Of a DNA stretch of 52,230 bases, positions 1 through 52,230 are shown in pieces. The translations under genes were made by a program, and so were the position numbers. Positions within the stretch are counted from its first letter, which is position 1. Each line of letters begins with the position of its first letter. This DNA is from an uncultured Alphaproteobacteria bacterium (GTDB taxonomy: Bacteria > Pseudomonadota > Alphaproteobacteria > HIMB59). Location: assembly GCA_902591315.1 (NCBI GenBank), contig CACJAI010000007.1:1-52230 (forward strand), in the 5' to 3' direction. The notes under the pieces are model-generated. The model saw only the letters and a program-made list of their open reading frames with translations, was not told the DNA's origin and did no database searches.

Positions 1-174
1 AAGGAAGTAGTTGAGACATTATCAAATAATAATTATGAAGGATGGTTTATTGTTGAGGCAGAGCAAGATCCTGCCAAAGCAAACCCATTTGAATATGCTA
101 AGATTGGAAATAAAGAACTTGTAGAATGCTTAAGTATGTATGGATATGAAATCGAGGATTATAGAGATGAATAG
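1..174 (+). CDS. iolE: Inosose dehydratase IolE, C-terminal fragment
   Basis: The reading frame is open from the first base and stops with TAG at 172-174, giving the last 57 residues of a protein whose start lies outside the window. The segment GWFIVEAEQDPAKANPFEY is a close match to the conserved C-terminal part of 2-keto-myo-inositol dehydratase (IolE), a TIM-barrel sugar isomerase-like enzyme that converts scyllo-inosose to a diketo intermediate. Presence of iolC, iolB and an iolJ-type aldolase 14 kb downstream on the same strand supports the assignment. The gene overlaps the start of the next SDR gene by 8 bases, so the two are probably co-translated. A related sugar phosphate isomerase/epimerase of the same fold is the main alternative. 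Confidence 0.8.
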   Translation, partial: KEVVETLSNNNYEGWFIVEAEQDPAKANPFEYAKIGNKELVECLSMYGYEIEDYRDE

Positions 175-988
175 TATTAAGGGAAAGTTTGCACTGGTGA
201 CTGGAGGAACTCAAGGTTTAGGAGCAGCAATTGCAAAAAATTTTGCCGATAGCGGAGCTGAAGGTGTTGTCACAGTTGGTAGAAAAGAGGATAAAGGAAA
301 TGAGGTTGCAAAAAAAATTCAAGATGAAACTGGATGTAAAGTAATTTTTGTAAAAACAGACCTTGGAGAGGTCCAAGAGTGTAGAAATGCAGTTTCAGTT
401 GCCAAACAAGAATTTGGGAGATTGGATGTTCTTGTAAACGCTGCCGGTATTACTGATAGGGGAGATATTGTTAATACTAGCGAAGAACTGTTTGATAAAA
501 TGATTGGCACCAACTTAAAAGGCCCTTATTTTTTAATACAAGATACAGTGAAAATTATGATTGAAAAAAACATAGAGGGTTCAATTATTAATATTGGATC
601 TGTGGCAGCTATGACTGGCCAACCATTCATATCAACTTATTGTGTATCAAAAGGGGCACTTGCAACATTAACCAGGAATACAGCATTCGCTTTGTTAAAA
701 AACAAAATTAGAGTTAATCAGTTAAATATTGGTTGGATGGCTTCAGATGGAGAGCATGAGATACAAACAAAATATCATGGTGCCTCAGAAAATTGGTTAG
801 AAGATGCTGGTAAAGCTCAACCATTTGGAAGGTTGCTTGATCCAAAAGAGGTAGCTAAAGCAGTTACATTTTTAGCATCTGATGATTCAGGTATGATGAC
901 AGGTTCTGTTGTCAACTTTGACCAGTCGGTGTGGGGAGGATATCCTTTTGCACCTCCTCAGCCTGCAGAAAAAATGGAAATAAAATAG
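167..988 (+). CDS. SDR-family NAD(P)-dependent oxidoreductase
   Basis: This is a 273-residue classical short-chain dehydrogenase. It shows the cofactor motif TGGTQGLG near the N-terminus, an NAAG motif in the middle, a catalytic serine in INIGS and the active-site YCVSK (Y-x-x-x-K). An upstream in-frame ATG at 140 exists, but the ATG at 167 is preferred because it starts the Rossmann fold directly (MNSIKGKFALVTGG) and makes the usual short overlap with the iolE stop. It follows iolE in an operon, so a polyol or inositol-derived substrate is likely, but the exact substrate cannot be read from sequence. It ends one base from the convergent regulator gene. Confidence 0.88.
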   Translation: MNSIKGKFALVTGGTQGLGAAIAKNFADSGAEGVVTVGRKEDKGNEVAKKIQDETGCKVIFVKTDLGEVQECRNAVSVAKQEFGRLDVLVNAAGITDRGDIVNTSEELFDKMIGTNLKGPYFLIQDTVKIMIEKNIEGSIINIGSVAAMTGQPFISTYCVSKGALATLTRNTAFALLKNKIRVNQLNIGWMASDGEHEIQTKYHGASENWLEDAGKAQPFGRLLDPKEVAKAVTFLASDDSGMMTGSVVNFDQSVWGGYPFAPPQPAEKMEIK

Positions 989-989
989 T

Positions 990-2675
990 TTAATTTAAAT
1001 ACTTTTGGGCACTTTGTTGACAGCTCTTTAGTGTAGATTCCAAATCCTTATTCAAAAAAATATACTCATAAATTTTATGACCAACATCTTCAATAATATT
1101 TGAATAGGTTGGCAAAGGATATCTAGCCCATTCTATAATTTTTTCCTCCTTTTCCATTTTATCAATTTCATTAAATATTGGACTTAAAGCTCTCACTTCA
1201 GGATCATTTACGACACTAAAAACGGGAGATGATAAGCTACCATGCTCGATATAATATTTTATAAATTCAGGAGAGACAAAATTACGAATATTTTTCATAA
1301 CAAAAGGTATTTTTTCAGGAGAGATATTTGAGGGTATGCCTAATGAAAACCCACCTATTGGAGATACTTGAAAAGAGGAATTTCCAGCAGGTCTTGGTAA
1401 ATAACCAGTTTTTTTATATGCAGGTGAAGCCTCATTTAGTTCGAACAAATGGGCTCTACTACTCCAATTCATTGCCATAGCTGATTTACCCTGACTATAA
1501 TATTCAACACATTCATCATTGGAATGAGCAGATAATTCATTTGGCGAGTATAAAGTCAATTTTTTCAACATTTTAGCTGCTTCAAAAGATGCATCAGATA
1601 AAAAATTTGCTTTTAATAGTATTTTTTCCACATCTAAATCATAAATATTTTTCCCAATGTACCTAAGGTTTACATACGGTTTTCCATAATTTGCCATTGC
1701 TAAAATAAAACTAGTAGCAAGTGGTTGACCTTTTTTAGCTGGCCAAGAAATAGGACTTTCTATCTGTTTGTCACCTTTTAATACCTCACAGGCATGGAGT
1801 AAATCCTGAAATGTTTTTGGTGGACTCAAAGCATATTTTTGAAAAATATCTGTTCTATAAAATAATAGATCAGGAATTGCTTCGATCGGTATCCCATAAA
1901 GTTTTTTATTAAAAGAACTTGATCTTACTCCTGAGTAGTGAAAGTCATTCAAATTTATTCCAACATCTTTAACAAAATTATTCAAAGGAAGAAGGCAATT
2001 TAATTTAGTTAATTGTCCAATCCATGGAATATTAAAAGCAACTATGTCAAATTTAGACTTTTTATTTGATGAGGAATTTTTAATTATTACATTAAGTAGT
2101 TTTTTCAAATCACCTTCAATAATAAGTTCAATTTCACAATCAAGTATATATTCAAAAAAATCAATATTCTTATCTATCACTTTAAATGTGGGATTATCAT
2201 TGGCAAGAAAGTTAATTTTTTTGTATTTTTTATTTTGATTAATTATAACATTTGGTGCAGGTATAATATTTCCTGCAGACAGAGAAGTTCCAAAAAAATA
2301 ATTATCATTAAAATCACTGTAACCTAAGTTCAGGGCCACCTCTTTTTTGATTGAAAGTAAATAATCCGTGAATTCTTTAATGAGATTATTACTTGGATGT
2401 ATAGAAAACGATTTACCTGATTTTGTTTTTGATCTTTGTATTAATTTTTTTTCATGAATAAGTTTTTTTACTCTTCTCAAACCAGTTGCAAATGGCAAAC
2501 CTGATGCCTGGATGATACTCGTAGTAGTGGTAATTTTATTGTCTAGATGGTTAATAATAACATAAGAAAAAATATTCCAATCAGCGTCAATTGTTTTAAT
2601 TGAAATAGATCTGTTAAATAAAAGTCTTGTTTTATCAACGAATTTTAAAAGAGTGGTAATCTCGTTTCTATTCAT
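990..2675 (-). CDS. Winged-helix regulator fused to a MalE-like solute-binding domain
   Basis: This 561-residue protein has no signal peptide. Residues about 20-115 look like a winged helix-turn-helix, with a recognition-helix-like segment around SGLPFATGLRRVKKLI followed by a basic wing. Residues about 150-560 resemble family 1 extracellular solute-binding proteins (MalE/CUT1 type): the YGIPIEAIPDLLFYRTDIF segment, the PPKTFQDLL segment and the late GGFSLGIP segment are typical. The combination suggests a cytoplasmic one-component transcription factor that senses a sugar through a captured binding-protein domain. It is divergent from a complete sugar ABC transporter operon, with palindromes in the 112-base gap, as expected for a local regulator. 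Domain calls come from motif recognition only. The alternative, a lipid-anchored binding protein, is disfavoured because no export signal is visible. Confidence 0.75.
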   Translation of the reverse strand: MNRNEITTLLKFVDKTRLLFNRSISIKTIDADWNIFSYVIINHLDNKITTTTSIIQASGLPFATGLRRVKKLIHEKKLIQRSKTKSGKSFSIHPSNNLIKEFTDYLLSIKKEVALNLGYSDFNDNYFFGTSLSAGNIIPAPNVIINQNKKYKKINFLANDNPTFKVIDKNIDFFEYILDCEIELIIEGDLKKLLNVIIKNSSSNKKSKFDIVAFNIPWIGQLTKLNCLLPLNNFVKDVGINLNDFHYSGVRSSSFNKKLYGIPIEAIPDLLFYRTDIFQKYALSPPKTFQDLLHACEVLKGDKQIESPISWPAKKGQPLATSFILAMANYGKPYVNLRYIGKNIYDLDVEKILLKANFLSDASFEAAKMLKKLTLYSPNELSAHSNDECVEYYSQGKSAMAMNWSSRAHLFELNEASPAYKKTGYLPRPAGNSSFQVSPIGGFSLGIPSNISPEKIPFVMKNIRNFVSPEFIKYYIEHGSLSSPVFSVVNDPEVRALSPIFNEIDKMEKEEKIIEWARYPLPTYSNIIEDVGHKIYEYIFLNKDLESTLKSCQQSAQKYLN

Positions 2676-2705
2676 TTGTAGGTATTATATTATAAATTCA
2701 TTAAA

Positions 2706-2722
2706 ATATTCAATTTGAATAT
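2706..2722. promoter_or_regulatory. Candidate operator, copy 1 of a repeated 17-bp palindrome
   Basis: The sequence ATATTCAATTTGAATAT is a perfect inverted repeat of 8 bases around one central base. A second copy differing only in the central spacer occurs at 7500-7516, again directly upstream of an operon on the plus strand, and both are followed by ATATT. The repeat of symmetry, length and position suggests a binding site for one dimeric regulator, most simply the adjacent winged-helix/solute-binding protein. Confidence 0.6.
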
Positions 2723-2725
2723 ATT

Positions 2726-2740
2726 AGAGATTAAATCTCT
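2726..2740. promoter_or_regulatory. Second palindrome next to operator copy 1
   Basis: AGAGATTAAATCTCT is a perfect inverted repeat of 7 bases around one A. It begins three bases after the first palindrome. It may be a second operator, or a small hairpin in the leader of the binding-protein transcript. No other copy was seen at the 7500 site. Confidence 0.4.
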
Positions 2741-2787
2741 TAATAAATCATGGATAATTTCTTCATAAGGATATTAGGAGGATCAAT

Positions 2788-3831
2788 ATGAACAAATTAA
2801 TAAAAGTATTAGCTGTTCTAATGTGCTTTTCTTTCGGTTCAGCTAAGGCAGTTGAAATCGTGTCTTTTAATGCTGCATCATCTGAGGCTTATGTTGGTGC
2901 GTTCGTTAAAGGTATTAAAGCTACAGCAGAGCAATATGGCTATGATATTACTGTTTTTGAAAACAACTATAACCAAGCAGAGCAAAACCAACAAGTAGAA
3001 CAATACTTGTCAAGTGGTGCACTACCTGATGTATTTATTTGGTGGCCACCTGATGCTGTTGCAGGTTTAGGTTCGTTAAGAAAGCTTGCTAAAACTGGAG
3101 TACCAGTTTTAAAAATCAATCAGTTACCTAATGAGCAAGATAAAGCATTCATCTTTGGATATGCCGGACCAGATGATAGTCTTCGTGCTTATAACGCAGG
3201 TGAGATGATGGTTAAAGCTATGAAGATGAAACAAGCTGCTGGTGGAGATGGATATAATGTAATTGCATTATCATATCCTCACTCTTACGGTGGATATGGC
3301 TTATCAATAAATGCTTTTAAACAAGCTATCGCTGGAACTGACTTAAATCTTATCGGTGACATCGGTGAGGGATTTGGACAGGCTAACGGTTATAAAGGAG
3401 CAGCTAAGCTAATAGCTAAAGTTAAAGATCAGGGAATTCATTTTGTATATGGTATGGACGATGCGATCTTAACTGGTGGTATTAAGGCTTTAGAAGAAGC
3501 TGGTTATAACGTTGACTGGTATGCAGGTACTGGCAAAAGTGGTAGTGTAGACAGTGATGCTGTCATTACAGTTGGTACTGTGTGTAACGGTGATAAGCAG
3601 ATGATTACTGATGGAAAGCAATTTGGTACTACTCTACAGTCACCTCTTCATGAAGGTCAATTAGCTATAGCTCTTGTTAAAGAGTACATGGAGAACGGTA
3701 AGCTAGCAAACTACATTAACTTTACACCTAACCCTTCAGTGACTGGTGCCACTATGGACTTCACAGCACTTAGAGGTTTTGATGGTAAGTTATATGGCAT
3801 CAACGAGCTTTGCTCAGGTGCTTGGGACTAA
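2788..3831 (+). CDS. Sugar ABC transporter periplasmic substrate-binding protein
   Basis: This 347-residue protein starts with a clear Sec signal peptide (MNKLIKVLAVLMCFSFGSAKA, probable cleavage after AKA). The mature part has the two-lobed type I periplasmic-binding fold seen in ribose and related CUT2 transporters, with an early FVKGIKATAEQYGYDITVFE segment. It begins a canonical operon order of binding protein, double ATPase, permease, permease. A very good ribosome binding site precedes it and a stem-loop follows it, both consistent with this component being made in excess. The substrate is probably a sugar or polyol; inositol is plausible from context, but the sequence does not prove it. 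Confidence 0.9.
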   Translation: MNKLIKVLAVLMCFSFGSAKAVEIVSFNAASSEAYVGAFVKGIKATAEQYGYDITVFENNYNQAEQNQQVEQYLSSGALPDVFIWWPPDAVAGLGSLRKLAKTGVPVLKINQLPNEQDKAFIFGYAGPDDSLRAYNAGEMMVKAMKMKQAAGGDGYNVIALSYPHSYGGYGLSINAFKQAIAGTDLNLIGDIGEGFGQANGYKGAAKLIAKVKDQGIHFVYGMDDAILTGGIKALEEAGYNVDWYAGTGKSGSVDSDAVITVGTVCNGDKQMITDGKQFGTTLQSPLHEGQLAIALVKEYMENGKLANYINFTPNPSVTGATMDFTALRGFDGKLYGINELCSGAWD

Positions 3832-3857
3832 GTTTTAGTCTTTTCATAACAATTTTT

Positions 3858-3888
3858 ACACACAGGGAACTATCCCTGTGTGTGTTTT
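3858..3888 (+). terminator. Stem-loop attenuator after the binding-protein gene
   Basis: An 11-base perfect stem (ACACACAGGGA pairing with TCCCTGTGTGT, loop ACTA) is followed by a short T run. It sits 26 bases after the binding-protein stop and 32 bases before the ATPase gene. In ABC operons such hairpins usually protect or terminate part of the message, so that more binding protein than membrane components is made. The T run is short, so partial termination or 3'-end stabilisation is more likely than a full stop. Confidence 0.75.
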
Positions 3889-3920
3889 ATAAATAAATAA
3901 GGTGTACAATCTTCTTTAAT

Positions 3921-5429
3921 ATGTCCACAAATCCAATTCTTAAAATTTCAAAAGTTTCTAGGACTTTTGGGGCTATACAGGCTCTAAAAGAAGCAAATTT
4001 TGAGATAAACGAAGGTGAAATTATGGGACTAGTTGGAGAAAATGGAGCTGGGAAATCAACTCTTGTTAAAATTATAAGTGGATTTGACCCTGGTTTTAAA
4101 GGCAGCTATCAAATCAATGGTAAAGAAGTAAAATTTGAAACGCCTTCACAAGCAGAGGAGTCTGGCATTGCTATTGCTCAACAAGAATTAAGTTTGATAC
4201 CTAATATGTCAGTTGCAGAAAATATTTTTCTTACTGGAGCTAAAGTAAAAAAATTTGCCACTCTTAATACATTGGCAAAAATGGCACGCCCATATCTTGA
4301 TGAAGTTGGATTAACTGAAGTAGACCCAACTACTAGAATAAATTTATTATCTGTTGGTGAACAACATTTGGTAGAAGTAGCTAGACTAATTTCGAGAGAA
4401 GCAAAAATTTTAATTTTAGATGAGCCTACAGCTGCGTTAGGTGAAGCAGAGAGTCGAAGAATTTTAGAAATGGTTGAGCGTCTTGCTGCAAATGGTAAAT
4501 CAATAATTTATGTAAGTCATAGACTGGACGAAATTTTTAAGATTACAAAAAGAATAACAATATTAAGAGACGGAGTAAGTCAAGGTATTCAAGAAACTAA
4601 AGATATTGATGTAAATAAACTAGTTGAAATTATGCTTGGAAGAGAATTGGCAAATATGTTCCCATCAAAAGCTGACCATATAAGTGATGATCCAAAATTA
4701 GAAGTAAAAGAACTTTGGCCTGATGGCGTTCTAGAGCCGGTTAGTTTTTCAGCCTTCAAGGGAGAGATACTTGGGCTCTCTGGGCAACTTGGTAGTGGAG
4801 CAGGTGAAGTATTAGCCTCCATAGCAGGTGCACTTCAATCTAGATCAGGTTCACTCACTTTGAACGGTGAAACCTTTTTACCTAAATCACCAAGTCATGC
4901 TATAAAGAAAAAAATTGCATATTGCTCCTCCGATAGAAAAAAAGATGGTCTTTTTCTTGGACGTCCAATATTTGAGAATTTAACCTCCCCAGCACTTGGT
5001 GCGATATCAAAATATGGTTTTAACTTTGGCAGTTCTGAGGATAATTATTCCAGAAATTTAGCAAAAGAGTTCTTAATTGATGTCAAAAGAATGCACGATG
5101 AGTCAGGTCTTTTAAGTGGCGGAAATCAACAAAAAGTAGCATTAGGAAAATGGCTTTCAATCAAGCCCGATGTATTGCTTGTGAATGAGCCGACAAGAGG
5201 TGTTGATGTTGGTGCTAAATCAGAGATATATCAAAGAATGAGAGAATTAGCAGCAAGAGGAATTACAATTATTTTTGCCTCTACTGATATCCAAGAAATC
5301 ACATATCTCCCTGACAGAGTGATTACATTTTATAGAGGAATGATGATTGATGAACACCGATTAGAAAAAATTAAAACACCTGTTATTCTCAAAGAGATTA
5401 CTGATCCATTTAACGAGACAAACCTATGA
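3921..5429 (+). CDS. Sugar ABC transporter double ATPase (RbsA-like)
   Basis: This 502-residue protein has the duplicated nucleotide-binding layout of CUT2 ATPases. The first half carries a full Walker A (GENGAGKST, residues 39-47), an LSVGE signature and Walker B ILILDEPTAAL. The second half has a degenerate Walker A (SGQLGSGAGE), the signature LSGGNQQK and NEPTRGVDVGAK. A degenerate second site is normal for RbsA/MglA/XylG proteins. It would energise uptake of the sugar bound by the protein encoded just upstream. Its 3' end overlaps the first permease by four bases (ATGA), which indicates translational coupling. Length is normal for the family. Confidence 0.93.
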   Translation: MSTNPILKISKVSRTFGAIQALKEANFEINEGEIMGLVGENGAGKSTLVKIISGFDPGFKGSYQINGKEVKFETPSQAEESGIAIAQQELSLIPNMSVAENIFLTGAKVKKFATLNTLAKMARPYLDEVGLTEVDPTTRINLLSVGEQHLVEVARLISREAKILILDEPTAALGEAESRRILEMVERLAANGKSIIYVSHRLDEIFKITKRITILRDGVSQGIQETKDIDVNKLVEIMLGRELANMFPSKADHISDDPKLEVKELWPDGVLEPVSFSAFKGEILGLSGQLGSGAGEVLASIAGALQSRSGSLTLNGETFLPKSPSHAIKKKIAYCSSDRKKDGLFLGRPIFENLTSPALGAISKYGFNFGSSEDNYSRNLAKEFLIDVKRMHDESGLLSGGNQQKVALGKWLSIKPDVLLVNEPTRGVDVGAKSEIYQRMRELAARGITIIFASTDIQEITYLPDRVITFYRGMMIDEHRLEKIKTPVILKEITDPFNETNL

Positions 5430-6466
5430 GCGCTATCATCGAAAATAATCAATTACCTTTTTCTGCAAAGTTCTTGCAATTCTATAAGGATCGCACACTT
5501 CTTGCTATTTTATTGTCACTTTTTGCTGTGATGTTTATATATGGAATTTTTTTTACAGAAAATTATTTAACAATAACCAATTTTAAAGCAATTATCAGAG
5601 ATGCAGCACTATATGGCATTATGGCTATAGGACTTACATTTGTAACTTTATCAGGAAATTTTTTTTTATTGTCATTAAAAGAAACAGCATCAATTTGTGG
5701 TGTTACTTTTGCTATGGGTATGGCTACTGGTTTTGGATCACCGGATCTTGCAGGAAACTTTTTAGTTTCACTATTAGCTGCTTTAGCAGTAGGTGTCGTA
5801 AGTGGAGTAATACAAGGATATTTTGTTGGAATGGGAGGCAACCCAATTGTTGTAACATTAGGTGGAGCAGGCATCCTATATGGTATTGGTGCATGGTGGA
5901 GTGATAACCTTGTAATAAACTTTACAAGACCTCATGATGCAGAATGGTTAGGAACTGGTTCTTTTTTGGGTCTTCCAAGTATCACATGGTCTTTTATTTT
6001 AATTGCCATTGCAGCTGAGATAGTTTTAAGACATACAAATTTTGGAAGGAAAGTTTATTTAGTTGGAGCAAACAAAGCTGCTGGAAAAGCCACTGGCCAT
6101 GAAAATTTTTCCATGGCGATAATTGTTTTCACAATCTGTTCTGTTTGTTGTGCATTTGTTGCAGTAGCTTTTGTTGCTCAAATGGATAGTGCTCAATCTA
6201 ATTATTTTTCTGCAGAATTTGGATCATCAGGTGATATGACAATACTCGTTATAGCAACTGTCATGGTTGGTGGAAATTCAATAATGGGTGGTTATGGATC
6301 TACTTTAAGGACTAGTTTGGGAGCAATTTTTATTGCTATGGTTGATAATATGATGGTTTTACAAGGATTTAATAGTGGACCTAGAATAGTTGGTGTGGGC
6401 TTAATGATCGTGTTTAGCATCATAGTTTTTGGTTTATTTGCTAAAGGAAGTAGGGCTCAGGAATAA
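5426..6466 (+). CDS. Sugar ABC transporter permease (RbsC-like), first of pair
   Basis: This is a 346-residue integral membrane protein with about eight to ten hydrophobic helices and the branched-chain/ribose permease fold. The conserved late segment IMGGYGSTLRTSLGAIFIA corresponds to the usual G-G-x-G cytoplasmic loop of RbsC-type permeases. It overlaps the ATPase gene (ATGA) and the second permease (TAATG), so the three are almost certainly one translational unit. The pair of different permeases forms a heterodimeric channel in such systems. Confidence 0.92.
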   Translation: MSAIIENNQLPFSAKFLQFYKDRTLLAILLSLFAVMFIYGIFFTENYLTITNFKAIIRDAALYGIMAIGLTFVTLSGNFFLLSLKETASICGVTFAMGMATGFGSPDLAGNFLVSLLAALAVGVVSGVIQGYFVGMGGNPIVVTLGGAGILYGIGAWWSDNLVINFTRPHDAEWLGTGSFLGLPSITWSFILIAIAAEIVLRHTNFGRKVYLVGANKAAGKATGHENFSMAIIVFTICSVCCAFVAVAFVAQMDSAQSNYFSAEFGSSGDMTILVIATVMVGGNSIMGGYGSTLRTSLGAIFIAMVDNMMVLQGFNSGPRIVGVGLMIVFSIIVFGLFAKGSRAQE

Positions 6467-7500
6467 TGGATAATTTTTTAAAAAAGATTACAAAAGATGT
6501 GGATCTCTCTTTTGCAATCTTATTATCATTTTGTGTTTATGTATTCTTTGCAATTAATATAGAGGTTTTCTTTAGTCACAATATCAGTTTCGCTATTCTT
6601 GAAAGGTTTGCAGTCTTGGGCCTTGTAGGTTTAGCATTAACTATTTGTATAATTGCTGGAGAAATTGATTTATCAATTGGGTCTAACGCGGCCCTGTGCG
6701 CTGTGATAGTTGTAAAATTAACAGACCCCTTAGGCGCCCCATTAGCGATGATTATAGGACTTTCAGTTTCAACTCTAATTGGTGCAACACAAGGTTTTGT
6801 TATAGCTTTCATAAGAATAAGAGCGATTGTGATTACAGTTGGTACACTTATGTTGCTTAGAGGTGTGGCTTTACTAATTGCTGAAGAAAAAACAGTTATG
6901 TTAACTGATTTTAGAGTTCCTGATTTTATTACTACTAAAGTTTTAATGTATTTTTCACCTGCTAGCCTAACGGTTATCCTCATATTCATTTGTGTAGGAA
7001 TTTTTATGCGTTACACAAAATATGGAAGAGAAATATATGCGATCGGTGGAGCAAGAAAAGAAGCACTCACTGCAGGTATACCTTTAAGACGCCCAATGAT
7101 TATAGCCTTTGCGCTGTCAGGTTTTTGTGCTGGTTTTGCTGGAACTGTAATTGGTTTGAAATCAGGAACGGCTCAAGGTTTAGGACTGCAATACCTTCTT
7201 TTAGCAGGAACTGTTGCAGCTTTTGTTGGAGGTGTGAGTATATTAGGAGGAAAGGGTGGTGTTTTAGGAGCTGCTATCGGAGCTTTAACAGTCAATTTTT
7301 TAAATACTGGTCTCGTATTTTATGCACTTCAGGTTCATTTTGTTCAATTATTTACATCAGTGCTTTTGGTTATCGTTATAGTTTTTCAAACTATGTCCAG
7401 GGTATTTGACTCGCGGCAAGCTAGAAAGAGTCTGCTTGCCACAATTGATGAACGAAAAACATCTTTATTGGAAAAAAAGAGATCAGCTTTAGGTAGATAA
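6466..7500 (+). CDS. Sugar ABC transporter permease (RbsC-like), second of pair
   Basis: This is a 344-residue membrane protein with the RbsC fold. The motif AGEIDLSIGSNAAL in the first third matches the conserved G-G-x-D-L-S-x-G region of these permeases, and VGGVSILGGKGGVLGAAIGA matches the coupling-loop region. The start overlaps the preceding stop (TAATG). The C-terminus has a basic cytoplasmic tail. The operator-like palindrome begins at its last stop-codon base, so the next operon is probably separately controlled. Confidence 0.92.
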   Translation: MDNFLKKITKDVDLSFAILLSFCVYVFFAINIEVFFSHNISFAILERFAVLGLVGLALTICIIAGEIDLSIGSNAALCAVIVVKLTDPLGAPLAMIIGLSVSTLIGATQGFVIAFIRIRAIVITVGTLMLLRGVALLIAEEKTVMLTDFRVPDFITTKVLMYFSPASLTVILIFICVGIFMRYTKYGREIYAIGGARKEALTAGIPLRRPMIIAFALSGFCAGFAGTVIGLKSGTAQGLGLQYLLLAGTVAAFVGGVSILGGKGGVLGAAIGALTVNFLNTGLVFYALQVHFVQLFTSVLLVIVIVFQTMSRVFDSRQARKSLLATIDERKTSLLEKKRSALGR

Positions 7501-7516
7501 TATTCATTTTGAATAT
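7500..7516. promoter_or_regulatory. Candidate operator, copy 2 of the 17-bp palindrome
   Basis: ATATTCATTTTGAATAT has the same two 7-base arms (ATATTCA and TGAATAT) and the same three-base spacing as the copy at 2706-2722. It lies 54 bases before the SDR gene start. A TATAAT sequence occurs at 7547-7552 and could be the -10 box of this operon, which would place the palindrome at or just upstream of the -35 region. Confidence 0.6.
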
Positions 7517-7569
7517 ATTTGAAGTCAGTAATTTAAATACATATTATATAATAGAAATGGAGGAAATTT

Positions 7570-8373
7570 ATGGATAAAGAGAGACTAAAAGGTAAAAATG
7601 TCCTTATTACAGGCGCTGCACAAGGTATGGGTGCTGCGGTAGGTGAGCACTTTGCTGCCCAAGGAGCCAAAATTTGTCTAACAGATGTAAACCTTGACGG
7701 TTGTAAAGAGGTTGAAGAGAGAATTAGGTCAGCTGGAGGTGAGGCTATTTCATGTAAAGTAGACGTGAGAAATCGTGAAGATCACGTAGCTGCAGTAAAA
7801 GCAACAGTTGAAAATTTTGGTAGTCTAAATGTTTCTATAAATAATGCTGGAGTAAACAAACCACTTTTCTTCATGGATATAACTGAGGAAAATTACGATT
7901 TTATTATGGATATAAATGTTCGAGGTGCTCTTTTGGGCATGCAAGAACAAGCTCGACAAATGATTAAACAAGGTAAACAAAAAGAACCATATAAAATTAT
8001 TCATGTAGCTTCTATTTTATCTCGGGAAACTTTTGATGATGTTGTGGTTTATGGAATGAGCAAACATGCCATAGCTGCTCTAATAAAAGGTGGTGCAAAA
8101 AGTTTAGTTGAGCATGGCATTACCGTTAACGGATATGGCCCTGGCGTAGTAAGAACAGAGCTATGGGAGCAACTAGATAAAGATTTAGTTGCAATTGGAA
8201 AATTTGATAAACCCGGAGAGTCAATGGACTCAATTGCAGAGAATATGATTTTGATGAAGAGGTATTCCTATCCTGAAGACGTGGTGGGCACAGCATCATT
8301 TTTAGCGTCTAGTGAGTCTGATTATATGACAGGACAAATACTTATGATTGATGGAGGAATGGTAATTCAATAA
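7570..8373 (+). CDS. SDR-family NAD(P)-dependent oxidoreductase
   Basis: This 267-residue classical SDR has the cofactor motif TGAAQGMGAAVG near residue 15, the NNAG motif, a catalytic serine in HVASILS and active-site YGMSK. The C-terminal segment YMTGQILMIDGGMV is typical of FabG-like SDRs. It is preceded by a good ribosome binding site (TGGAGGAAATTT before the ATG) and is the first gene of an operon that continues without gaps into the M24-fold gene. It probably oxidises a hydroxyl group of the sugar or polyol taken up by the preceding transporter. The specific substrate is unknown. Confidence 0.88.
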   Translation: MDKERLKGKNVLITGAAQGMGAAVGEHFAAQGAKICLTDVNLDGCKEVEERIRSAGGEAISCKVDVRNREDHVAAVKATVENFGSLNVSINNAGVNKPLFFMDITEENYDFIMDINVRGALLGMQEQARQMIKQGKQKEPYKIIHVASILSRETFDDVVVYGMSKHAIAALIKGGAKSLVEHGITVNGYGPGVVRTELWEQLDKDLVAIGKFDKPGESMDSIAENMILMKRYSYPEDVVGTASFLASSESDYMTGQILMIDGGMVIQ

Positions 8374-9663
8374 ATGAGTGAACCTTCAATCATAAAACCT
8401 GAAGATATAAATCCAAATTACGATTGGCATAGAAGGGTACCTTCTCATGGAAGGACAAATGTAGATTATGAAGAGAGAATTAATTTTCCTAGACTTCACA
8501 AATATCGACTAGGAAGAGCCAGAGAGGCTCTAAAAAATTCAAAAGCCGGTTCACTCCTTTGTTTTGATAACAACAACATCCGATATCTCACAAGCACAGT
8601 TATTGGAGAGTGGTCAAGAGACAAAATATGTAGATATTCTCTATTAGCTCAAGACCATGATCCCGTGCTGTGGGATTTCGGTTCAGCGGCTAAACATCAC
8701 CAATTATTTTCGCCTTGGCTTCCAAAAGAAAATTGGAAGGCAGGAATGGTAGGCCTGAGGGGTACGGTGCATCCTGATGCAGGATTAATGAAAAATGCCG
8801 CAAAAGAAATAAAATCAATGTTAAATGAAAAGGGACTAGCAAATGAACCTGTAGGTGTGGATCTTGTTGAACCAGCAATGATGTTTGCTCTTCAAGCAGA
8901 GGGTTTAGAGATAATTGACGGACAGCAAATTCTTCTTGAAGCCAGGGAAATAAAATCAAGAGATGAGCTAATGTTATTAAACCAGGCTGCATCGATGGTT
9001 GATGCTACTTATCATCAAATTTATGAGACTATGAAGCCAGGCGTTAGTGAAGCTCAAATAGTTGCTAATGCAAATAAGCTTTTATACGAACTTGGTTCAG
9101 ATGATGTCGAGGCAATAAATGCCATTTCAGGTGAAAGATGTAATCCGCATCCACATAATTTTACAGATAGAATTTTTAGACCTGGTGATCAAGCTTTCTT
9201 TGACATACTTCAATCTTATATGGGCTACAGGACCTGTTATTATAGAACCTTCAATATTGGACGAGCATCAGACTCTCAAAATGATGCCTACAAGCAGTGT
9301 CGAGAGTGGCTAGACAAAGCCATTGAACTTGTAAAACCTGGAGTATCTACGGATAAAATTGCATCAGTATGGCCGAAGGCTGAGGAATTTGGTTTTGCAA
9401 ATGAAATGTCAGCATTCGCATTACAGTTCGGACATGGTTTAGGTTTGGCAATTCATGAAAGACCAATAATCAGTAGATTGGTTTCAATGGACTCACCTGA
9501 TGAAATTAAAGAAGGAATGGTTTTTGCTCTTGAAACCTATTGTCCTGCAAAAGATGGTTATTCTGCTGCGCGAATTGAAGAAGAATTGATTGTTACTGAT
9601 AAAGGATGCCAAGTAATTTCCTTGTTCCCTGCTGAAGATCTACCTATTGCTAATAAATATTAA
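8374..9663 (+). CDS. M24-family (creatinase/prolidase fold) hydrolase with altered metal site
   Basis: This 429-residue protein has the two-domain pita-bread layout: an N-terminal creatinase-like domain (to about residue 200) and a C-terminal M24 domain. Metal-ligand positions can be followed: Asp277 in FFDI, the histidine in FGHGLGLAIHERP, and glutamates in ALETYCP and RIEEELIVT. The second canonical aspartate, 11 residues after the first, is Cys288 in YRTCYYRTF. Loss of one ligand means it may bind a different metal, or none, and may not be a peptidase. Members of this superfamily also include ectoine hydrolase and the DMSP lyase DddP, so the substrate is open. It abuts the SDR stop and overlaps the E1 alpha start (TAATG). 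Confidence 0.75.
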   Translation: MSEPSIIKPEDINPNYDWHRRVPSHGRTNVDYEERINFPRLHKYRLGRAREALKNSKAGSLLCFDNNNIRYLTSTVIGEWSRDKICRYSLLAQDHDPVLWDFGSAAKHHQLFSPWLPKENWKAGMVGLRGTVHPDAGLMKNAAKEIKSMLNEKGLANEPVGVDLVEPAMMFALQAEGLEIIDGQQILLEAREIKSRDELMLLNQAASMVDATYHQIYETMKPGVSEAQIVANANKLLYELGSDDVEAINAISGERCNPHPHNFTDRIFRPGDQAFFDILQSYMGYRTCYYRTFNIGRASDSQNDAYKQCREWLDKAIELVKPGVSTDKIASVWPKAEEFGFANEMSAFALQFGHGLGLAIHERPIISRLVSMDSPDEIKEGMVFALETYCPAKDGYSAARIEEELIVTDKGCQVISLFPAEDLPIANKY

Positions 9664-10667
9664 TGGTAGATAAATTAAATGACGATATAGGAGAAGAGAA
9701 AAGACTTCAATTATGGGAAATGATGCTGAAATTAAGGTTAGTCGAAAAAAAAGCATATGATCTTTTTCTTCAAAATCTTATCAAAGGTACTAGCCATTTA
9801 GCTCTAGGTCAGGAAGCTATTGCAGGTGCCTTTGGAGTCGCCTTGAAACAAGGCGATTATACATTTTGTACATACCGTGGGCACGCACATACACTCGCAA
9901 GAGGATCCTCAATCGAAGGAGTTTTAGGAGAATTAATGGGTAGACAGTGTGGATTGATGAAAGGTAAAGGAGGATCCATGCATCTTACAGATGTAGATAA
10001 AGGAGTTATGGGTTCATATGCTATTATAGGTGCTCATTTAACTATTGCCAATGGAACTGCTTTAGCATCAAAATATAATAAGACAAATGAGGTAAGCGTT
10101 TGCTTTTTTGGAGACGGTACTACGAATATCGGAGCATTCCATGAGGCATTGAACATGGCAAAAATATGGAATTTACCCATAGTGTTTGTTTGTGAAAATA
10201 ATTTATATATGGAATATACACCAATTCATGAAGTTACTGCTGTTGAGCACCCAGCTGCTGATAGAGCAGGTGCATACGATTTAGATAAAATTATTGTGGA
10301 CGGAAATGATGCTGATGAAATGCTTAGAACAGCAGAAAAAGCTATTTCAAAAGCGAGAGAGGGCAAAGGTCCAAGTTTAATTGAAGCCAAGACTTATCGA
10401 CATAGTGGGCATTCAAGAGCTGACCCAGGTAAGTACAGACCTGATGAGGAAGTAAAAGATTGGATGGAAAACAAAGACCCAATAAAAAATTACAGAGCAA
10501 AGTTATTAGATTTTAATATCAATGAAAAAATAATTTCTGAAATTGAGGAGAAAATTAAAGATCAAGTTGAAAAAGCAACTGAAATTTCCATGGCTTCTCC
10601 AATTCCAGAAATTAAAGAAATATATACTGATGTATGGGCTAATGGAGGTTCAGAGTGGCACAATTAA
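9663..10667 (+). CDS. Thiamine-dependent dehydrogenase E1 component, alpha subunit
   Basis: This is a 334-residue E1 alpha subunit of the pyruvate/acetoin dehydrogenase type. It has the early TSHLALGQEAIAGAF and CTYRGHAHTLARG segments, the thiamine diphosphate/Mg motif GDGTTNIGAFHEALN ending in CENN, and the phosphorylation-loop-like YRHSGHSRADPGKYR. It overlaps the next gene (E1 beta) by 13 bases, so the two form the heterotetrameric decarboxylase. It would decarboxylate a 2-oxo acid or cleave an acetoin-like ketone and pass the acyl group to a lipoyl domain, which is encoded two genes downstream. Confidence 0.92.
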   Translation: MVDKLNDDIGEEKRLQLWEMMLKLRLVEKKAYDLFLQNLIKGTSHLALGQEAIAGAFGVALKQGDYTFCTYRGHAHTLARGSSIEGVLGELMGRQCGLMKGKGGSMHLTDVDKGVMGSYAIIGAHLTIANGTALASKYNKTNEVSVCFFGDGTTNIGAFHEALNMAKIWNLPIVFVCENNLYMEYTPIHEVTAVEHPAADRAGAYDLDKIIVDGNDADEMLRTAEKAISKAREGKGPSLIEAKTYRHSGHSRADPGKYRPDEEVKDWMENKDPIKNYRAKLLDFNINEKIISEIEEKIKDQVEKATEISMASPIPEIKEIYTDVWANGGSEWHN

Positions 10668-11638
10668 CATACAGAGCAAGTGTTTCACTCGCTATAGCTC
10701 AATCCATGAGAAAAGATCAAAAAGTTTTTTTTATTGGTGAAGACGTAGGTGCTGCGGGTGGAGTATTTAAAGCGACGGTTGGTCTTTTAGAGGAGTTTGG
10801 AAAAGAGAGAGTCATGGATGCACCAATTTCAGAACAGGCCATTTTAGGTGCAGCTATGGGTGCAGCAATGACAGGCTTAAGGCCAATAGCAGAAATAATG
10901 TTTTCAGATTTTTTAGCTGTTTGTTGGGATATTGTGGCAAATCAAATTGCTAAAACTAGATATATGTCAGATGGACAAATCAACATTCCATTGGTCATTA
11001 GGACTGCAAATGGTGGAGGGTCAAAATTTGGTGCACAACATTCTCAAAGTTTAGAAAATTGGTCTATGATGATACCAGGTTTAAAAGTAGTAGCACCAAG
11101 TTGCCCTAGTGACGTGTTAGGTTTGATGGATAGTGCTGTAAAGGACCCTGATCCAGTTATATTTTACGAGCATAAATCACTTTATGCATTTAAAGAAGAA
11201 ATTGAACAAACTGATATATCCATTCCTATCGGGGAGGCTAATACGCTTCACGAGGGAAAAGATATTACTATTATTGGTTTAGCTTTAATGGCACAAAGAG
11301 CAAAAGAGGCTGCATTAATTTTGAAAGACAAACACGATATTAATGCAAAGGTAATCGATTTGAGATCTCTAGTGCCATTAGATTTACAAACAATAAAAAA
11401 ATCTGTAATTGAGACTGGTCATGTCTTGACAGTAGAAGAAAATCCAAGACTTTGTGGATGGGGAGCGGAAATATCATCTTTAATCTCAGAACATTGTTTT
11501 AAAAATTTAAAAGGCCCTGTCACTAGAGTAACTACACCACATGTACCTTTACCAAGTGCCGACATACTCGAAGATAATACAATTCCCTCAGTGGAACTAA
11601 TTGTAAATGAGGTTATAAAAAAACTAAAAGGAGAATAA
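10655..11638 (+). CDS. Thiamine-dependent dehydrogenase E1 component, beta subunit
   Basis: This is a 327-residue transketolase-like beta subunit. It carries FIGEDVGAAGGVFKAT near the N-terminus, the DAPISEQAILGAAMGAA segment, EIMFSDFLAVCWD and the C-terminal transketolase segment with TVEENPRLCGWGAEI. The last is also seen in acetoin and branched-chain dehydrogenase beta subunits. It pairs with the upstream alpha subunit and ends two bases before the lipoyl-domain gene. Whether the complex acts on pyruvate, acetoin or a sugar-derived keto compound cannot be decided from sequence. Confidence 0.92.
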   Translation: MAQLTYRASVSLAIAQSMRKDQKVFFIGEDVGAAGGVFKATVGLLEEFGKERVMDAPISEQAILGAAMGAAMTGLRPIAEIMFSDFLAVCWDIVANQIAKTRYMSDGQINIPLVIRTANGGGSKFGAQHSQSLENWSMMIPGLKVVAPSCPSDVLGLMDSAVKDPDPVIFYEHKSLYAFKEEIEQTDISIPIGEANTLHEGKDITIIGLALMAQRAKEAALILKDKHDINAKVIDLRSLVPLDLQTIKKSVIETGHVLTVEENPRLCGWGAEISSLISEHCFKNLKGPVTRVTTPHVPLPSADILEDNTIPSVELIVNEVIKKLKGE

Positions 11639-11640
11639 TT

Positions 11641-11868
11641 ATGGAAATAATAATGCCATCCCTTGGAGAAACTGTTGACGAGGGAAAAGTAGTAAAGTGG
11701 CTTAAAAAAGTCGGAGATGAAATTAAAGAGGGAGATATCCTCTGCGAAGTTGAGACTGATAAGACAGCTGCTGAGATACCTTCAACAGTTAATGGAAAAT
11801 TAACAGAGATAATTGCACAAGAGGGTGATACGATCCCTGTAGGTGGTAAAATTGCCACTGTAGAATAA
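11641..11868 (+). CDS. Free-standing lipoyl-domain protein
   Basis: This 75-residue protein is a single biotin/lipoyl fold. The start MEIIMPSLGETVDEGKVVKW and the modification site EVETDKTAAE (lipoyl lysine in DK) match E2 lipoyl domains of 2-oxoacid dehydrogenases. The peripheral-binding and catalytic acyltransferase domains expected in an E2 are absent, and the next gene is an aldehyde dehydrogenase. A strong ribosome binding site (AAAGGAGAATAATT) precedes the ATG, so it appears to be a real small gene and not a truncated remnant. It likely carries the acyl group made by the E1 alpha/beta pair to an E2 encoded elsewhere or to an unusual acceptor. Confidence 0.88.
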   Translation: MEIIMPSLGETVDEGKVVKWLKKVGDEIKEGDILCEVETDKTAAEIPSTVNGKLTEIIAQEGDTIPVGGKIATVE

Positions 11869-11892
11869 TAATTAAAACTGTTATAAATATTT

Positions 11893-13350
11893 ATGGAAAT
11901 TAAAGACTCAAAATTTTATAGAGATAAGTGCTATATTAACGGTGAATGGGTTAATGCTGACTCAGGTGAGACAATATCTGTTAACAATCCAGCTAACTTG
12001 AAAGAGATCGGCACTGTCCCTAAGTGCGGAACATCTGAAACTAGAAATGCTATAGAAGCAGCAAATAATGCTTGGCCTGAATGGAGGGCAAAATCTGCAC
12101 GTCAAAGATCAGACATACTCAGAAAATGGTTTGATTTAATGATTGAAAATAAAGAGGAATTAGCTCAAATCATGACAGTTGAACAAGGAAAACCAATAAA
12201 TGAGTCACGTGGAGAAATAGGCTATGGAGCCTCTTTTGTAGAATGGTTCTCAGAAGAAGCCAAGAGGGTTTATGGAGATACAATTCCAGATCCCATGACC
12301 GATCGAAGAATTGTTGTTTTGAAGCAACCAGTTGGTGTAGTGGCATCCATTACACCATGGAATTTTCCTAATGCTATGATTACAAGAAAATGTGCACCAG
12401 CTTTAGCTGTTGGGTGCCCAGTTGTAATTAAACCAGCAAGTCAAACTCCTTATTCTGCACTTGCACTAGCTGTTTTGGCTGAGGAGGCAGGTTTCCCAAA
12501 AGGTACTTTAAATATAATTACAGGAAAGGCCTCTGAAATCGGAGAGGAATTAGCCACAAATCCAATTGTTAGAAAATTATCTTTTACAGGTTCAACAGAA
12601 ATTGGAAAAATACTTTTACAGAAATGCTCTGGAACTGTAAAGAAAGTCTCAATGGAACTTGGTGGTCACGCACCCTTCATTGTATTTAATGATGCAAATA
12701 TTGATGATGCAGTTGCCGGTGCAATCCAAAGCAAATTTAGAAATACTGGACAAACTTGTGTTTGTGCAAATAGAATTTATGTCCAAGAAAAAGTTCATGA
12801 TGAGTTCTGTTCAAAATTTGTTGATGCTGTTTCTAAAATAAAAGTAGGAGATGGTTTAAATGAGGAGAATGCCTCTGGACCCATGATTGATGAGCACTCT
12901 TTAAGTAAAGTAGAGGAGCACGTCCAAGATGCATTACAATATGGGGCAAAAGTTGCAATTGGTGGATCTAAGCATTCTTTGGGAATGAACTTTTATCAGC
13001 CTACAATTTTAACTGAAGTCGCACCAGAAGCGAAAATTACAACTGAAGAAACATTTGGGCCAGTGGCTCCAATTTACAAATTTAAAGATGAAAAAGAGGT
13101 AATTAAACTTGCAAATAACTCACCATACGGACTTGCATCCTATTTTTATTCCAGAGATATCGGAAGAATATGGAGAGTTGCTGAGGCACTTGAATACGGT
13201 ATGGTTGGAGTCAATACTGGATTAACTTCAAAAGCAGAGGCACCATTTGGGGGAATAAAAGAGTCTGGTCTTGGCAGAGAAGGCTCAAAGTATGGAATTG
13301 ATGATTTTATTGAAATAAAATACATCAATATGTGCGGCCTAGACAAATAA
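11893..13350 (+). CDS. NAD(P)-dependent aldehyde dehydrogenase, succinate-semialdehyde type
   Basis: This is a 485-residue ALDH superfamily enzyme. It has the cofactor-site segment TPWNFPNAMITRK, the catalytic glutamate in MELGGHAPFIV, the catalytic cysteine in GQTCVCANRIYV and the C-terminal KESGLGREG. It most resembles GabD-like succinate-semialdehyde dehydrogenases. It lacks obvious features of methylmalonate-semialdehyde dehydrogenase (IolA/MmsA), the CoA-acylating enzyme that normally ends inositol breakdown. It is cotranscribed with E1 and lipoyl genes and probably oxidises an aldehyde released in the same route. Confidence 0.9.
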   Translation: MEIKDSKFYRDKCYINGEWVNADSGETISVNNPANLKEIGTVPKCGTSETRNAIEAANNAWPEWRAKSARQRSDILRKWFDLMIENKEELAQIMTVEQGKPINESRGEIGYGASFVEWFSEEAKRVYGDTIPDPMTDRRIVVLKQPVGVVASITPWNFPNAMITRKCAPALAVGCPVVIKPASQTPYSALALAVLAEEAGFPKGTLNIITGKASEIGEELATNPIVRKLSFTGSTEIGKILLQKCSGTVKKVSMELGGHAPFIVFNDANIDDAVAGAIQSKFRNTGQTCVCANRIYVQEKVHDEFCSKFVDAVSKIKVGDGLNEENASGPMIDEHSLSKVEEHVQDALQYGAKVAIGGSKHSLGMNFYQPTILTEVAPEAKITTEETFGPVAPIYKFKDEKEVIKLANNSPYGLASYFYSRDIGRIWRVAEALEYGMVGVNTGLTSKAEAPFGGIKESGLGREGSKYGIDDFIEIKYINMCGLDK

Positions 13351-13359
13351 TTCATATTT

Positions 13360-14517
13360 ATGAACAAAGTCTTTAATGTTGGCTTAATAGGATGTGGTCA
13401 TATTTCTGAAACATATTTTAGAGGACATGATTATTTTAATAATTTTCGCATAATTAAATGTGCTGATATTAATCATGAAAACTCTAAAAAATGTGCTGAT
13501 ACTTATAACATAAACTCTTGTTCCGTTGATGAAATATTAAATGATAGTGAAGTCGATATTATTTTAAATTTAACTATTCCAAAGGCTCATTACGAGGTAG
13601 CAAAAAATTCGTTGGAGAGCGGTAAACATGTTTATAGTGAGAAACCAATGGCTGTAAATTTTTTAGATGGTGAAAATCTCTTAAAATTATCTAAAAGTAA
13701 AAACTTATATATTGGCAATGCTCCTGATACTTTTTTAGGTGGTGGAATTCAAAAATCTATTGAATTAATAAACGATAATAAAATTGGAAATGTTCGGCTT
13801 GGAAATGCTATTTTTGCTTATCCAGGAGTTCAATCTTATCATCCCAATCCTGAACCGTGGTTTGCAAATAATGAAGGTGGCCCAGTTATAGATATGGGAC
13901 CATACTATTTAACAGCTTTAGTAAATTTACTTGGCCCTGCTAAAAGTGTTCATGGTATTTCTTCCAAAGTTTTCGACAAAAGAGTGATAGGCATAGGTCC
14001 AAAAAAAGATCAGGAGTTTGATGTGGAATGTCAAACTAGCTATTTAGTTAATTTAGAATTTCATAATGGGGCTCTAATTCAAATAACTTTATCGTTTGAT
14101 GTTGTAGCTCACCAACGTAATCACATCGAGCTTTACGGCGATAAAGGTTCTATGATTGTGCCTGATCCAAATATGTTTGGAGGCTCAGTATACACAAGTA
14201 CTGATGATAGTGGTGTTTGGCAAGAGCACAAAACTGATGATATGCCCCTTGGTAAAATTAATATTACATCTCATAGCGGTAGGGCTAATGAGTCGCCAAC
14301 TAATGCGAACTACCGTGGTGTAGGATTAGCTGAAATGGCATACTGTATTGATAATGAACTTGAGCACAGATGTAGCGGAGAATTATCGTTACATGTTTTG
14401 GATATAATTGAATCAACAATGAAGGCAGCAGACACCAAAACGCACCAAGAGATAAAGACTACTTTTAAGAAGGCAGATTATTTTTCACTAGAGGAAATAC
14501 AAAAAATTCTTAAGTAA
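13360..14517 (+). CDS. Gfo/Idh/MocA-family NAD(P)-dependent oxidoreductase
   Basis: This 385-residue enzyme begins with a Rossmann fold (VGLIGCGHISETYFRG) and carries the conserved E-K-P motif (HVYSEKPMAV) that holds the catalytic lysine in this family. A later EGGPVIDMGPYYLTALVNLL segment is the usual substrate-domain D-x-G-x-Y region. Family members oxidise or reduce sugars and inositols, including IolG. The match to IolG proper is not close enough to assign the symbol. It lies nine bases after the ALDH gene and before iolC, so it belongs to the sugar/inositol operon. Confidence 0.88.
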   Translation: MNKVFNVGLIGCGHISETYFRGHDYFNNFRIIKCADINHENSKKCADTYNINSCSVDEILNDSEVDIILNLTIPKAHYEVAKNSLESGKHVYSEKPMAVNFLDGENLLKLSKSKNLYIGNAPDTFLGGGIQKSIELINDNKIGNVRLGNAIFAYPGVQSYHPNPEPWFANNEGGPVIDMGPYYLTALVNLLGPAKSVHGISSKVFDKRVIGIGPKKDQEFDVECQTSYLVNLEFHNGALIQITLSFDVVAHQRNHIELYGDKGSMIVPDPNMFGGSVYTSTDDSGVWQEHKTDDMPLGKINITSHSGRANESPTNANYRGVGLAEMAYCIDNELEHRCSGELSLHVLDIIESTMKAADTKTHQEIKTTFKKADYFSLEEIQKILK

Positions 14518-14551
14518 TTACAATAATTCCTCTAGACTTAATTTTCATTAA

Positions 14552-15514
14552 ATGAAATTTGATAATACAAAAAAAATTCTTGTAATAGGGAGAGCAGGAT
14601 TAGATATTTACCCAGAGCCACCCGGTACAAAAATCTCTGATGTAAATAACTTTTCTTCTCATTTAGGAGGCTCGGCGGCAAATACTTGTGTTGCTCTATC
14701 GAAATTAGGTGTCAGCACTGATTTACTTACTTGTATATCTGACGATGCAATCGGAGAATACATAATTAACAAACTAAATGAATTCAAAGTTGGTGTAGCA
14801 CACTGCAGAAAAGTCAATAAATCATTTCAAACACAAATAGCTGTTGTTGAAACTATTTTAAATAATAACCAATCTATTCTTTACAGAAGTAATCCTTGTG
14901 ATCTGCAACTTAATAAGGAGGATATTAATAAAATTAATTTCAATAATTACTCTGCAGTATTCATCTCTGGTACTGCGCTTTCAGGAGAACCTTCAAGGAA
15001 TGCTGTTTTGGTTGCCTCAAAACTAACTTCAGACCTCAAGATACCATTAATAATCGATCTTGATTATCGGCCTTACAACTGGGAGTCTGATACAATCAAA
15101 TCAGATGTTTATAAGGAAATTATGAATGAAATGGATATTATCATTGGAAACGATTTAGAATTTAATGTGGCTGACAATTCCACAAATGGACTTGAATTAG
15201 CAAAAGTGTATATTAAAAAAAAACCATCAGTGATTGTCTATAAAATGGGCGAAGAGGGATCTAAAGTATTTACTAAAGAAAATGAGAGCCAATACGGGAC
15301 ATTTAATGTCGAAGCTATTAAACCTACAGGTGCAGGCGACGCATTCAATGGAGGTTTTATAAGCTCCCTATACAATGGCCTAAGTTTAGAGGATGCAGTA
15401 ATTCGGGGTTCCGCAAATGCTGCAATAGTTGTAACAAGAGTAGGATGTTCCTCAGCTATGCCCAATAATCAGGAATTAGAAAAATTTATTAACCAAAATC
15501 AAAAGGAGTTATAG
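14552..15514 (+). CDS. iolC: 5-dehydro-2-deoxygluconokinase IolC (PfkB family)
   Basis: This is a 320-residue PfkB/ribokinase-family kinase. The start VIGRAGLDIYPEPPGTKISD is characteristic of IolC. The family signatures LGGSAANTCVALSKLG (sugar binding) and PTGAGDAFNGGF (anion hole and catalytic base) are intact. It phosphorylates 5-dehydro-2-deoxy-D-gluconate, the step that follows IolB. Its stop codon directly abuts the start of iolB, so the pathway order is matched by gene order. Length is close to that of known IolC proteins. Confidence 0.9.
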   Translation: MKFDNTKKILVIGRAGLDIYPEPPGTKISDVNNFSSHLGGSAANTCVALSKLGVSTDLLTCISDDAIGEYIINKLNEFKVGVAHCRKVNKSFQTQIAVVETILNNNQSILYRSNPCDLQLNKEDINKINFNNYSAVFISGTALSGEPSRNAVLVASKLTSDLKIPLIIDLDYRPYNWESDTIKSDVYKEIMNEMDIIIGNDLEFNVADNSTNGLELAKVYIKKKPSVIVYKMGEEGSKVFTKENESQYGTFNVEAIKPTGAGDAFNGGFISSLYNGLSLEDAVIRGSANAAIVVTRVGCSSAMPNNQELEKFINQNQKEL

Positions 15515-16357
15515 ATGCACATACCTTATTCAGATAATAAAAATCAAGCTTTATTTGGAGAAACAAATAAAACAGTACCTTTGGTTTATTTTAATATTAT
15601 CAATTTAAAAAAAGGTGAGTCCTATGAATACCAACTATCAAAACATGAGAGTAGCGTAGTTCCAGCAACAGGTATCGTCGAGATCACCGTGGAGGATAAT
15701 AAGTTAGGACAGATTGGAAAAAGAACAACTGACGTATGGGATGGTGAACCTGAGGGTAGTTATATTCCTACAAATTCAAAGTGTAAAATTACTTGTTTAT
15801 CTGACTCCTCTGAGTGTTTTATAGCTGGTGGAATTTATGAAAAAAAATTAGAGCCATTTCTCATTTTAAAAGAAGAACTAGATGTTGTTCAATATGGCTC
15901 AGACGATACTAAAACTCATAGAAAAATTAAACATATCTTGGGTGCGAAACATCATGATCAAGTTGGTCGATTATTAGTAAATGAATTATATACTGTTGGC
16001 GCTGGAGGATGGTCAGGCTTCCCTCCTCACAAACACGATACAGATGATCTTCCCCAAGAAACACGTCATGATGAAGTTTATAATTATCGATTTAAACCAG
16101 GACATGGTTTTGGTGTTCAAATAATGCAATCAGAAGATGAAAAAGAGGGCCACGGCTATCAACTTTTTAATGGCTCTACTATTGCAATTAATAAAGGATA
16201 TCATCCATGTGTGGTTGCCCCTGGATATGAGATGTATTATTTTACAATCCTAGTAGGTCTTTCTCAAAGATCACTTATTCAATCTTTCCAAAAAACCCAT
16301 GCTTACCAATTAGAAACAATCCCAGGTATTAAGGATATGATAGCAAAATATAAATGA
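15515..16357 (+). CDS. iolB: 5-deoxy-glucuronate isomerase IolB
   Basis: This 280-residue protein is a member of the KduI/IolB bicupin family. The metal-binding segment GFPPHKHDTDDLPQETRHDEVYNYRF holds the expected histidines and glutamate, and the downstream KGYHPCVVAPGYEMYYF segment is typical of IolB. It isomerises 5-deoxy-glucuronate to 5-dehydro-2-deoxy-gluconate, supplying the IolC substrate. It lies between iolC and the aldolase gene, and overlaps the latter by four bases (ATGA). The assignment is firm because both neighbours are pathway partners. Confidence 0.92.
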   Translation: MHIPYSDNKNQALFGETNKTVPLVYFNIINLKKGESYEYQLSKHESSVVPATGIVEITVEDNKLGQIGKRTTDVWDGEPEGSYIPTNSKCKITCLSDSSECFIAGGIYEKKLEPFLILKEELDVVQYGSDDTKTHRKIKHILGAKHHDQVGRLLVNELYTVGAGGWSGFPPHKHDTDDLPQETRHDEVYNYRFKPGHGFGVQIMQSEDEKEGHGYQLFNGSTIAINKGYHPCVVAPGYEMYYFTILVGLSQRSLIQSFQKTHAYQLETIPGIKDMIAKYK

Positions 16358-17184
16358 CTATAGCTAGCCTCTCAGAAGTTTTACAAGAAGCAAAAAAAAA
16401 TAATTATGCCGTTGCAGGATTAGTAGTACTAGGTTGGGAAGATGCAAGATGTTATGCAGAAACAGCCGAAGAGCTCAAGGTGCCTGTGATTCTTCAAGCA
16501 GGACCAGGTTGTAGAGCAAATACACCTTTGCCAGTTTTAGGTAAAATGTTTAGATACTTGGCTGAGCAATCATCTAGTCCAATAGTTTGTCATTTAGATC
16601 ATGGCTATACAAAAGAAGAGTGTTTACAGGCAATTGACAACGGATTCACATCTGTAATGTTTGATGGATCCAAGCTTTCACTTAATGAAAACGTTGATAA
16701 AACAAGTGAAATCGTTGAATTGGCTCATAAACAAAATATTTCCGTTGAGGGGGAAATTGGATTTGTTGGTTACAATGATGGTGCAAAGTCACAAAGCACA
16801 GATCCAGAAGAAGCGAAGACATTTGCTGAATTAACCAAATGTGATGCAATGGCCATCAGTGCAGGAAACGTACACTTACAAACAAACAAATCCTCTTCTA
16901 TTGATATGCAAGTCATAAAGAAGATAGAAACCTTAACCGAAGTACCATTGGTGCTTCATGGAAGTAGCGGTATCGACGATACACTAAAAAGAACGATAGC
17001 AAATACAACGAATGTTTGTAAGTTTAATATCGGCACTGAACTCAGAAAAACTTTCGGCGATACTTTAAGAGAGGAAATTGCAAAAGATCCAAATACTTAT
17101 GACCGTATTAAATTAATCAATTCAACTATTCCAAGATTAAAAGAAGTAACAAAAAAAGTTTTAGAGAATATTTCAAAAATTTAA
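16354..17184 (+). CDS. iolJ: Class II aldolase, IolJ-type (6-phospho-5-dehydro-2-deoxy-gluconate aldolase)
   Basis: This 276-residue protein is a class II fructose-bisphosphate aldolase-fold enzyme. HLDHGYTKEECLQAIDNGF contains the zinc-binding histidine and catalytic aspartate, SVEGEIGFVGYNDG carries the conserved glutamate, and LVLHGSSGIDD carries a second zinc histidine. Position directly after iolC and iolB makes the IolJ reaction (cleavage to dihydroxyacetone phosphate and malonate semialdehyde) the best guess. Tagatose- or fructose-bisphosphate aldolase is possible by sequence alone. The start overlaps the IolB stop. Confidence 0.85.
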   Translation: MTIASLSEVLQEAKKNNYAVAGLVVLGWEDARCYAETAEELKVPVILQAGPGCRANTPLPVLGKMFRYLAEQSSSPIVCHLDHGYTKEECLQAIDNGFTSVMFDGSKLSLNENVDKTSEIVELAHKQNISVEGEIGFVGYNDGAKSQSTDPEEAKTFAELTKCDAMAISAGNVHLQTNKSSSIDMQVIKKIETLTEVPLVLHGSSGIDDTLKRTIANTTNVCKFNIGTELRKTFGDTLREEIAKDPNTYDRIKLINSTIPRLKEVTKKVLENISKI

Positions 17185-17190
17185 TCATTA

Positions 17191-18144
17191 ATGATTAAAT
17201 CACAAACAATTGAAAATAAGTTTTTAAGAGTTAAGACTCTCAATATTGGTGCAACATTATTTGAAGTATTTTATAAAAAGAAAAAAATCAATTTAATTCT
17301 AAATTTAGGAAATATCTCATCATATAAAAATAATAAAAATTACTTAGGCGCAACATGTGGCAGGTATGCAAATAGAATAAAAAAAGCTCAATTTCAGATC
17401 AAAGGAGTAAAATACAAATTAACTAGAAATGAGGGAAAAAATATACTACATGGTGGTAAAAAAGGGTTTGACTCAAAAATTTGGCAAGTTAAGAGCTTCT
17501 CCAAATCTCATATTAGCTATTATTGTATATCTCCAGATAAAGATCAGGGTTTCCCAGGAGAATTATATTCCAGTTGTGATTACTCAATTACAAATTCGAC
17601 TCTCAAAATCAATATAAGTGCACAAACATCAAAAACTACTCACGTTAATATGGTAAATCACGCCTATTGGAATTTAGATAAAATTAAAAAAGATATTTTT
17701 GATCACCACGTCCAAATCAATTCAAATCATTACTTAGAAAATGATAGAGAAAATATACCTACTGGTAGGGTAATGAATGTAAAAGGAACACGTTTTGATT
17801 TTAAAAAATCAACTAAGATACGTGATAAGTTTACCAATAAATTCAAGGGATTTGACGAAAATTTCATTATAAAAAAGAATTCTAAGTTTGTAGCTAAAAT
17901 ACAATCACCAAAAAGCAATATATCCCTAAAAATTTTTTCTAATCAACCTGGTGTTCAATTTTATACTGGTCAGCATTTAAAATATTCCAGTAATCGTATT
18001 AAAATTAAAAAATATCAAGGTATGTGTTTTGAAACTCAGGGTTTTCCAAACGCACCCAATAATCGAAAATTTCCTTCAACGCAATTAAATCCATTACAAA
18101 TTTATAAACATCAAATGAAGTTTGAAATTGGAGAAATTAAATAA
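17191..18144 (+). CDS. galM: Aldose 1-epimerase (mutarotase)
   Basis: This 317-residue protein matches GalM-family mutarotases. Markers are GRYANRIKKAQF near residue 55, the LHGG segment, the catalytic histidine in MVNHAYWNLD, and the late catalytic glutamate region FETQGFPNAPNNRKFPST. It interconverts alpha and beta anomers of aldoses and is a frequent companion of sugar catabolic genes. It is somewhat shorter and much more lysine-rich than typical GalM. It is the last gene of the operon and ends immediately against the convergent DUF4340 gene, with no spacer. Confidence 0.87.
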   Translation: MIKSQTIENKFLRVKTLNIGATLFEVFYKKKKINLILNLGNISSYKNNKNYLGATCGRYANRIKKAQFQIKGVKYKLTRNEGKNILHGGKKGFDSKIWQVKSFSKSHISYYCISPDKDQGFPGELYSSCDYSITNSTLKINISAQTSKTTHVNMVNHAYWNLDKIKKDIFDHHVQINSNHYLENDRENIPTGRVMNVKGTRFDFKKSTKIRDKFTNKFKGFDENFIIKKNSKFVAKIQSPKSNISLKIFSNQPGVQFYTGQHLKYSSNRIKIKKYQGMCFETQGFPNAPNNRKFPSTQLNPLQIYKHQMKFEIGEIK

Positions 18145-19149
18145 TTATTCGGTTTTTTCTCTTAATTTTATATTCAATGTATCAAAAAATATTTGAGGAA
18201 CGCTAAAAGCAAAATTATATAAAAAAGCAATCGAACTAACTTGTATTTGATTTCCATCTAGCAATGGATCTATAAACTTTGATATTTGAACTTTGTCATC
18301 GACATAATTCCAATCAAAAGTAGCATGAACACCTTTACCCTCTATATCATAAAAATTTACAAATATTACAGTTCCATTATTGAGTGTAAACCTAGTTTTT
18401 AAGTCTGGAGAGTTAGGTAATTCTGACTTAAGTATAAAGCCATTATGTTGAAGATCAGTTAATATATTTTGAGCATCAATAATTTTATCATTATCAATTT
18501 CATTAAATTGAGAGGTTAAATTTGTGTGTTCTAGCTCTCCTTCTTTCATACTTAAATTAATCATATTCTGATTATAAATTTGAATTGATTTGATTTGAGA
18601 TTTACCAATATTTATTAAATCGGTGGGTACCCAATAGAAATCAGATACATCAGCAGTTAAGTTTGTTGATACTAAATAAGATTGATTGGAGTCAGTAGCT
18701 TTTATGTAAGATCCTGGGATATTGTAATTATAAATACCAATATCTAGTGAATATAAGACCTCATCATCTTTTGATTTTAAAATTAATTGCATTTTATTTT
18801 CATCATCTAGACCCAATTTGTATAAAAGATCTTCGCGATTAGTTTTAGCATCTAAAATATTTGCTTCACGAAGTTGAATAAAAAACCTACTTAAAAGCTC
18901 AGTATTTGCGGGAAAATTATTTGAGCTTGAAATAAGCCATTGATTATCAATGATTTCAATAACAGATCTTCCATTTTGATTAGAAAATTCAATGTATGCA
19001 ATTTCTGGTAAAACTTCATCAAAACTAGGAAACAATACTTCAGATGATGAATTATTAGAGATATTTTTGCCATCAAAATACATACCAAGAGCAATAATTA
19101 AAAATCCAAAAGATAGTAAAACCAAGATTTTTAAATTTTTAATATACAT
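18145..19149 (-). CDS. DUF4340-type exported protein of a Gld-like ABC system
   Basis: This 334-residue protein has one N-terminal membrane anchor (ILVLLSFGFLIIALGMYFDG) followed by an extracytoplasmic part. The repeated beta-rich segments with IEFSNQNGRSVIEIIDNQWLIS and WYWV-like DFYWVPTDLINI stretches look like DUF4340 proteins. DUF4340 genes are commonly found directly after GldG-like genes in Proteobacteria and Bacteroidetes, which is the arrangement here. Function is unknown; a periplasmic partner of the ABC-2 exporter is the usual inference. Its start abuts the stop of the upstream gene, so it belongs to that operon. Confidence 0.7.
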   Translation of the reverse strand: MYIKNLKILVLLSFGFLIIALGMYFDGKNISNNSSSEVLFPSFDEVLPEIAYIEFSNQNGRSVIEIIDNQWLISSSNNFPANTELLSRFFIQLREANILDAKTNREDLLYKLGLDDENKMQLILKSKDDEVLYSLDIGIYNYNIPGSYIKATDSNQSYLVSTNLTADVSDFYWVPTDLINIGKSQIKSIQIYNQNMINLSMKEGELEHTNLTSQFNEIDNDKIIDAQNILTDLQHNGFILKSELPNSPDLKTRFTLNNGTVIFVNFYDIEGKGVHATFDWNYVDDKVQISKFIDPLLDGNQIQVSSIAFLYNFAFSVPQIFFDTLNIKLREKTE

Positions 19150-20985
19150 TTATCTGCTTTTTCTTTTTCTGATACCGAGTTGTCTTGGAATAAAAAACAT
19201 TAGTAGAATTAAAAGAACAGGGATTAAAAAAGTATTTAATATATTTATTTGATTTGCTAATCGATCTATGTCTTTACTTAAATTTCTTCTAACTTCTCTT
19301 AGTTGTTTACGAGTATTTTCTACTTGTAATTGAAAATTTGCTAATTCCATTAATTGTTTGTCAGATAAATTGACACTTTCTACATCTCTACCGCCTGATA
19401 AATTTTGAATTTGATTTAATGTATTATCAAGTTGAGCTTGTAATTGCTGTTCCTGTCCTAGATACATCTGCTCAGCTTCTGCTTGAAGTTTTTGAACTAC
19501 AACAAACGGTCTAAATGGAGCCTCTTTGTTTCTCAGATCAATAAATTCGTCATAACCTGTCATTGAGTCAAATACATTTGTAACTAAACTTCCATTATCA
19601 GATGTTGCCTCTATTACATTGGTATCTAAAAACTTTTGAATTCTTGCCCAAAAGGCATTTCTTATAAAATCAGCGTCACTGAAAACTACCACATTTATAT
19701 TTTTTGAGGATGTTTCTAAATGATTATCATTTTTAAATTCGAAATCATTAAAATTACTTTTTGCGATACCATTTAATTTTACTCCAAAGTCATAGCTAAT
19801 TCCTGTTGGCTGAAAATTATTAATGAGCTTAATTGGATCATGTACCTCTTTCATAGGTAGATCCATTGTTACCTCACTGGAGGACATAATAGGAGTGTAA
19901 GAAATTTCACTTTCATCATTTAATGGGGAAAGACCACCTGGAGACACAAGTCTAATTAAAGATAAACCGTCTCCAATTTCTTCAGCTTGATTAATGAACT
20001 GTCCTCTGACTTCAGGCCAATTCAATTTCAACATAGTTTGCAAAGATGTATTTTCAGTTATGTTTTGTTGTGTTTGCAGTCTTGTGGCTTGAGCACCATC
20101 TAAAATAACATTGCTATTATAGTTAATATTGAGGGTTTTTAAGACATTTTCTAAATTTGATGATTTATTTGAATGGTCATTTTTCTCAAAAAATGGATCA
20201 ACAAAAATAACTGATTTTCCACCATTCAAGATGAATTGTTCAACTGCATATTCAGTTTTGTCACTAATGTCAGAGGGGTGATAAACTATTAATAAGTCTA
20301 TACCTTCAAAACTCTCTACGTCTGTGTCTAAAAACTCAAAATCATAAAAATAACTAAGCTCCTCAAGTATCGTATATTCTCCTTGTCCAAGCTGATTATT
20401 TGGCATCATTGGTGGTGTAGTGTCCACCCATGATAAAAAACCAATCATTGGTTTTTTTGATCTATTAAGTTTGTATACAATGTCAGTCAATTGTTTTTCT
20501 AATGTGCCAGCTTTTGAGGGATCAAAAAAGGGAACAGTTTCTATGTCATCTGTTGTATTTGAAGCAATTAATCCAAAATATACTTTGGACCCTTCTTGAT
20601 CTATAGGAAAACCCTGCACACCATATCTATTTACATAATCTTCATCATCTGAATAAGGTTCTGGTTCAATAAAGTTTAATTCAATTTTACCTGAAGCTAG
20701 ATCTGAATATCTGTTTAATAGACCTTGAACTTGATTAGCGTAATTTTGAATAATAGGAATATTTTTAGACAAGTCTCTGCTATATACAAAATTAATTTTT
20801 ATTGGCTCTTCTATTTCGTCTATAACTCTCTTAGTACCACTTGAAAGAGTAAAAGTTTTGGTAGAGGTAAAATCAACTCCCAAATTAAAATTGATTTTTT
20901 GGATTATAAAATTAAAGGACAAAAATAAAATAACAGTGCTTAGTATAGATACTATAAGATAGTTTTTTTGTAAAAATTTATTCAT
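19150..20985 (-). CDS. GldG-family ABC transporter auxiliary protein
   Basis: The chosen ATG at 20985 overlaps the stop of the permease gene (TAATG), giving 611 residues; an upstream in-frame ATG at 21027 would lie inside the permease gene. The protein has an N-terminal membrane helix, a large extracytoplasmic region resembling the GldG/ABC_transp_aux domain (SLSSGTKRVIDEIEEPIKI-like start, FVDPFFEKND), a coiled-coil-prone segment near residues 520-590 and a C-terminal membrane helix ending in basic residues. In Flavobacteria GldG works with GldA and GldF in gliding; here no other gliding genes are seen, so another export or envelope role is more likely. Confidence 0.8.
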   Translation of the reverse strand: MNKFLQKNYLIVSILSTVILFLSFNFIIQKINFNLGVDFTSTKTFTLSSGTKRVIDEIEEPIKINFVYSRDLSKNIPIIQNYANQVQGLLNRYSDLASGKIELNFIEPEPYSDDEDYVNRYGVQGFPIDQEGSKVYFGLIASNTTDDIETVPFFDPSKAGTLEKQLTDIVYKLNRSKKPMIGFLSWVDTTPPMMPNNQLGQGEYTILEELSYFYDFEFLDTDVESFEGIDLLIVYHPSDISDKTEYAVEQFILNGGKSVIFVDPFFEKNDHSNKSSNLENVLKTLNINYNSNVILDGAQATRLQTQQNITENTSLQTMLKLNWPEVRGQFINQAEEIGDGLSLIRLVSPGGLSPLNDESEISYTPIMSSSEVTMDLPMKEVHDPIKLINNFQPTGISYDFGVKLNGIAKSNFNDFEFKNDNHLETSSKNINVVVFSDADFIRNAFWARIQKFLDTNVIEATSDNGSLVTNVFDSMTGYDEFIDLRNKEAPFRPFVVVQKLQAEAEQMYLGQEQQLQAQLDNTLNQIQNLSGGRDVESVNLSDKQLMELANFQLQVENTRKQLREVRRNLSKDIDRLANQINILNTFLIPVLLILLMFFIPRQLGIRKRKSR

Positions 20986-21704
20986 TAGTCTCGATTTAAA
21001 AATTTTATAATTGTTAAATAATTCCAAAGAGCAATAAAGGATAAAAAGAAAAACAATCCTTTAATTGAGAAAAAACCTGTTTGGATACTTGAGAAGTGAG
21101 TCAAAAAGCTAAAACTAGAAATGAGTTCCACTATTTCAATAGGTAAAATCCCAGTTATAAAATTAATCATAAGAGGAAATCCACTTATGGTGAAAAGGAA
21201 TGAGACTAAAATAGATAAAATAAAGGCAATTATTTGATTGTTAGTTAACGAAGAAAAGAAAATTCCAAGAGAGACATAAGCACCTGCCATGATAATAACC
21301 CCAAGATATTGGCCAATAATTACAAGGTTATCAGGGTTTCCAAGATAATTTACTGTTATCCAAATAGGAAAGGTCAAAACAACAGAGAATACAACAAAAG
21401 CCCAAGTTGCAAAAAATTTACTCAACACTATCTTCCACAAAGGAATTGGCAAAGTCATTAATAATTCAATAGTACCGAGTCTTTTCTCCTCGGACCAACT
21501 CTTCATAGTAACTGCAGAGACAAAGAAAATAAAAACCCATGGAATAAAACTAAAAAAAACCGTTAAGTCTGCAACTCCTGAGGAGAAAAATGAGCCAAAA
21601 TAAAATGTTAAGGACATAGAGGTCAAAATAAATATTGCAGTAAAAATATAGGCGACAGGAGTAATAAAATATAATTTAAGTTCTCTTTTAATTAATGCCA
21701 ACAT
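20985..21704 (-). CDS. ABC-2 type transporter permease (GldF-like)
   Basis: This is a 239-residue membrane protein with six hydrophobic helices. The segment MKSWSEEKRLGTIELLMTLP is a hallmark of ABC-2 permeases of the GldF/NosY kind. It lies between the ATPase gene (one-base overlap) and the GldG-like gene (one-base overlap), so the three are translated together. It probably forms the membrane channel or mechanochemical component of the complex. The transported molecule is not known. Confidence 0.87.
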   Translation of the reverse strand: MLALIKRELKLYFITPVAYIFTAIFILTSMSLTFYFGSFFSSGVADLTVFFSFIPWVFIFFVSAVTMKSWSEEKRLGTIELLMTLPIPLWKIVLSKFFATWAFVVFSVVLTFPIWITVNYLGNPDNLVIIGQYLGVIIMAGAYVSLGIFFSSLTNNQIIAFILSILVSFLFTISGFPLMINFITGILPIEIVELISSFSFLTHFSSIQTGFFSIKGLFFFLSFIALWNYLTIIKFLNRD

Positions 21705-22405
21705 TAGCTTACTAACTTTCTAAATTTTTCATCTAGGGATTTACCAATTTTTTTCTTAAGCTGTGATGGAGTTCCCTCAAAGACTTTTTGTCCATCATTA
21801 ATAATAAGACACTTATTGCAAACCTCAGGAACTTCATCAAGTATGTGTGTAGAAATTATAATTGCTTTTGTTTTAGATAATTTTTTAATTAATTTTCTTA
21901 CTTCAAACTTTTGAAGGGGGTCCAATCCATCAGTTGGCTCATCTAAGATCAGTAATTTGGGATTATGAATAAGAGCCTGTGCTATTCCAACACGTCTTTT
22001 AAAACCTTTTGATAAAGTTTCAATAGGAACATCTTTTACTTCTTCTAGTTGCAGATCATTAATTACTTTTTTGATTGCTGCTTTTGAATTTTTTATATTT
22101 CTTACCTGGCAAACGTAGTCTAGGTAAAGATATGGTGAAAAGTCCAAATAAAGTGGAACACCTTCAGGTAAGTAGCCAATCATTGACTTTGTGTGAATGG
22201 GATCTATTTCAATGTCCTTATTGTTTATGATAACGTTTCCACTGTCAGATTTAAGATAACCTGTTATTACCCTCATGGAAGTTGTTTTGCCAGCACCATT
22301 AGGTCCAAGGAACCCCATCACATCACCAACTTTGACCTCAAAAGAGAGTTTATTAATGGCAGTAAAATCGCCAAAATTTTTAGAAATATCTATTACGCTT
22401 AACAT
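21704..22405 (-). CDS. ABC transporter ATPase (GldA-like)
   Basis: This 233-residue ATPase has Walker A GPNGAGKTTS near residue 35, the Q-loop region MIGYLPEGVPLYLDFSPY, the signature LSKGFKRRVGIAQAL, Walker B LLILDEPTDGLDPLQ and the switch histidine in STHILDEV. This pattern, with LSKGFKRRVG, is typical of ABC-2 exporter ATPases (GldA, CcmA and NatA type). It heads an operon continuing into the permease, GldG-like and DUF4340 genes. Length is normal for the family. Confidence 0.9.
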   Translation of the reverse strand: MLSVIDISKNFGDFTAINKLSFEVKVGDVMGFLGPNGAGKTTSMRVITGYLKSDSGNVIINNKDIEIDPIHTKSMIGYLPEGVPLYLDFSPYLYLDYVCQVRNIKNSKAAIKKVINDLQLEEVKDVPIETLSKGFKRRVGIAQALIHNPKLLILDEPTDGLDPLQKFEVRKLIKKLSKTKAIIISTHILDEVPEVCNKCLIINDGQKVFEGTPSQLKKKIGKSLDEKFRKLVS

Positions 22406-22478
22406 TTTTCATATTATTTAGTTTAAAATCTTAATAATTCAAGATGTTATATTTACCATCTCTTATCAGATGAAGTTT

Positions 22479-23642
22479 CTACCATGCAGACCTATAAATA
22501 TCAAAAGCATCTTTTTCAGATATTTCTCTTGGATTATTGATTAGTAATCGGGTTTGTTTCATAGCATCTCTAGCCATTGTTTCGCATGCAGTTTCAGGGA
22601 TGTCGAGATCTCTTAATCTTTGTTCTAAACCTAATTCGCTTGATAGATCTGACAACTTTTCAATGAATTTTGAAGAAATATCTTGAGTGCTTGTGCTTGT
22701 ATCAATATCTGGAAAAACAATTGGGGCTATTTCACTATACAGTTTTGATGCATTTTGATCAGATATATTAAATCTTAACACATATGGCAGAACAAGTGCG
22801 TTGGAAAGACCGTGCGGGACATGATAAGTGCCTCCAATCGGATACGCTAAAGCATGAACGCCTGCAACTGGAGAGTTTCCAAAGGAGACACCTGCTAGCA
22901 TAGAGCCAACAAGCATTTTTGATCTTGCTTCAATATCCTTTCCGTTAATGACAGCTTGTCTTATAGAATTACCTAAAAGCTTCAATGCTTCCTTTGCAAG
23001 TGTTTGGGAGATCAAATTATTGTTCACACTTTTTGAAGCATAAGACTCTATCGCGTGGACCATTGCATCAATACCGGTAGCTGCAGTAATGTGAGGGGGA
23101 AGACCGAGTGTTAATGATGGATCAAGAATTGCAAGGTCTGGAAGTATAATAGGAGAGGAAACTCCTTTTTTTTCTAAATCTTCTTGTGTGATAATAGAAA
23201 TTGGAGTTACTTCAGAACCAGTACCAGAAGTTGTTGGGTAAAGTGCAAGAGGGAGCCTAGGCCCTTTAGCATTAGCCACTCCCCAAGCTTCATGAATATT
23301 TTCGTTTGAGCCAATCAAAAGTGCAGTTAATTTCGATACGTCCATTGATGATCCACCACCAAATCCAATTACACCTGTTGCATCAAAATCTCTTCCCTGT
23401 TGTACACAACTCATAAGTGTTTTTATAGATGGGTCAGCTTCAACATTATCAAAAATTAAAATTTCAGAGTATTTTTGAAGCTCAGTAATTGTTTTTTCGT
23501 GTAACCCAATTTTTACTAAACCCGGATCAGTTACAAATAGTATTTTGTTACCAAGTTTTTTAGATACTTCCTCTGCTGTGCCTACTGAATAGTCACTTCC
23601 AAATCTTATTCCAGGAGTAGTGTTGAATTGAAACGCTTTCAC
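22479..23642 (-). CDS. Iron-containing (group III) alcohol dehydrogenase
   Basis: This 387-residue enzyme shows the NAD-binding GFGGGSSMDVSKL segment, the TTSGTGSEVTP segment and the metal-binding histidines in GVHALAYPIGGTYHVPHG, all characteristic of Fe-type alcohol dehydrogenases. It would interconvert an alcohol and an aldehyde or ketone; the substrate is unknown. It is monocistronic on this strand, 73 bases upstream of the Gld-like operon and divergent from the parA gene. Methanol-, butanol- and hydroxy-acid dehydrogenases of the same family cannot be told apart here. Confidence 0.9.
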   Translation of the reverse strand: MKAFQFNTTPGIRFGSDYSVGTAEEVSKKLGNKILFVTDPGLVKIGLHEKTITELQKYSEILIFDNVEADPSIKTLMSCVQQGRDFDATGVIGFGGGSSMDVSKLTALLIGSNENIHEAWGVANAKGPRLPLALYPTTSGTGSEVTPISIITQEDLEKKGVSSPIILPDLAILDPSLTLGLPPHITAATGIDAMVHAIESYASKSVNNNLISQTLAKEALKLLGNSIRQAVINGKDIEARSKMLVGSMLAGVSFGNSPVAGVHALAYPIGGTYHVPHGLSNALVLPYVLRFNISDQNASKLYSEIAPIVFPDIDTSTSTQDISSKFIEKLSDLSSELGLEQRLRDLDIPETACETMARDAMKQTRLLINNPREISEKDAFDIYRSAW

Positions 23643-23771
23643 GATAGCAATATAGATGATATGAGGTTTATTTCCTATATAATTTTACCAAACCTATTCT
23701 AAGCACCTATCAACCCACAACTTTTTTTTAATAAGGCTTTCTTAAGAGTTTTTTATTTTTATACTTGAGTT

Positions 23772-24410
23772 GTGTCTAAGGTTATTACCATCGCTCAACA
23801 AAAAGGAGGCTCTGGAAAAACCACTATAGCTGCAAATTTAGCTGCTGTTTATTCTTTAAAAAATAATTTATCCACGACATTACTCGACACAGACCCTCAA
23901 GGCAGTTTAGGTAAGTGGTTTCTTACCAGAAATGAAAAACTTAAAAATAAAAATATGATTCAGTTTAAAACAGCAAGCCTCTGGGGCGCACAGTATGAGG
24001 CTAAAACGCTTAAAGAAAAATCTGATTTAGTAATAATTGATACTCCTCCCAAAATTGACGCTGATGGAAGACCAGCAATTGAAATAGCTGACCTTGTCAT
24101 TATACCGATATCTCCCTCTCAAGTGGATTTTTGGGCCACGGAGTCCATAATTGAATTAGCGAAAAGAGAAAAAAGAGAGATATTAATACTCATTAATAGA
24201 GCAAATGCAAAATCTAAACTTATTCAAGAAGCACATAAATTTGTTAATAAAATGAATGTTAAAAAAGCAAAAACAATTTTGGGTAATAGACAAATATTTG
24301 TATCAACTATGGGATTAGGGTTAACAGTAGTAGAAAAACAAAGAACTGGAAAAGGGTGTTTAGAAATGTTGGCTCTAGCAAAAGAGATACGGTCATTCTT
24401 GAAATTTTAA
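23772..24410 (+). CDS. ParA/MinD-family ATPase (orphan)
   Basis: This 212-residue protein starts at a GTG. It has the deviant Walker A QQKGGSGKTTIAANLA, the Walker A' segment LLDTDPQGSLG and Walker B-like LVIIDTPPK, which are the ParA hallmarks. It lacks a DNA-binding N-terminal extension and no parB gene follows, so it is not a standard chromosome-partition ParA. Small ParA proteins of this kind position protein clusters, chemoreceptors or plasmids. The downstream 149-residue protein is a possible partner or regulator, 15 bases away. Confidence 0.88.
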   Translation: MSKVITIAQQKGGSGKTTIAANLAAVYSLKNNLSTTLLDTDPQGSLGKWFLTRNEKLKNKNMIQFKTASLWGAQYEAKTLKEKSDLVIIDTPPKIDADGRPAIEIADLVIIPISPSQVDFWATESIIELAKREKREILILINRANAKSKLIQEAHKFVNKMNVKKAKTILGNRQIFVSTMGLGLTVVEKQRTGKGCLEMLALAKEIRSFLKF

Positions 24411-24425
24411 ATTTTAATAAATTAT

Positions 24426-24875
24426 ATGAATGAAGAAATAGATAATGAACAACTCCATGACATATGCTCAAGATTATTGAAAGGTTTTATTAATTGGATT
24501 GAAATAAATGATAGTAAAGAAAAAGCATCAATTCTCGATAATGCATTCCAATTTAAAACATCTATCCTAGAACAAGATAAATCAACACTTCAAAAAAAAT
24601 ACTTTATATCACCACAGGATTTATCAAAAAAAGAAGCTGATGTTCTCTTACTACAGTGGAAAGATACTTTTTCCACATTAGTTAATTCAAATGTCGATAG
24701 ACTATCAAAGGACTCTTTTAAGATATGGTTTTTAAGCTTAGCATCATATTCGATCCCAGAATTAGAAAAGGATGCAAACGAACTATGGTCAAAACTTTTA
24801 GAGGGTGTTGAATATTGTCATAAATTTTCTATCAAAGATGTTCCATATCCGCTCAACACTATTTCAAAGAACTAA
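24426..24875 (+). CDS. Hypothetical protein, possible ParA partner
   Basis: I do not recognise this 149-residue protein. It is acidic, apparently alpha-helical, and has no signal peptide or membrane segment. It follows the parA gene by 15 bases on the same strand, which suggests co-transcription and a possible functional link, such as an adaptor or cargo for the ATPase. Its stop lies 4 bases before the next gene start. Confidence 0.65.
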   Translation: MNEEIDNEQLHDICSRLLKGFINWIEINDSKEKASILDNAFQFKTSILEQDKSTLQKKYFISPQDLSKKEADVLLLQWKDTFSTLVNSNVDRLSKDSFKIWFLSLASYSIPELEKDANELWSKLLEGVEYCHKFSIKDVPYPLNTISKN

Positions 24876-24879
24876 ATCA

Positions 24880-25482
24880 ATGTTAAAATTCCTTATGTTT
24901 AAGACATTATTTACGGTAAGCATGTTTTTTTGTTTGAATGCACAATCAATTGAGCTTTTTGGTTATAAATTGTACGAGGACATTCTTAGGTATGAAAATG
25001 ATGGTAGAATAAAATTAAAGAAAGGTAATATTGAGAGCATTTCTATTAAAGAGGACAACGTCTTGATAGCAAACAAATATCTTACTGAATACACATTAAA
25101 ATCAACAAAAACAGGAAATATTTACGAAATTCACGGCTCAAATAATCAATTGCAACTCAGTCCTGTTGAGTGCCTTGACATTCAAGATAGCTTTATTAAT
25201 TCATTTCAAAAGAAAAACACCGAATTATTTCAAACTGAAGTTAAACAATTTCCAAATAAACTTAAAAGTAAAACAACCTGGGAAATTTATCTTAGCAATA
25301 AATCTAATAGTAGTGAGTTAATTTTCTCAGTTACTTGTGATTATAGCTTTAATAATAGGAGAATGGATATAATTTTAACTGATAGTGCTTATTTAAGTAA
25401 TGAAAATTCGAACTATGAAAATTTACTTGATGAAAATAAAGAAAATATTTCAAAAGAAGAAATTGATACTAGTGGAATTTAG
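24880..25482 (+). CDS. Exported protein of unknown function
   Basis: The ATG at 24880 gives a 200-residue protein whose first 25 residues form a signal peptide (MLKFLMFKTLFTVSMFFCLNAQS). A farther upstream ATG at 24805 would put 25 residues inside the preceding gene and bury the signal, so it is rejected. The mature protein contains SIELFGYKLYEDIL near its start, is mixed alpha/beta and rich in Lys, Asn and Ser, and has two cysteines (in VECLDI and VTCDYS). I know no family for it. It follows the parA gene and the 149-residue gene, so an operon of three is likely. Confidence 0.6.
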   Translation: MLKFLMFKTLFTVSMFFCLNAQSIELFGYKLYEDILRYENDGRIKLKKGNIESISIKEDNVLIANKYLTEYTLKSTKTGNIYEIHGSNNQLQLSPVECLDIQDSFINSFQKKNTELFQTEVKQFPNKLKSKTTWEIYLSNKSNSSELIFSVTCDYSFNNRRMDIILTDSAYLSNENSNYENLLDENKENISKEEIDTSGI

Positions 25483-25696
25483 TAACTAGAGATAACATAT
25501 TAATAATTATATAAGACTTTATTTCTGATTTCAGTTGATCATAAGTTTCAGGTAATTTATCACTAAGCTGTAAAGCAAAGTCTATAATTTCATAAGCTTC
25601 ATCTTTACTCATATAAATCTCATTACATAGGTCATGGGCAAGTTTTTCTCTTATTAATATTAAAGAAGCTAATGATCTCTTTTGTTTTTTTTTCAA
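25469..25696 (-). CDS. Small hypothetical protein
   Basis: This 75-residue reading frame starts with a TTG one base after the stop of the upstream exported-protein gene on the same strand. It ends by overlapping the tail of the convergent exported-protein gene by 14 bases. The protein is basic at its start (KKKQKRS) and appears to form helices with regular charged and hydrophobic alternation, with no signal peptide. The composition looks protein-like, but there is no known family. The call rests on spacing and composition only. Confidence 0.45.
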   Translation of the reverse strand: MKKKQKRSLASLILIREKLAHDLCNEIYMSKDEAYEIIDFALQLSDKLPETYDQLKSEIKSYIIINMLSLVTKFH

Positions 25697-25697
25697 A

Positions 25698-26246
25698 CTA
25701 TTTTTTTGTTGGTTTCTTAAGTTTCATTCCGGTTCCTCCAAGTTGCATGCCACCAGAACCTTTACACAAACTTTTCTTTTCTTTGTCACACTTTTCTATC
25801 TTCTTATCTTTTTTCTCTTCTTTTTTGACAACCTCTTTTTCTTCTTTCTTTTCTTCTGATTTTACTTCCTCATTTACAATTTTTGTATCTGAGGAAGGCT
25901 CAACATTTTGAACTGTGTTGACAGATCCAACCTGAATATTAGAGAGCATTTCTAATATTTGATCTTGTTTTGATAGTTTATCTTTCTGTTTTGCCTTCCA
26001 AGATTTTGGTAGTTTTAAATCGATACAACTCTCAGAACCGCAAAAAAGGACATCCCCAGTTTCATTATCAAATAAAAAACCACCGCAATTTTCAACACCT
26101 TTTTGAGTACAATTTGGGATGTGCATCTCATACTCTGCATTCAAATTCATCGACAATAATGGCAAACTTAGAAGAATTACAAAAATATATCTCATCAACT
26201 TATAATGTATCATTTGTAGAAAAAATTTTCTAAATTTTTTATTCAT
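25698..26246 (-). CDS. Exported Lys/Glu-rich protein of unknown function
   Basis: This 182-residue protein has a long basic N-terminus and then a hydrophobic signal core (IFVILLSLPLLSMNLNA). A short domain with paired cysteines follows (residues about 40-78: PNCTQKGVENCGGF, VLFCGSESCIDL), then a tail of about 65 residues dominated by lysine and glutamate, ending in a glycine-rich stretch. The start at 26246 has a GGAG-type ribosome binding site inside the GST gene end; ATGs at 26213 and 26195 would also keep the signal. I recognise no family. The CX-rich domain and charged tail suggest a periplasmic or outer-envelope protein. Confidence 0.6.
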   Translation of the reverse strand: MNKKFRKFFLQMIHYKLMRYIFVILLSLPLLSMNLNAEYEMHIPNCTQKGVENCGGFLFDNETGDVLFCGSESCIDLKLPKSWKAKQKDKLSKQDQILEMLSNIQVGSVNTVQNVEPSSDTKIVNEEVKSEEKKEEKEVVKKEEKKDKKIEKCDKEKKSLCKGSGGMQLGGTGMKLKKPTKK

Positions 26247-26853
26247 ACTTAAAACTCTCTCCAGGTAAGGTTGATTTCATAAAATCATTCTTGGTAATAT
26301 TTTCTAACCATTTTTTTAATTTAATATTATTGTCTCCCCAAGCATCAGTAAATCTAAAAGATGTATAGTCTAATGCACAGGCAACAGATATTTGATCAAT
26401 CGTTAACCTGTCAGTCACGAACTCATCATATTTTTTTTCAATCCAATCAATGGATCTTAAAATTTTTTTCTCATATCGCTCTATAGATTTATGTCTTTGC
26501 TCTAATTCTGGTATAGCTGACATTTCTATATAACGATTTACTGCATTTTCCATAATTCCATTTGAAACACTTATCATTGTCATACTTTCCCAATAACGAT
26601 CTTTTGGATATATAGAGTCTTTTTTTGAAATGCTATCAAAGTACAAACAAATATTATCACTGTCTGTGATCGTTTTATCACCAACTATTAAAGTAGGAAC
26701 TTGTCTTAATGGATTAAATTCATCTAGAAATCTTGATTTATAGATATTTATCTTTTCTTCTTTATGAGCAACATCTAATACAAGAGCAGATACTTTACAT
26801 TTTCTTCCAAAAGGAGAAGTAGGCCCATTATATAAAAGTGGAGTATCTGTCAT
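26239..26853 (-). CDS. Glutathione S-transferase family protein
   Basis: This 204-residue protein has a thioredoxin-like N-terminal domain (LLYNGPTSPFGRKCKVSAL, then the cis-proline region RQVPTLIVGDKTITDS, where TDSDNI holds the glutathione-binding D/S) and an all-helical C-terminal domain. These fit the GST superfamily. The active-site Ser/Cys region is SPFGRKC. The physiological substrate is unknown. It begins at the base after the stop of the biotinyl-domain gene, so it may be read through from the carboxylase-linked operon. Confidence 0.82.
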   Translation of the reverse strand: MTDTPLLYNGPTSPFGRKCKVSALVLDVAHKEEKINIYKSRFLDEFNPLRQVPTLIVGDKTITDSDNICLYFDSISKKDSIYPKDRYWESMTMISVSNGIMENAVNRYIEMSAIPELEQRHKSIERYEKKILRSIDWIEKKYDEFVTDRLTIDQISVACALDYTSFRFTDAWGDNNIKLKKWLENITKNDFMKSTLPGESFKYE

Positions 26854-27084
26854 TTAATCAATGATTATAGCAACAGTACCAGGGCTTACACCCTCTTGGT
26901 CGTTCCCAATGTTAACTTGAGTTATCGTTCCACTAACTGGAGCGTTATGATTGACCTCTGATTTCATAACTTCCATAATAAATAATATATCCCCCTCACT
27001 TACTTCATCACCAACTTCTACTAAAACTTTCCATATGTTACCTGGAACTGACGTTAAAACTTCTGTAGACATATTATATGACAC
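26854..27084 (-). CDS. Biotin carboxyl carrier-like protein
   Basis: This 76-residue protein is a single biotinyl/lipoyl domain. The modification segment is IMEVMKSEVNHNAP: the E-x-M-K-x-E pattern with methionine before lysine points to biotin rather than lipoate. It overlaps the PxpC-like gene by 11 bases. With the biotin carboxylase at 33198 it provides a two-part carboxylating system whose carboxyl transfer would be done by the PxpB/PxpC-like pair, as in urea carboxylase. Confidence 0.87.
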   Translation of the reverse strand: MSYNMSTEVLTSVPGNIWKVLVEVGDEVSEGDILFIMEVMKSEVNHNAPVSGTITQVNIGNDQEGVSPGTVAIIID

Positions 27085-28042
27085 TTCCCATTGAGCAGAT
27101 GGAGGTTTGTTCAGATCTCATTTCCTGTGCCTCTTGCACACTTATTTCTTTAAACTTAAATTTTTCATTTGGTTTAGCTTGACCTAATTTCCAAAAAGAG
27201 GCTGATGGAACAGTAAAAGGTACAATAAACCCACCCATGCTAGGCCCATCATTTACAAGTATTATTGGCGTTTGACCCGCCAAATTAATACCACCAATTG
27301 GGTAGCCCTGATCTATTATATTTGAGGGTTCATAGCCATGTTCAGGAGATTTATTTGTAGCTTTTTCGGTAAAACTTAAAGTGGGTCCATCCAACCTAAA
27401 TCCAGTACGATCACTTCTTGCTTGCAGTTTCCACTCTGCTTTTAGAAAAGTGTCATATCCTTCATCGTCAAGCCAATCATCATTTGGACCACGTACAACC
27501 TCAATTTCCCAAATACCACTATTGCTAATCTCTGGAATTGAGTCAGTTCTAATTTTTCTGCCGATCTTCCCATTTGCTTGACCTAAAGGAATTCTTTGAC
27601 CGTCTTTCAAAGCATGACCATCAATGCCACCAACGCCTGCTTTGTGAAAAGTTGATTGAGAGTTTAGCCATTTTTCTGACTCAATGCCACCAGCAAAAGA
27701 CACATAAGATCTTGCACCAGATACTGTAAAACCCATTTCAAGAGTTTGTCCAGATTTTATTAAAACACTCTCCCACATAGGAATAGAATTACCATTTATT
27801 TTGGGTTGCATATCCGCACCACAGACTGCAATGACGTGATCTTTTTCAAATTTTAAAGTTGGACCAGTGTACTGACATTCAAGTGCTGCAAAACTCTCCT
27901 CGTTACCTACAAGTAAATTGGCAAGTCGAAAAGACCAACTATCCATTGGCCCTGAGGGAGGAAACCCTTGGTTAAGATAACCGACTCTCCCAGGATAATC
28001 TTGCACTGATGTTTCTAGTCCTTGTTTAATAACTTCAAACAT
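27074..28042 (-). CDS. pxpC: PxpC/KipA-like biotin-dependent carboxyltransferase subunit
   Basis: This is a 322-residue protein of the allophanate hydrolase subunit 2 family (KipA, PxpC, carboxyltransferase domain of urea carboxylase). The N-terminal TSVQDYPGRVGYLNQGFPPS and PMDSWSFRLANLLVGN are diagnostic, and the central RTGFRLDGPTLSF and IILVNDGPSMGGF segments also fit. It follows the PxpB-like gene with no gap and overlaps the biotinyl-domain gene. In 5-oxoprolinase this subunit works without biotin, but the linked biotin carboxylase and carrier suggest that here it is the carboxyltransferase of a multi-subunit carboxylase. Confidence 0.85.
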   Translation of the reverse strand: MFEVIKQGLETSVQDYPGRVGYLNQGFPPSGPMDSWSFRLANLLVGNEESFAALECQYTGPTLKFEKDHVIAVCGADMQPKINGNSIPMWESVLIKSGQTLEMGFTVSGARSYVSFAGGIESEKWLNSQSTFHKAGVGGIDGHALKDGQRIPLGQANGKIGRKIRTDSIPEISNSGIWEIEVVRGPNDDWLDDEGYDTFLKAEWKLQARSDRTGFRLDGPTLSFTEKATNKSPEHGYEPSNIIDQGYPIGGINLAGQTPIILVNDGPSMGGFIVPFTVPSASFWKLGQAKPNEKFKFKEISVQEAQEMRSEQTSICSMGSVI

Positions 28043-29305
28043 TTAAAACTTCTTATTGTAATCTAGTTTAGACAACCAGTTTTTATATTTTTTGATAGAA
28101 AATTTATGCTCCTCAATTAAATCATATCGATATGATTTATCTTCAACTTTTTTTTCAATCATTTCAAACTCATCATAATCACAAGGCACAAATTTAATTC
28201 TATCTCCTGGTCTAAATAGACAAATACTATCTTTGAAAACATCAAAATTTTTGTCAGGATCCCAAATTGGAACAGGGGTTCTTCCAAAAATTTGATAACC
28301 TCCAGGTAGTCTATCAGGATAAATAGCTGTGGACGATCCTCCCATACCCACAGTTCCTTTTGGTGTCCATGTTCTAGGTGGGTTATACTTTGGAGCGGTT
28401 AATTTACACCTAGGGTCAAGCGGCATTGTAAATGGTAAACCAGGCCAAAAACCGAGCGAAGCCACCCAATACTCAGTTCCAGAGTGAACTCTGACAAAAT
28501 GATTAACATCATCTAATTGATTTAACTCTGTAATGAACTCAGGATCTGGCTTTTTCATTGTGATTTTAGCTATATAGTCTTCAATTGCTTCTTTAGTCCA
28601 TTTGTCAAGATAGACAGTCGGGAAATGAAAAAGTCTGCTATTTACAACTGCATCATCATTATCTTTCATATCTTTAAGCAATGACTTCAATTCATTAATT
28701 AAATCTTGATAGCCGATATCATCTGGATTGTAATGAACTATCATTGAGGCAAAACATGGGAGTGTTTCGTAAACTCCCTTTATATTTGCTGTCTTAATTA
28801 AATTTGATAGTCCCTGCGCTTTAAAGTTCAATTCTAAATTCATCACATTACCAAATTCTATTAATAAATACTTATCACCACCTGGTAAAAACTTTGGCTC
28901 AGGGTAAATTCCTTGAAATATCTCTGAGGTTTTATCTTTTGTATTCTTTGAATCTAAATTGGGATAAGAGCCATCCTCGTTTATATGTTTTTTTACAGAG
29001 AGTTTACTAACATTTAATTTAGGTTGAGAGATATTATGAGGATACATATTTTTGAAACTAGCATAATCGTCAACATCGAGTTGAGAGAATAAAATATCAT
29101 CAAGTTTTTTCGATTTGTCTTGAGATAAATGGCTCTCTAAATTTTCAAATTTTGAAATCTCGTGATTTAAATAATTAAATTCAATATTATTATTTTCTTT
29201 TTGCGAGGAACCTATCTTGTTTTTTTTTAATAACTCATCTTTAGGATTGGATAAATTTATTTTATCAAATAAATCTAAATCTGTATTTTTATATTCTTGA
29301 ACCAT
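28043..29305 (-). CDS. pxpB: PxpB/KipI-like carboxyltransferase subunit with long N-terminal extension
   Basis: The protein is 420 residues; ordinary PxpB/KipI proteins are about 210-300. The recognisable domain begins near residue 137 (EPKFLPGGDKYLLIEFG) and includes GFWPGLPFTMPLDPRCKL, GTVGMGGSSTAIYPDRLPGG and FGRTPVPIWDP, which define allophanate hydrolase subunit 1. The first 135 residues are polar, rich in Asn, Lys, Ser and Asp, with no recognised fold; they may be a disordered docking region. The gene is five bases from the ABC ATPase gene upstream and abuts pxpC downstream, so transporter and enzyme are one operon. Confidence 0.83.
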   Translation of the reverse strand: MVQEYKNTDLDLFDKINLSNPKDELLKKNKIGSSQKENNNIEFNYLNHEISKFENLESHLSQDKSKKLDDILFSQLDVDDYASFKNMYPHNISQPKLNVSKLSVKKHINEDGSYPNLDSKNTKDKTSEIFQGIYPEPKFLPGGDKYLLIEFGNVMNLELNFKAQGLSNLIKTANIKGVYETLPCFASMIVHYNPDDIGYQDLINELKSLLKDMKDNDDAVVNSRLFHFPTVYLDKWTKEAIEDYIAKITMKKPDPEFITELNQLDDVNHFVRVHSGTEYWVASLGFWPGLPFTMPLDPRCKLTAPKYNPPRTWTPKGTVGMGGSSTAIYPDRLPGGYQIFGRTPVPIWDPDKNFDVFKDSICLFRPGDRIKFVPCDYDEFEMIEKKVEDKSYRYDLIEEHKFSIKKYKNWLSKLDYNKKF

Positions 29306-29310
29306 TGAGT

Positions 29311-31095
29311 TTAAAAATATTTAACTTTAATTTTTTCTTTGCTCTTAGGTTTATCTGTAAAATCCACTACTTTGACATTTGTAGGTACTGTCGGTTTAAT
29401 TATTTTATTTTGAATTTCCGCATTACTATTAGAATTATGATTTGAATTTTTTGTGCTTGATAAATTATTATCATTAGATTTCTTTTGAGTATGACCAAAC
29501 ATTCCCTCAAGGATAGTATTTGGATTGATATCCTCTTTTTCAAATGTCTCAAATATACTCCCATCCCTAAAAACCAAAACTCGATGACATAGTCCTATGA
29601 ATTCCTCGAGTTCACTTGATAGAAATATCGCTGTACCACCTTCATTTACAAAATTTCTTAAGTGCTTATATAAGTCTCGTTTTGCACCAACATCAATCCC
29701 TCGCGCTGGATCGTTAAGTATCAGTATCTTTGGAGTTGTTGTGAAAGCTCTGGCAATCATGACTTTTTGCTGATTTCCTCCACTCAATGATGTAATTAGA
29801 TTATTTTTTGGACCTGTCTTAATACTTAATCTTTCTACTTCCCAATCAAAAATACCGTTTAATTCCATCCATTTAATAAAACCAATAAATCCACCTGATG
29901 TTTTAGCTTGTTTTCCTTTATATAAGGGTATCACCATATTTTCATATATGCTCATGTTAGGAAAAATACCCTCTTTTTTTCTATCTCCAGATACGTATCC
30001 AACTCCACTTTTCTTGGCATCTAACAAGCTATTAACAGTTGTGTAATCTTTCTTGGTTCTTTCTCGTTCCTCATCAGACTGTTTAACAATTACTTCTCCG
30101 CTAAGTGGTTGATCAATACCTGCCAGAGCCTTAACAAAATTATCTTGTCCTTGTCCATCAAGTCCTGTGACTCCAAGTATCTCACCTTTTGGTAGGTCAA
30201 AGTTAATAACATCTCCATTGTCCCAAACTTTTAAATCTTTAGCAGACAAAACTATTTCATCTAAGATTGAGTCTGGAGGTGTAGCTTTTATTTCTGATGC
30301 TGTAGAAAATTTTTTATCACCTGTCATAAGTCCGAGAAGATTTTTTTCAGTAATTTCCTCTCCTGCTAAAACTCCAACATCAACCCCATCTCTCATAACC
30401 GTTGCTCTATCGCTTATTCTAACTAGCTCTGCAATTCTGTGAGTAACTATAAATATTGCTGCACCTTGATCTCTTAATGTTCTCATTTTTGCAAAAAGTC
30501 TTTCTGTAGAGTCAAAATCGAGTGCAGCTGATGATTCATCTAAAATTAGTACTTTAGGATTTCTTAAAAATGCTCTACCAATTGTTATCCAAGCTTTCAT
30601 ACCAAGCGATAATTGACTTGCTATTGTATATGGATCGACAAATTCACCGGATAGCTCTAACATTATAGAGGCAGCTTTTTCGACCCTATCTCGATGTGCT
30701 AATTTTTTTCCAAAAAAAGAGTCATATCCAATAAATAAATTTTCATAAACAGTAGCCTCTTCAGCTATCATTACTTCTTGAAAAACTGTTGCAATGCCAA
30801 CTCTTTGGGCTTCAATTGGGGAATTGGGTGAATGACCCATAATAGAGACCTTTCCTTTGTCCAAAGGTAAAACTCCTGAAATAACCTTTGCCAATGTGCT
30901 CTTACCACATCCATTACCTCCAACAATGGCGTGGATTTCACCAAAGTTAGCTTTAAAATTTACACCGTTTAGAGCTTTTGTAACACCAAAGGATTTTGAT
31001 GCATCTTGAACATAAATATCCCCTCCAACTTTAGAGGAGTTAGACTGTGCCCCATTCCCGTTTGGGGCACTGTCCAAAGTTTTTTCTTCATTCAT
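29311..31095 (-). CDS. Sugar-type ABC transporter double ATPase with Asn-rich C-terminal tail
   Basis: This 594-residue protein has two nucleotide-binding domains. The first has Walker A GGNGCGKST, a poor signature (LSLGMKAW) and Walker B ILILDESSAALD. The second has LSGGNQQKVMIARA and LNDPARGIDVGAK. RbsA-like ATPases are about 500 residues; here about 35 N-terminal and 65 C-terminal residues are extra. The C-terminal tail is Asn/Ser/Lys-rich and ends in KIKVKYF. It follows the binding-protein gene by 12 bases. The matching permeases are on the other arm of the divergent locus (34706 and 36983). Confidence 0.9.
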   Translation of the reverse strand: MNEEKTLDSAPNGNGAQSNSSKVGGDIYVQDASKSFGVTKALNGVNFKANFGEIHAIVGGNGCGKSTLAKVISGVLPLDKGKVSIMGHSPNSPIEAQRVGIATVFQEVMIAEEATVYENLFIGYDSFFGKKLAHRDRVEKAASIMLELSGEFVDPYTIASQLSLGMKAWITIGRAFLRNPKVLILDESSAALDFDSTERLFAKMRTLRDQGAAIFIVTHRIAELVRISDRATVMRDGVDVGVLAGEEITEKNLLGLMTGDKKFSTASEIKATPPDSILDEIVLSAKDLKVWDNGDVINFDLPKGEILGVTGLDGQGQDNFVKALAGIDQPLSGEVIVKQSDEERERTKKDYTTVNSLLDAKKSGVGYVSGDRKKEGIFPNMSIYENMVIPLYKGKQAKTSGGFIGFIKWMELNGIFDWEVERLSIKTGPKNNLITSLSGGNQQKVMIARAFTTTPKILILNDPARGIDVGAKRDLYKHLRNFVNEGGTAIFLSSELEEFIGLCHRVLVFRDGSIFETFEKEDINPNTILEGMFGHTQKKSNDNNLSSTKNSNHNSNSNAEIQNKIIKPTVPTNVKVVDFTDKPKSKEKIKVKYF

Positions 31096-31107
31096 TAATT
31101 ACTTAAA

Positions 31108-32268
31108 TTAAAGTAATGCTTCTCCACGATCGAAGAAATTATTTAGATATTCATCACTTGCCCAGTTTTCAATTCCAACAGTTCTAAACTCACTTGAGTT
31201 TCTGTCACAATCTTCAGGAACAAAAGACTGAATAGTCTCAACATCTTCTTCATATGGAGGAACTAAAATAGACTGGATTTTAAGGCCCTGACCATACATA
31301 GTTCTTAAAAGAACATTCATCGCAAACTCTGCATCATCTCCAGGAGGCCATGCATAGACCGCTCTGTCGATAAAGTCTGGATTATTTCTCCAATAGCAGA
31401 ATGCACCAATTTCTCCACCCAAAGCCATAGGCACCATTGGTCTTCCAGATGATTCTAGAGCGTTAAGTGCTCCGGACTCTCCTGAAGACTGAACAGCAAA
31501 TCCGTCAACTTGAGTTGTGTTAGCTGATAACCATTTTTGAAGTTCAGCTTGAGCAATTTGTGGTGTCCACATGTGTGCAATTTCAGCAACAACAGTAATG
31601 TCTGGATATTCTGCAAATCCATCTAGCATACCTTGGTGCTGTGAGTCAGATGCTGATGTTCCAGGAATTCCTTCCATTATAACAACATTACCTTCACCAC
31701 CAATAGTTTCTGCTAACCATTGTGCAATATAATATCCGGTTAATTTGTAGTTAACAGATGTACTGATAGCATATTCTGAAGTTAAGTATCCTGTCATTGA
31801 TGCAGTAGGAACACCTTTTCCGTACGCATACTCAATAGTTGGATTTAATGCAACAGGATTTGAGCAACAGACTATTAATCCATCAACTCCTTGATCAGTT
31901 AACTGTCTCATTTGTTGAATTTGAACCGCGTCTTTTAGATTAGATTGTGTAACAACGATATCGTTAAGAATACCTGCTGCTTTCATTTTTGGTAAATAGT
32001 CACCATACAATCTTTCCATCACACCTTTTCTCCATAGATTACCTGCGTAAGAACTTGCATAACCGATAGTCCAAGGAAGTGGTCTATCACTTTTCCAATT
32101 TCTGTATACACTTTCACCAAGCGGTTGGTTAGGATCCATAAAGTCAGGATTATAAACGAAGTCTCTAATATCAGCTGGAATTTCGTCTAAAATGTCAGCA
32201 TTTAAGTTACCTGCGACACCGACAAAACTAACAGCTAAAATAGCTATGAACTTTTTAAGCAATGTCAT
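31108..32268 (-). CDS. Sugar-type ABC transporter substrate-binding protein
   Basis: The ATG at 32268 is preferred: it is preceded by GAGGATAAAACT and gives a proper signal peptide (MTLLKKFIAILAVSFVGVAG, cleavage near NLNA). An upstream ATG at 32349 would add 27 residues in front of the signal. The 386-residue protein has the type I periplasmic-binding fold (TIGYASSYAGNLWRKGVMER start, then QMRQLTDQGVDGLIVCCSNP), as in ribose/autoinducer-type binding proteins. Because enzyme genes for a carboxylase/5-oxoprolinase-like complex are interleaved, its ligand may be an amide or lactam and not a sugar; this is inference. Confidence 0.9.
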   Translation of the reverse strand: MTLLKKFIAILAVSFVGVAGNLNADILDEIPADIRDFVYNPDFMDPNQPLGESVYRNWKSDRPLPWTIGYASSYAGNLWRKGVMERLYGDYLPKMKAAGILNDIVVTQSNLKDAVQIQQMRQLTDQGVDGLIVCCSNPVALNPTIEYAYGKGVPTASMTGYLTSEYAISTSVNYKLTGYYIAQWLAETIGGEGNVVIMEGIPGTSASDSQHQGMLDGFAEYPDITVVAEIAHMWTPQIAQAELQKWLSANTTQVDGFAVQSSGESGALNALESSGRPMVPMALGGEIGAFCYWRNNPDFIDRAVYAWPPGDDAEFAMNVLLRTMYGQGLKIQSILVPPYEEDVETIQSFVPEDCDRNSSEFRTVGIENWASDEYLNNFFDRGEALL

Positions 32269-32415
32269 AGTTTTATCCTCCTTACTTATATATAAGTATC
32301 TATAATAATACCTATATTCTGAAAAATATAAGCAAAATTGTTCCAACATGTGGAAAAGATTTTCACATAAAAGCCTGATTTTCTGTAAATTATAAATGAG
32401 AGGAATTTATTATTC
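32269..32415. promoter_or_regulatory. Divergent promoter region of the transporter-carboxylase locus
   Basis: These 147 bases lie between two divergent translation starts and must control both arms. Two overlapping inverted repeats are visible: TTCCAACATGTGGAA at 32341-32355, and the near-palindrome TGTGGAAAAGATTTTCACA at 32349-32367, whose arms differ by one extra base. Either could be a repressor or activator site. No regulator gene is encoded within the locus. Confidence 0.6.
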
Positions 32416-33201
32416 ATGGTCGATTTGAATTGCGATATGGGTGAGGGTTTTGGTATTTACTCCTTCGCAGATGACGAAGAAATAATGCCTTATATAGATG
32501 CTGCTAATGTAGCCTGTGGGTTTCACGCCTCAGACCCAAACACAATGAGGAAAACTGTCGAGCTTGCAAAAAAATATGATGTGAAAGTTGGATCGCACCC
32601 TGCCTATCCTGACTTAGTGGGATTTGGAAGAAGGCCAATGAAAATGAGGCGTGATGAAATCAAAAATCTTGTGATGTATCAAACTGGTGCGATCAAAGCC
32701 TTTCTAGATGAGTATGGAATGCCATTAAACCATATCAAACCTCATGGGTCTTTATATGGTGTCTCTGCGAAAGAGGAAGATGTGGCTCATGGAATTGCTG
32801 ACGCAGCTGAAATTTTTAATGTTGGTATTTTCGGAATGGTTAATACCTTCCACGAAAAAGTATACAAAGAAAGAGGGGTAAAATTTTACGGAGAATTTTA
32901 CTCTGACTTGGAATATGATGAAACAGGTTATTTGGTTATCGCCAAGGGTCGAAATAAATATTATCCAACTGATAGAGCTGTGGAGCGTTGTTTAAGAGCA
33001 ATGAATGAAAATAAAGTTAAAACTGTTCAAGGAAACGATGTAGTTGTAGGATGTGAAACAATTTGTGTCCACTCTGACACTCCTAATGCTGTAGAAATCT
33101 TAAAGGCTCTGAGAGAAAAAATTTCCACTGATAAAAAAATTCCACAAAAAACTTCAAACGGCAATCATACTAAAATGCCTTATATCGTTGATAAGAAATG
33201 A
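32416..33201 (+). CDS. pxpA: LamB/YcsF family protein, PxpA-like
   Basis: This 261-residue protein opens with VDLNCDMGEGFGIYSFADDE, and then has NVACGFHASDPNTMRKTV and VGSHPAYPDLVGFGRR, all diagnostic of the LamB/YcsF family. In E. coli and Bacillus the family member PxpA is the third subunit of ATP-dependent 5-oxoprolinase, together with PxpB and PxpC. Both partners are present here on the other arm of the divergon. Family members are also found beside biotin carboxylases in lactam and amide catabolism. It overlaps the biotin carboxylase start by four bases. Confidence 0.9.
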   Translation: MVDLNCDMGEGFGIYSFADDEEIMPYIDAANVACGFHASDPNTMRKTVELAKKYDVKVGSHPAYPDLVGFGRRPMKMRRDEIKNLVMYQTGAIKAFLDEYGMPLNHIKPHGSLYGVSAKEEDVAHGIADAAEIFNVGIFGMVNTFHEKVYKERGVKFYGEFYSDLEYDETGYLVIAKGRNKYYPTDRAVERCLRAMNENKVKTVQGNDVVVGCETICVHSDTPNAVEILKALREKISTDKKIPQKTSNGNHTKMPYIVDKK

Positions 33202-34700
33202 AAAAAATTTTAATTGCTAATCGCGGTGAAATAGCAAATAGAATTATAAAAAGTTGCAAAATATTAGGTCACAAATCTGTAGCTGTTTATTCAGATGCAG
33301 ATAAGAATTCAAAGCATGTAAGATTATCTGACGAGTCTTATTATATAGGACCTAGTAAAGCTCAGGAAAGTTATCTTTCTTACAATAAAATTTTAGAAAT
33401 AGCTACAAAATCAAATGTGGATGCTATTCATCCTGGTTTTGGTTTTTTATCAGAAAACGACAATTTTGCTCAAGAGGTCATAAACAGAGGTATCACATGG
33501 ATTGGCCCTAAACCAAAATCAATAAAATCAATGGGAAATAAGGATATTGCTCGTGAATTAGCCCTAAATTCCAATATTCCTATATGTCCAGGTATAAATA
33601 ATGTTCACAAATTAAGTGATGAACAACTTAAGACAAAATGTGAAGCAATAGGTTACCCTTTACTTGTAAAATCAAGTGCTGGTGGTGGGGGGATAGGCAT
33701 GAGCGTCGTCCAAAATTTTAAAGACCTAGCTAGTGCAATTGAAAAAACTAGTAATCTTGCTGCAAAATCTTTTGGTAATGGAGATATTTTTATTGAGAAA
33801 TTTATCACCAACGCCCGACATATTGAAATACAAGTTTTTGGATTTGGTGCAAAAGGATCTGTCCATCTGTTCGAAAGAGATTGCTCTATGCAAAGAAGAT
33901 ATCAAAAGATAATTGAGGAGTCTCCGGCACCAGAAGTAGATAGGGAATTAATTAACAATATGGCTCAAGCCGCTGTAAAATTATCTTCTGATGTAAAATA
34001 CGAAGGAGCAGGTACTGTAGAGTTTATATATGATGTCCAAGAAATGAAATATTATTTTCTTGAGATGAATACAAGAATTCAAGTTGAACATCCTGTTACA
34101 GAGTTAGTGACAAATAATGATTTAATTTCCATGCAAATAAATTTTGCTTTTAATAGAAAAAATAAATTTTTAAATCAAAATAAAATTAAAACTTATGGAC
34201 ATTCAATTGAATGCAGAGTCTACGCAGAGGACCCTTCTCAAAATTTCTTACCATCTCCAGGGAAAATAACCAAATTAAAATTTCCTAAAATACCAAATGG
34301 CATTAGATTAGATTGGGGATACGATGAAAGAGATGAAGTAAGTTTCTATTATGATCCGATGATAGGAAAAATTATATCTCACGACTTAATTCGAGATGAT
34401 GCTATATCCAAATTAATAAAGTTTTTAGAAGGCACCCAGATTGAGGGCATTAAGACAAACATTCCCTTTTTAATTTGTCTTCTCAAAGACAAAAACTTCA
34501 TAGAAGGTAAACACAATACTAAATATATCGAAAACAATTTAAACACTCTTATTAGTAAGACATCTTTTAAAAATGGTTTTGCTAAAAATATTGATTTGGA
34601 CTCAAAGAGAATTAAAATTGTTGAAACAGACAAGCTTAAAGTGGGTCATGGAAGATCGCAGTCTGACAGAGGGGGTATCAAAGTCGTCTATTTTGACTAA
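33198..34700 (+). CDS. Biotin carboxylase (AccC-like) subunit
   Basis: This 500-residue protein is a complete ATP-grasp biotin carboxylase. It shows KKILIANRGEIANRIIKSCK, IHPGFGFLSENDNFA, the glycine loop KSSAGGGGIGMSV, RDCSMQRRYQKIIEESPAP and the catalytic EMNTRIQVEHPVTE. It is about 50 residues longer than AccC, with a C-terminal tail ending IKVVYFD. It is in an operon with pxpA and two transporter permeases, so it is more likely the carboxylase part of a substrate-specific urea-carboxylase-like enzyme than the fatty-acid enzyme. Its carrier protein would be the 76-residue protein encoded at 26854. Confidence 0.88.
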   Translation: MKKILIANRGEIANRIIKSCKILGHKSVAVYSDADKNSKHVRLSDESYYIGPSKAQESYLSYNKILEIATKSNVDAIHPGFGFLSENDNFAQEVINRGITWIGPKPKSIKSMGNKDIARELALNSNIPICPGINNVHKLSDEQLKTKCEAIGYPLLVKSSAGGGGIGMSVVQNFKDLASAIEKTSNLAAKSFGNGDIFIEKFITNARHIEIQVFGFGAKGSVHLFERDCSMQRRYQKIIEESPAPEVDRELINNMAQAAVKLSSDVKYEGAGTVEFIYDVQEMKYYFLEMNTRIQVEHPVTELVTNNDLISMQINFAFNRKNKFLNQNKIKTYGHSIECRVYAEDPSQNFLPSPGKITKLKFPKIPNGIRLDWGYDERDEVSFYYDPMIGKIISHDLIRDDAISKLIKFLEGTQIEGIKTNIPFLICLLKDKNFIEGKHNTKYIENNLNTLISKTSFKNGFAKNIDLDSKRIKIVETDKLKVGHGRSQSDRGGIKVVYFD

Positions 34701-34705
34701 TTATA

Positions 34706-36979
34706 ATGGTTAATCAACTTGTAGCAGCAATAAAACCCTCTCAAATTCCGGGTTCTGATCCTCAGTCAACAAAATACTTAATCGTTCCAATATTTATATT
34801 TTTTGCCCTAATGATTTTTGCAATGATTAGAGGACCACAAATAATTTCAGGCTCGGGTATTGGAACTGCAATTATGGTTTCAACACCCCTTATTCTTGCT
34901 ACTTATGCTCTTACCGCGTTGGCTTTAGCCGGCAGAGTGACAGTCGATTTATCAATAGGACCGCTTATTGGGTTTATAAATGTAACTACAATACAACTTT
35001 ATGCTGCAGGCTATATTCAATCGCCAGTTGCATATTTCATATGTGCTCTTGCAATAGGAGTAATTTACCAATTTCTTTATGCCTTAATCGTAATTTTTAT
35101 AAGAGTTCAACCAATAATAGTTGCCTTAAGTATGTTTCTTGCTTTTTCTGGTATAAATTTAGTTATTTTACCAAGACCAGGAGGAAGAGCACCTGATTGG
35201 ATGTTATCATGGAGTGCTGGAACAGAGGTAGTACAACCCACACTAATACTTTTAATTTTCTCGACACTTATTTGGTACGCACTAACTCATACTGCTTACT
35301 GGCAACATTTAAAATTAATGGGTTCAGATGAAAAGTCTGCTTACACAAGTGGAGTGAGAATTTACGTTGTAAGAATTGGTGCTCATATTATTGGCGGAGT
35401 ATACGCTGCACTCGCAGCTATTGCATTTACAGGTTTAATTGGTTCCGGAGACCCAACTCAAGGTACTACTTATACATTGATGGCAGTCACAGCACTTGTA
35501 TTAGGCGGGTCAAGTTTAATTGGTGGAAGAGGTGGTGCGTTTGGAGCTATTCTAGGTTCAGTTAACATTTATTTGATAAATTTTATTCTATCAACTTTCA
35601 GGTTTGAAAGATTTCAAAGTTTCGTTACAGACTTATCATACGGTGCGGTATTGGTGGCTTCTCTTTTAATACTTATTGCACTTCCCTATATTCAAAAAGC
35701 ATTTAAAAATTTATCAGTTTTTGTATTTTTTATTATTGGAACATTAAGTGCTGCTGCTGTTCAAATTCATATGAAATTTGATCAAGTCACTAGAGGGACT
35801 GTGGGAGGTTTTGGAGGTAAATCTAAAGATGCTGAGATTTTTGAAAAAGCTCTTGAATCTGGAAGTGATTGTCTAATCACAGGTAAAGCATGTGCTGAGG
35901 GTGGAAATTCTACAGTGTGGATGTTTATTGCTATTGGAATAGCATCCCTGATTTATCTTGTTTATTTACTTGTAAAACATAGAGACGGGCCAACAGTGTC
36001 TTTTATTATTGCAGCAATTGTTATTTTCTTCGGTTGTGTATGGAGTGGCACGAGAGAGGCTTATTTCGTTAACGCTGATTTGGGCACAAACTTACAATAT
36101 ATTTTAAATTATGCTCCTCAGTATTTTACATCTGAATATCTAAGAGTTGGTGCAGGATTACCTGATTTTTCATCTTCCTCGAGTGCTTTGGTTGGCCTCG
36201 CTTACGCTTTAGCAACTTTAGGAGGAATAGTTTTCTTTACATCTGCGATAGTAATAATTGCTATGCCAAGATTTAGAAAAGAAATCAAAACACAAACATT
36301 GGTATTATTTGCAATAGCAATTTCATTTATTGTATTTGCTGCAATATCTTATTACGGAATTGAGTCAAATAGACAGAGTTTCTTTGGGATAGATGGATAC
36401 GCTGTAATACTAATTTTATTTTTACTTTTTTTACTCACGGCACCAACTCTTTTCTCGAATATCAATTTGAATAATGTTTTCATTATTTTCCTTGGTGTAT
36501 TAGCAATACTCGCTGTTTACTTTTTAGCTTCACCTTCTGGAACAATTATTACTGATGATGGAAGTAAGTTTTACTCTCCAATTATTACAGAATTAATTGT
36601 TGGCGATACATCATCAATTAACTATACAAGACCTATACGAGGAGAACTTATCACAAGTGATATTACTTGGCTTAAAGAAGCAGCTCTAATTATATTTGCA
36701 ATATTTGTATTTCAATTTTTTACATATTTAACAATGGGAGCAAAAATATCATTCGCTAGATTCAGACCTTACATTGCTATTTTAAGTATAGCTGCATTAA
36801 CATGGTCAGCGATGTTCTTCGCAATTGGTTATCCTTATTGGAAAATGATTTTAATTACTGCAATTGGAATAGCTATTTCGCCTCTGATATGGCAAGCGTT
36901 TGGTGTTTATAAAATAAAATTAAAATCTCAAGAAGGACTTGAAAAATGGGGAGGTCTATCAGAAGATAGAAAAGTTTAG
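34706..36979 (+). CDS. ABC transporter permease with large extra membrane domain
   Basis: The protein is 757 residues, more than twice the normal RbsC length. Residues about 30-335 are a typical CUT2 permease (RVTVDLSIGPLIGF, and VLGGSSLIGGRGGAFGAILG near residue 275). Residues about 340-757 hold roughly ten further hydrophobic helices separated by short loops and by one polar soluble segment (around 360-400, with CLITGKACAEGG). The second half lacks a recognisable repeat of the permease motifs. It is followed three bases later by a second permease, so the transporter is binding protein 31108, ATPase 29311 and these two permeases. The extension may form extra scaffold or translocation helices. 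Confidence 0.85.
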   Translation: MVNQLVAAIKPSQIPGSDPQSTKYLIVPIFIFFALMIFAMIRGPQIISGSGIGTAIMVSTPLILATYALTALALAGRVTVDLSIGPLIGFINVTTIQLYAAGYIQSPVAYFICALAIGVIYQFLYALIVIFIRVQPIIVALSMFLAFSGINLVILPRPGGRAPDWMLSWSAGTEVVQPTLILLIFSTLIWYALTHTAYWQHLKLMGSDEKSAYTSGVRIYVVRIGAHIIGGVYAALAAIAFTGLIGSGDPTQGTTYTLMAVTALVLGGSSLIGGRGGAFGAILGSVNIYLINFILSTFRFERFQSFVTDLSYGAVLVASLLILIALPYIQKAFKNLSVFVFFIIGTLSAAAVQIHMKFDQVTRGTVGGFGGKSKDAEIFEKALESGSDCLITGKACAEGGNSTVWMFIAIGIASLIYLVYLLVKHRDGPTVSFIIAAIVIFFGCVWSGTREAYFVNADLGTNLQYILNYAPQYFTSEYLRVGAGLPDFSSSSSALVGLAYALATLGGIVFFTSAIVIIAMPRFRKEIKTQTLVLFAIAISFIVFAAISYYGIESNRQSFFGIDGYAVILILFLLFLLTAPTLFSNINLNNVFIIFLGVLAILAVYFLASPSGTIITDDGSKFYSPIITELIVGDTSSINYTRPIRGELITSDITWLKEAALIIFAIFVFQFFTYLTMGAKISFARFRPYIAILSIAALTWSAMFFAIGYPYWKMILITAIGIAISPLIWQAFGVYKIKLKSQEGLEKWGGLSEDRKV

Positions 36980-36982
36980 TAA

Positions 36983-38374
36983 ATGGAGAAAAGAACTCAT
37001 AATTTTTTAAAAGGACTTGGAATTCTTTTTGCTGTTGCTGCTGGGATAGGTACCGCAGTTCTTGGTTACGTAGATAGAACTGATTGGATACAGGTTGCAT
37101 TTTACTCTGTAGCTGTTGTTGCCATTATTCTTTGGGGATGGCATTTTTTCTTAGTTAGATGGTCTTATCGATCTTTAGTAAAGGAGGATGGATCTCAACC
37201 TCCTGAAACTACTGAAACCACAAGTAAAAGAAGCCTTTTTTGGGACCTTATTGCAAAGAACTGGATAGCTGTTACGGGATTTTTACTTCTTTTAGGTCTT
37301 TTTATACTACTGTGTTTTTTGGTACCCGGGTTCTTCTCAGGTAGAACAGTCGTATCAGCAATCATACTATTAGGTTTCTTAATCTTAGCATTTCTTGCAT
37401 ACAAATTTTTAAATATTAATAAGAGCGTGATAATAGGAGTCGCCGTGTTAGTTGGTCTTTTTATAATTGGATCAGTTTCTATTGATGGCTTCTTATCATT
37501 GCAGAATATTAAATCTATGTTGGTTTTTGCCTCTTTCTTAGGGCTTGCAACTATTGGACAAACATTAGTTGTGATGTTAGGTGGCCTAGATTTATCAATA
37601 CCATTTTTAATTGGCGCAACTAATTTAGGATTAATGTCACTTATTTCACTTGGAGTCCCTCCTTGGCTTGCGTTTATAGTTATTCTTGCTTTTGGTACGA
37701 TTGTCGGGCTTTTCAATGGTTTGATAAGTTTTAATCTCCAAGGACAATCATTAATAGTCACGCTTGGAGTTGGGTTTATGGTAGTAGGCGGAGTACAGAT
37801 ATTGGTGTCACTACCTACAGTTACAGGTGGAACTGTGTTTGGTGTAGTTCCAGACTGGTTAAAGAACTTAGCGTCATTAAATGGAAAATTTTTTGGTCTT
37901 CCAATACCTCCAGTTATCTTAATTTGGATATTGATTTCAATTTTGTTAATTGTTGGACTAAGACACACTAAGTGGGGAAGAAACTTATATGCTGTTGGCG
38001 GAAAAAGGTTATCTGCTGATAGATTATCAATTTCTGAGAGAGCATATTGGGTTGGAGTTTATGTCATTAGTGGGTTTACTTCTGCAGCAACTGGAGCAAT
38101 GTTACTGGGTTGGAGTGGTGGAGGGTTCATTGGTGTAGGTGATCAATATTTATTTTTAACAGTGGCAGCTGTGGCTGTAGGAGGAACTTCCTTATTAGGT
38201 GGATATGGAGGATACGGATTTACAGTAATCGGTGTTCTTGCACTTCAAGTCATTAGTACATTTTTGGCTGGACTAGGTTTAAGTTTTGAGGGGCAACAAT
38301 TTATATTTGGTCTTCTTATTCTGCCTCTTGTTGCTCTTTATTCAAGAGCACCCCATATAAGGGAGCAAATATAA
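36983..38374 (+). CDS. ABC transporter permease with N-terminal membrane extension
   Basis: This 463-residue protein has a C-terminal RbsC-like permease (about residues 160-460), with MLGGLDLSIPFLIGATNLG and VAVGGTSLLGGYGGYGFTVIG. About 150 residues precede it: two hydrophobic helices (LGILFAVAAGIGTAVLGYV and VAFYSVAVVAIILWGWHFFL), a polar linker and then further helices. Normal permeases of this family are about 320-350 residues. It follows the enlarged permease by three bases and ends 124 bases before the rhodopsin gene. No terminator was seen after it. Confidence 0.88.
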   Translation: MEKRTHNFLKGLGILFAVAAGIGTAVLGYVDRTDWIQVAFYSVAVVAIILWGWHFFLVRWSYRSLVKEDGSQPPETTETTSKRSLFWDLIAKNWIAVTGFLLLLGLFILLCFLVPGFFSGRTVVSAIILLGFLILAFLAYKFLNINKSVIIGVAVLVGLFIIGSVSIDGFLSLQNIKSMLVFASFLGLATIGQTLVVMLGGLDLSIPFLIGATNLGLMSLISLGVPPWLAFIVILAFGTIVGLFNGLISFNLQGQSLIVTLGVGFMVVGGVQILVSLPTVTGGTVFGVVPDWLKNLASLNGKFFGLPIPPVILIWILISILLIVGLRHTKWGRNLYAVGGKRLSADRLSISERAYWVGVYVISGFTSAATGAMLLGWSGGGFIGVGDQYLFLTVAAVAVGGTSLLGGYGGYGFTVIGVLALQVISTFLAGLGLSFEGQQFIFGLLILPLVALYSRAPHIREQI

Positions 38375-38498
38375 AAATAATGAGTTTAATCAACAGATTT
38401 TGTCGCTTTTACAATGAATATTTATTTCAAAATATGAAACAAAAATTATTATTAATTAAAGAGGACGGTTAATATGTACTTAAGAGGAATAAGTTTTA
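38375..38498 (+). promoter_or_regulatory. Leader region of the rhodopsin operon with a short upstream reading frame
   Basis: This 124-base A/T-rich gap precedes the rhodopsin. Within it a 10-codon reading frame (ATG at 38474, stop TAA at 38504-38506) has its own GAGG ribosome binding site at 38461 and ends by overlapping the rhodopsin start. The rhodopsin ATG at 38499 is served by AGAGGA at 38483-38488, which lies inside the short frame. This layout allows translational coupling. No promoter boxes could be assigned. Confidence 0.5.
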
Positions 38499-39200
38499 AT
38501 GAATAAAATGCTTCTCCCTTACGACATTGTAGGGGGGTCTTTCTGGTTAATTTCTGTTGGCATGATTGGTGCCACCCTATTTTTCTTTTTTGAGCGCAGC
38601 AAAGTAAGCTCGAGATTTCATACACCGATGACAATGATAGCTGTTGTATGTTTGATGTCCTCTATACATTATTTCTTCGTAAAAAATCTCTGGGTAGTCA
38701 GCGGCACCGCCCCAACTTTATTAAGATATATAGATTGGTTTCTTAACTTTCCAATGCTTGTACTTATTTTTTATGCAATGCTTATGTCAGTTGTCAAAGT
38801 TAAACAAGGCATGTTCTGGAGATTATTGGTTGGAACTTTAGTTTTTGTTGTAGCAGGTTTCTTAGGTGCAGCGGGTTATATGAGCAAGACATTAGGTTTC
38901 ATTGTTTGGTTGGCTGGATGGTTGTACATCCTTGGTGAGCTATATGTTGGAGAGGCTGGAAGAGCAAATGCTAGATGCGGAAACGAAAATGTACAAATGG
39001 TTTTCTTCTCGAACAGACTTATTATAACAATTGGATGGGCTATATATCCAATGGGATATTTCATAGAGCATTTGGGTGGGGGTATTGATCCCAACAGTGT
39101 TAATGTGATTTATAATTTAGCAGACTTTTTAAATAAAATAGTTTTTGGTTTAATAATTTACAAAGCAGCAATACAAGACATGAGAGTTAATGGACAGTAA
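38499..39200 (+). CDS. Proteorhodopsin-family microbial rhodopsin with non-canonical DNI motif
   Basis: This 233-residue seven-helix protein aligns along its length with proteorhodopsins. Lys213 (in LADFLNK) is the retinal Schiff-base lysine and Asp209 its partner aspartate, His57 matches His75 of proteorhodopsin, and RYIDW contains Asp79, the proton acceptor (position 97). The second and third key residues are Asn83 (Thr101 position) and Ile90 (Glu108, the usual proton donor). Leu87 occupies position 105, where leucine or methionine gives green absorption. An Ile donor position predicts a slow photocycle, a sensor role or an unusual pump. Unlike many proteorhodopsins it has no signal peptide. 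No retinal-synthesis gene is adjacent. It is 27 bases upstream of the flotillin-like gene. Confidence 0.9.
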   Translation: MNKMLLPYDIVGGSFWLISVGMIGATLFFFFERSKVSSRFHTPMTMIAVVCLMSSIHYFFVKNLWVVSGTAPTLLRYIDWFLNFPMLVLIFYAMLMSVVKVKQGMFWRLLVGTLVFVVAGFLGAAGYMSKTLGFIVWLAGWLYILGELYVGEAGRANARCGNENVQMVFFSNRLIITIGWAIYPMGYFIEHLGGGIDPNSVNVIYNLADFLNKIVFGLIIYKAAIQDMRVNGQ

Positions 39201-39227
39201 CATCAACTTAGGAGGTGATAAATAGGT

Positions 39228-41216
39228 ATGAACATTACTAGTGGTGCAGATATTATTGCAATAATAATCTTAATAGCGTTAGCAATAGCAATTATAGTTT
39301 ACTTGCTACATTGGCTGTACAGGCGTTCCTCAAAGGAAATAGCGTTTGTTAGAACTGGTATGGGTGGTGAACAAGTTGTGATCAGCGGAGGTGCCTTCGT
39401 TTTACCTATTATTCATAACATTACCTCAGTGGGTATGAAAACTCTTTGTATAGAGGTTCAACGAAACGGCAGTAAATCTTTTATTACAAAAAATAGAATG
39501 AGGGCAGAAGTAACGGCTGAATTCTATGTAAGAGTAGCTCCTACAACTGAAGCAGTCTCAATAGCCGCGCAAACATTGGGAAATAGAACATTAGAGCCTG
39601 ATCATTTAAAGGAGCTTGTTCAAGGTCGATTTGTTGATGGACTAGGTGTTGTAGCCGCAAAAATGAGCCTTGATGAAATTCAAGAGAATAGATCTGAGTA
39701 CATTAAAAATGTTGCAGCTCATGTTGAAGAAGCTATTAAGCACACTGGTTTGGAGTTAGAGACTGTTTCATTGACATCTCTTAACCAAGCACCCGTGGGT
39801 GTATTCGACCCTTCAAATACATTTGATGCTGAGGGTTTAACTCAAATAACAGAATTTACTCAGTCACGTAAAAAGAAAAGAAATGATATTGAGAAAGATA
39901 CAGAGGTAAGTATTCGAAATAAAAACCTCCAGTCAATCAAGCAAACTCTTGAAATTGAAAAAGAGGAAGAATTTTCAAAGTATCAACAAAAACGTGAAAT
40001 CGAACAACAAAGAGCTATTGAAAATACTGAGACAGTAAAAACAAAAGCTGAGAAAGACAAAGAGTCTGAGCTGGCTGAAATCTCTTCAGAAAAAGATATT
40101 GAGATTGCAAAGATTAGCAAGAAAGACTTTGTTGAGATGGAAAAAAGTTTACAAGAAACTAAACTTATCCAAGAAATTGAGAAAAGAAGAAAAGAACAAA
40201 ATGAGTTTAAACAACAAACTTCTATCGAGATTAAACAAAAAGATATTGAGACAGAAAAAACTATTCTTGAATTAGAAAGAGATGTTGAATTCAGTCGTCT
40301 AGAAAAACAAAGATCAGTTGATATCAAACTTGCTGAGGAAAAAGCTCAAACAGCAAAAGAAGAAGCTAGAAAAAGGTATGAGTCTGAAGAGGCTTATATT
40401 ATGGCTGAGGAGCAAATTAAAAATGCAAAAACTGCTCAACAGAAAAATGTTGATGCGTTCAAAATTGCTGCTGAGCAAGAGACAAGAGTCTTAGATATTG
40501 AAAAGGCAAAAAGAATAGAAATTGAAGAAAAGCAAAAACAAATGGAAGTTCTAGAAAAATCTAAGTCAGTCTTAAAAACTAAAATGGAAGAAGAAAATGC
40601 TCGCGCTAAGGCTGTAGAAGCTGAGGAAAAAGTAAACACCATTAGAGATGTTGAACAAGCTGAGAAGACAAAAGCTCTTGGAGTAATAGACGCTAGTAAA
40701 AATGCTGAGAGAGAAAAGTTAGCATCGATGGCTGCAAAAATTAGATATGAAATTGAAGCAGCTGGCAAAAAAGCCCTTAATGAAGCAGAAAATGCTAGAA
40801 GTGATGCAAGTAGAAGAAGTGCACTTAGACAAAAACTCGCTGAAAAAATTGAGGGTATTATTAGAGAATGGGTTAGACCAATGCAAAACATTGACTCAAT
40901 TAAAGTTGTCGATGTAAATGGATTACCTGGATTTAGTCAAGGAGGAGGTGCTGAAGGAAGCGGCAACGCTGATAACCCCTCTGCGTCCTCAGGTGGATAT
41001 TCCAAAAAAGGATCTTTAGCAGATAATGTTGTGAATTCTGCTCTTCGATATAGAGCACAACAGCCGTTCTTAGATAGTCTTTTAAAAGAAATTGGTATGT
41101 CGCCCGGTGAGGCAAGTAATATCAGGAATATTTTAGGTGACTACGATGATCCTAAGAAGGACAAGCATATGAGATTTGATGAACAAGCCACAAAGACACC
41201 CAGGAAAAAGAAATAG
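39228..41216 (+). CDS. Flotillin-like SPFH membrane scaffold protein (YqiK type)
   Basis: This 662-residue protein has one N-terminal membrane helix (IIAIIILIALAIAIIVYLL), an SPFH domain (about residues 35-220, with GGAFVLPIIHNITSVGMKT and ALTAEFYVRV-like segments), and a very long Glu/Lys/Ala coiled coil (about 225-560). Near residue 570 is a Gly/Ser linker, followed by a C-terminal segment with QQPFLDSLLKEIGMSPGEA. These are features of bacterial flotillins such as E. coli YqiK, which organise membrane microdomains. A strong GGAGGT ribosome binding site precedes the start. It sits between the rhodopsin and the SCP2-like gene. Confidence 0.88.
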   Translation: MNITSGADIIAIIILIALAIAIIVYLLHWLYRRSSKEIAFVRTGMGGEQVVISGGAFVLPIIHNITSVGMKTLCIEVQRNGSKSFITKNRMRAEVTAEFYVRVAPTTEAVSIAAQTLGNRTLEPDHLKELVQGRFVDGLGVVAAKMSLDEIQENRSEYIKNVAAHVEEAIKHTGLELETVSLTSLNQAPVGVFDPSNTFDAEGLTQITEFTQSRKKKRNDIEKDTEVSIRNKNLQSIKQTLEIEKEEEFSKYQQKREIEQQRAIENTETVKTKAEKDKESELAEISSEKDIEIAKISKKDFVEMEKSLQETKLIQEIEKRRKEQNEFKQQTSIEIKQKDIETEKTILELERDVEFSRLEKQRSVDIKLAEEKAQTAKEEARKRYESEEAYIMAEEQIKNAKTAQQKNVDAFKIAAEQETRVLDIEKAKRIEIEEKQKQMEVLEKSKSVLKTKMEEENARAKAVEAEEKVNTIRDVEQAEKTKALGVIDASKNAEREKLASMAAKIRYEIEAAGKKALNEAENARSDASRRSALRQKLAEKIEGIIREWVRPMQNIDSIKVVDVNGLPGFSQGGGAEGSGNADNPSASSGGYSKKGSLADNVVNSALRYRAQQPFLDSLLKEIGMSPGEASNIRNILGDYDDPKKDKHMRFDEQATKTPRKKK

Positions 41217-41225
41217 GTATAAAAC

Positions 41226-41615
41226 ATGAGTATAGATGTAAAATCCTGGGCAAAAAAATATAAAGAGCTTACTGAAAAAGATGAAACCATAAAAGCGATG
41301 GCTAAATATTATACTTGTTCATTTCTTTTCGACATGGGTAGTGTGAAAGTAATTATCGAGATGCATGATGGAAAGGTAAAAAATATTAATACCAACCCTG
41401 GAGGTTTAGATCCATATGACTTTGCATTAAGGGCATCAGAGCAAACATGGAGAGAGTTTGCAAAGCCTGTTCCAAAACCTATGTTTCATGGTATCTATGC
41501 AGCCTCATTTAGAGAAGACCTTAAAATCGAGGGCAATCATTTAGTCTTAATGCAAAATCTTAGAAACTTTACTGTTCAATTTGAATTGCTAAGACAATCA
41601 GGAGTCCCAGTATGA
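41226..41615 (+). CDS. SCP2-like sterol/lipid-carrier domain protein
   Basis: This 129-residue protein has no signal peptide and reads like a small SCP2-fold domain: KVIIEMHDGKVKNINTNPGG near the middle, then FALRASEQTWREFA and LKIEGNHLVLMQNL. SCP2 domains carry hydrophobic ligands or form the substrate-binding part of multi-domain enzymes. It lies nine bases after the flotillin-like gene and 25 bases before an alpha/beta hydrolase, so it belongs to the same operon. A role in presenting a hydrophobic substrate is inference. Confidence 0.65.
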   Translation: MSIDVKSWAKKYKELTEKDETIKAMAKYYTCSFLFDMGSVKVIIEMHDGKVKNINTNPGGLDPYDFALRASEQTWREFAKPVPKPMFHGIYAASFREDLKIEGNHLVLMQNLRNFTVQFELLRQSGVPV

Positions 41616-41640
41616 TCAAGAGAATTGAAAGGAAAAATTT

Positions 41641-42504
41641 ATGGCAGTAAAACATCATGACCCAATAGGTAGATACGTTACCATCGAGGTAGATGGTCAA
41701 CAGTATAAAGTCTTTTATCTTTCAAATGGAAAAGGCACTCCATTAGTATGTCAGCATACTGCTGGATGCCACAATCATCAGTGGAGAGGATTACTGGAAG
41801 ATGAAGAAATTACTCAAAACTATCAAGTTATCGCTTACGACCTTCCAAGACATGGTAAATCAGATCCACCTCATAATACAGAATGGTGGAAAGAGGAGTA
41901 CAAATTAACAGCAGAGCATTACTGTAATTTTATTGTAGAACTTTGTAAGGCCTTAGACCTTGAAAACCCTATATTTATGGGTTCTTCTTTTGGAGGAAAC
42001 GTGGCTCTTCAATTAGCTCTGAAGTATCCTAATAAATTTAAAGCTGTCATTCCTGTAGAGGCTGCGCATTATTCCCCTGGCTTTTATATTGATTGGTGGA
42101 GGCACCCTCATGCCAATGCAGCTCAAGTGTGTGGTAGTGGTGTTTGGGATTTAATGGCCCCACAATCTCCAGATATGGATAGATGGTTAACTTGGCATTA
42201 TTACACTCAAGGATCAGAGGCTTTTAAAGGAGACCTTCATTTTTATTCAGTTGATCATGATTTAAGAGATGAGCTTCAAAATATCGATGGTCACAAGTGC
42301 CCTGTTATCATGCTGACTGGTACTTATGACTACCTAACCCCTCCCGAAGCAACAGAAGATACTGCCAGACAAATAAAAGGAGGAGTTTATATTGAAATGA
42401 GAGATATTGGTCATTTCCCGATGAGTGAAAACCATGAAGTCTTTAGAGTATATTTATTAGAGGCACTCAGAATTATTAAGGAAAAGACTGATTACAACTC
42501 TTAA
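41641..42504 (+). CDS. Alpha/beta hydrolase
   Basis: This 287-residue enzyme has the alpha/beta-hydrolase fold with the nucleophile elbow G-S-S116-F-G (in MGSSFGGNVALQ), the acid in TGTYDYLTPPEA and the catalytic histidine in DIGHFPMSEN. An early oxyanion-like segment is QHTAGCHNHQWRG. Esters, lactones or amides are possible substrates. It is read in the operon with a symporter and the dimethylformamidase-type enzyme, so it probably handles the same or a related amide/ester compound. A good ribosome binding site (GAAAGGAAAAATTT) precedes the ATG. Confidence 0.88.
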   Translation: MAVKHHDPIGRYVTIEVDGQQYKVFYLSNGKGTPLVCQHTAGCHNHQWRGLLEDEEITQNYQVIAYDLPRHGKSDPPHNTEWWKEEYKLTAEHYCNFIVELCKALDLENPIFMGSSFGGNVALQLALKYPNKFKAVIPVEAAHYSPGFYIDWWRHPHANAAQVCGSGVWDLMAPQSPDMDRWLTWHYYTQGSEAFKGDLHFYSVDHDLRDELQNIDGHKCPVIMLTGTYDYLTPPEATEDTARQIKGGVYIEMRDIGHFPMSENHEVFRVYLLEALRIIKEKTDYNS

Positions 42505-42518
42505 TTCAAGTTTGAGTT

Positions 42519-44573
42519 ATGGTCGCTAATCTTTATTGGTTTTTTTTCTTTCTTGTCCTATATATAAGCTTTTGTCTTTTTTGGGGAGCTAGAACTCTTA
42601 GAAAAAATAAAACCCCTGAGGCTTACTATTTAGCAGATAGAAGTGTATCTCCTTGGGTATTCTTTTTCTCTGCAACAGTAACTACATTTGCAGGCATAAC
42701 TATCATTTCTTTTCCATCATTAATTTATGCAGATGGATACTCTTTTCTAGCTACTGCTGCAATTGTAATAACAATTCCTCTCGGAAGTATACTATTTTTT
42801 AAAAGGCAGTGGATGCTAAGTAGAAAATTTAATTTTATCACTCCAGGAGAGATGTATTATAAATATTATCAAAGTAATACTCTTAGAATTGTAGTACTAA
42901 TAATCGGATTATTTTTTGCTGTTCCATTTCTTGGTATAATTATTGGATCAACAGGTAATGTTGTAGAGTTTATTAGCGGAGGTGAAATAACTAGAGACTC
43001 TGCAATGTGGGCACTAACTGCTGTTGTCTTATTTTATATTGTATCTGGTGGATTTAAACCCATGGTGAGTGTAAGCGTTGTTCAATCATGGTTATTTTTT
43101 GTTTTTTTCTTAGCACTTGGTGTTGGTGTATTTAATTACTTAGGAGGTTTAAGTTTTTTTGAAGACCTATCTATGGCGAATAGCTTTATATCTTTCGGAG
43201 CTTGGGGAACTACTGGAGGTTACGGAGGTGGTGATATTTCAGGATATTTCAACGTTCCTGGTGTAATTCAGTGGGTTGCAGGTATTGGAAAAAACAACCC
43301 ATTAGGAGGACCTTGGACAGCAGTTATGATTTTATCCTTTACTCTCTCTTATATGGGTATTGTGCTTTCTCCTACATTTTCGATGTGGAGCTATTCAGTA
43401 AAATCACCGAGGTCATTTTATTTTTATCAAGTTTGGGGTTCAGGTGCTGTTGTTGGAATATTTTTATTTATATTCGCCCCTTTATTAGGTGTAGGAGCAC
43501 ATCTTCTTGGAGCTAATAGTATTGTTAATTCAAATGGTTTTGCCATTAACCAAATATTCCCTGAGCTAAGTCTACAAAATATATCATCTTTAATTTATGT
43601 GTTTGTTGAAAGTTTCAGTAATCTCTCACCAATCATTGTTGGATTTTTAGCAATATCCATAATTGCTGCTCTTCAATCTACATTATCTGCTTTTTTAATG
43701 ACCTCAGGCAGCATGGTGGCAAGAGATCTCTATAGACCATATATCGATAGTAACCCTACATGGAAAAGGGAGTTATTAGTTGCTAGGTTAGCGATGTTGT
43801 TATTAAGCTTAGCGGCGCTGTATCTTGCAACTTTTTTTGAAACTTCTCTAATACTACTTGGTGGATTAGCAATCGCTTTTGGTTTCCAATTGTTTCCTGT
43901 TTTACTTGGAATGCTTTGGTTTAAATGGATCACAAGAGGTGGGGCAATTCTTGGACTCATCACCGGATTAGGTTTTGTAACTTTAGCTGAAACTTTTGGT
44001 CATAAGCTAACAGGAAATTCTCTTCCTTGGGGGCGATGGCCACTAACAATCTACTCTGGGTTATGGGGTTTATTCTTTAATGTGATTGTTTGTTTTTTAT
44101 CCTCTATATTTGCAAGTAATGATACAGATAAAGAACATCGAGCGTCATTTCATAATTTTTTAAATGAACATATGGGTATTCACCCATCAAGAAAAAAAAT
44201 AAAATCTCTTGCTTATGTCTTCTTTTTAATTTGGGCATTCTTCTCTATCGGCCCGGGTTTAATTTTCGGAAACTTAATATTTGGTAGTGCGGATCAAAGT
44301 TATGATAATTGGGTGATGGGAGTCCCTTCACTATGGGCTTACCAAATAATTTGGTGGGTAGCGGGTATATTTCTAATTTGGTTTTTAGCCAATAAGATGG
44401 ACTTATCGACTTTGCCAAAAAAACCCATACTAAATGGTGATGAACATTTGGCACCTGACGATGTTGAGGAGCAAGGAAACTATATTGATAGAATGGGAGG
44501 AGGGTATGGTTGGCCACTTATATTAATAGGTATGGCTGTGGCAACTGTAATACTTTCCGTTTATGCATTATGA
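42519..44573 (+). CDS. Sodium:solute symporter (SSS family)
   Basis: This is a 684-residue membrane protein with about 13-14 helices. The early TPEAYYLADRSVSPWVFFFSATVTTFAG segment (with the A-x-x-R region) and the later AALQSTLSAFLMTSGSMVARDLY segment are typical of SSS transporters. It is longer than most (usually about 500-600), because of an extended loop and two or three extra C-terminal helices. It would import the compound acted on by the downstream amidohydrolase, with sodium as driving ion; the solute cannot be named. It lies 14 bases after the hydrolase gene. Confidence 0.9.
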   Translation: MVANLYWFFFFLVLYISFCLFWGARTLRKNKTPEAYYLADRSVSPWVFFFSATVTTFAGITIISFPSLIYADGYSFLATAAIVITIPLGSILFFKRQWMLSRKFNFITPGEMYYKYYQSNTLRIVVLIIGLFFAVPFLGIIIGSTGNVVEFISGGEITRDSAMWALTAVVLFYIVSGGFKPMVSVSVVQSWLFFVFFLALGVGVFNYLGGLSFFEDLSMANSFISFGAWGTTGGYGGGDISGYFNVPGVIQWVAGIGKNNPLGGPWTAVMILSFTLSYMGIVLSPTFSMWSYSVKSPRSFYFYQVWGSGAVVGIFLFIFAPLLGVGAHLLGANSIVNSNGFAINQIFPELSLQNISSLIYVFVESFSNLSPIIVGFLAISIIAALQSTLSAFLMTSGSMVARDLYRPYIDSNPTWKRELLVARLAMLLLSLAALYLATFFETSLILLGGLAIAFGFQLFPVLLGMLWFKWITRGGAILGLITGLGFVTLAETFGHKLTGNSLPWGRWPLTIYSGLWGLFFNVIVCFLSSIFASNDTDKEHRASFHNFLNEHMGIHPSRKKIKSLAYVFFLIWAFFSIGPGLIFGNLIFGSADQSYDNWVMGVPSLWAYQIIWWVAGIFLIWFLANKMDLSTLPKKPILNGDEHLAPDDVEEQGNYIDRMGGGYGWPLILIGMAVATVILSVYAL

Positions 44574-44678
44574 TGATAAAGTACTTAAAACTGAGGAGGA
44601 ATAAGAATTTTTCGTATTGTGTTTCATTATTTGGAACAAAAAACTGTGCGAAAGGTTAACTATATCTAAAATAGAATT
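44574..44678 (+). other. Spacer before the amidase genes with an orphan Shine-Dalgarno sequence
   Basis: This 105-base gap contains GAGGAGGAATAAG at 44593-44605, a strong ribosome-binding sequence, but the next ATG in frame with a gene is about 75 bases away. A GTG at 44619 opens only a 16-codon frame ending near 44669. It may be a leader or a site left by a deleted short gene. No hairpin or promoter was recognised. Confidence 0.35.
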
Positions 44679-45107
44679 ATGTCTGATTACAGCTACAAGC
44701 ATCCCTCTAACGTTCAGTTAAATAAAGGACATAAACACACGGATGATTTTATTACTAAAAAATACATTTTAAAAATGTTGAGAGATCCTCAAAAATTAAA
44801 ATCTTTAATTGAAGAACACAGAGCAACCCCAGTTGGAAGGGCTGCTACTCGAGACCATGGCGTCATTCAGCACAGCCAAGATCTTCAAACATTATTAGAT
44901 AAGTTAAGAAGAGGAAGTAAAGAAAATGGTTTTGTAACTGTTTGTTTAAGAAGACATGAAGATTATAGAGTTGGAATAACAACAGGAGTTAGAGGTGAGC
45001 CAGTTGAAATAACTGAAGACTCTTATTCATCTGAAGAGGCATGTGAACATGCAATATTTTTAAAAAGAATTAACAGACTTCTTGAGGAGTATAGTGGGGA
45101 AGAGTAA
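44679..45107 (+). CDS. dmfA1: N,N-dimethylformamidase-type amidohydrolase, small subunit
   Basis: This 142-residue protein matches the small (alpha) subunit of N,N-dimethylformamidase in size (about 132 residues in Paracoccus) and in place: it directly precedes the large subunit, sharing one base (TAATG). It has a central segment KENGFVTVCLRRHEDYRVGI and an acidic C-terminus. In the known enzyme the small subunit caps the iron-containing large subunit in an alpha2-beta2 unit. Substrate here is probably a formamide or other small amide, not necessarily dimethylformamide. Confidence 0.75.
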   Translation: MSDYSYKHPSNVQLNKGHKHTDDFITKKYILKMLRDPQKLKSLIEEHRATPVGRAATRDHGVIQHSQDLQTLLDKLRRGSKENGFVTVCLRRHEDYRVGITTGVRGEPVEITEDSYSSEEACEHAIFLKRINRLLEEYSGEE

Positions 45108-47461
45108 TGTTAAAAATAACAGGTTATAGTGATAAGTACTCAGCTCATCCAGGTGAAGAGGTTAAATTTTATATTAATGCTGAATACAATGATAGTTATG
45201 AAGTTCAATTAGTCCGTCTTATACACGGTGATACAAATCCTGAAGGCCCTGGGTATAAAGAAGCTGAAATAGATGCCAGTTGTAATGGAACTTATCAAGG
45301 GAAAAACCAGAGAATACATGGTGGATCGTACATCATCATGCCTCAGCATGATAATTTAAATTTAGAGAGCTTTACTATGCAAGCTTATATTTTTCCTACA
45401 ACGCCAGATAAAGGTAGACAAGGAATTTTCACTAAATTTAATGAAGAAGAAAAAAAAGGCTATGGTCTCTTTATTAATGATGAGGGATGTTTATCTGTAG
45501 AAATAGGAGATGGATCTCAGGTTGTAACTGTCTCCTCAGAAAAAAAACTTTTAAGAAAAGTCTGGTATCTGGTAATTGCAACTTTTGATGCACAATCAAG
45601 AAGGCTTACCCTTCACCAAGAACCCAGGGTTACATCCACAAATGGTGGTTTAGGTATGGCTATTTTGAATCCAATTGAAGAAACCTCAGCTATTATTGAG
45701 ACCACTAGTTCAGTTTTACCTGCCGCTAATGATGCTCCATTGTTAATTGCAGCTACTACATTAAATAATAGATCTGCTAGGCACATTTCCGGAGGTCATT
45801 TTAAAGAGGTACCTCATCCCATTGAATTACCTGAGCAAACCAAGACTTTTAATGGCAAGATAGATAGACCTAGATTATCTAATATTGCTTTATCTAAGGC
45901 TGAGATCGAAACACTTGCATCAAGCTATGATGAGTGTAATACCACTGTGAGGTCAACAGTCGTAGGCGCTTGGGACTTTCATGCAAATATTGGCAAAAAC
46001 ATTGCTTCAACAAAGATTGTTGATACTTCTCCAAATAATCACCACGGATTTATTATTAACATGCCAAACAGAGGTATGACAGGACATAACTGGACAGCGG
46101 ATGAAATGGTTTTCCATCACAAACCTGAAGAGTACGGTGCTATCCATTTCCATGATGATGATATTGATGATGCAAGATGGGATGTTGATTTTAAATTAAA
46201 AATCCCAGAGGGTCTGAAAAGTGGTGTGTATGCTGCTCGACTTAGAGTTGATGGAAGAGAAGAGTCAGAAAATGAAGATTATATTCCTTTTTGTGTAAAA
46301 CCTCCAAAAGGGACAGCCACAGCTAAAATTTTATTTCTCTTACCCACAAACAGTTATATGGCTTACTCCAATGATAATCTTGGAACTAATTCTGTCGTAG
46401 CTCAATTACTCGCAGGTAAAGTTCCTGTGCTAGAACCTGCAGATTTATATTTAAATGAACACAGAGAATATGGTTTATCAACTTACTCACTTCACTCTGA
46501 TGGACATGGTGTATCTATTTCATCAAGACTTAGACCAATCCTTAATATGAGACCTAAATACAGACACTGGCTTTCTCCATCATTATGGCAACTAAATGCT
46601 GACTTACATTTAACAGACTGGCTTGAGGAAAAGGGCTTTGAGTTTGATGTTCTTACAGATGAAGATTTGGAACATGAAGGTATAAATTTATTAAATCGTT
46701 ATAAAGTTGTGATGACTGGAAGTCACCCTGAGTATTCATCTGAGAAATATATGGATGCCTTAGAGTCCTATCAAATGCAAGGTGGTAGATGTTTTTATTT
46801 AGGTTCGGATGGATTTTACTGGATTAGTGAATATCATCCAGACAACTCCAATATTACTGAAGTACGAAAAGGTGAGGCCGGAACTAGAGCATGGACATCT
46901 AATCCAGGTGAATACAATAATGCTTTTGATGGTAAATATGGAGGTATGTGGAGAGCTCGAGGAAGAATACCTTCTAAAGTTTGTGGTTTAACTTTTACAT
47001 CATATGGATTTGACGTTTCTTCATACTACAAAAGAGAAGAAGATAGTTTTAAACCTGAATGTTCATGGATCTTTGAAGGGATTGGAGCAGATGAGGTTAT
47101 TGGTGACTTTGGTTTAGTTGGTGGAGGAGCTGCCGGTTTAGAGTTAGACAGGTACGACTTAGAATTTGGTACTCCGCATAATGCTTATTATTTGGCTCGT
47201 TCACAAGATCACTCTAATATGATGTTGCAAGTTAACGAGGAGATACACTTTGCTGTTCGTGGCTATTATGGCGGTGGTCATGAAAATCCAATGGTAAGAG
47301 CTGATATGATTTACTATAAAACACCTAACAACGGAGCAATGTTTGCACCAGGTTCTTTGGCTTGGTGCGGTAGTCTTTCACATAATAATTATAATAATAA
47401 TGTCTCCAGAATTATGGAAAACACTCTTAAAGGTTTTTTAAAGGACGGACCTTTACCTTAA
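45107..47461 (+). CDS. dmfA2: N,N-dimethylformamidase-type amidohydrolase, large subunit
   Basis: This 784-residue protein has a LamG-like beta-sandwich (about residues 60-260, with LESFTMQAYIFPTTPDKG) followed by the DMFase catalytic domain with its amidotransferase-like fold. From memory of the Paracoccus enzyme, the iron is held by two tyrosines (399 and 440) and a glutamate (521), with His519 nearby. The matching residues here appear to be Tyr420 (in SYMAYSNDN), Tyr460 (TYSLHSDG), Glu542 and His540 (SHPEYSS), at an almost constant offset of 20-21. The catalytic site therefore looks intact. It hydrolyses amide bonds to a formate or acid and an amine. It is read with the small subunit upstream and small genes downstream. 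Confidence 0.82.
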   Translation: MLKITGYSDKYSAHPGEEVKFYINAEYNDSYEVQLVRLIHGDTNPEGPGYKEAEIDASCNGTYQGKNQRIHGGSYIIMPQHDNLNLESFTMQAYIFPTTPDKGRQGIFTKFNEEEKKGYGLFINDEGCLSVEIGDGSQVVTVSSEKKLLRKVWYLVIATFDAQSRRLTLHQEPRVTSTNGGLGMAILNPIEETSAIIETTSSVLPAANDAPLLIAATTLNNRSARHISGGHFKEVPHPIELPEQTKTFNGKIDRPRLSNIALSKAEIETLASSYDECNTTVRSTVVGAWDFHANIGKNIASTKIVDTSPNNHHGFIINMPNRGMTGHNWTADEMVFHHKPEEYGAIHFHDDDIDDARWDVDFKLKIPEGLKSGVYAARLRVDGREESENEDYIPFCVKPPKGTATAKILFLLPTNSYMAYSNDNLGTNSVVAQLLAGKVPVLEPADLYLNEHREYGLSTYSLHSDGHGVSISSRLRPILNMRPKYRHWLSPSLWQLNADLHLTDWLEEKGFEFDVLTDEDLEHEGINLLNRYKVVMTGSHPEYSSEKYMDALESYQMQGGRCFYLGSDGFYWISEYHPDNSNITEVRKGEAGTRAWTSNPGEYNNAFDGKYGGMWRARGRIPSKVCGLTFTSYGFDVSSYYKREEDSFKPECSWIFEGIGADEVIGDFGLVGGGAAGLELDRYDLEFGTPHNAYYLARSQDHSNMMLQVNEEIHFAVRGYYGGGHENPMVRADMIYYKTPNNGAMFAPGSLAWCGSLSHNNYNNNVSRIMENTLKGFLKDGPLP

Positions 47462-47464
47462 ATT

Positions 47465-47824
47465 ATGAAAAAACAAAATATGCAGGAGATACCATGGGGA
47501 AAAGAAACACTTGGCGCTCTGGATACTCCGTTAAATGAACTAGAAAAAAAAGCACTTCAAAATTTAGACGTAGATAAATTAAATGATATGGCAGAGTGCC
47601 TTTTTGCTTTAAATAATAGGCATTATGGCCCTATACCTGGAACATATATGGTCATGTGTGTTGAACCCGGTAAGACCTGGTGTGTTGGACAGCTCAGTGC
47701 TGATAGAGCAAAACCTTTTGTTCTTTTTCCTGAACTTGTTTTCCACTCAGTTGAAAAAGCAACAAAAGCTGCCGAAGCTCTTAAGGCTGAAAAAGCTGAG
47801 GGCGTACCCTGTAGAAATATCTAA
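47465..47824 (+). CDS. Hypothetical small protein of the amidase operon
   Basis: I do not recognise this 119-residue protein. It has no signal peptide or membrane segment. A conserved-looking core (NNRHYGPIPGTYMVMCVEPGKTWCVGQ) is followed by an alanine/lysine/glutamate helix. It begins three bases after the large subunit stop and ends four bases before the cupin start, so it is almost surely co-expressed with both. Confidence 0.65.
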   Translation: MKKQNMQEIPWGKETLGALDTPLNELEKKALQNLDVDKLNDMAECLFALNNRHYGPIPGTYMVMCVEPGKTWCVGQLSADRAKPFVLFPELVFHSVEKATKAAEALKAEKAEGVPCRNI

Positions 47825-47828
47825 CGAC

Positions 47829-48104
47829 ATGGCTAAAGCCAATGTCATGATTGATAATCAAAAAACTAGAGTTACAGAGTGGTCTTTTGAAGTTGGGGAC
47901 TCAACTGGTCAACATATCCATGAATACGACTATGTCGTAGTGCCCTTGTTAGATGGAGAACTAAAAATTGTTAATCATGATGGAGAGGAAACAATTTCAA
48001 AACTAGCAAAAGGTGAATCTTACTTTAGAGAAAAGGGAGTTAACCACAATGTATTTAATAACAATGATTTTACTTATAAATTTATTGAGATAGAATTTAA
48101 ATAG
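47829..48104 (+). CDS. Small single-domain cupin
   Basis: The ATG at 47829 gives a 91-residue protein; an in-frame ATG 204 bases upstream lies inside the preceding gene and is rejected. It has a cupin core: HIHEYDYVVVPLLDGELKIV holds the first motif (H-x-H followed by E), and GESYFREKGVNHNVFNNND the second, with a histidine. A metal ion could be bound by these residues. Such small cupins are often isomerases, dioxygenase-like or ligand-binding accessory proteins. The gene ends on the base before the next start. Confidence 0.72.
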   Translation: MAKANVMIDNQKTRVTEWSFEVGDSTGQHIHEYDYVVVPLLDGELKIVNHDGEETISKLAKGESYFREKGVNHNVFNNNDFTYKFIEIEFK

Positions 48105-49058
48105 ATGGAAAAAAAATTAAGCGTTAGTTACAAAAAATCTGATTTGGATCAATTTGATAAAATTATTACAAATAAACAAACAGATCAAAAAGTTAAAGAA
48201 TATTCCATAAAAGAAGCAATTGAAGAGTCAAAAAAAGAATATAGTCACTTGACGAACTCGCAAGTTTCTACTGACATGAGACTCTATATGTTCCAGACCG
48301 GAACACTAAAAACAAAAATGAAATATATAAAAATGAACCAATCTAATGAGGATTTTGAGATACCTGTTCCATGGTTTTTGATAAGACACCCAAAAGGGGA
48401 TGTGGTAATTGACGGAGGCAATGCAAAAGAGGTCAGTGAAGATAAACATGCTCATTGGGGTTCTGTTGTTGCGGCTTATGATCCAATTATGGGAAAAACA
48501 GAAAATTGTATTGATCAGCTTAACTCTATTGGGGTTAATCCAGCAGGTATAAGGTATGTCTTACATTCTCATCTTCACCTCGATCACTCAGGTGGTGTTG
48601 GAAGATTTCCTAATGCAACACACCTAGTTCAACAAAAGGAATATGATTATGCTTTTAATCCTGATTGGTTCTCAAAGCCTGCTTATATTAGAAAAGACTT
48701 TGATAAACCTGGAATTAATTGGAAATTTTTAAGAGATAAAAATGATGACTTTTATGACTTATATGGCGACGGATCAATAATTGTAATTTTTACTCCGGGG
48801 CATGCACCGGGCCATCAGTCTTTTTTAGTTAATTTACCAAATTCAGGTTATGTATTGCTTACTATAGACGCAGCTTACACAATGGATCATTGGAACAATT
48901 TAACACTACCAGGTCTTGTTTGCTCTGCTGTTGACGTTGTTGACTCTGTAAAAAAACTCAAAAAAATTGCAAAAGACAAAAATGCTACAGTAGTCACAGG
49001 GCACGACCCGCATGCTTGGGAAGATTTTAAAAAAGCCCCAATGTTTTATTACGACTAA
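48105..49058 (+). CDS. Metallo-beta-lactamase-fold hydrolase, lactonase-like
   Basis: This 317-residue protein has the zinc motif H156-L-H158-L-D160-H161 (in HSHLHLDHSGGVGRF), a third-metal-ligand histidine in GHAPGHQSF, an aspartate in TIDAAYT and a late histidine in VTGHDPHAW. The order and spacing match the N-acyl-homoserine lactonase/AttM branch of the superfamily. The N-terminal 60 residues are extra and lysine-rich. In this operon a role in opening a lactone formed by a sugar- or amide-oxidation step is more likely than quorum quenching. It ends three bases before xylA. Confidence 0.85.
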   Translation: MEKKLSVSYKKSDLDQFDKIITNKQTDQKVKEYSIKEAIEESKKEYSHLTNSQVSTDMRLYMFQTGTLKTKMKYIKMNQSNEDFEIPVPWFLIRHPKGDVVIDGGNAKEVSEDKHAHWGSVVAAYDPIMGKTENCIDQLNSIGVNPAGIRYVLHSHLHLDHSGGVGRFPNATHLVQQKEYDYAFNPDWFSKPAYIRKDFDKPGINWKFLRDKNDDFYDLYGDGSIIVIFTPGHAPGHQSFLVNLPNSGYVLLTIDAAYTMDHWNNLTLPGLVCSAVDVVDSVKKLKKIAKDKNATVVTGHDPHAWEDFKKAPMFYYD

Positions 49059-49061
49059 TTT

Positions 49062-50369
49062 ATGTCTGATTATTTCAAAGATATTCCTACAATTAAATAT
49101 GAAGGTAGAGACTCTACAAATCCCCTTTCATTTAAATTTTATGATGCTAATAAAAAAATTCTAGGAAAAACATTAGAGGAACATCTGAGAATGGCAGTAT
49201 GTTACTGGCACACTTTTAATTGGCCAGGGGGTGACCCTTTTGGAGGACAGACATTTTTAAGACCATGGATGGAAGCAGGAGATAAAATAGAACAAGCAAA
49301 AGATAAGCTCAATAATGCATTCGATTTTTTTGAAAAATTAGGAATACCATATTTCTGTTTTCATGACGTAGATGTTGCTCCAGAGGGTAAAAGTTTTTCG
49401 GAGACAGAAAAAATTCAAAAAACCATTATTGATGAAATTTCAAAAAAACTTGAAACAAGTAAAGTAAAACTTCTTTGGGGAACAGCAAATTTATTCAGCC
49501 ACCGCAGGTACATGTCTGGTGCTGCTACTAATCCTGATCCTGATGTTTTTCAATATGCTGCTGCTCAAGTGAAGATGTGTATGGAAAATACAATGTTTTT
49601 AGGTGGACAAAATTATGTTTTATGGGGAGGCAGAGAGGGTTACGAAACAATTTTAAATACTAATATGAAACAAGAATATGATCAGCTTGGTAGATTTTTG
49701 AACATGGTAGCTGAGCATAAGCACAAAATTGGTTTTAAGGGTCTACTCCTCATTGAGCCGAAACCCCATGAGCCTACGAAACATCAATATGATTTTGACT
49801 CTGCTAATGTTTTCGCATTTCTTCAAAAATATGGTTTAGAAAAAGAATTCAAGCTAAATATCGAGCAAAATCACGCTATTTTAGCAAAACATTCATTCGA
49901 GCACGAGATTGCATATGCACTTTCCAATGACATCTTTGGGAGTATTGATATTAACAGAGGAGACTACTTAGTAGGATGGGATACAGACCAATTCCCTAAC
50001 AATGTAGAAGAATTAGTTTTGCCTTTTTACTATATTTTTAAAAATGGCGGTTTTTCCTCAGGAGGTCTTAACATGGATGCTAAGATTAGAAGGCAATCAA
50101 TAGATCCTGAGGATCTATTCTATGCACATATTGGCTCTATGGATACTTGTGCTAGAACTCTTATTGCTGTTGAAAAAATGATTAATGATGGTAGTTATGA
50201 GAATTTTTTAGAACAAAGATATCAACAGTGGGCCTCTGAAAAACAACTAATGACTTCAATGTCTCTTGAAGATATTCATAAAAATGTCATTGCTAAAAAT
50301 ATAAACCCTCAACCAAAGTCCGGTCGCCAAGAATATCTTGAAAATCTAATAAATTTTTTTGTCGATTAA
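49062..50369 (+). CDS. xylA: Xylose isomerase
   Basis: This is a 435-residue class II xylose isomerase. HDVDVAPEG contains the catalytic histidine-aspartate pair; further marks are [12 protein letters not shown], the metal-binding [33 protein letters not shown] and [19 protein letters not shown]. It interconverts D-xylose and D-xylulose in the cytoplasm. No xylulokinase gene is in view, so the full xylose route cannot be shown here. It is in line with the lactonase-like gene and an HAD phosphatase gene. Confidence 0.95.
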
Positions 50370-50373
50370 GTCG

Positions 50374-50979
50374 ATGAAAATTACAAAATTTCTATTTGAT
50401 TTAGGTAATGTTTTTTTTGATTGGGATCCACATTATGTATTTAAAAATATCATTCCTGATCAAACTAAAAGAGAATATTTTATGAATACAATCGCGTTTC
50501 CTCATCTAGATATGAGATGCGATGCTGGAGTAAAAATTGATGATGCAGTTAAAGATGCAATAAAAAATTTCCCTAATTATGAGAATGAAATAAAGCAATA
50601 TTATCCAAATCATAGGAATATGGTTAATGGGGTTTATCAAGATACAGTTGATATTTTTCGAAAAATAAAATCAAGTGGTTACTCCTGCTATGTCTTGTCA
50701 AACTGGTCAGATGAGACTTATGAGGGTATGGAAGATCAACACCCATTCCTGAAAGAATTTGATGATAAAATTATCTCTGGTAGAGAGTTTTTAGTAAAAC
50801 CAGACCCTGAAATTTATAAATTAGCGATTTCAAGATTTAATTTAACACCTGAACAAACTCTTTTCATTGATGATCGTATTGAAAATATTGAGGCGGCGCA
50901 ATCACTTGGCTTTCGAACTATTCATTTAACTGACCCACTGACAATAAAAAGTCAAATAGCAAATCATATAATTGTTTAA
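50374..50979 (+). CDS. HAD-superfamily hydrolase (YihX-like)
   Basis: The ATG at 50374 is preferred, giving 201 residues beginning MKITKFLFDLGNVFFDWDP. A TTG at 50359 in frame would overlap xylA by 11 bases and add five residues. The first motif D-L-G-N-V, a serine in VLSNWSDE, a lysine in FLVKPDPEIYK and the final FIDDRIENIEAA define a class I HAD phosphatase, similar to the sugar-phosphate phosphatase YihX. The substrate is likely a sugar phosphate. It overlaps the next gene start by eight bases. Confidence 0.87.
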   Translation: MKITKFLFDLGNVFFDWDPHYVFKNIIPDQTKREYFMNTIAFPHLDMRCDAGVKIDDAVKDAIKNFPNYENEIKQYYPNHRNMVNGVYQDTVDIFRKIKSSGYSCYVLSNWSDETYEGMEDQHPFLKEFDDKIISGREFLVKPDPEIYKLAISRFNLTPEQTLFIDDRIENIEAAQSLGFRTIHLTDPLTIKSQIANHIIV

Positions 50980-51925
50980 ATTAGACAATAAAATAGGCCT
51001 AGGATTGGCTTCTCTTGGGAGGCCCGGATATATAAACATTGGTCATAGTTCAGATTTAGGCAGCAACATATCAAAAAATTCTATGAGATCTCATTGTCAC
51101 GAAGTACTTAGTCATGCTTACAAGAGAGGTATTCGATATTTCGATGTGGCAAGGGTATATGGGGATGCTGAGGAATTTTTATCTAGCTGGATTAGAGCTC
51201 AAAAACAATTTGATGGTTTTGTGGGGTCTAAGTGGGGCTATGAATATTTAGCAAATTGGGAAGTTCAGGCAGATCAACATGAAAGAAAAGATCACTCAGT
51301 TGAATTTTTAAAACAACAATGGGTGGAGACAAGACTTAATTTAGGAAAAAGTATTGATCTATATCACATTCATTCTGTCAATTCAGAAAGTAAAGTCTTA
51401 GATGATATTAATGTTCTAAAGGAGCTTGAGACAATAAAAAAAAATGGAATAGAAATAGGAATCTCAACAAGTGGCCCAGATCAAGAGAAAACTATTAATG
51501 ACCTTTTAATTAAGAATGAAAAACTTAATTTATTTTCTTATTTACAAACGACCATTAATATCTTTGACCAATCTTGTATTTCCATTTTAAAAGAAGTATC
51601 TGAAAAAAAGATCAATGTAATTGCAAAAGAGATTTTCTCAAATGGAAGACTAACTAATTCAAATAAAGAATTTCATCAAAACAAAATTAAAGAATTAAAG
51701 TCAGTTGCCTCATCTATGGATTTAACTTTGGAGCAATTGTCTTATCTTTGGGTTTATCAACTACCGTTTGTTAAAATTTGTCTAACAGGAGCATCAACAA
51801 TCAAACAGTTAGATGAAAATTTAAGTTGTCTTGAAAAAATAGATACCGAATTGCCCTCTCTTGAGTCTTTTAGTTTGTCCACTCAAGATTATTGGGATAC
51901 ACGTAAAAAACTTACTTGGAATTAA
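50972..51925 (+). CDS. Aldo/keto reductase
   Basis: This 317-residue TIM-barrel reductase starts at a TTG inside the HAD gene end; no ATG exists near the correct N-terminus (KIGLGLASLGRPGYINIG). The catalytic aspartate and tyrosine are in YFDVARVYGDAEEFL, the lysine in VGSKWGYEY and the histidine in DLYHIHSV. It would reduce or oxidise a sugar-derived carbonyl with NAD(P)H. It is the last gene of the rightward run and converges with a Gfo/Idh/MocA gene, their stops overlapping by four bases. Confidence 0.87.
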   Translation: MFKLDNKIGLGLASLGRPGYINIGHSSDLGSNISKNSMRSHCHEVLSHAYKRGIRYFDVARVYGDAEEFLSSWIRAQKQFDGFVGSKWGYEYLANWEVQADQHERKDHSVEFLKQQWVETRLNLGKSIDLYHIHSVNSESKVLDDINVLKELETIKKNGIEIGISTSGPDQEKTINDLLIKNEKLNLFSYLQTTINIFDQSCISILKEVSEKKINVIAKEIFSNGRLTNSNKEFHQNKIKELKSVASSMDLTLEQLSYLWVYQLPFVKICLTGASTIKQLDENLSCLEKIDTELPSLESFSLSTQDYWDTRKKLTWN

Positions 51926-52230
51926 TTGAAATTTACCCAGCTTGAATTTGATGAGCTTGAGGCGATTGACCTTTCGATAAATTTAATACCCTCAAGTCCA
52001 TCTTCTACACTTGGAAAATGATGATTTTCCTCATTAAATTTGCCATTTTTCTGATCAATTAGTGCATTAGCTACATCTGTATATATATTTGCAAAACCCT
52101 CTAAATATCCCTCGGGGTGTCCGGCAGGAATTCTAGTAACATCTCTCGCATCGCTCATAGCACCTGATCCACCTCTTGTAATTTTTTGTTTGGGTTCTCC
52201 AAATTTTGTAAAGTAAAGGTAATTTGGATC
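51922..52230 (-). CDS. Gfo/Idh/MocA-family oxidoreductase, C-terminal fragment
   Basis: The minus-strand frame is open to the window edge, so the N-terminal part lies outside. The visible 102 residues include VTRIPAGHPEGYLEGFANIY and a TDVANALIDQ helix, the conserved substrate-domain C-terminus of sugar dehydrogenases of the Gfo/Idh/MocA family (H-P-E-G-Y-x-E-x-F). The extra upstream residues (DPNYLYFTKFGEPKQKITR) continue the same fold, so the in-frame ATG at 52158 is internal. Sugar or inositol oxidation is the usual role. Confidence 0.8.
   Translation of the reverse strand, partial: DPNYLYFTKFGEPKQKITRGGSGAMSDARDVTRIPAGHPEGYLEGFANIYTDVANALIDQKNGKFNEENHHFPSVEDGLEGIKFIERSIASSSSNSSWVNFN

Follow-up and report, generated by a model that had tools for sequence, protein, structure and literature searches.

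A D-N-I flotillin-associated rhodopsin in a HIMB59-type alphaproteobacterium, probably a retinal-free membrane partner of flotillin

The closest described relatives of the protein presented here are the FArhodopsins (flotillin-associated rhodopsins, FARs), a group named by Haro-Moreno et al. (2023; PMC10308929). These authors list the motifs DTT, DTL and DNI and assign DNI to HIMB59. Their criteria include the presence, at another place in the genome (in SAGs), of a bona fide DTE proteorhodopsin, and an N terminus 23 aa shorter than that of this paralogue. In the marine single-cell genomes of that study, the FAR is accompanied by a DTE pump, and its hosts are streamlined bacteria. On the basis of AlphaFold models, conserved FAR residues were proposed to clash with retinal; the portion of the article used here does not name these residues and mentions neither position 120 nor position 137. 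A second article on the same clade (PMC10308909) describes rhodopsin homologues without functional prediction and cites the FArhodopsin work.

DTT cousins have been expressed in E. coli, where they gave no visible pigment, no retinal binding and no pH change, and a DTE pump converted to DTT-T lost pumping (PMC5864233). The authors leave misfolding open. A solved member of the group, PsFAR (9r21), is deposited in the PDB together with its H84V/E120G double mutant (9r23, known here by its title).

We analysed a stretch of 52,230 nucleotides from an uncultured HIMB59-type alphaproteobacterium (contig CACJAI010000007.1 of assembly GCA_902591315.1), referred to below as the window.

The rhodopsin, the flotillin and the surrounding gene cluster

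The cluster contains the following genes (position in the window, strand, description):

27074..29305, minus strand, two carboxyltransferase genes (CT_A_B, CT_C_D)
29311..31095, minus strand, ABC transporter ATPase
31108..32349, minus strand, periplasmic binding protein of the CUT2 / ribose-binding type
32416..33201, plus strand, LamB_YcsF (PxpA-like) protein
33198..34700, plus strand, biotin carboxylase-like protein
34706..36979, plus strand, ABC permease (PF02653), 757 aa
36983..38374, plus strand, ABC permease (PF02653), immediately preceding the rhodopsin gene
38499..39200, plus strand, rhodopsin, a FArhodopsin of 233 aa with D-N-I, open reading frame from ATG to stop
39228..41216, plus strand, flotillin, 662 aa (PF15975 and PF01145), 27 bases past the rhodopsin stop
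41226..41615, plus strand, 129-aa protein with a sub-threshold SCP2 match (E 0.043), 76–79% identical in distant FAR clusters
41641..42504, plus strand, alpha/beta hydrolase, 82–88% identical in distant FAR clusters
42519..44573, plus strand, sodium:solute symporter family protein
44679..45107, plus strand, 142-aa protein, weak match to the N,N-dimethylformamidase small subunit (E 0.0083)
45107..47461, plus strand, relative of the N,N-dimethylformamidase large subunit (6lvb, E 5.8e-194)

The rhodopsin scores 111.5 bits with the Bac_rhodopsin model (PF01036; cut-off 24.6, E 5.4e-32) and its closest solved sequences are 9r23 (E 7.9e-92) and 9r21 (E 4.7e-91), both entitled 'flotillin-associated rhodopsin'. 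NCBIfam models give a name neither to it nor to the flotillin. In a tree covering FARs and proteorhodopsins (43 of 86 aligned rows, picked by hand, mostly by dropping near-copies), a branch with support 100/99 separates the 18 FAR rows from all others, and the window rhodopsin lies inside this FAR clade within the proteorhodopsins. The protein is a FArhodopsin, and it is the adjoining flotillin gene, which the initial annotation of this DNA did not mention, that identifies the class. Both the class and the DNI motif have been known since 2023. The main claim to novelty of that annotation, which did not place the motif in a described class, therefore falls, and a new rhodopsin class is ruled out (PMC10308929).

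The locus shows no essential difference from the marine HIMB59 FArhodopsins as presented in PMC10308929. These share the DNI motif, the flotillin directly downstream and the separate DTE proteorhodopsin, and their cluster likewise includes carboxyltransferases, a PxpA-like gene, N,N-dimethylformamidase and a symporter. Seven HIMB59-type and Pelagibacteraceae loci that we examined keep, together with the FAR and flotillin genes, those for the 129-aa protein, the hydrolase, the 142-aa protein, the N,N-dimethylformamidase-type large subunit and the sodium symporter. The DTT FArhodopsins of Pelagibacterales, 68–69% identical to the window rhodopsin, have the flotillin, 129-aa protein, hydrolase, amidase and symporter in common with it; the ABC importer and carboxylase genes of the window have no match in three Pelagibacterales DTT loci with flanks of up to 10 kb. 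Carboxylase genes are reported in Pelagibacterales clusters in PMC10308929. The genes at 44679–47461 probably encode a two-subunit amidase of the N,N-dimethylformamidase type, the match of the small subunit being weak. As a whole, the neighbourhood looks like one that serves to import amide- or lactam-type compounds and to hydrolyse them, these substrates being speculative.

When named genome contigs were scanned with the window rhodopsin, 48 loci were found, and in all of them a flotillin frame, in several cases cut by the contig end, starts 16–30 bases downstream of the FAR gene. Likewise, 28 FAR genes were found in 27 genomes (see below), and the contig of each also carries a flotillin match. 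Four genomes (G001, G013, G027 and G033) have flotillin matches but no FAR match, those of G001 and G033 being fragments at contig ends.

Several minor features were also observed. In locus L077 the flotillin frame stops after 256 aa and the contig continues, which reflects either an interrupted gene or a sequencing error. In three relatives, open frames of some 580 aa that lie away from the FAR contig match the flotillin family (G002:C1, G013:C52 and G024:C1). In the window, a ten-codon open reading frame with its own ATG (38474–38506) begins shortly before the rhodopsin gene in another frame, and its end overlaps the start of that gene; it is possibly a leader peptide or a means of translational coupling. 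A promoter scan returned 26 promoter-like sites where 32.2 were expected and so carries no information; terminator-like sites numbered 7 for 4.3 expected.

The motif and the retinal pocket

The window rhodopsin was aligned with bacteriorhodopsin (BR), the BR sequence used being identical to PDB 1o0a over 249 residues. The codons of interest are the following, all on the plus strand:

38733..38735, plus strand, D79 (BR D85), proton acceptor / counter-ion
38745..38747, plus strand, N83 (BR T89)
38748..38750, plus strand, F84 (BR T90), retinal pocket; V in the DTE loci, H in PsFAR
38757..38759, plus strand, L87 (BR L93), spectral-tuning site; Q in the sister sublineage
38766..38768, plus strand, I90 (BR D96), cytoplasmic donor site
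38844..38846, plus strand, F116 (BR M118), retinal pocket; M in the DTE loci
38856..38858, plus strand, G120 (BR G122), ring end of the pocket; E in the sister sublineage and PsFAR, Q in the DTT forms
38907..38909, plus strand, W137 (BR S141), ring end of the pocket; G in the other FArhodopsins examined, A/S in the f66 genus
39135..39137, plus strand, K213 (BR K216), Schiff-base lysine

The translation, which reads H57, D79, N83, L87, I90, D209 and K213, and the alignment, in which D209 further corresponds to BR D212, bear out the D-N-I motif and the loss of the donor acid noted in the initial annotation. No carboxylic donor is present at BR position 96. The acceptor Asp79, His57, Asp209 and the helix G Schiff-base lysine, Lys213, are intact, as had been stated.

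BR positions T89, T90, M118, G122 and S141 are those which we take to line the retinal. The window rhodopsin has N, F, F, G and W at these positions; in all 28 DTE loci, two of which (L032 and L098) come from the one genome G030, the corresponding residues are T, V, M, G and G. DTE proteorhodopsins, such as that of the same genome (L001) and those of PDB entries 9r22 (PsPR) and 4jq6, share the fold, the Schiff-base lysine, the acceptor Asp and the His with the window rhodopsin, but are 39–49% identical to it and differ in the donor Glu and in V84, M116, G120 and G137. PsFAR (58–59% identity) belongs to the FAR clade and also lacks the donor acid (DTM); it differs from the window rhodopsin in having H84, E120 and G137 rather than F84, G120 and W137, and F at the site of H57. 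The Pelagibacterales proteins are distinguished by DTT, W116, Q120, F180 and H184.

Two sublineages can be recognized among the closest relatives. That of the window (the window and 32 loci) has F84, L87, G120 and W137, whereas its sister (five loci, L060–L063 and L065) has F84, Q87, E120 and G137; either L or Q is given for the tuning site in PMC10308929. Leaving aside L064, whose match begins at residue 21, the two are separated by 14 fixed differences, four of which are in the pocket list: 87, 117 (a mild I/V change), 120 and 137. As E or Q at position 120 together with G at 137 is common to the sister group, the DTT forms and PsFAR, the changes E120 to G and G137 to W likely took place on the stem of the window's sublineage, an order that is our reading of the tree. 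It seems that a plug at the ring end of the pocket was kept while the residue filling it changed, E120 with G137 giving way to G120 with W137. In 9r23, two plug positions are changed to the DTE-type residues V and G (H84V/E120G).

The AlphaFold model of the window rhodopsin (mean pLDDT 57, pTM 0.53) is too poor for pocket geometry and the proposed block of the pocket is for this reason based on the alignment and not on coordinates. Judged in this way, the pocket appears to be filled by F84, F116 and W137, and binding of retinal by the DNI rhodopsin is unlikely. These bulky residues, together with the DTT cousins that formed no pigment (PMC5864233), make a retinal-free protein a better reading than a retinal-bound one. 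The initial annotation had concluded that the protein should bind retinal: the intact lysine, histidine and carboxylates on which it relied are indeed there, and the conclusion itself is doubtful given the bulk at positions 84, 116 and 137 and the behaviour of the DTT proteins.

Conservation and distribution of the FAR gene

Among the 48 named loci, 37 belong to the same lineage (87–100% identity) and 36 of these read DNI, the remaining one (L063) reading DNV. The motif is therefore kept in relatives, a check proposed at the outset, and neither a single mutated copy nor a sequencing accident can account for it. The other 11 loci are from Pelagibacteraceae (68–69% identity), ten with DTT and one with E-T-T. 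The latter (L075, 10001–10669) is a DTT-type FAR in which Glu replaces the acceptor Asp (RYIEW); its match starts at residue 7 of the window protein.

Relatives were searched in the genome of the window (G000) and 59 others. FAR orthologues (66–100% identity) are present in 26 of the 36 other genomes of the same genus, and most of the ten with no FAR match are incomplete; G030, a relative assembled in a single contig and 99% complete, lacks both a FAR and a flotillin match. No FAR orthologue was found in 23 genomes of another family, where matches reach at most 47% identity and the sole motif read (L113) is DTE. With G000 included, this amounts to 28 FAR genes, none with an internal stop, in 27 genomes. 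One gene (L084, 6374–7111 on G015:C23) is a second FAR of the Pelagibacteraceae type (DTT, 65–66% identity), with flotillin, in a genome binned in the HIMB59-type genus; the bin consists of about 150 contigs with 4% contamination, and L084 is perhaps a stray contig.

The FAR gene is under strong purifying selection. Values of dN/dS are 0.007 (window and L040), 0.017 (window and L056) and 0.030, 0.031 and 0.032 (three DTT pairs), as obtained from five of 12 pairs, dS being saturated or incomputable in the other seven. These values and the absence of stops inside the 28 genes rule out a pseudogene. As to a viral origin, none of the 21 candidate stretches picked up in viral contigs with the FAR alignment was a relative, and of 31 picked up with FAR and DTE sequences a single one (L124, 30% identity) was.

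The genome of the window also carries the second, DTE rhodopsin whose presence the initial annotation had suggested verifying. This proteorhodopsin, located on contig G000:C11 with Q at the tuning site, is accompanied by genes for Blh (PF15461), lycopene cyclase (crtY, PF05834) and phytoene synthase (crtB, PF00494), and the same contig carries a CrtI-like oxidoreductase (PF01593) and a polyprenyl synthase (PF00348). The N terminus of the window rhodopsin is 23 aa shorter than that of this copy, as judged from a 23-column alignment gap. A second rhodopsin, 45–49% identical to the window protein, is present in 22 of the 27 FAR genomes, its motif having been read in G000 (DTE). It was not found in the other five, namely G017, which is 94% complete, and G015, G016, G022 and G034, whose completeness does not exceed 86%.

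A sample of 385 genomes of the class was also searched. Some match occurs in 36, and most of those read, which were among the stronger ones, are DTE; outside the window's genus, FAR-like matches come from three genomes of a single family, f66. In the 11 genomes of this family, one match each is present in six of the seven members of one genus (G242, G335, G412, G440, G441 and G442; loci L121–L123, L088–L090 and L118–L120) and none in the other five genomes. The six genomes measure 4.0–4.5 Mb and are 95–97% complete, and the three stretches read have 63–66% GC. All three preserve the synteny of the cluster, with genes for a binding protein, an ABC ATPase, two permeases, the rhodopsin, the flotillin, the 129-aa protein and the alpha/beta hydrolase. 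Identity to the window is 54–56% for the rhodopsin, 48–49% for the flotillin, 79% for the 129-aa protein and 82–83% for the hydrolase, the last two being better conserved than the rhodopsin. All six rhodopsins have DTV, DTI or DTT with V84, A120 and A/S137, and a flotillin frame downstream; one (L089) has Q at the His-57 site. The three f66 rows in the tree are the first branch of the FAR clade, in a region where the tree program warns of long branches.

No second rhodopsin was detected with PF01036 in the three f66 genomes tested, and the FAR alignment found one match in each of the six. Blh was not matched in any of the 11 genomes of the family in a search in which the controls were also silent, the same model having matched G000, G004, G029 and G030. 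RPE65-family oxygenases and phytoene/squalene synthase-like genes are present in all six FAR carriers, so retinal production is possible in them. Since the f66 pocket is less crowded, loss of retinal by the pocket argument cannot hold for the whole FAR family. The f66 genus also qualifies both statements derived from marine genomes (PMC10308929), that of a DTE partner and that of streamlined genomes.

Possible functions of the FArhodopsin

Our preferred reading is that the FArhodopsin of this HIMB59-type alphaproteobacterium probably carries no retinal pigment, pumps no ions and acts as a membrane partner of flotillin. It would be a seven-helix protein derived from proteorhodopsin, with the donor acid lost and the pocket filled by F84, F116 and W137, and its partner would be the flotillin encoded 27 bases downstream. 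Together with the ABC importer and sodium symporter of the cluster, it could hold a membrane microdomain, or report its state, and these transporters could supply the neighbouring hydrolases with amide- or lactam-type compounds. This microdomain role is speculative, being drawn from gene linkage; one has likewise been proposed for FArhodopsins in PMC10308929. The suggestion of the initial annotation that a sensor or other function replaces that of a normal pump was, in our judgement, right.

The absence of retinal is inferred from the residues described above, and several observations speak against it. K213, D79, D209 and H57 are kept and would be needless in a retinal-free protein, genes for retinal synthesis are present in the genome, recruitment of the HIMB59 gene is highest in the upper photic zone, as would befit a light role (PMC10308929), and the proteins tested in E. 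coli were DTT forms that, according to their authors, may have been misfolded (PMC5864233). The retained residues, the retinal-synthesis genes and the sunlit-water recruitment would fit a protein that binds retinal in its native membrane, perhaps only with flotillin, and either senses light with a slow cycle or regulates the DTE pump by forming mixed oligomers with it, reprotonation being slowed by the missing donor. The frequent second rhodopsin, the less crowded f66 pocket and the heterocomplex idea of PMC10308929 fit it as well. We nevertheless consider it rather unlikely in view of the crowding by F84, F116 and W137 and the DTT cousins without pigment; the five FAR genomes without a second rhodopsin and the six f66 genomes in which the FAR is the sole match found also count against it.

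The retention of D79 and K213 would favour a new motif class of light-driven ion pumps or channels. In principle, moreover, there are pumps that lack a donor and cycle slowly. A carboxylic donor is absent from every FAR examined, however, the pocket is crowded, the DTT forms did not pump and conversion of DTE to DTT-T abolished pumping (PMC5864233), which together leave such an activity very improbable. As for a decaying or neutral paralogue, the lost donor, the changed pocket and the ten same-genus relatives without a FAR gene, most of them incomplete, could be read in this sense; this is contradicted by the low dN/dS in unsaturated pairs, and the lack of stops in 28 genes, the DNI kept in 36 of 37 same-lineage loci and the small genome also speak against it, so that we attach almost no weight to it.

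A further-reaching, tentative reading concerns the history of the group. FArhodopsins might be proteorhodopsins turning into retinal-free scaffolds of a nutrient-uptake microdomain. Loss of the donor would have come first (f66), followed in the marine lineages by plugging of the pocket, and in the window's sublineage W137 would have taken over from E120 as the plug; we regard this course as possible, if doubtful. If true, the shift of the plug would show selection for a filled pocket and not simple loss. The window rhodopsin touches on the question of which role an opsin that is abundant and strongly conserved would have if light is not used. Unlike the class and the motif, which are known, neither the plug swap nor the f66 genus was found described in the parts of the FArhodopsin literature searched. 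For bench work, the f66 genus, in which the FAR is the sole rhodopsin found and the pocket is less crowded, may be more suitable than the marine forms.
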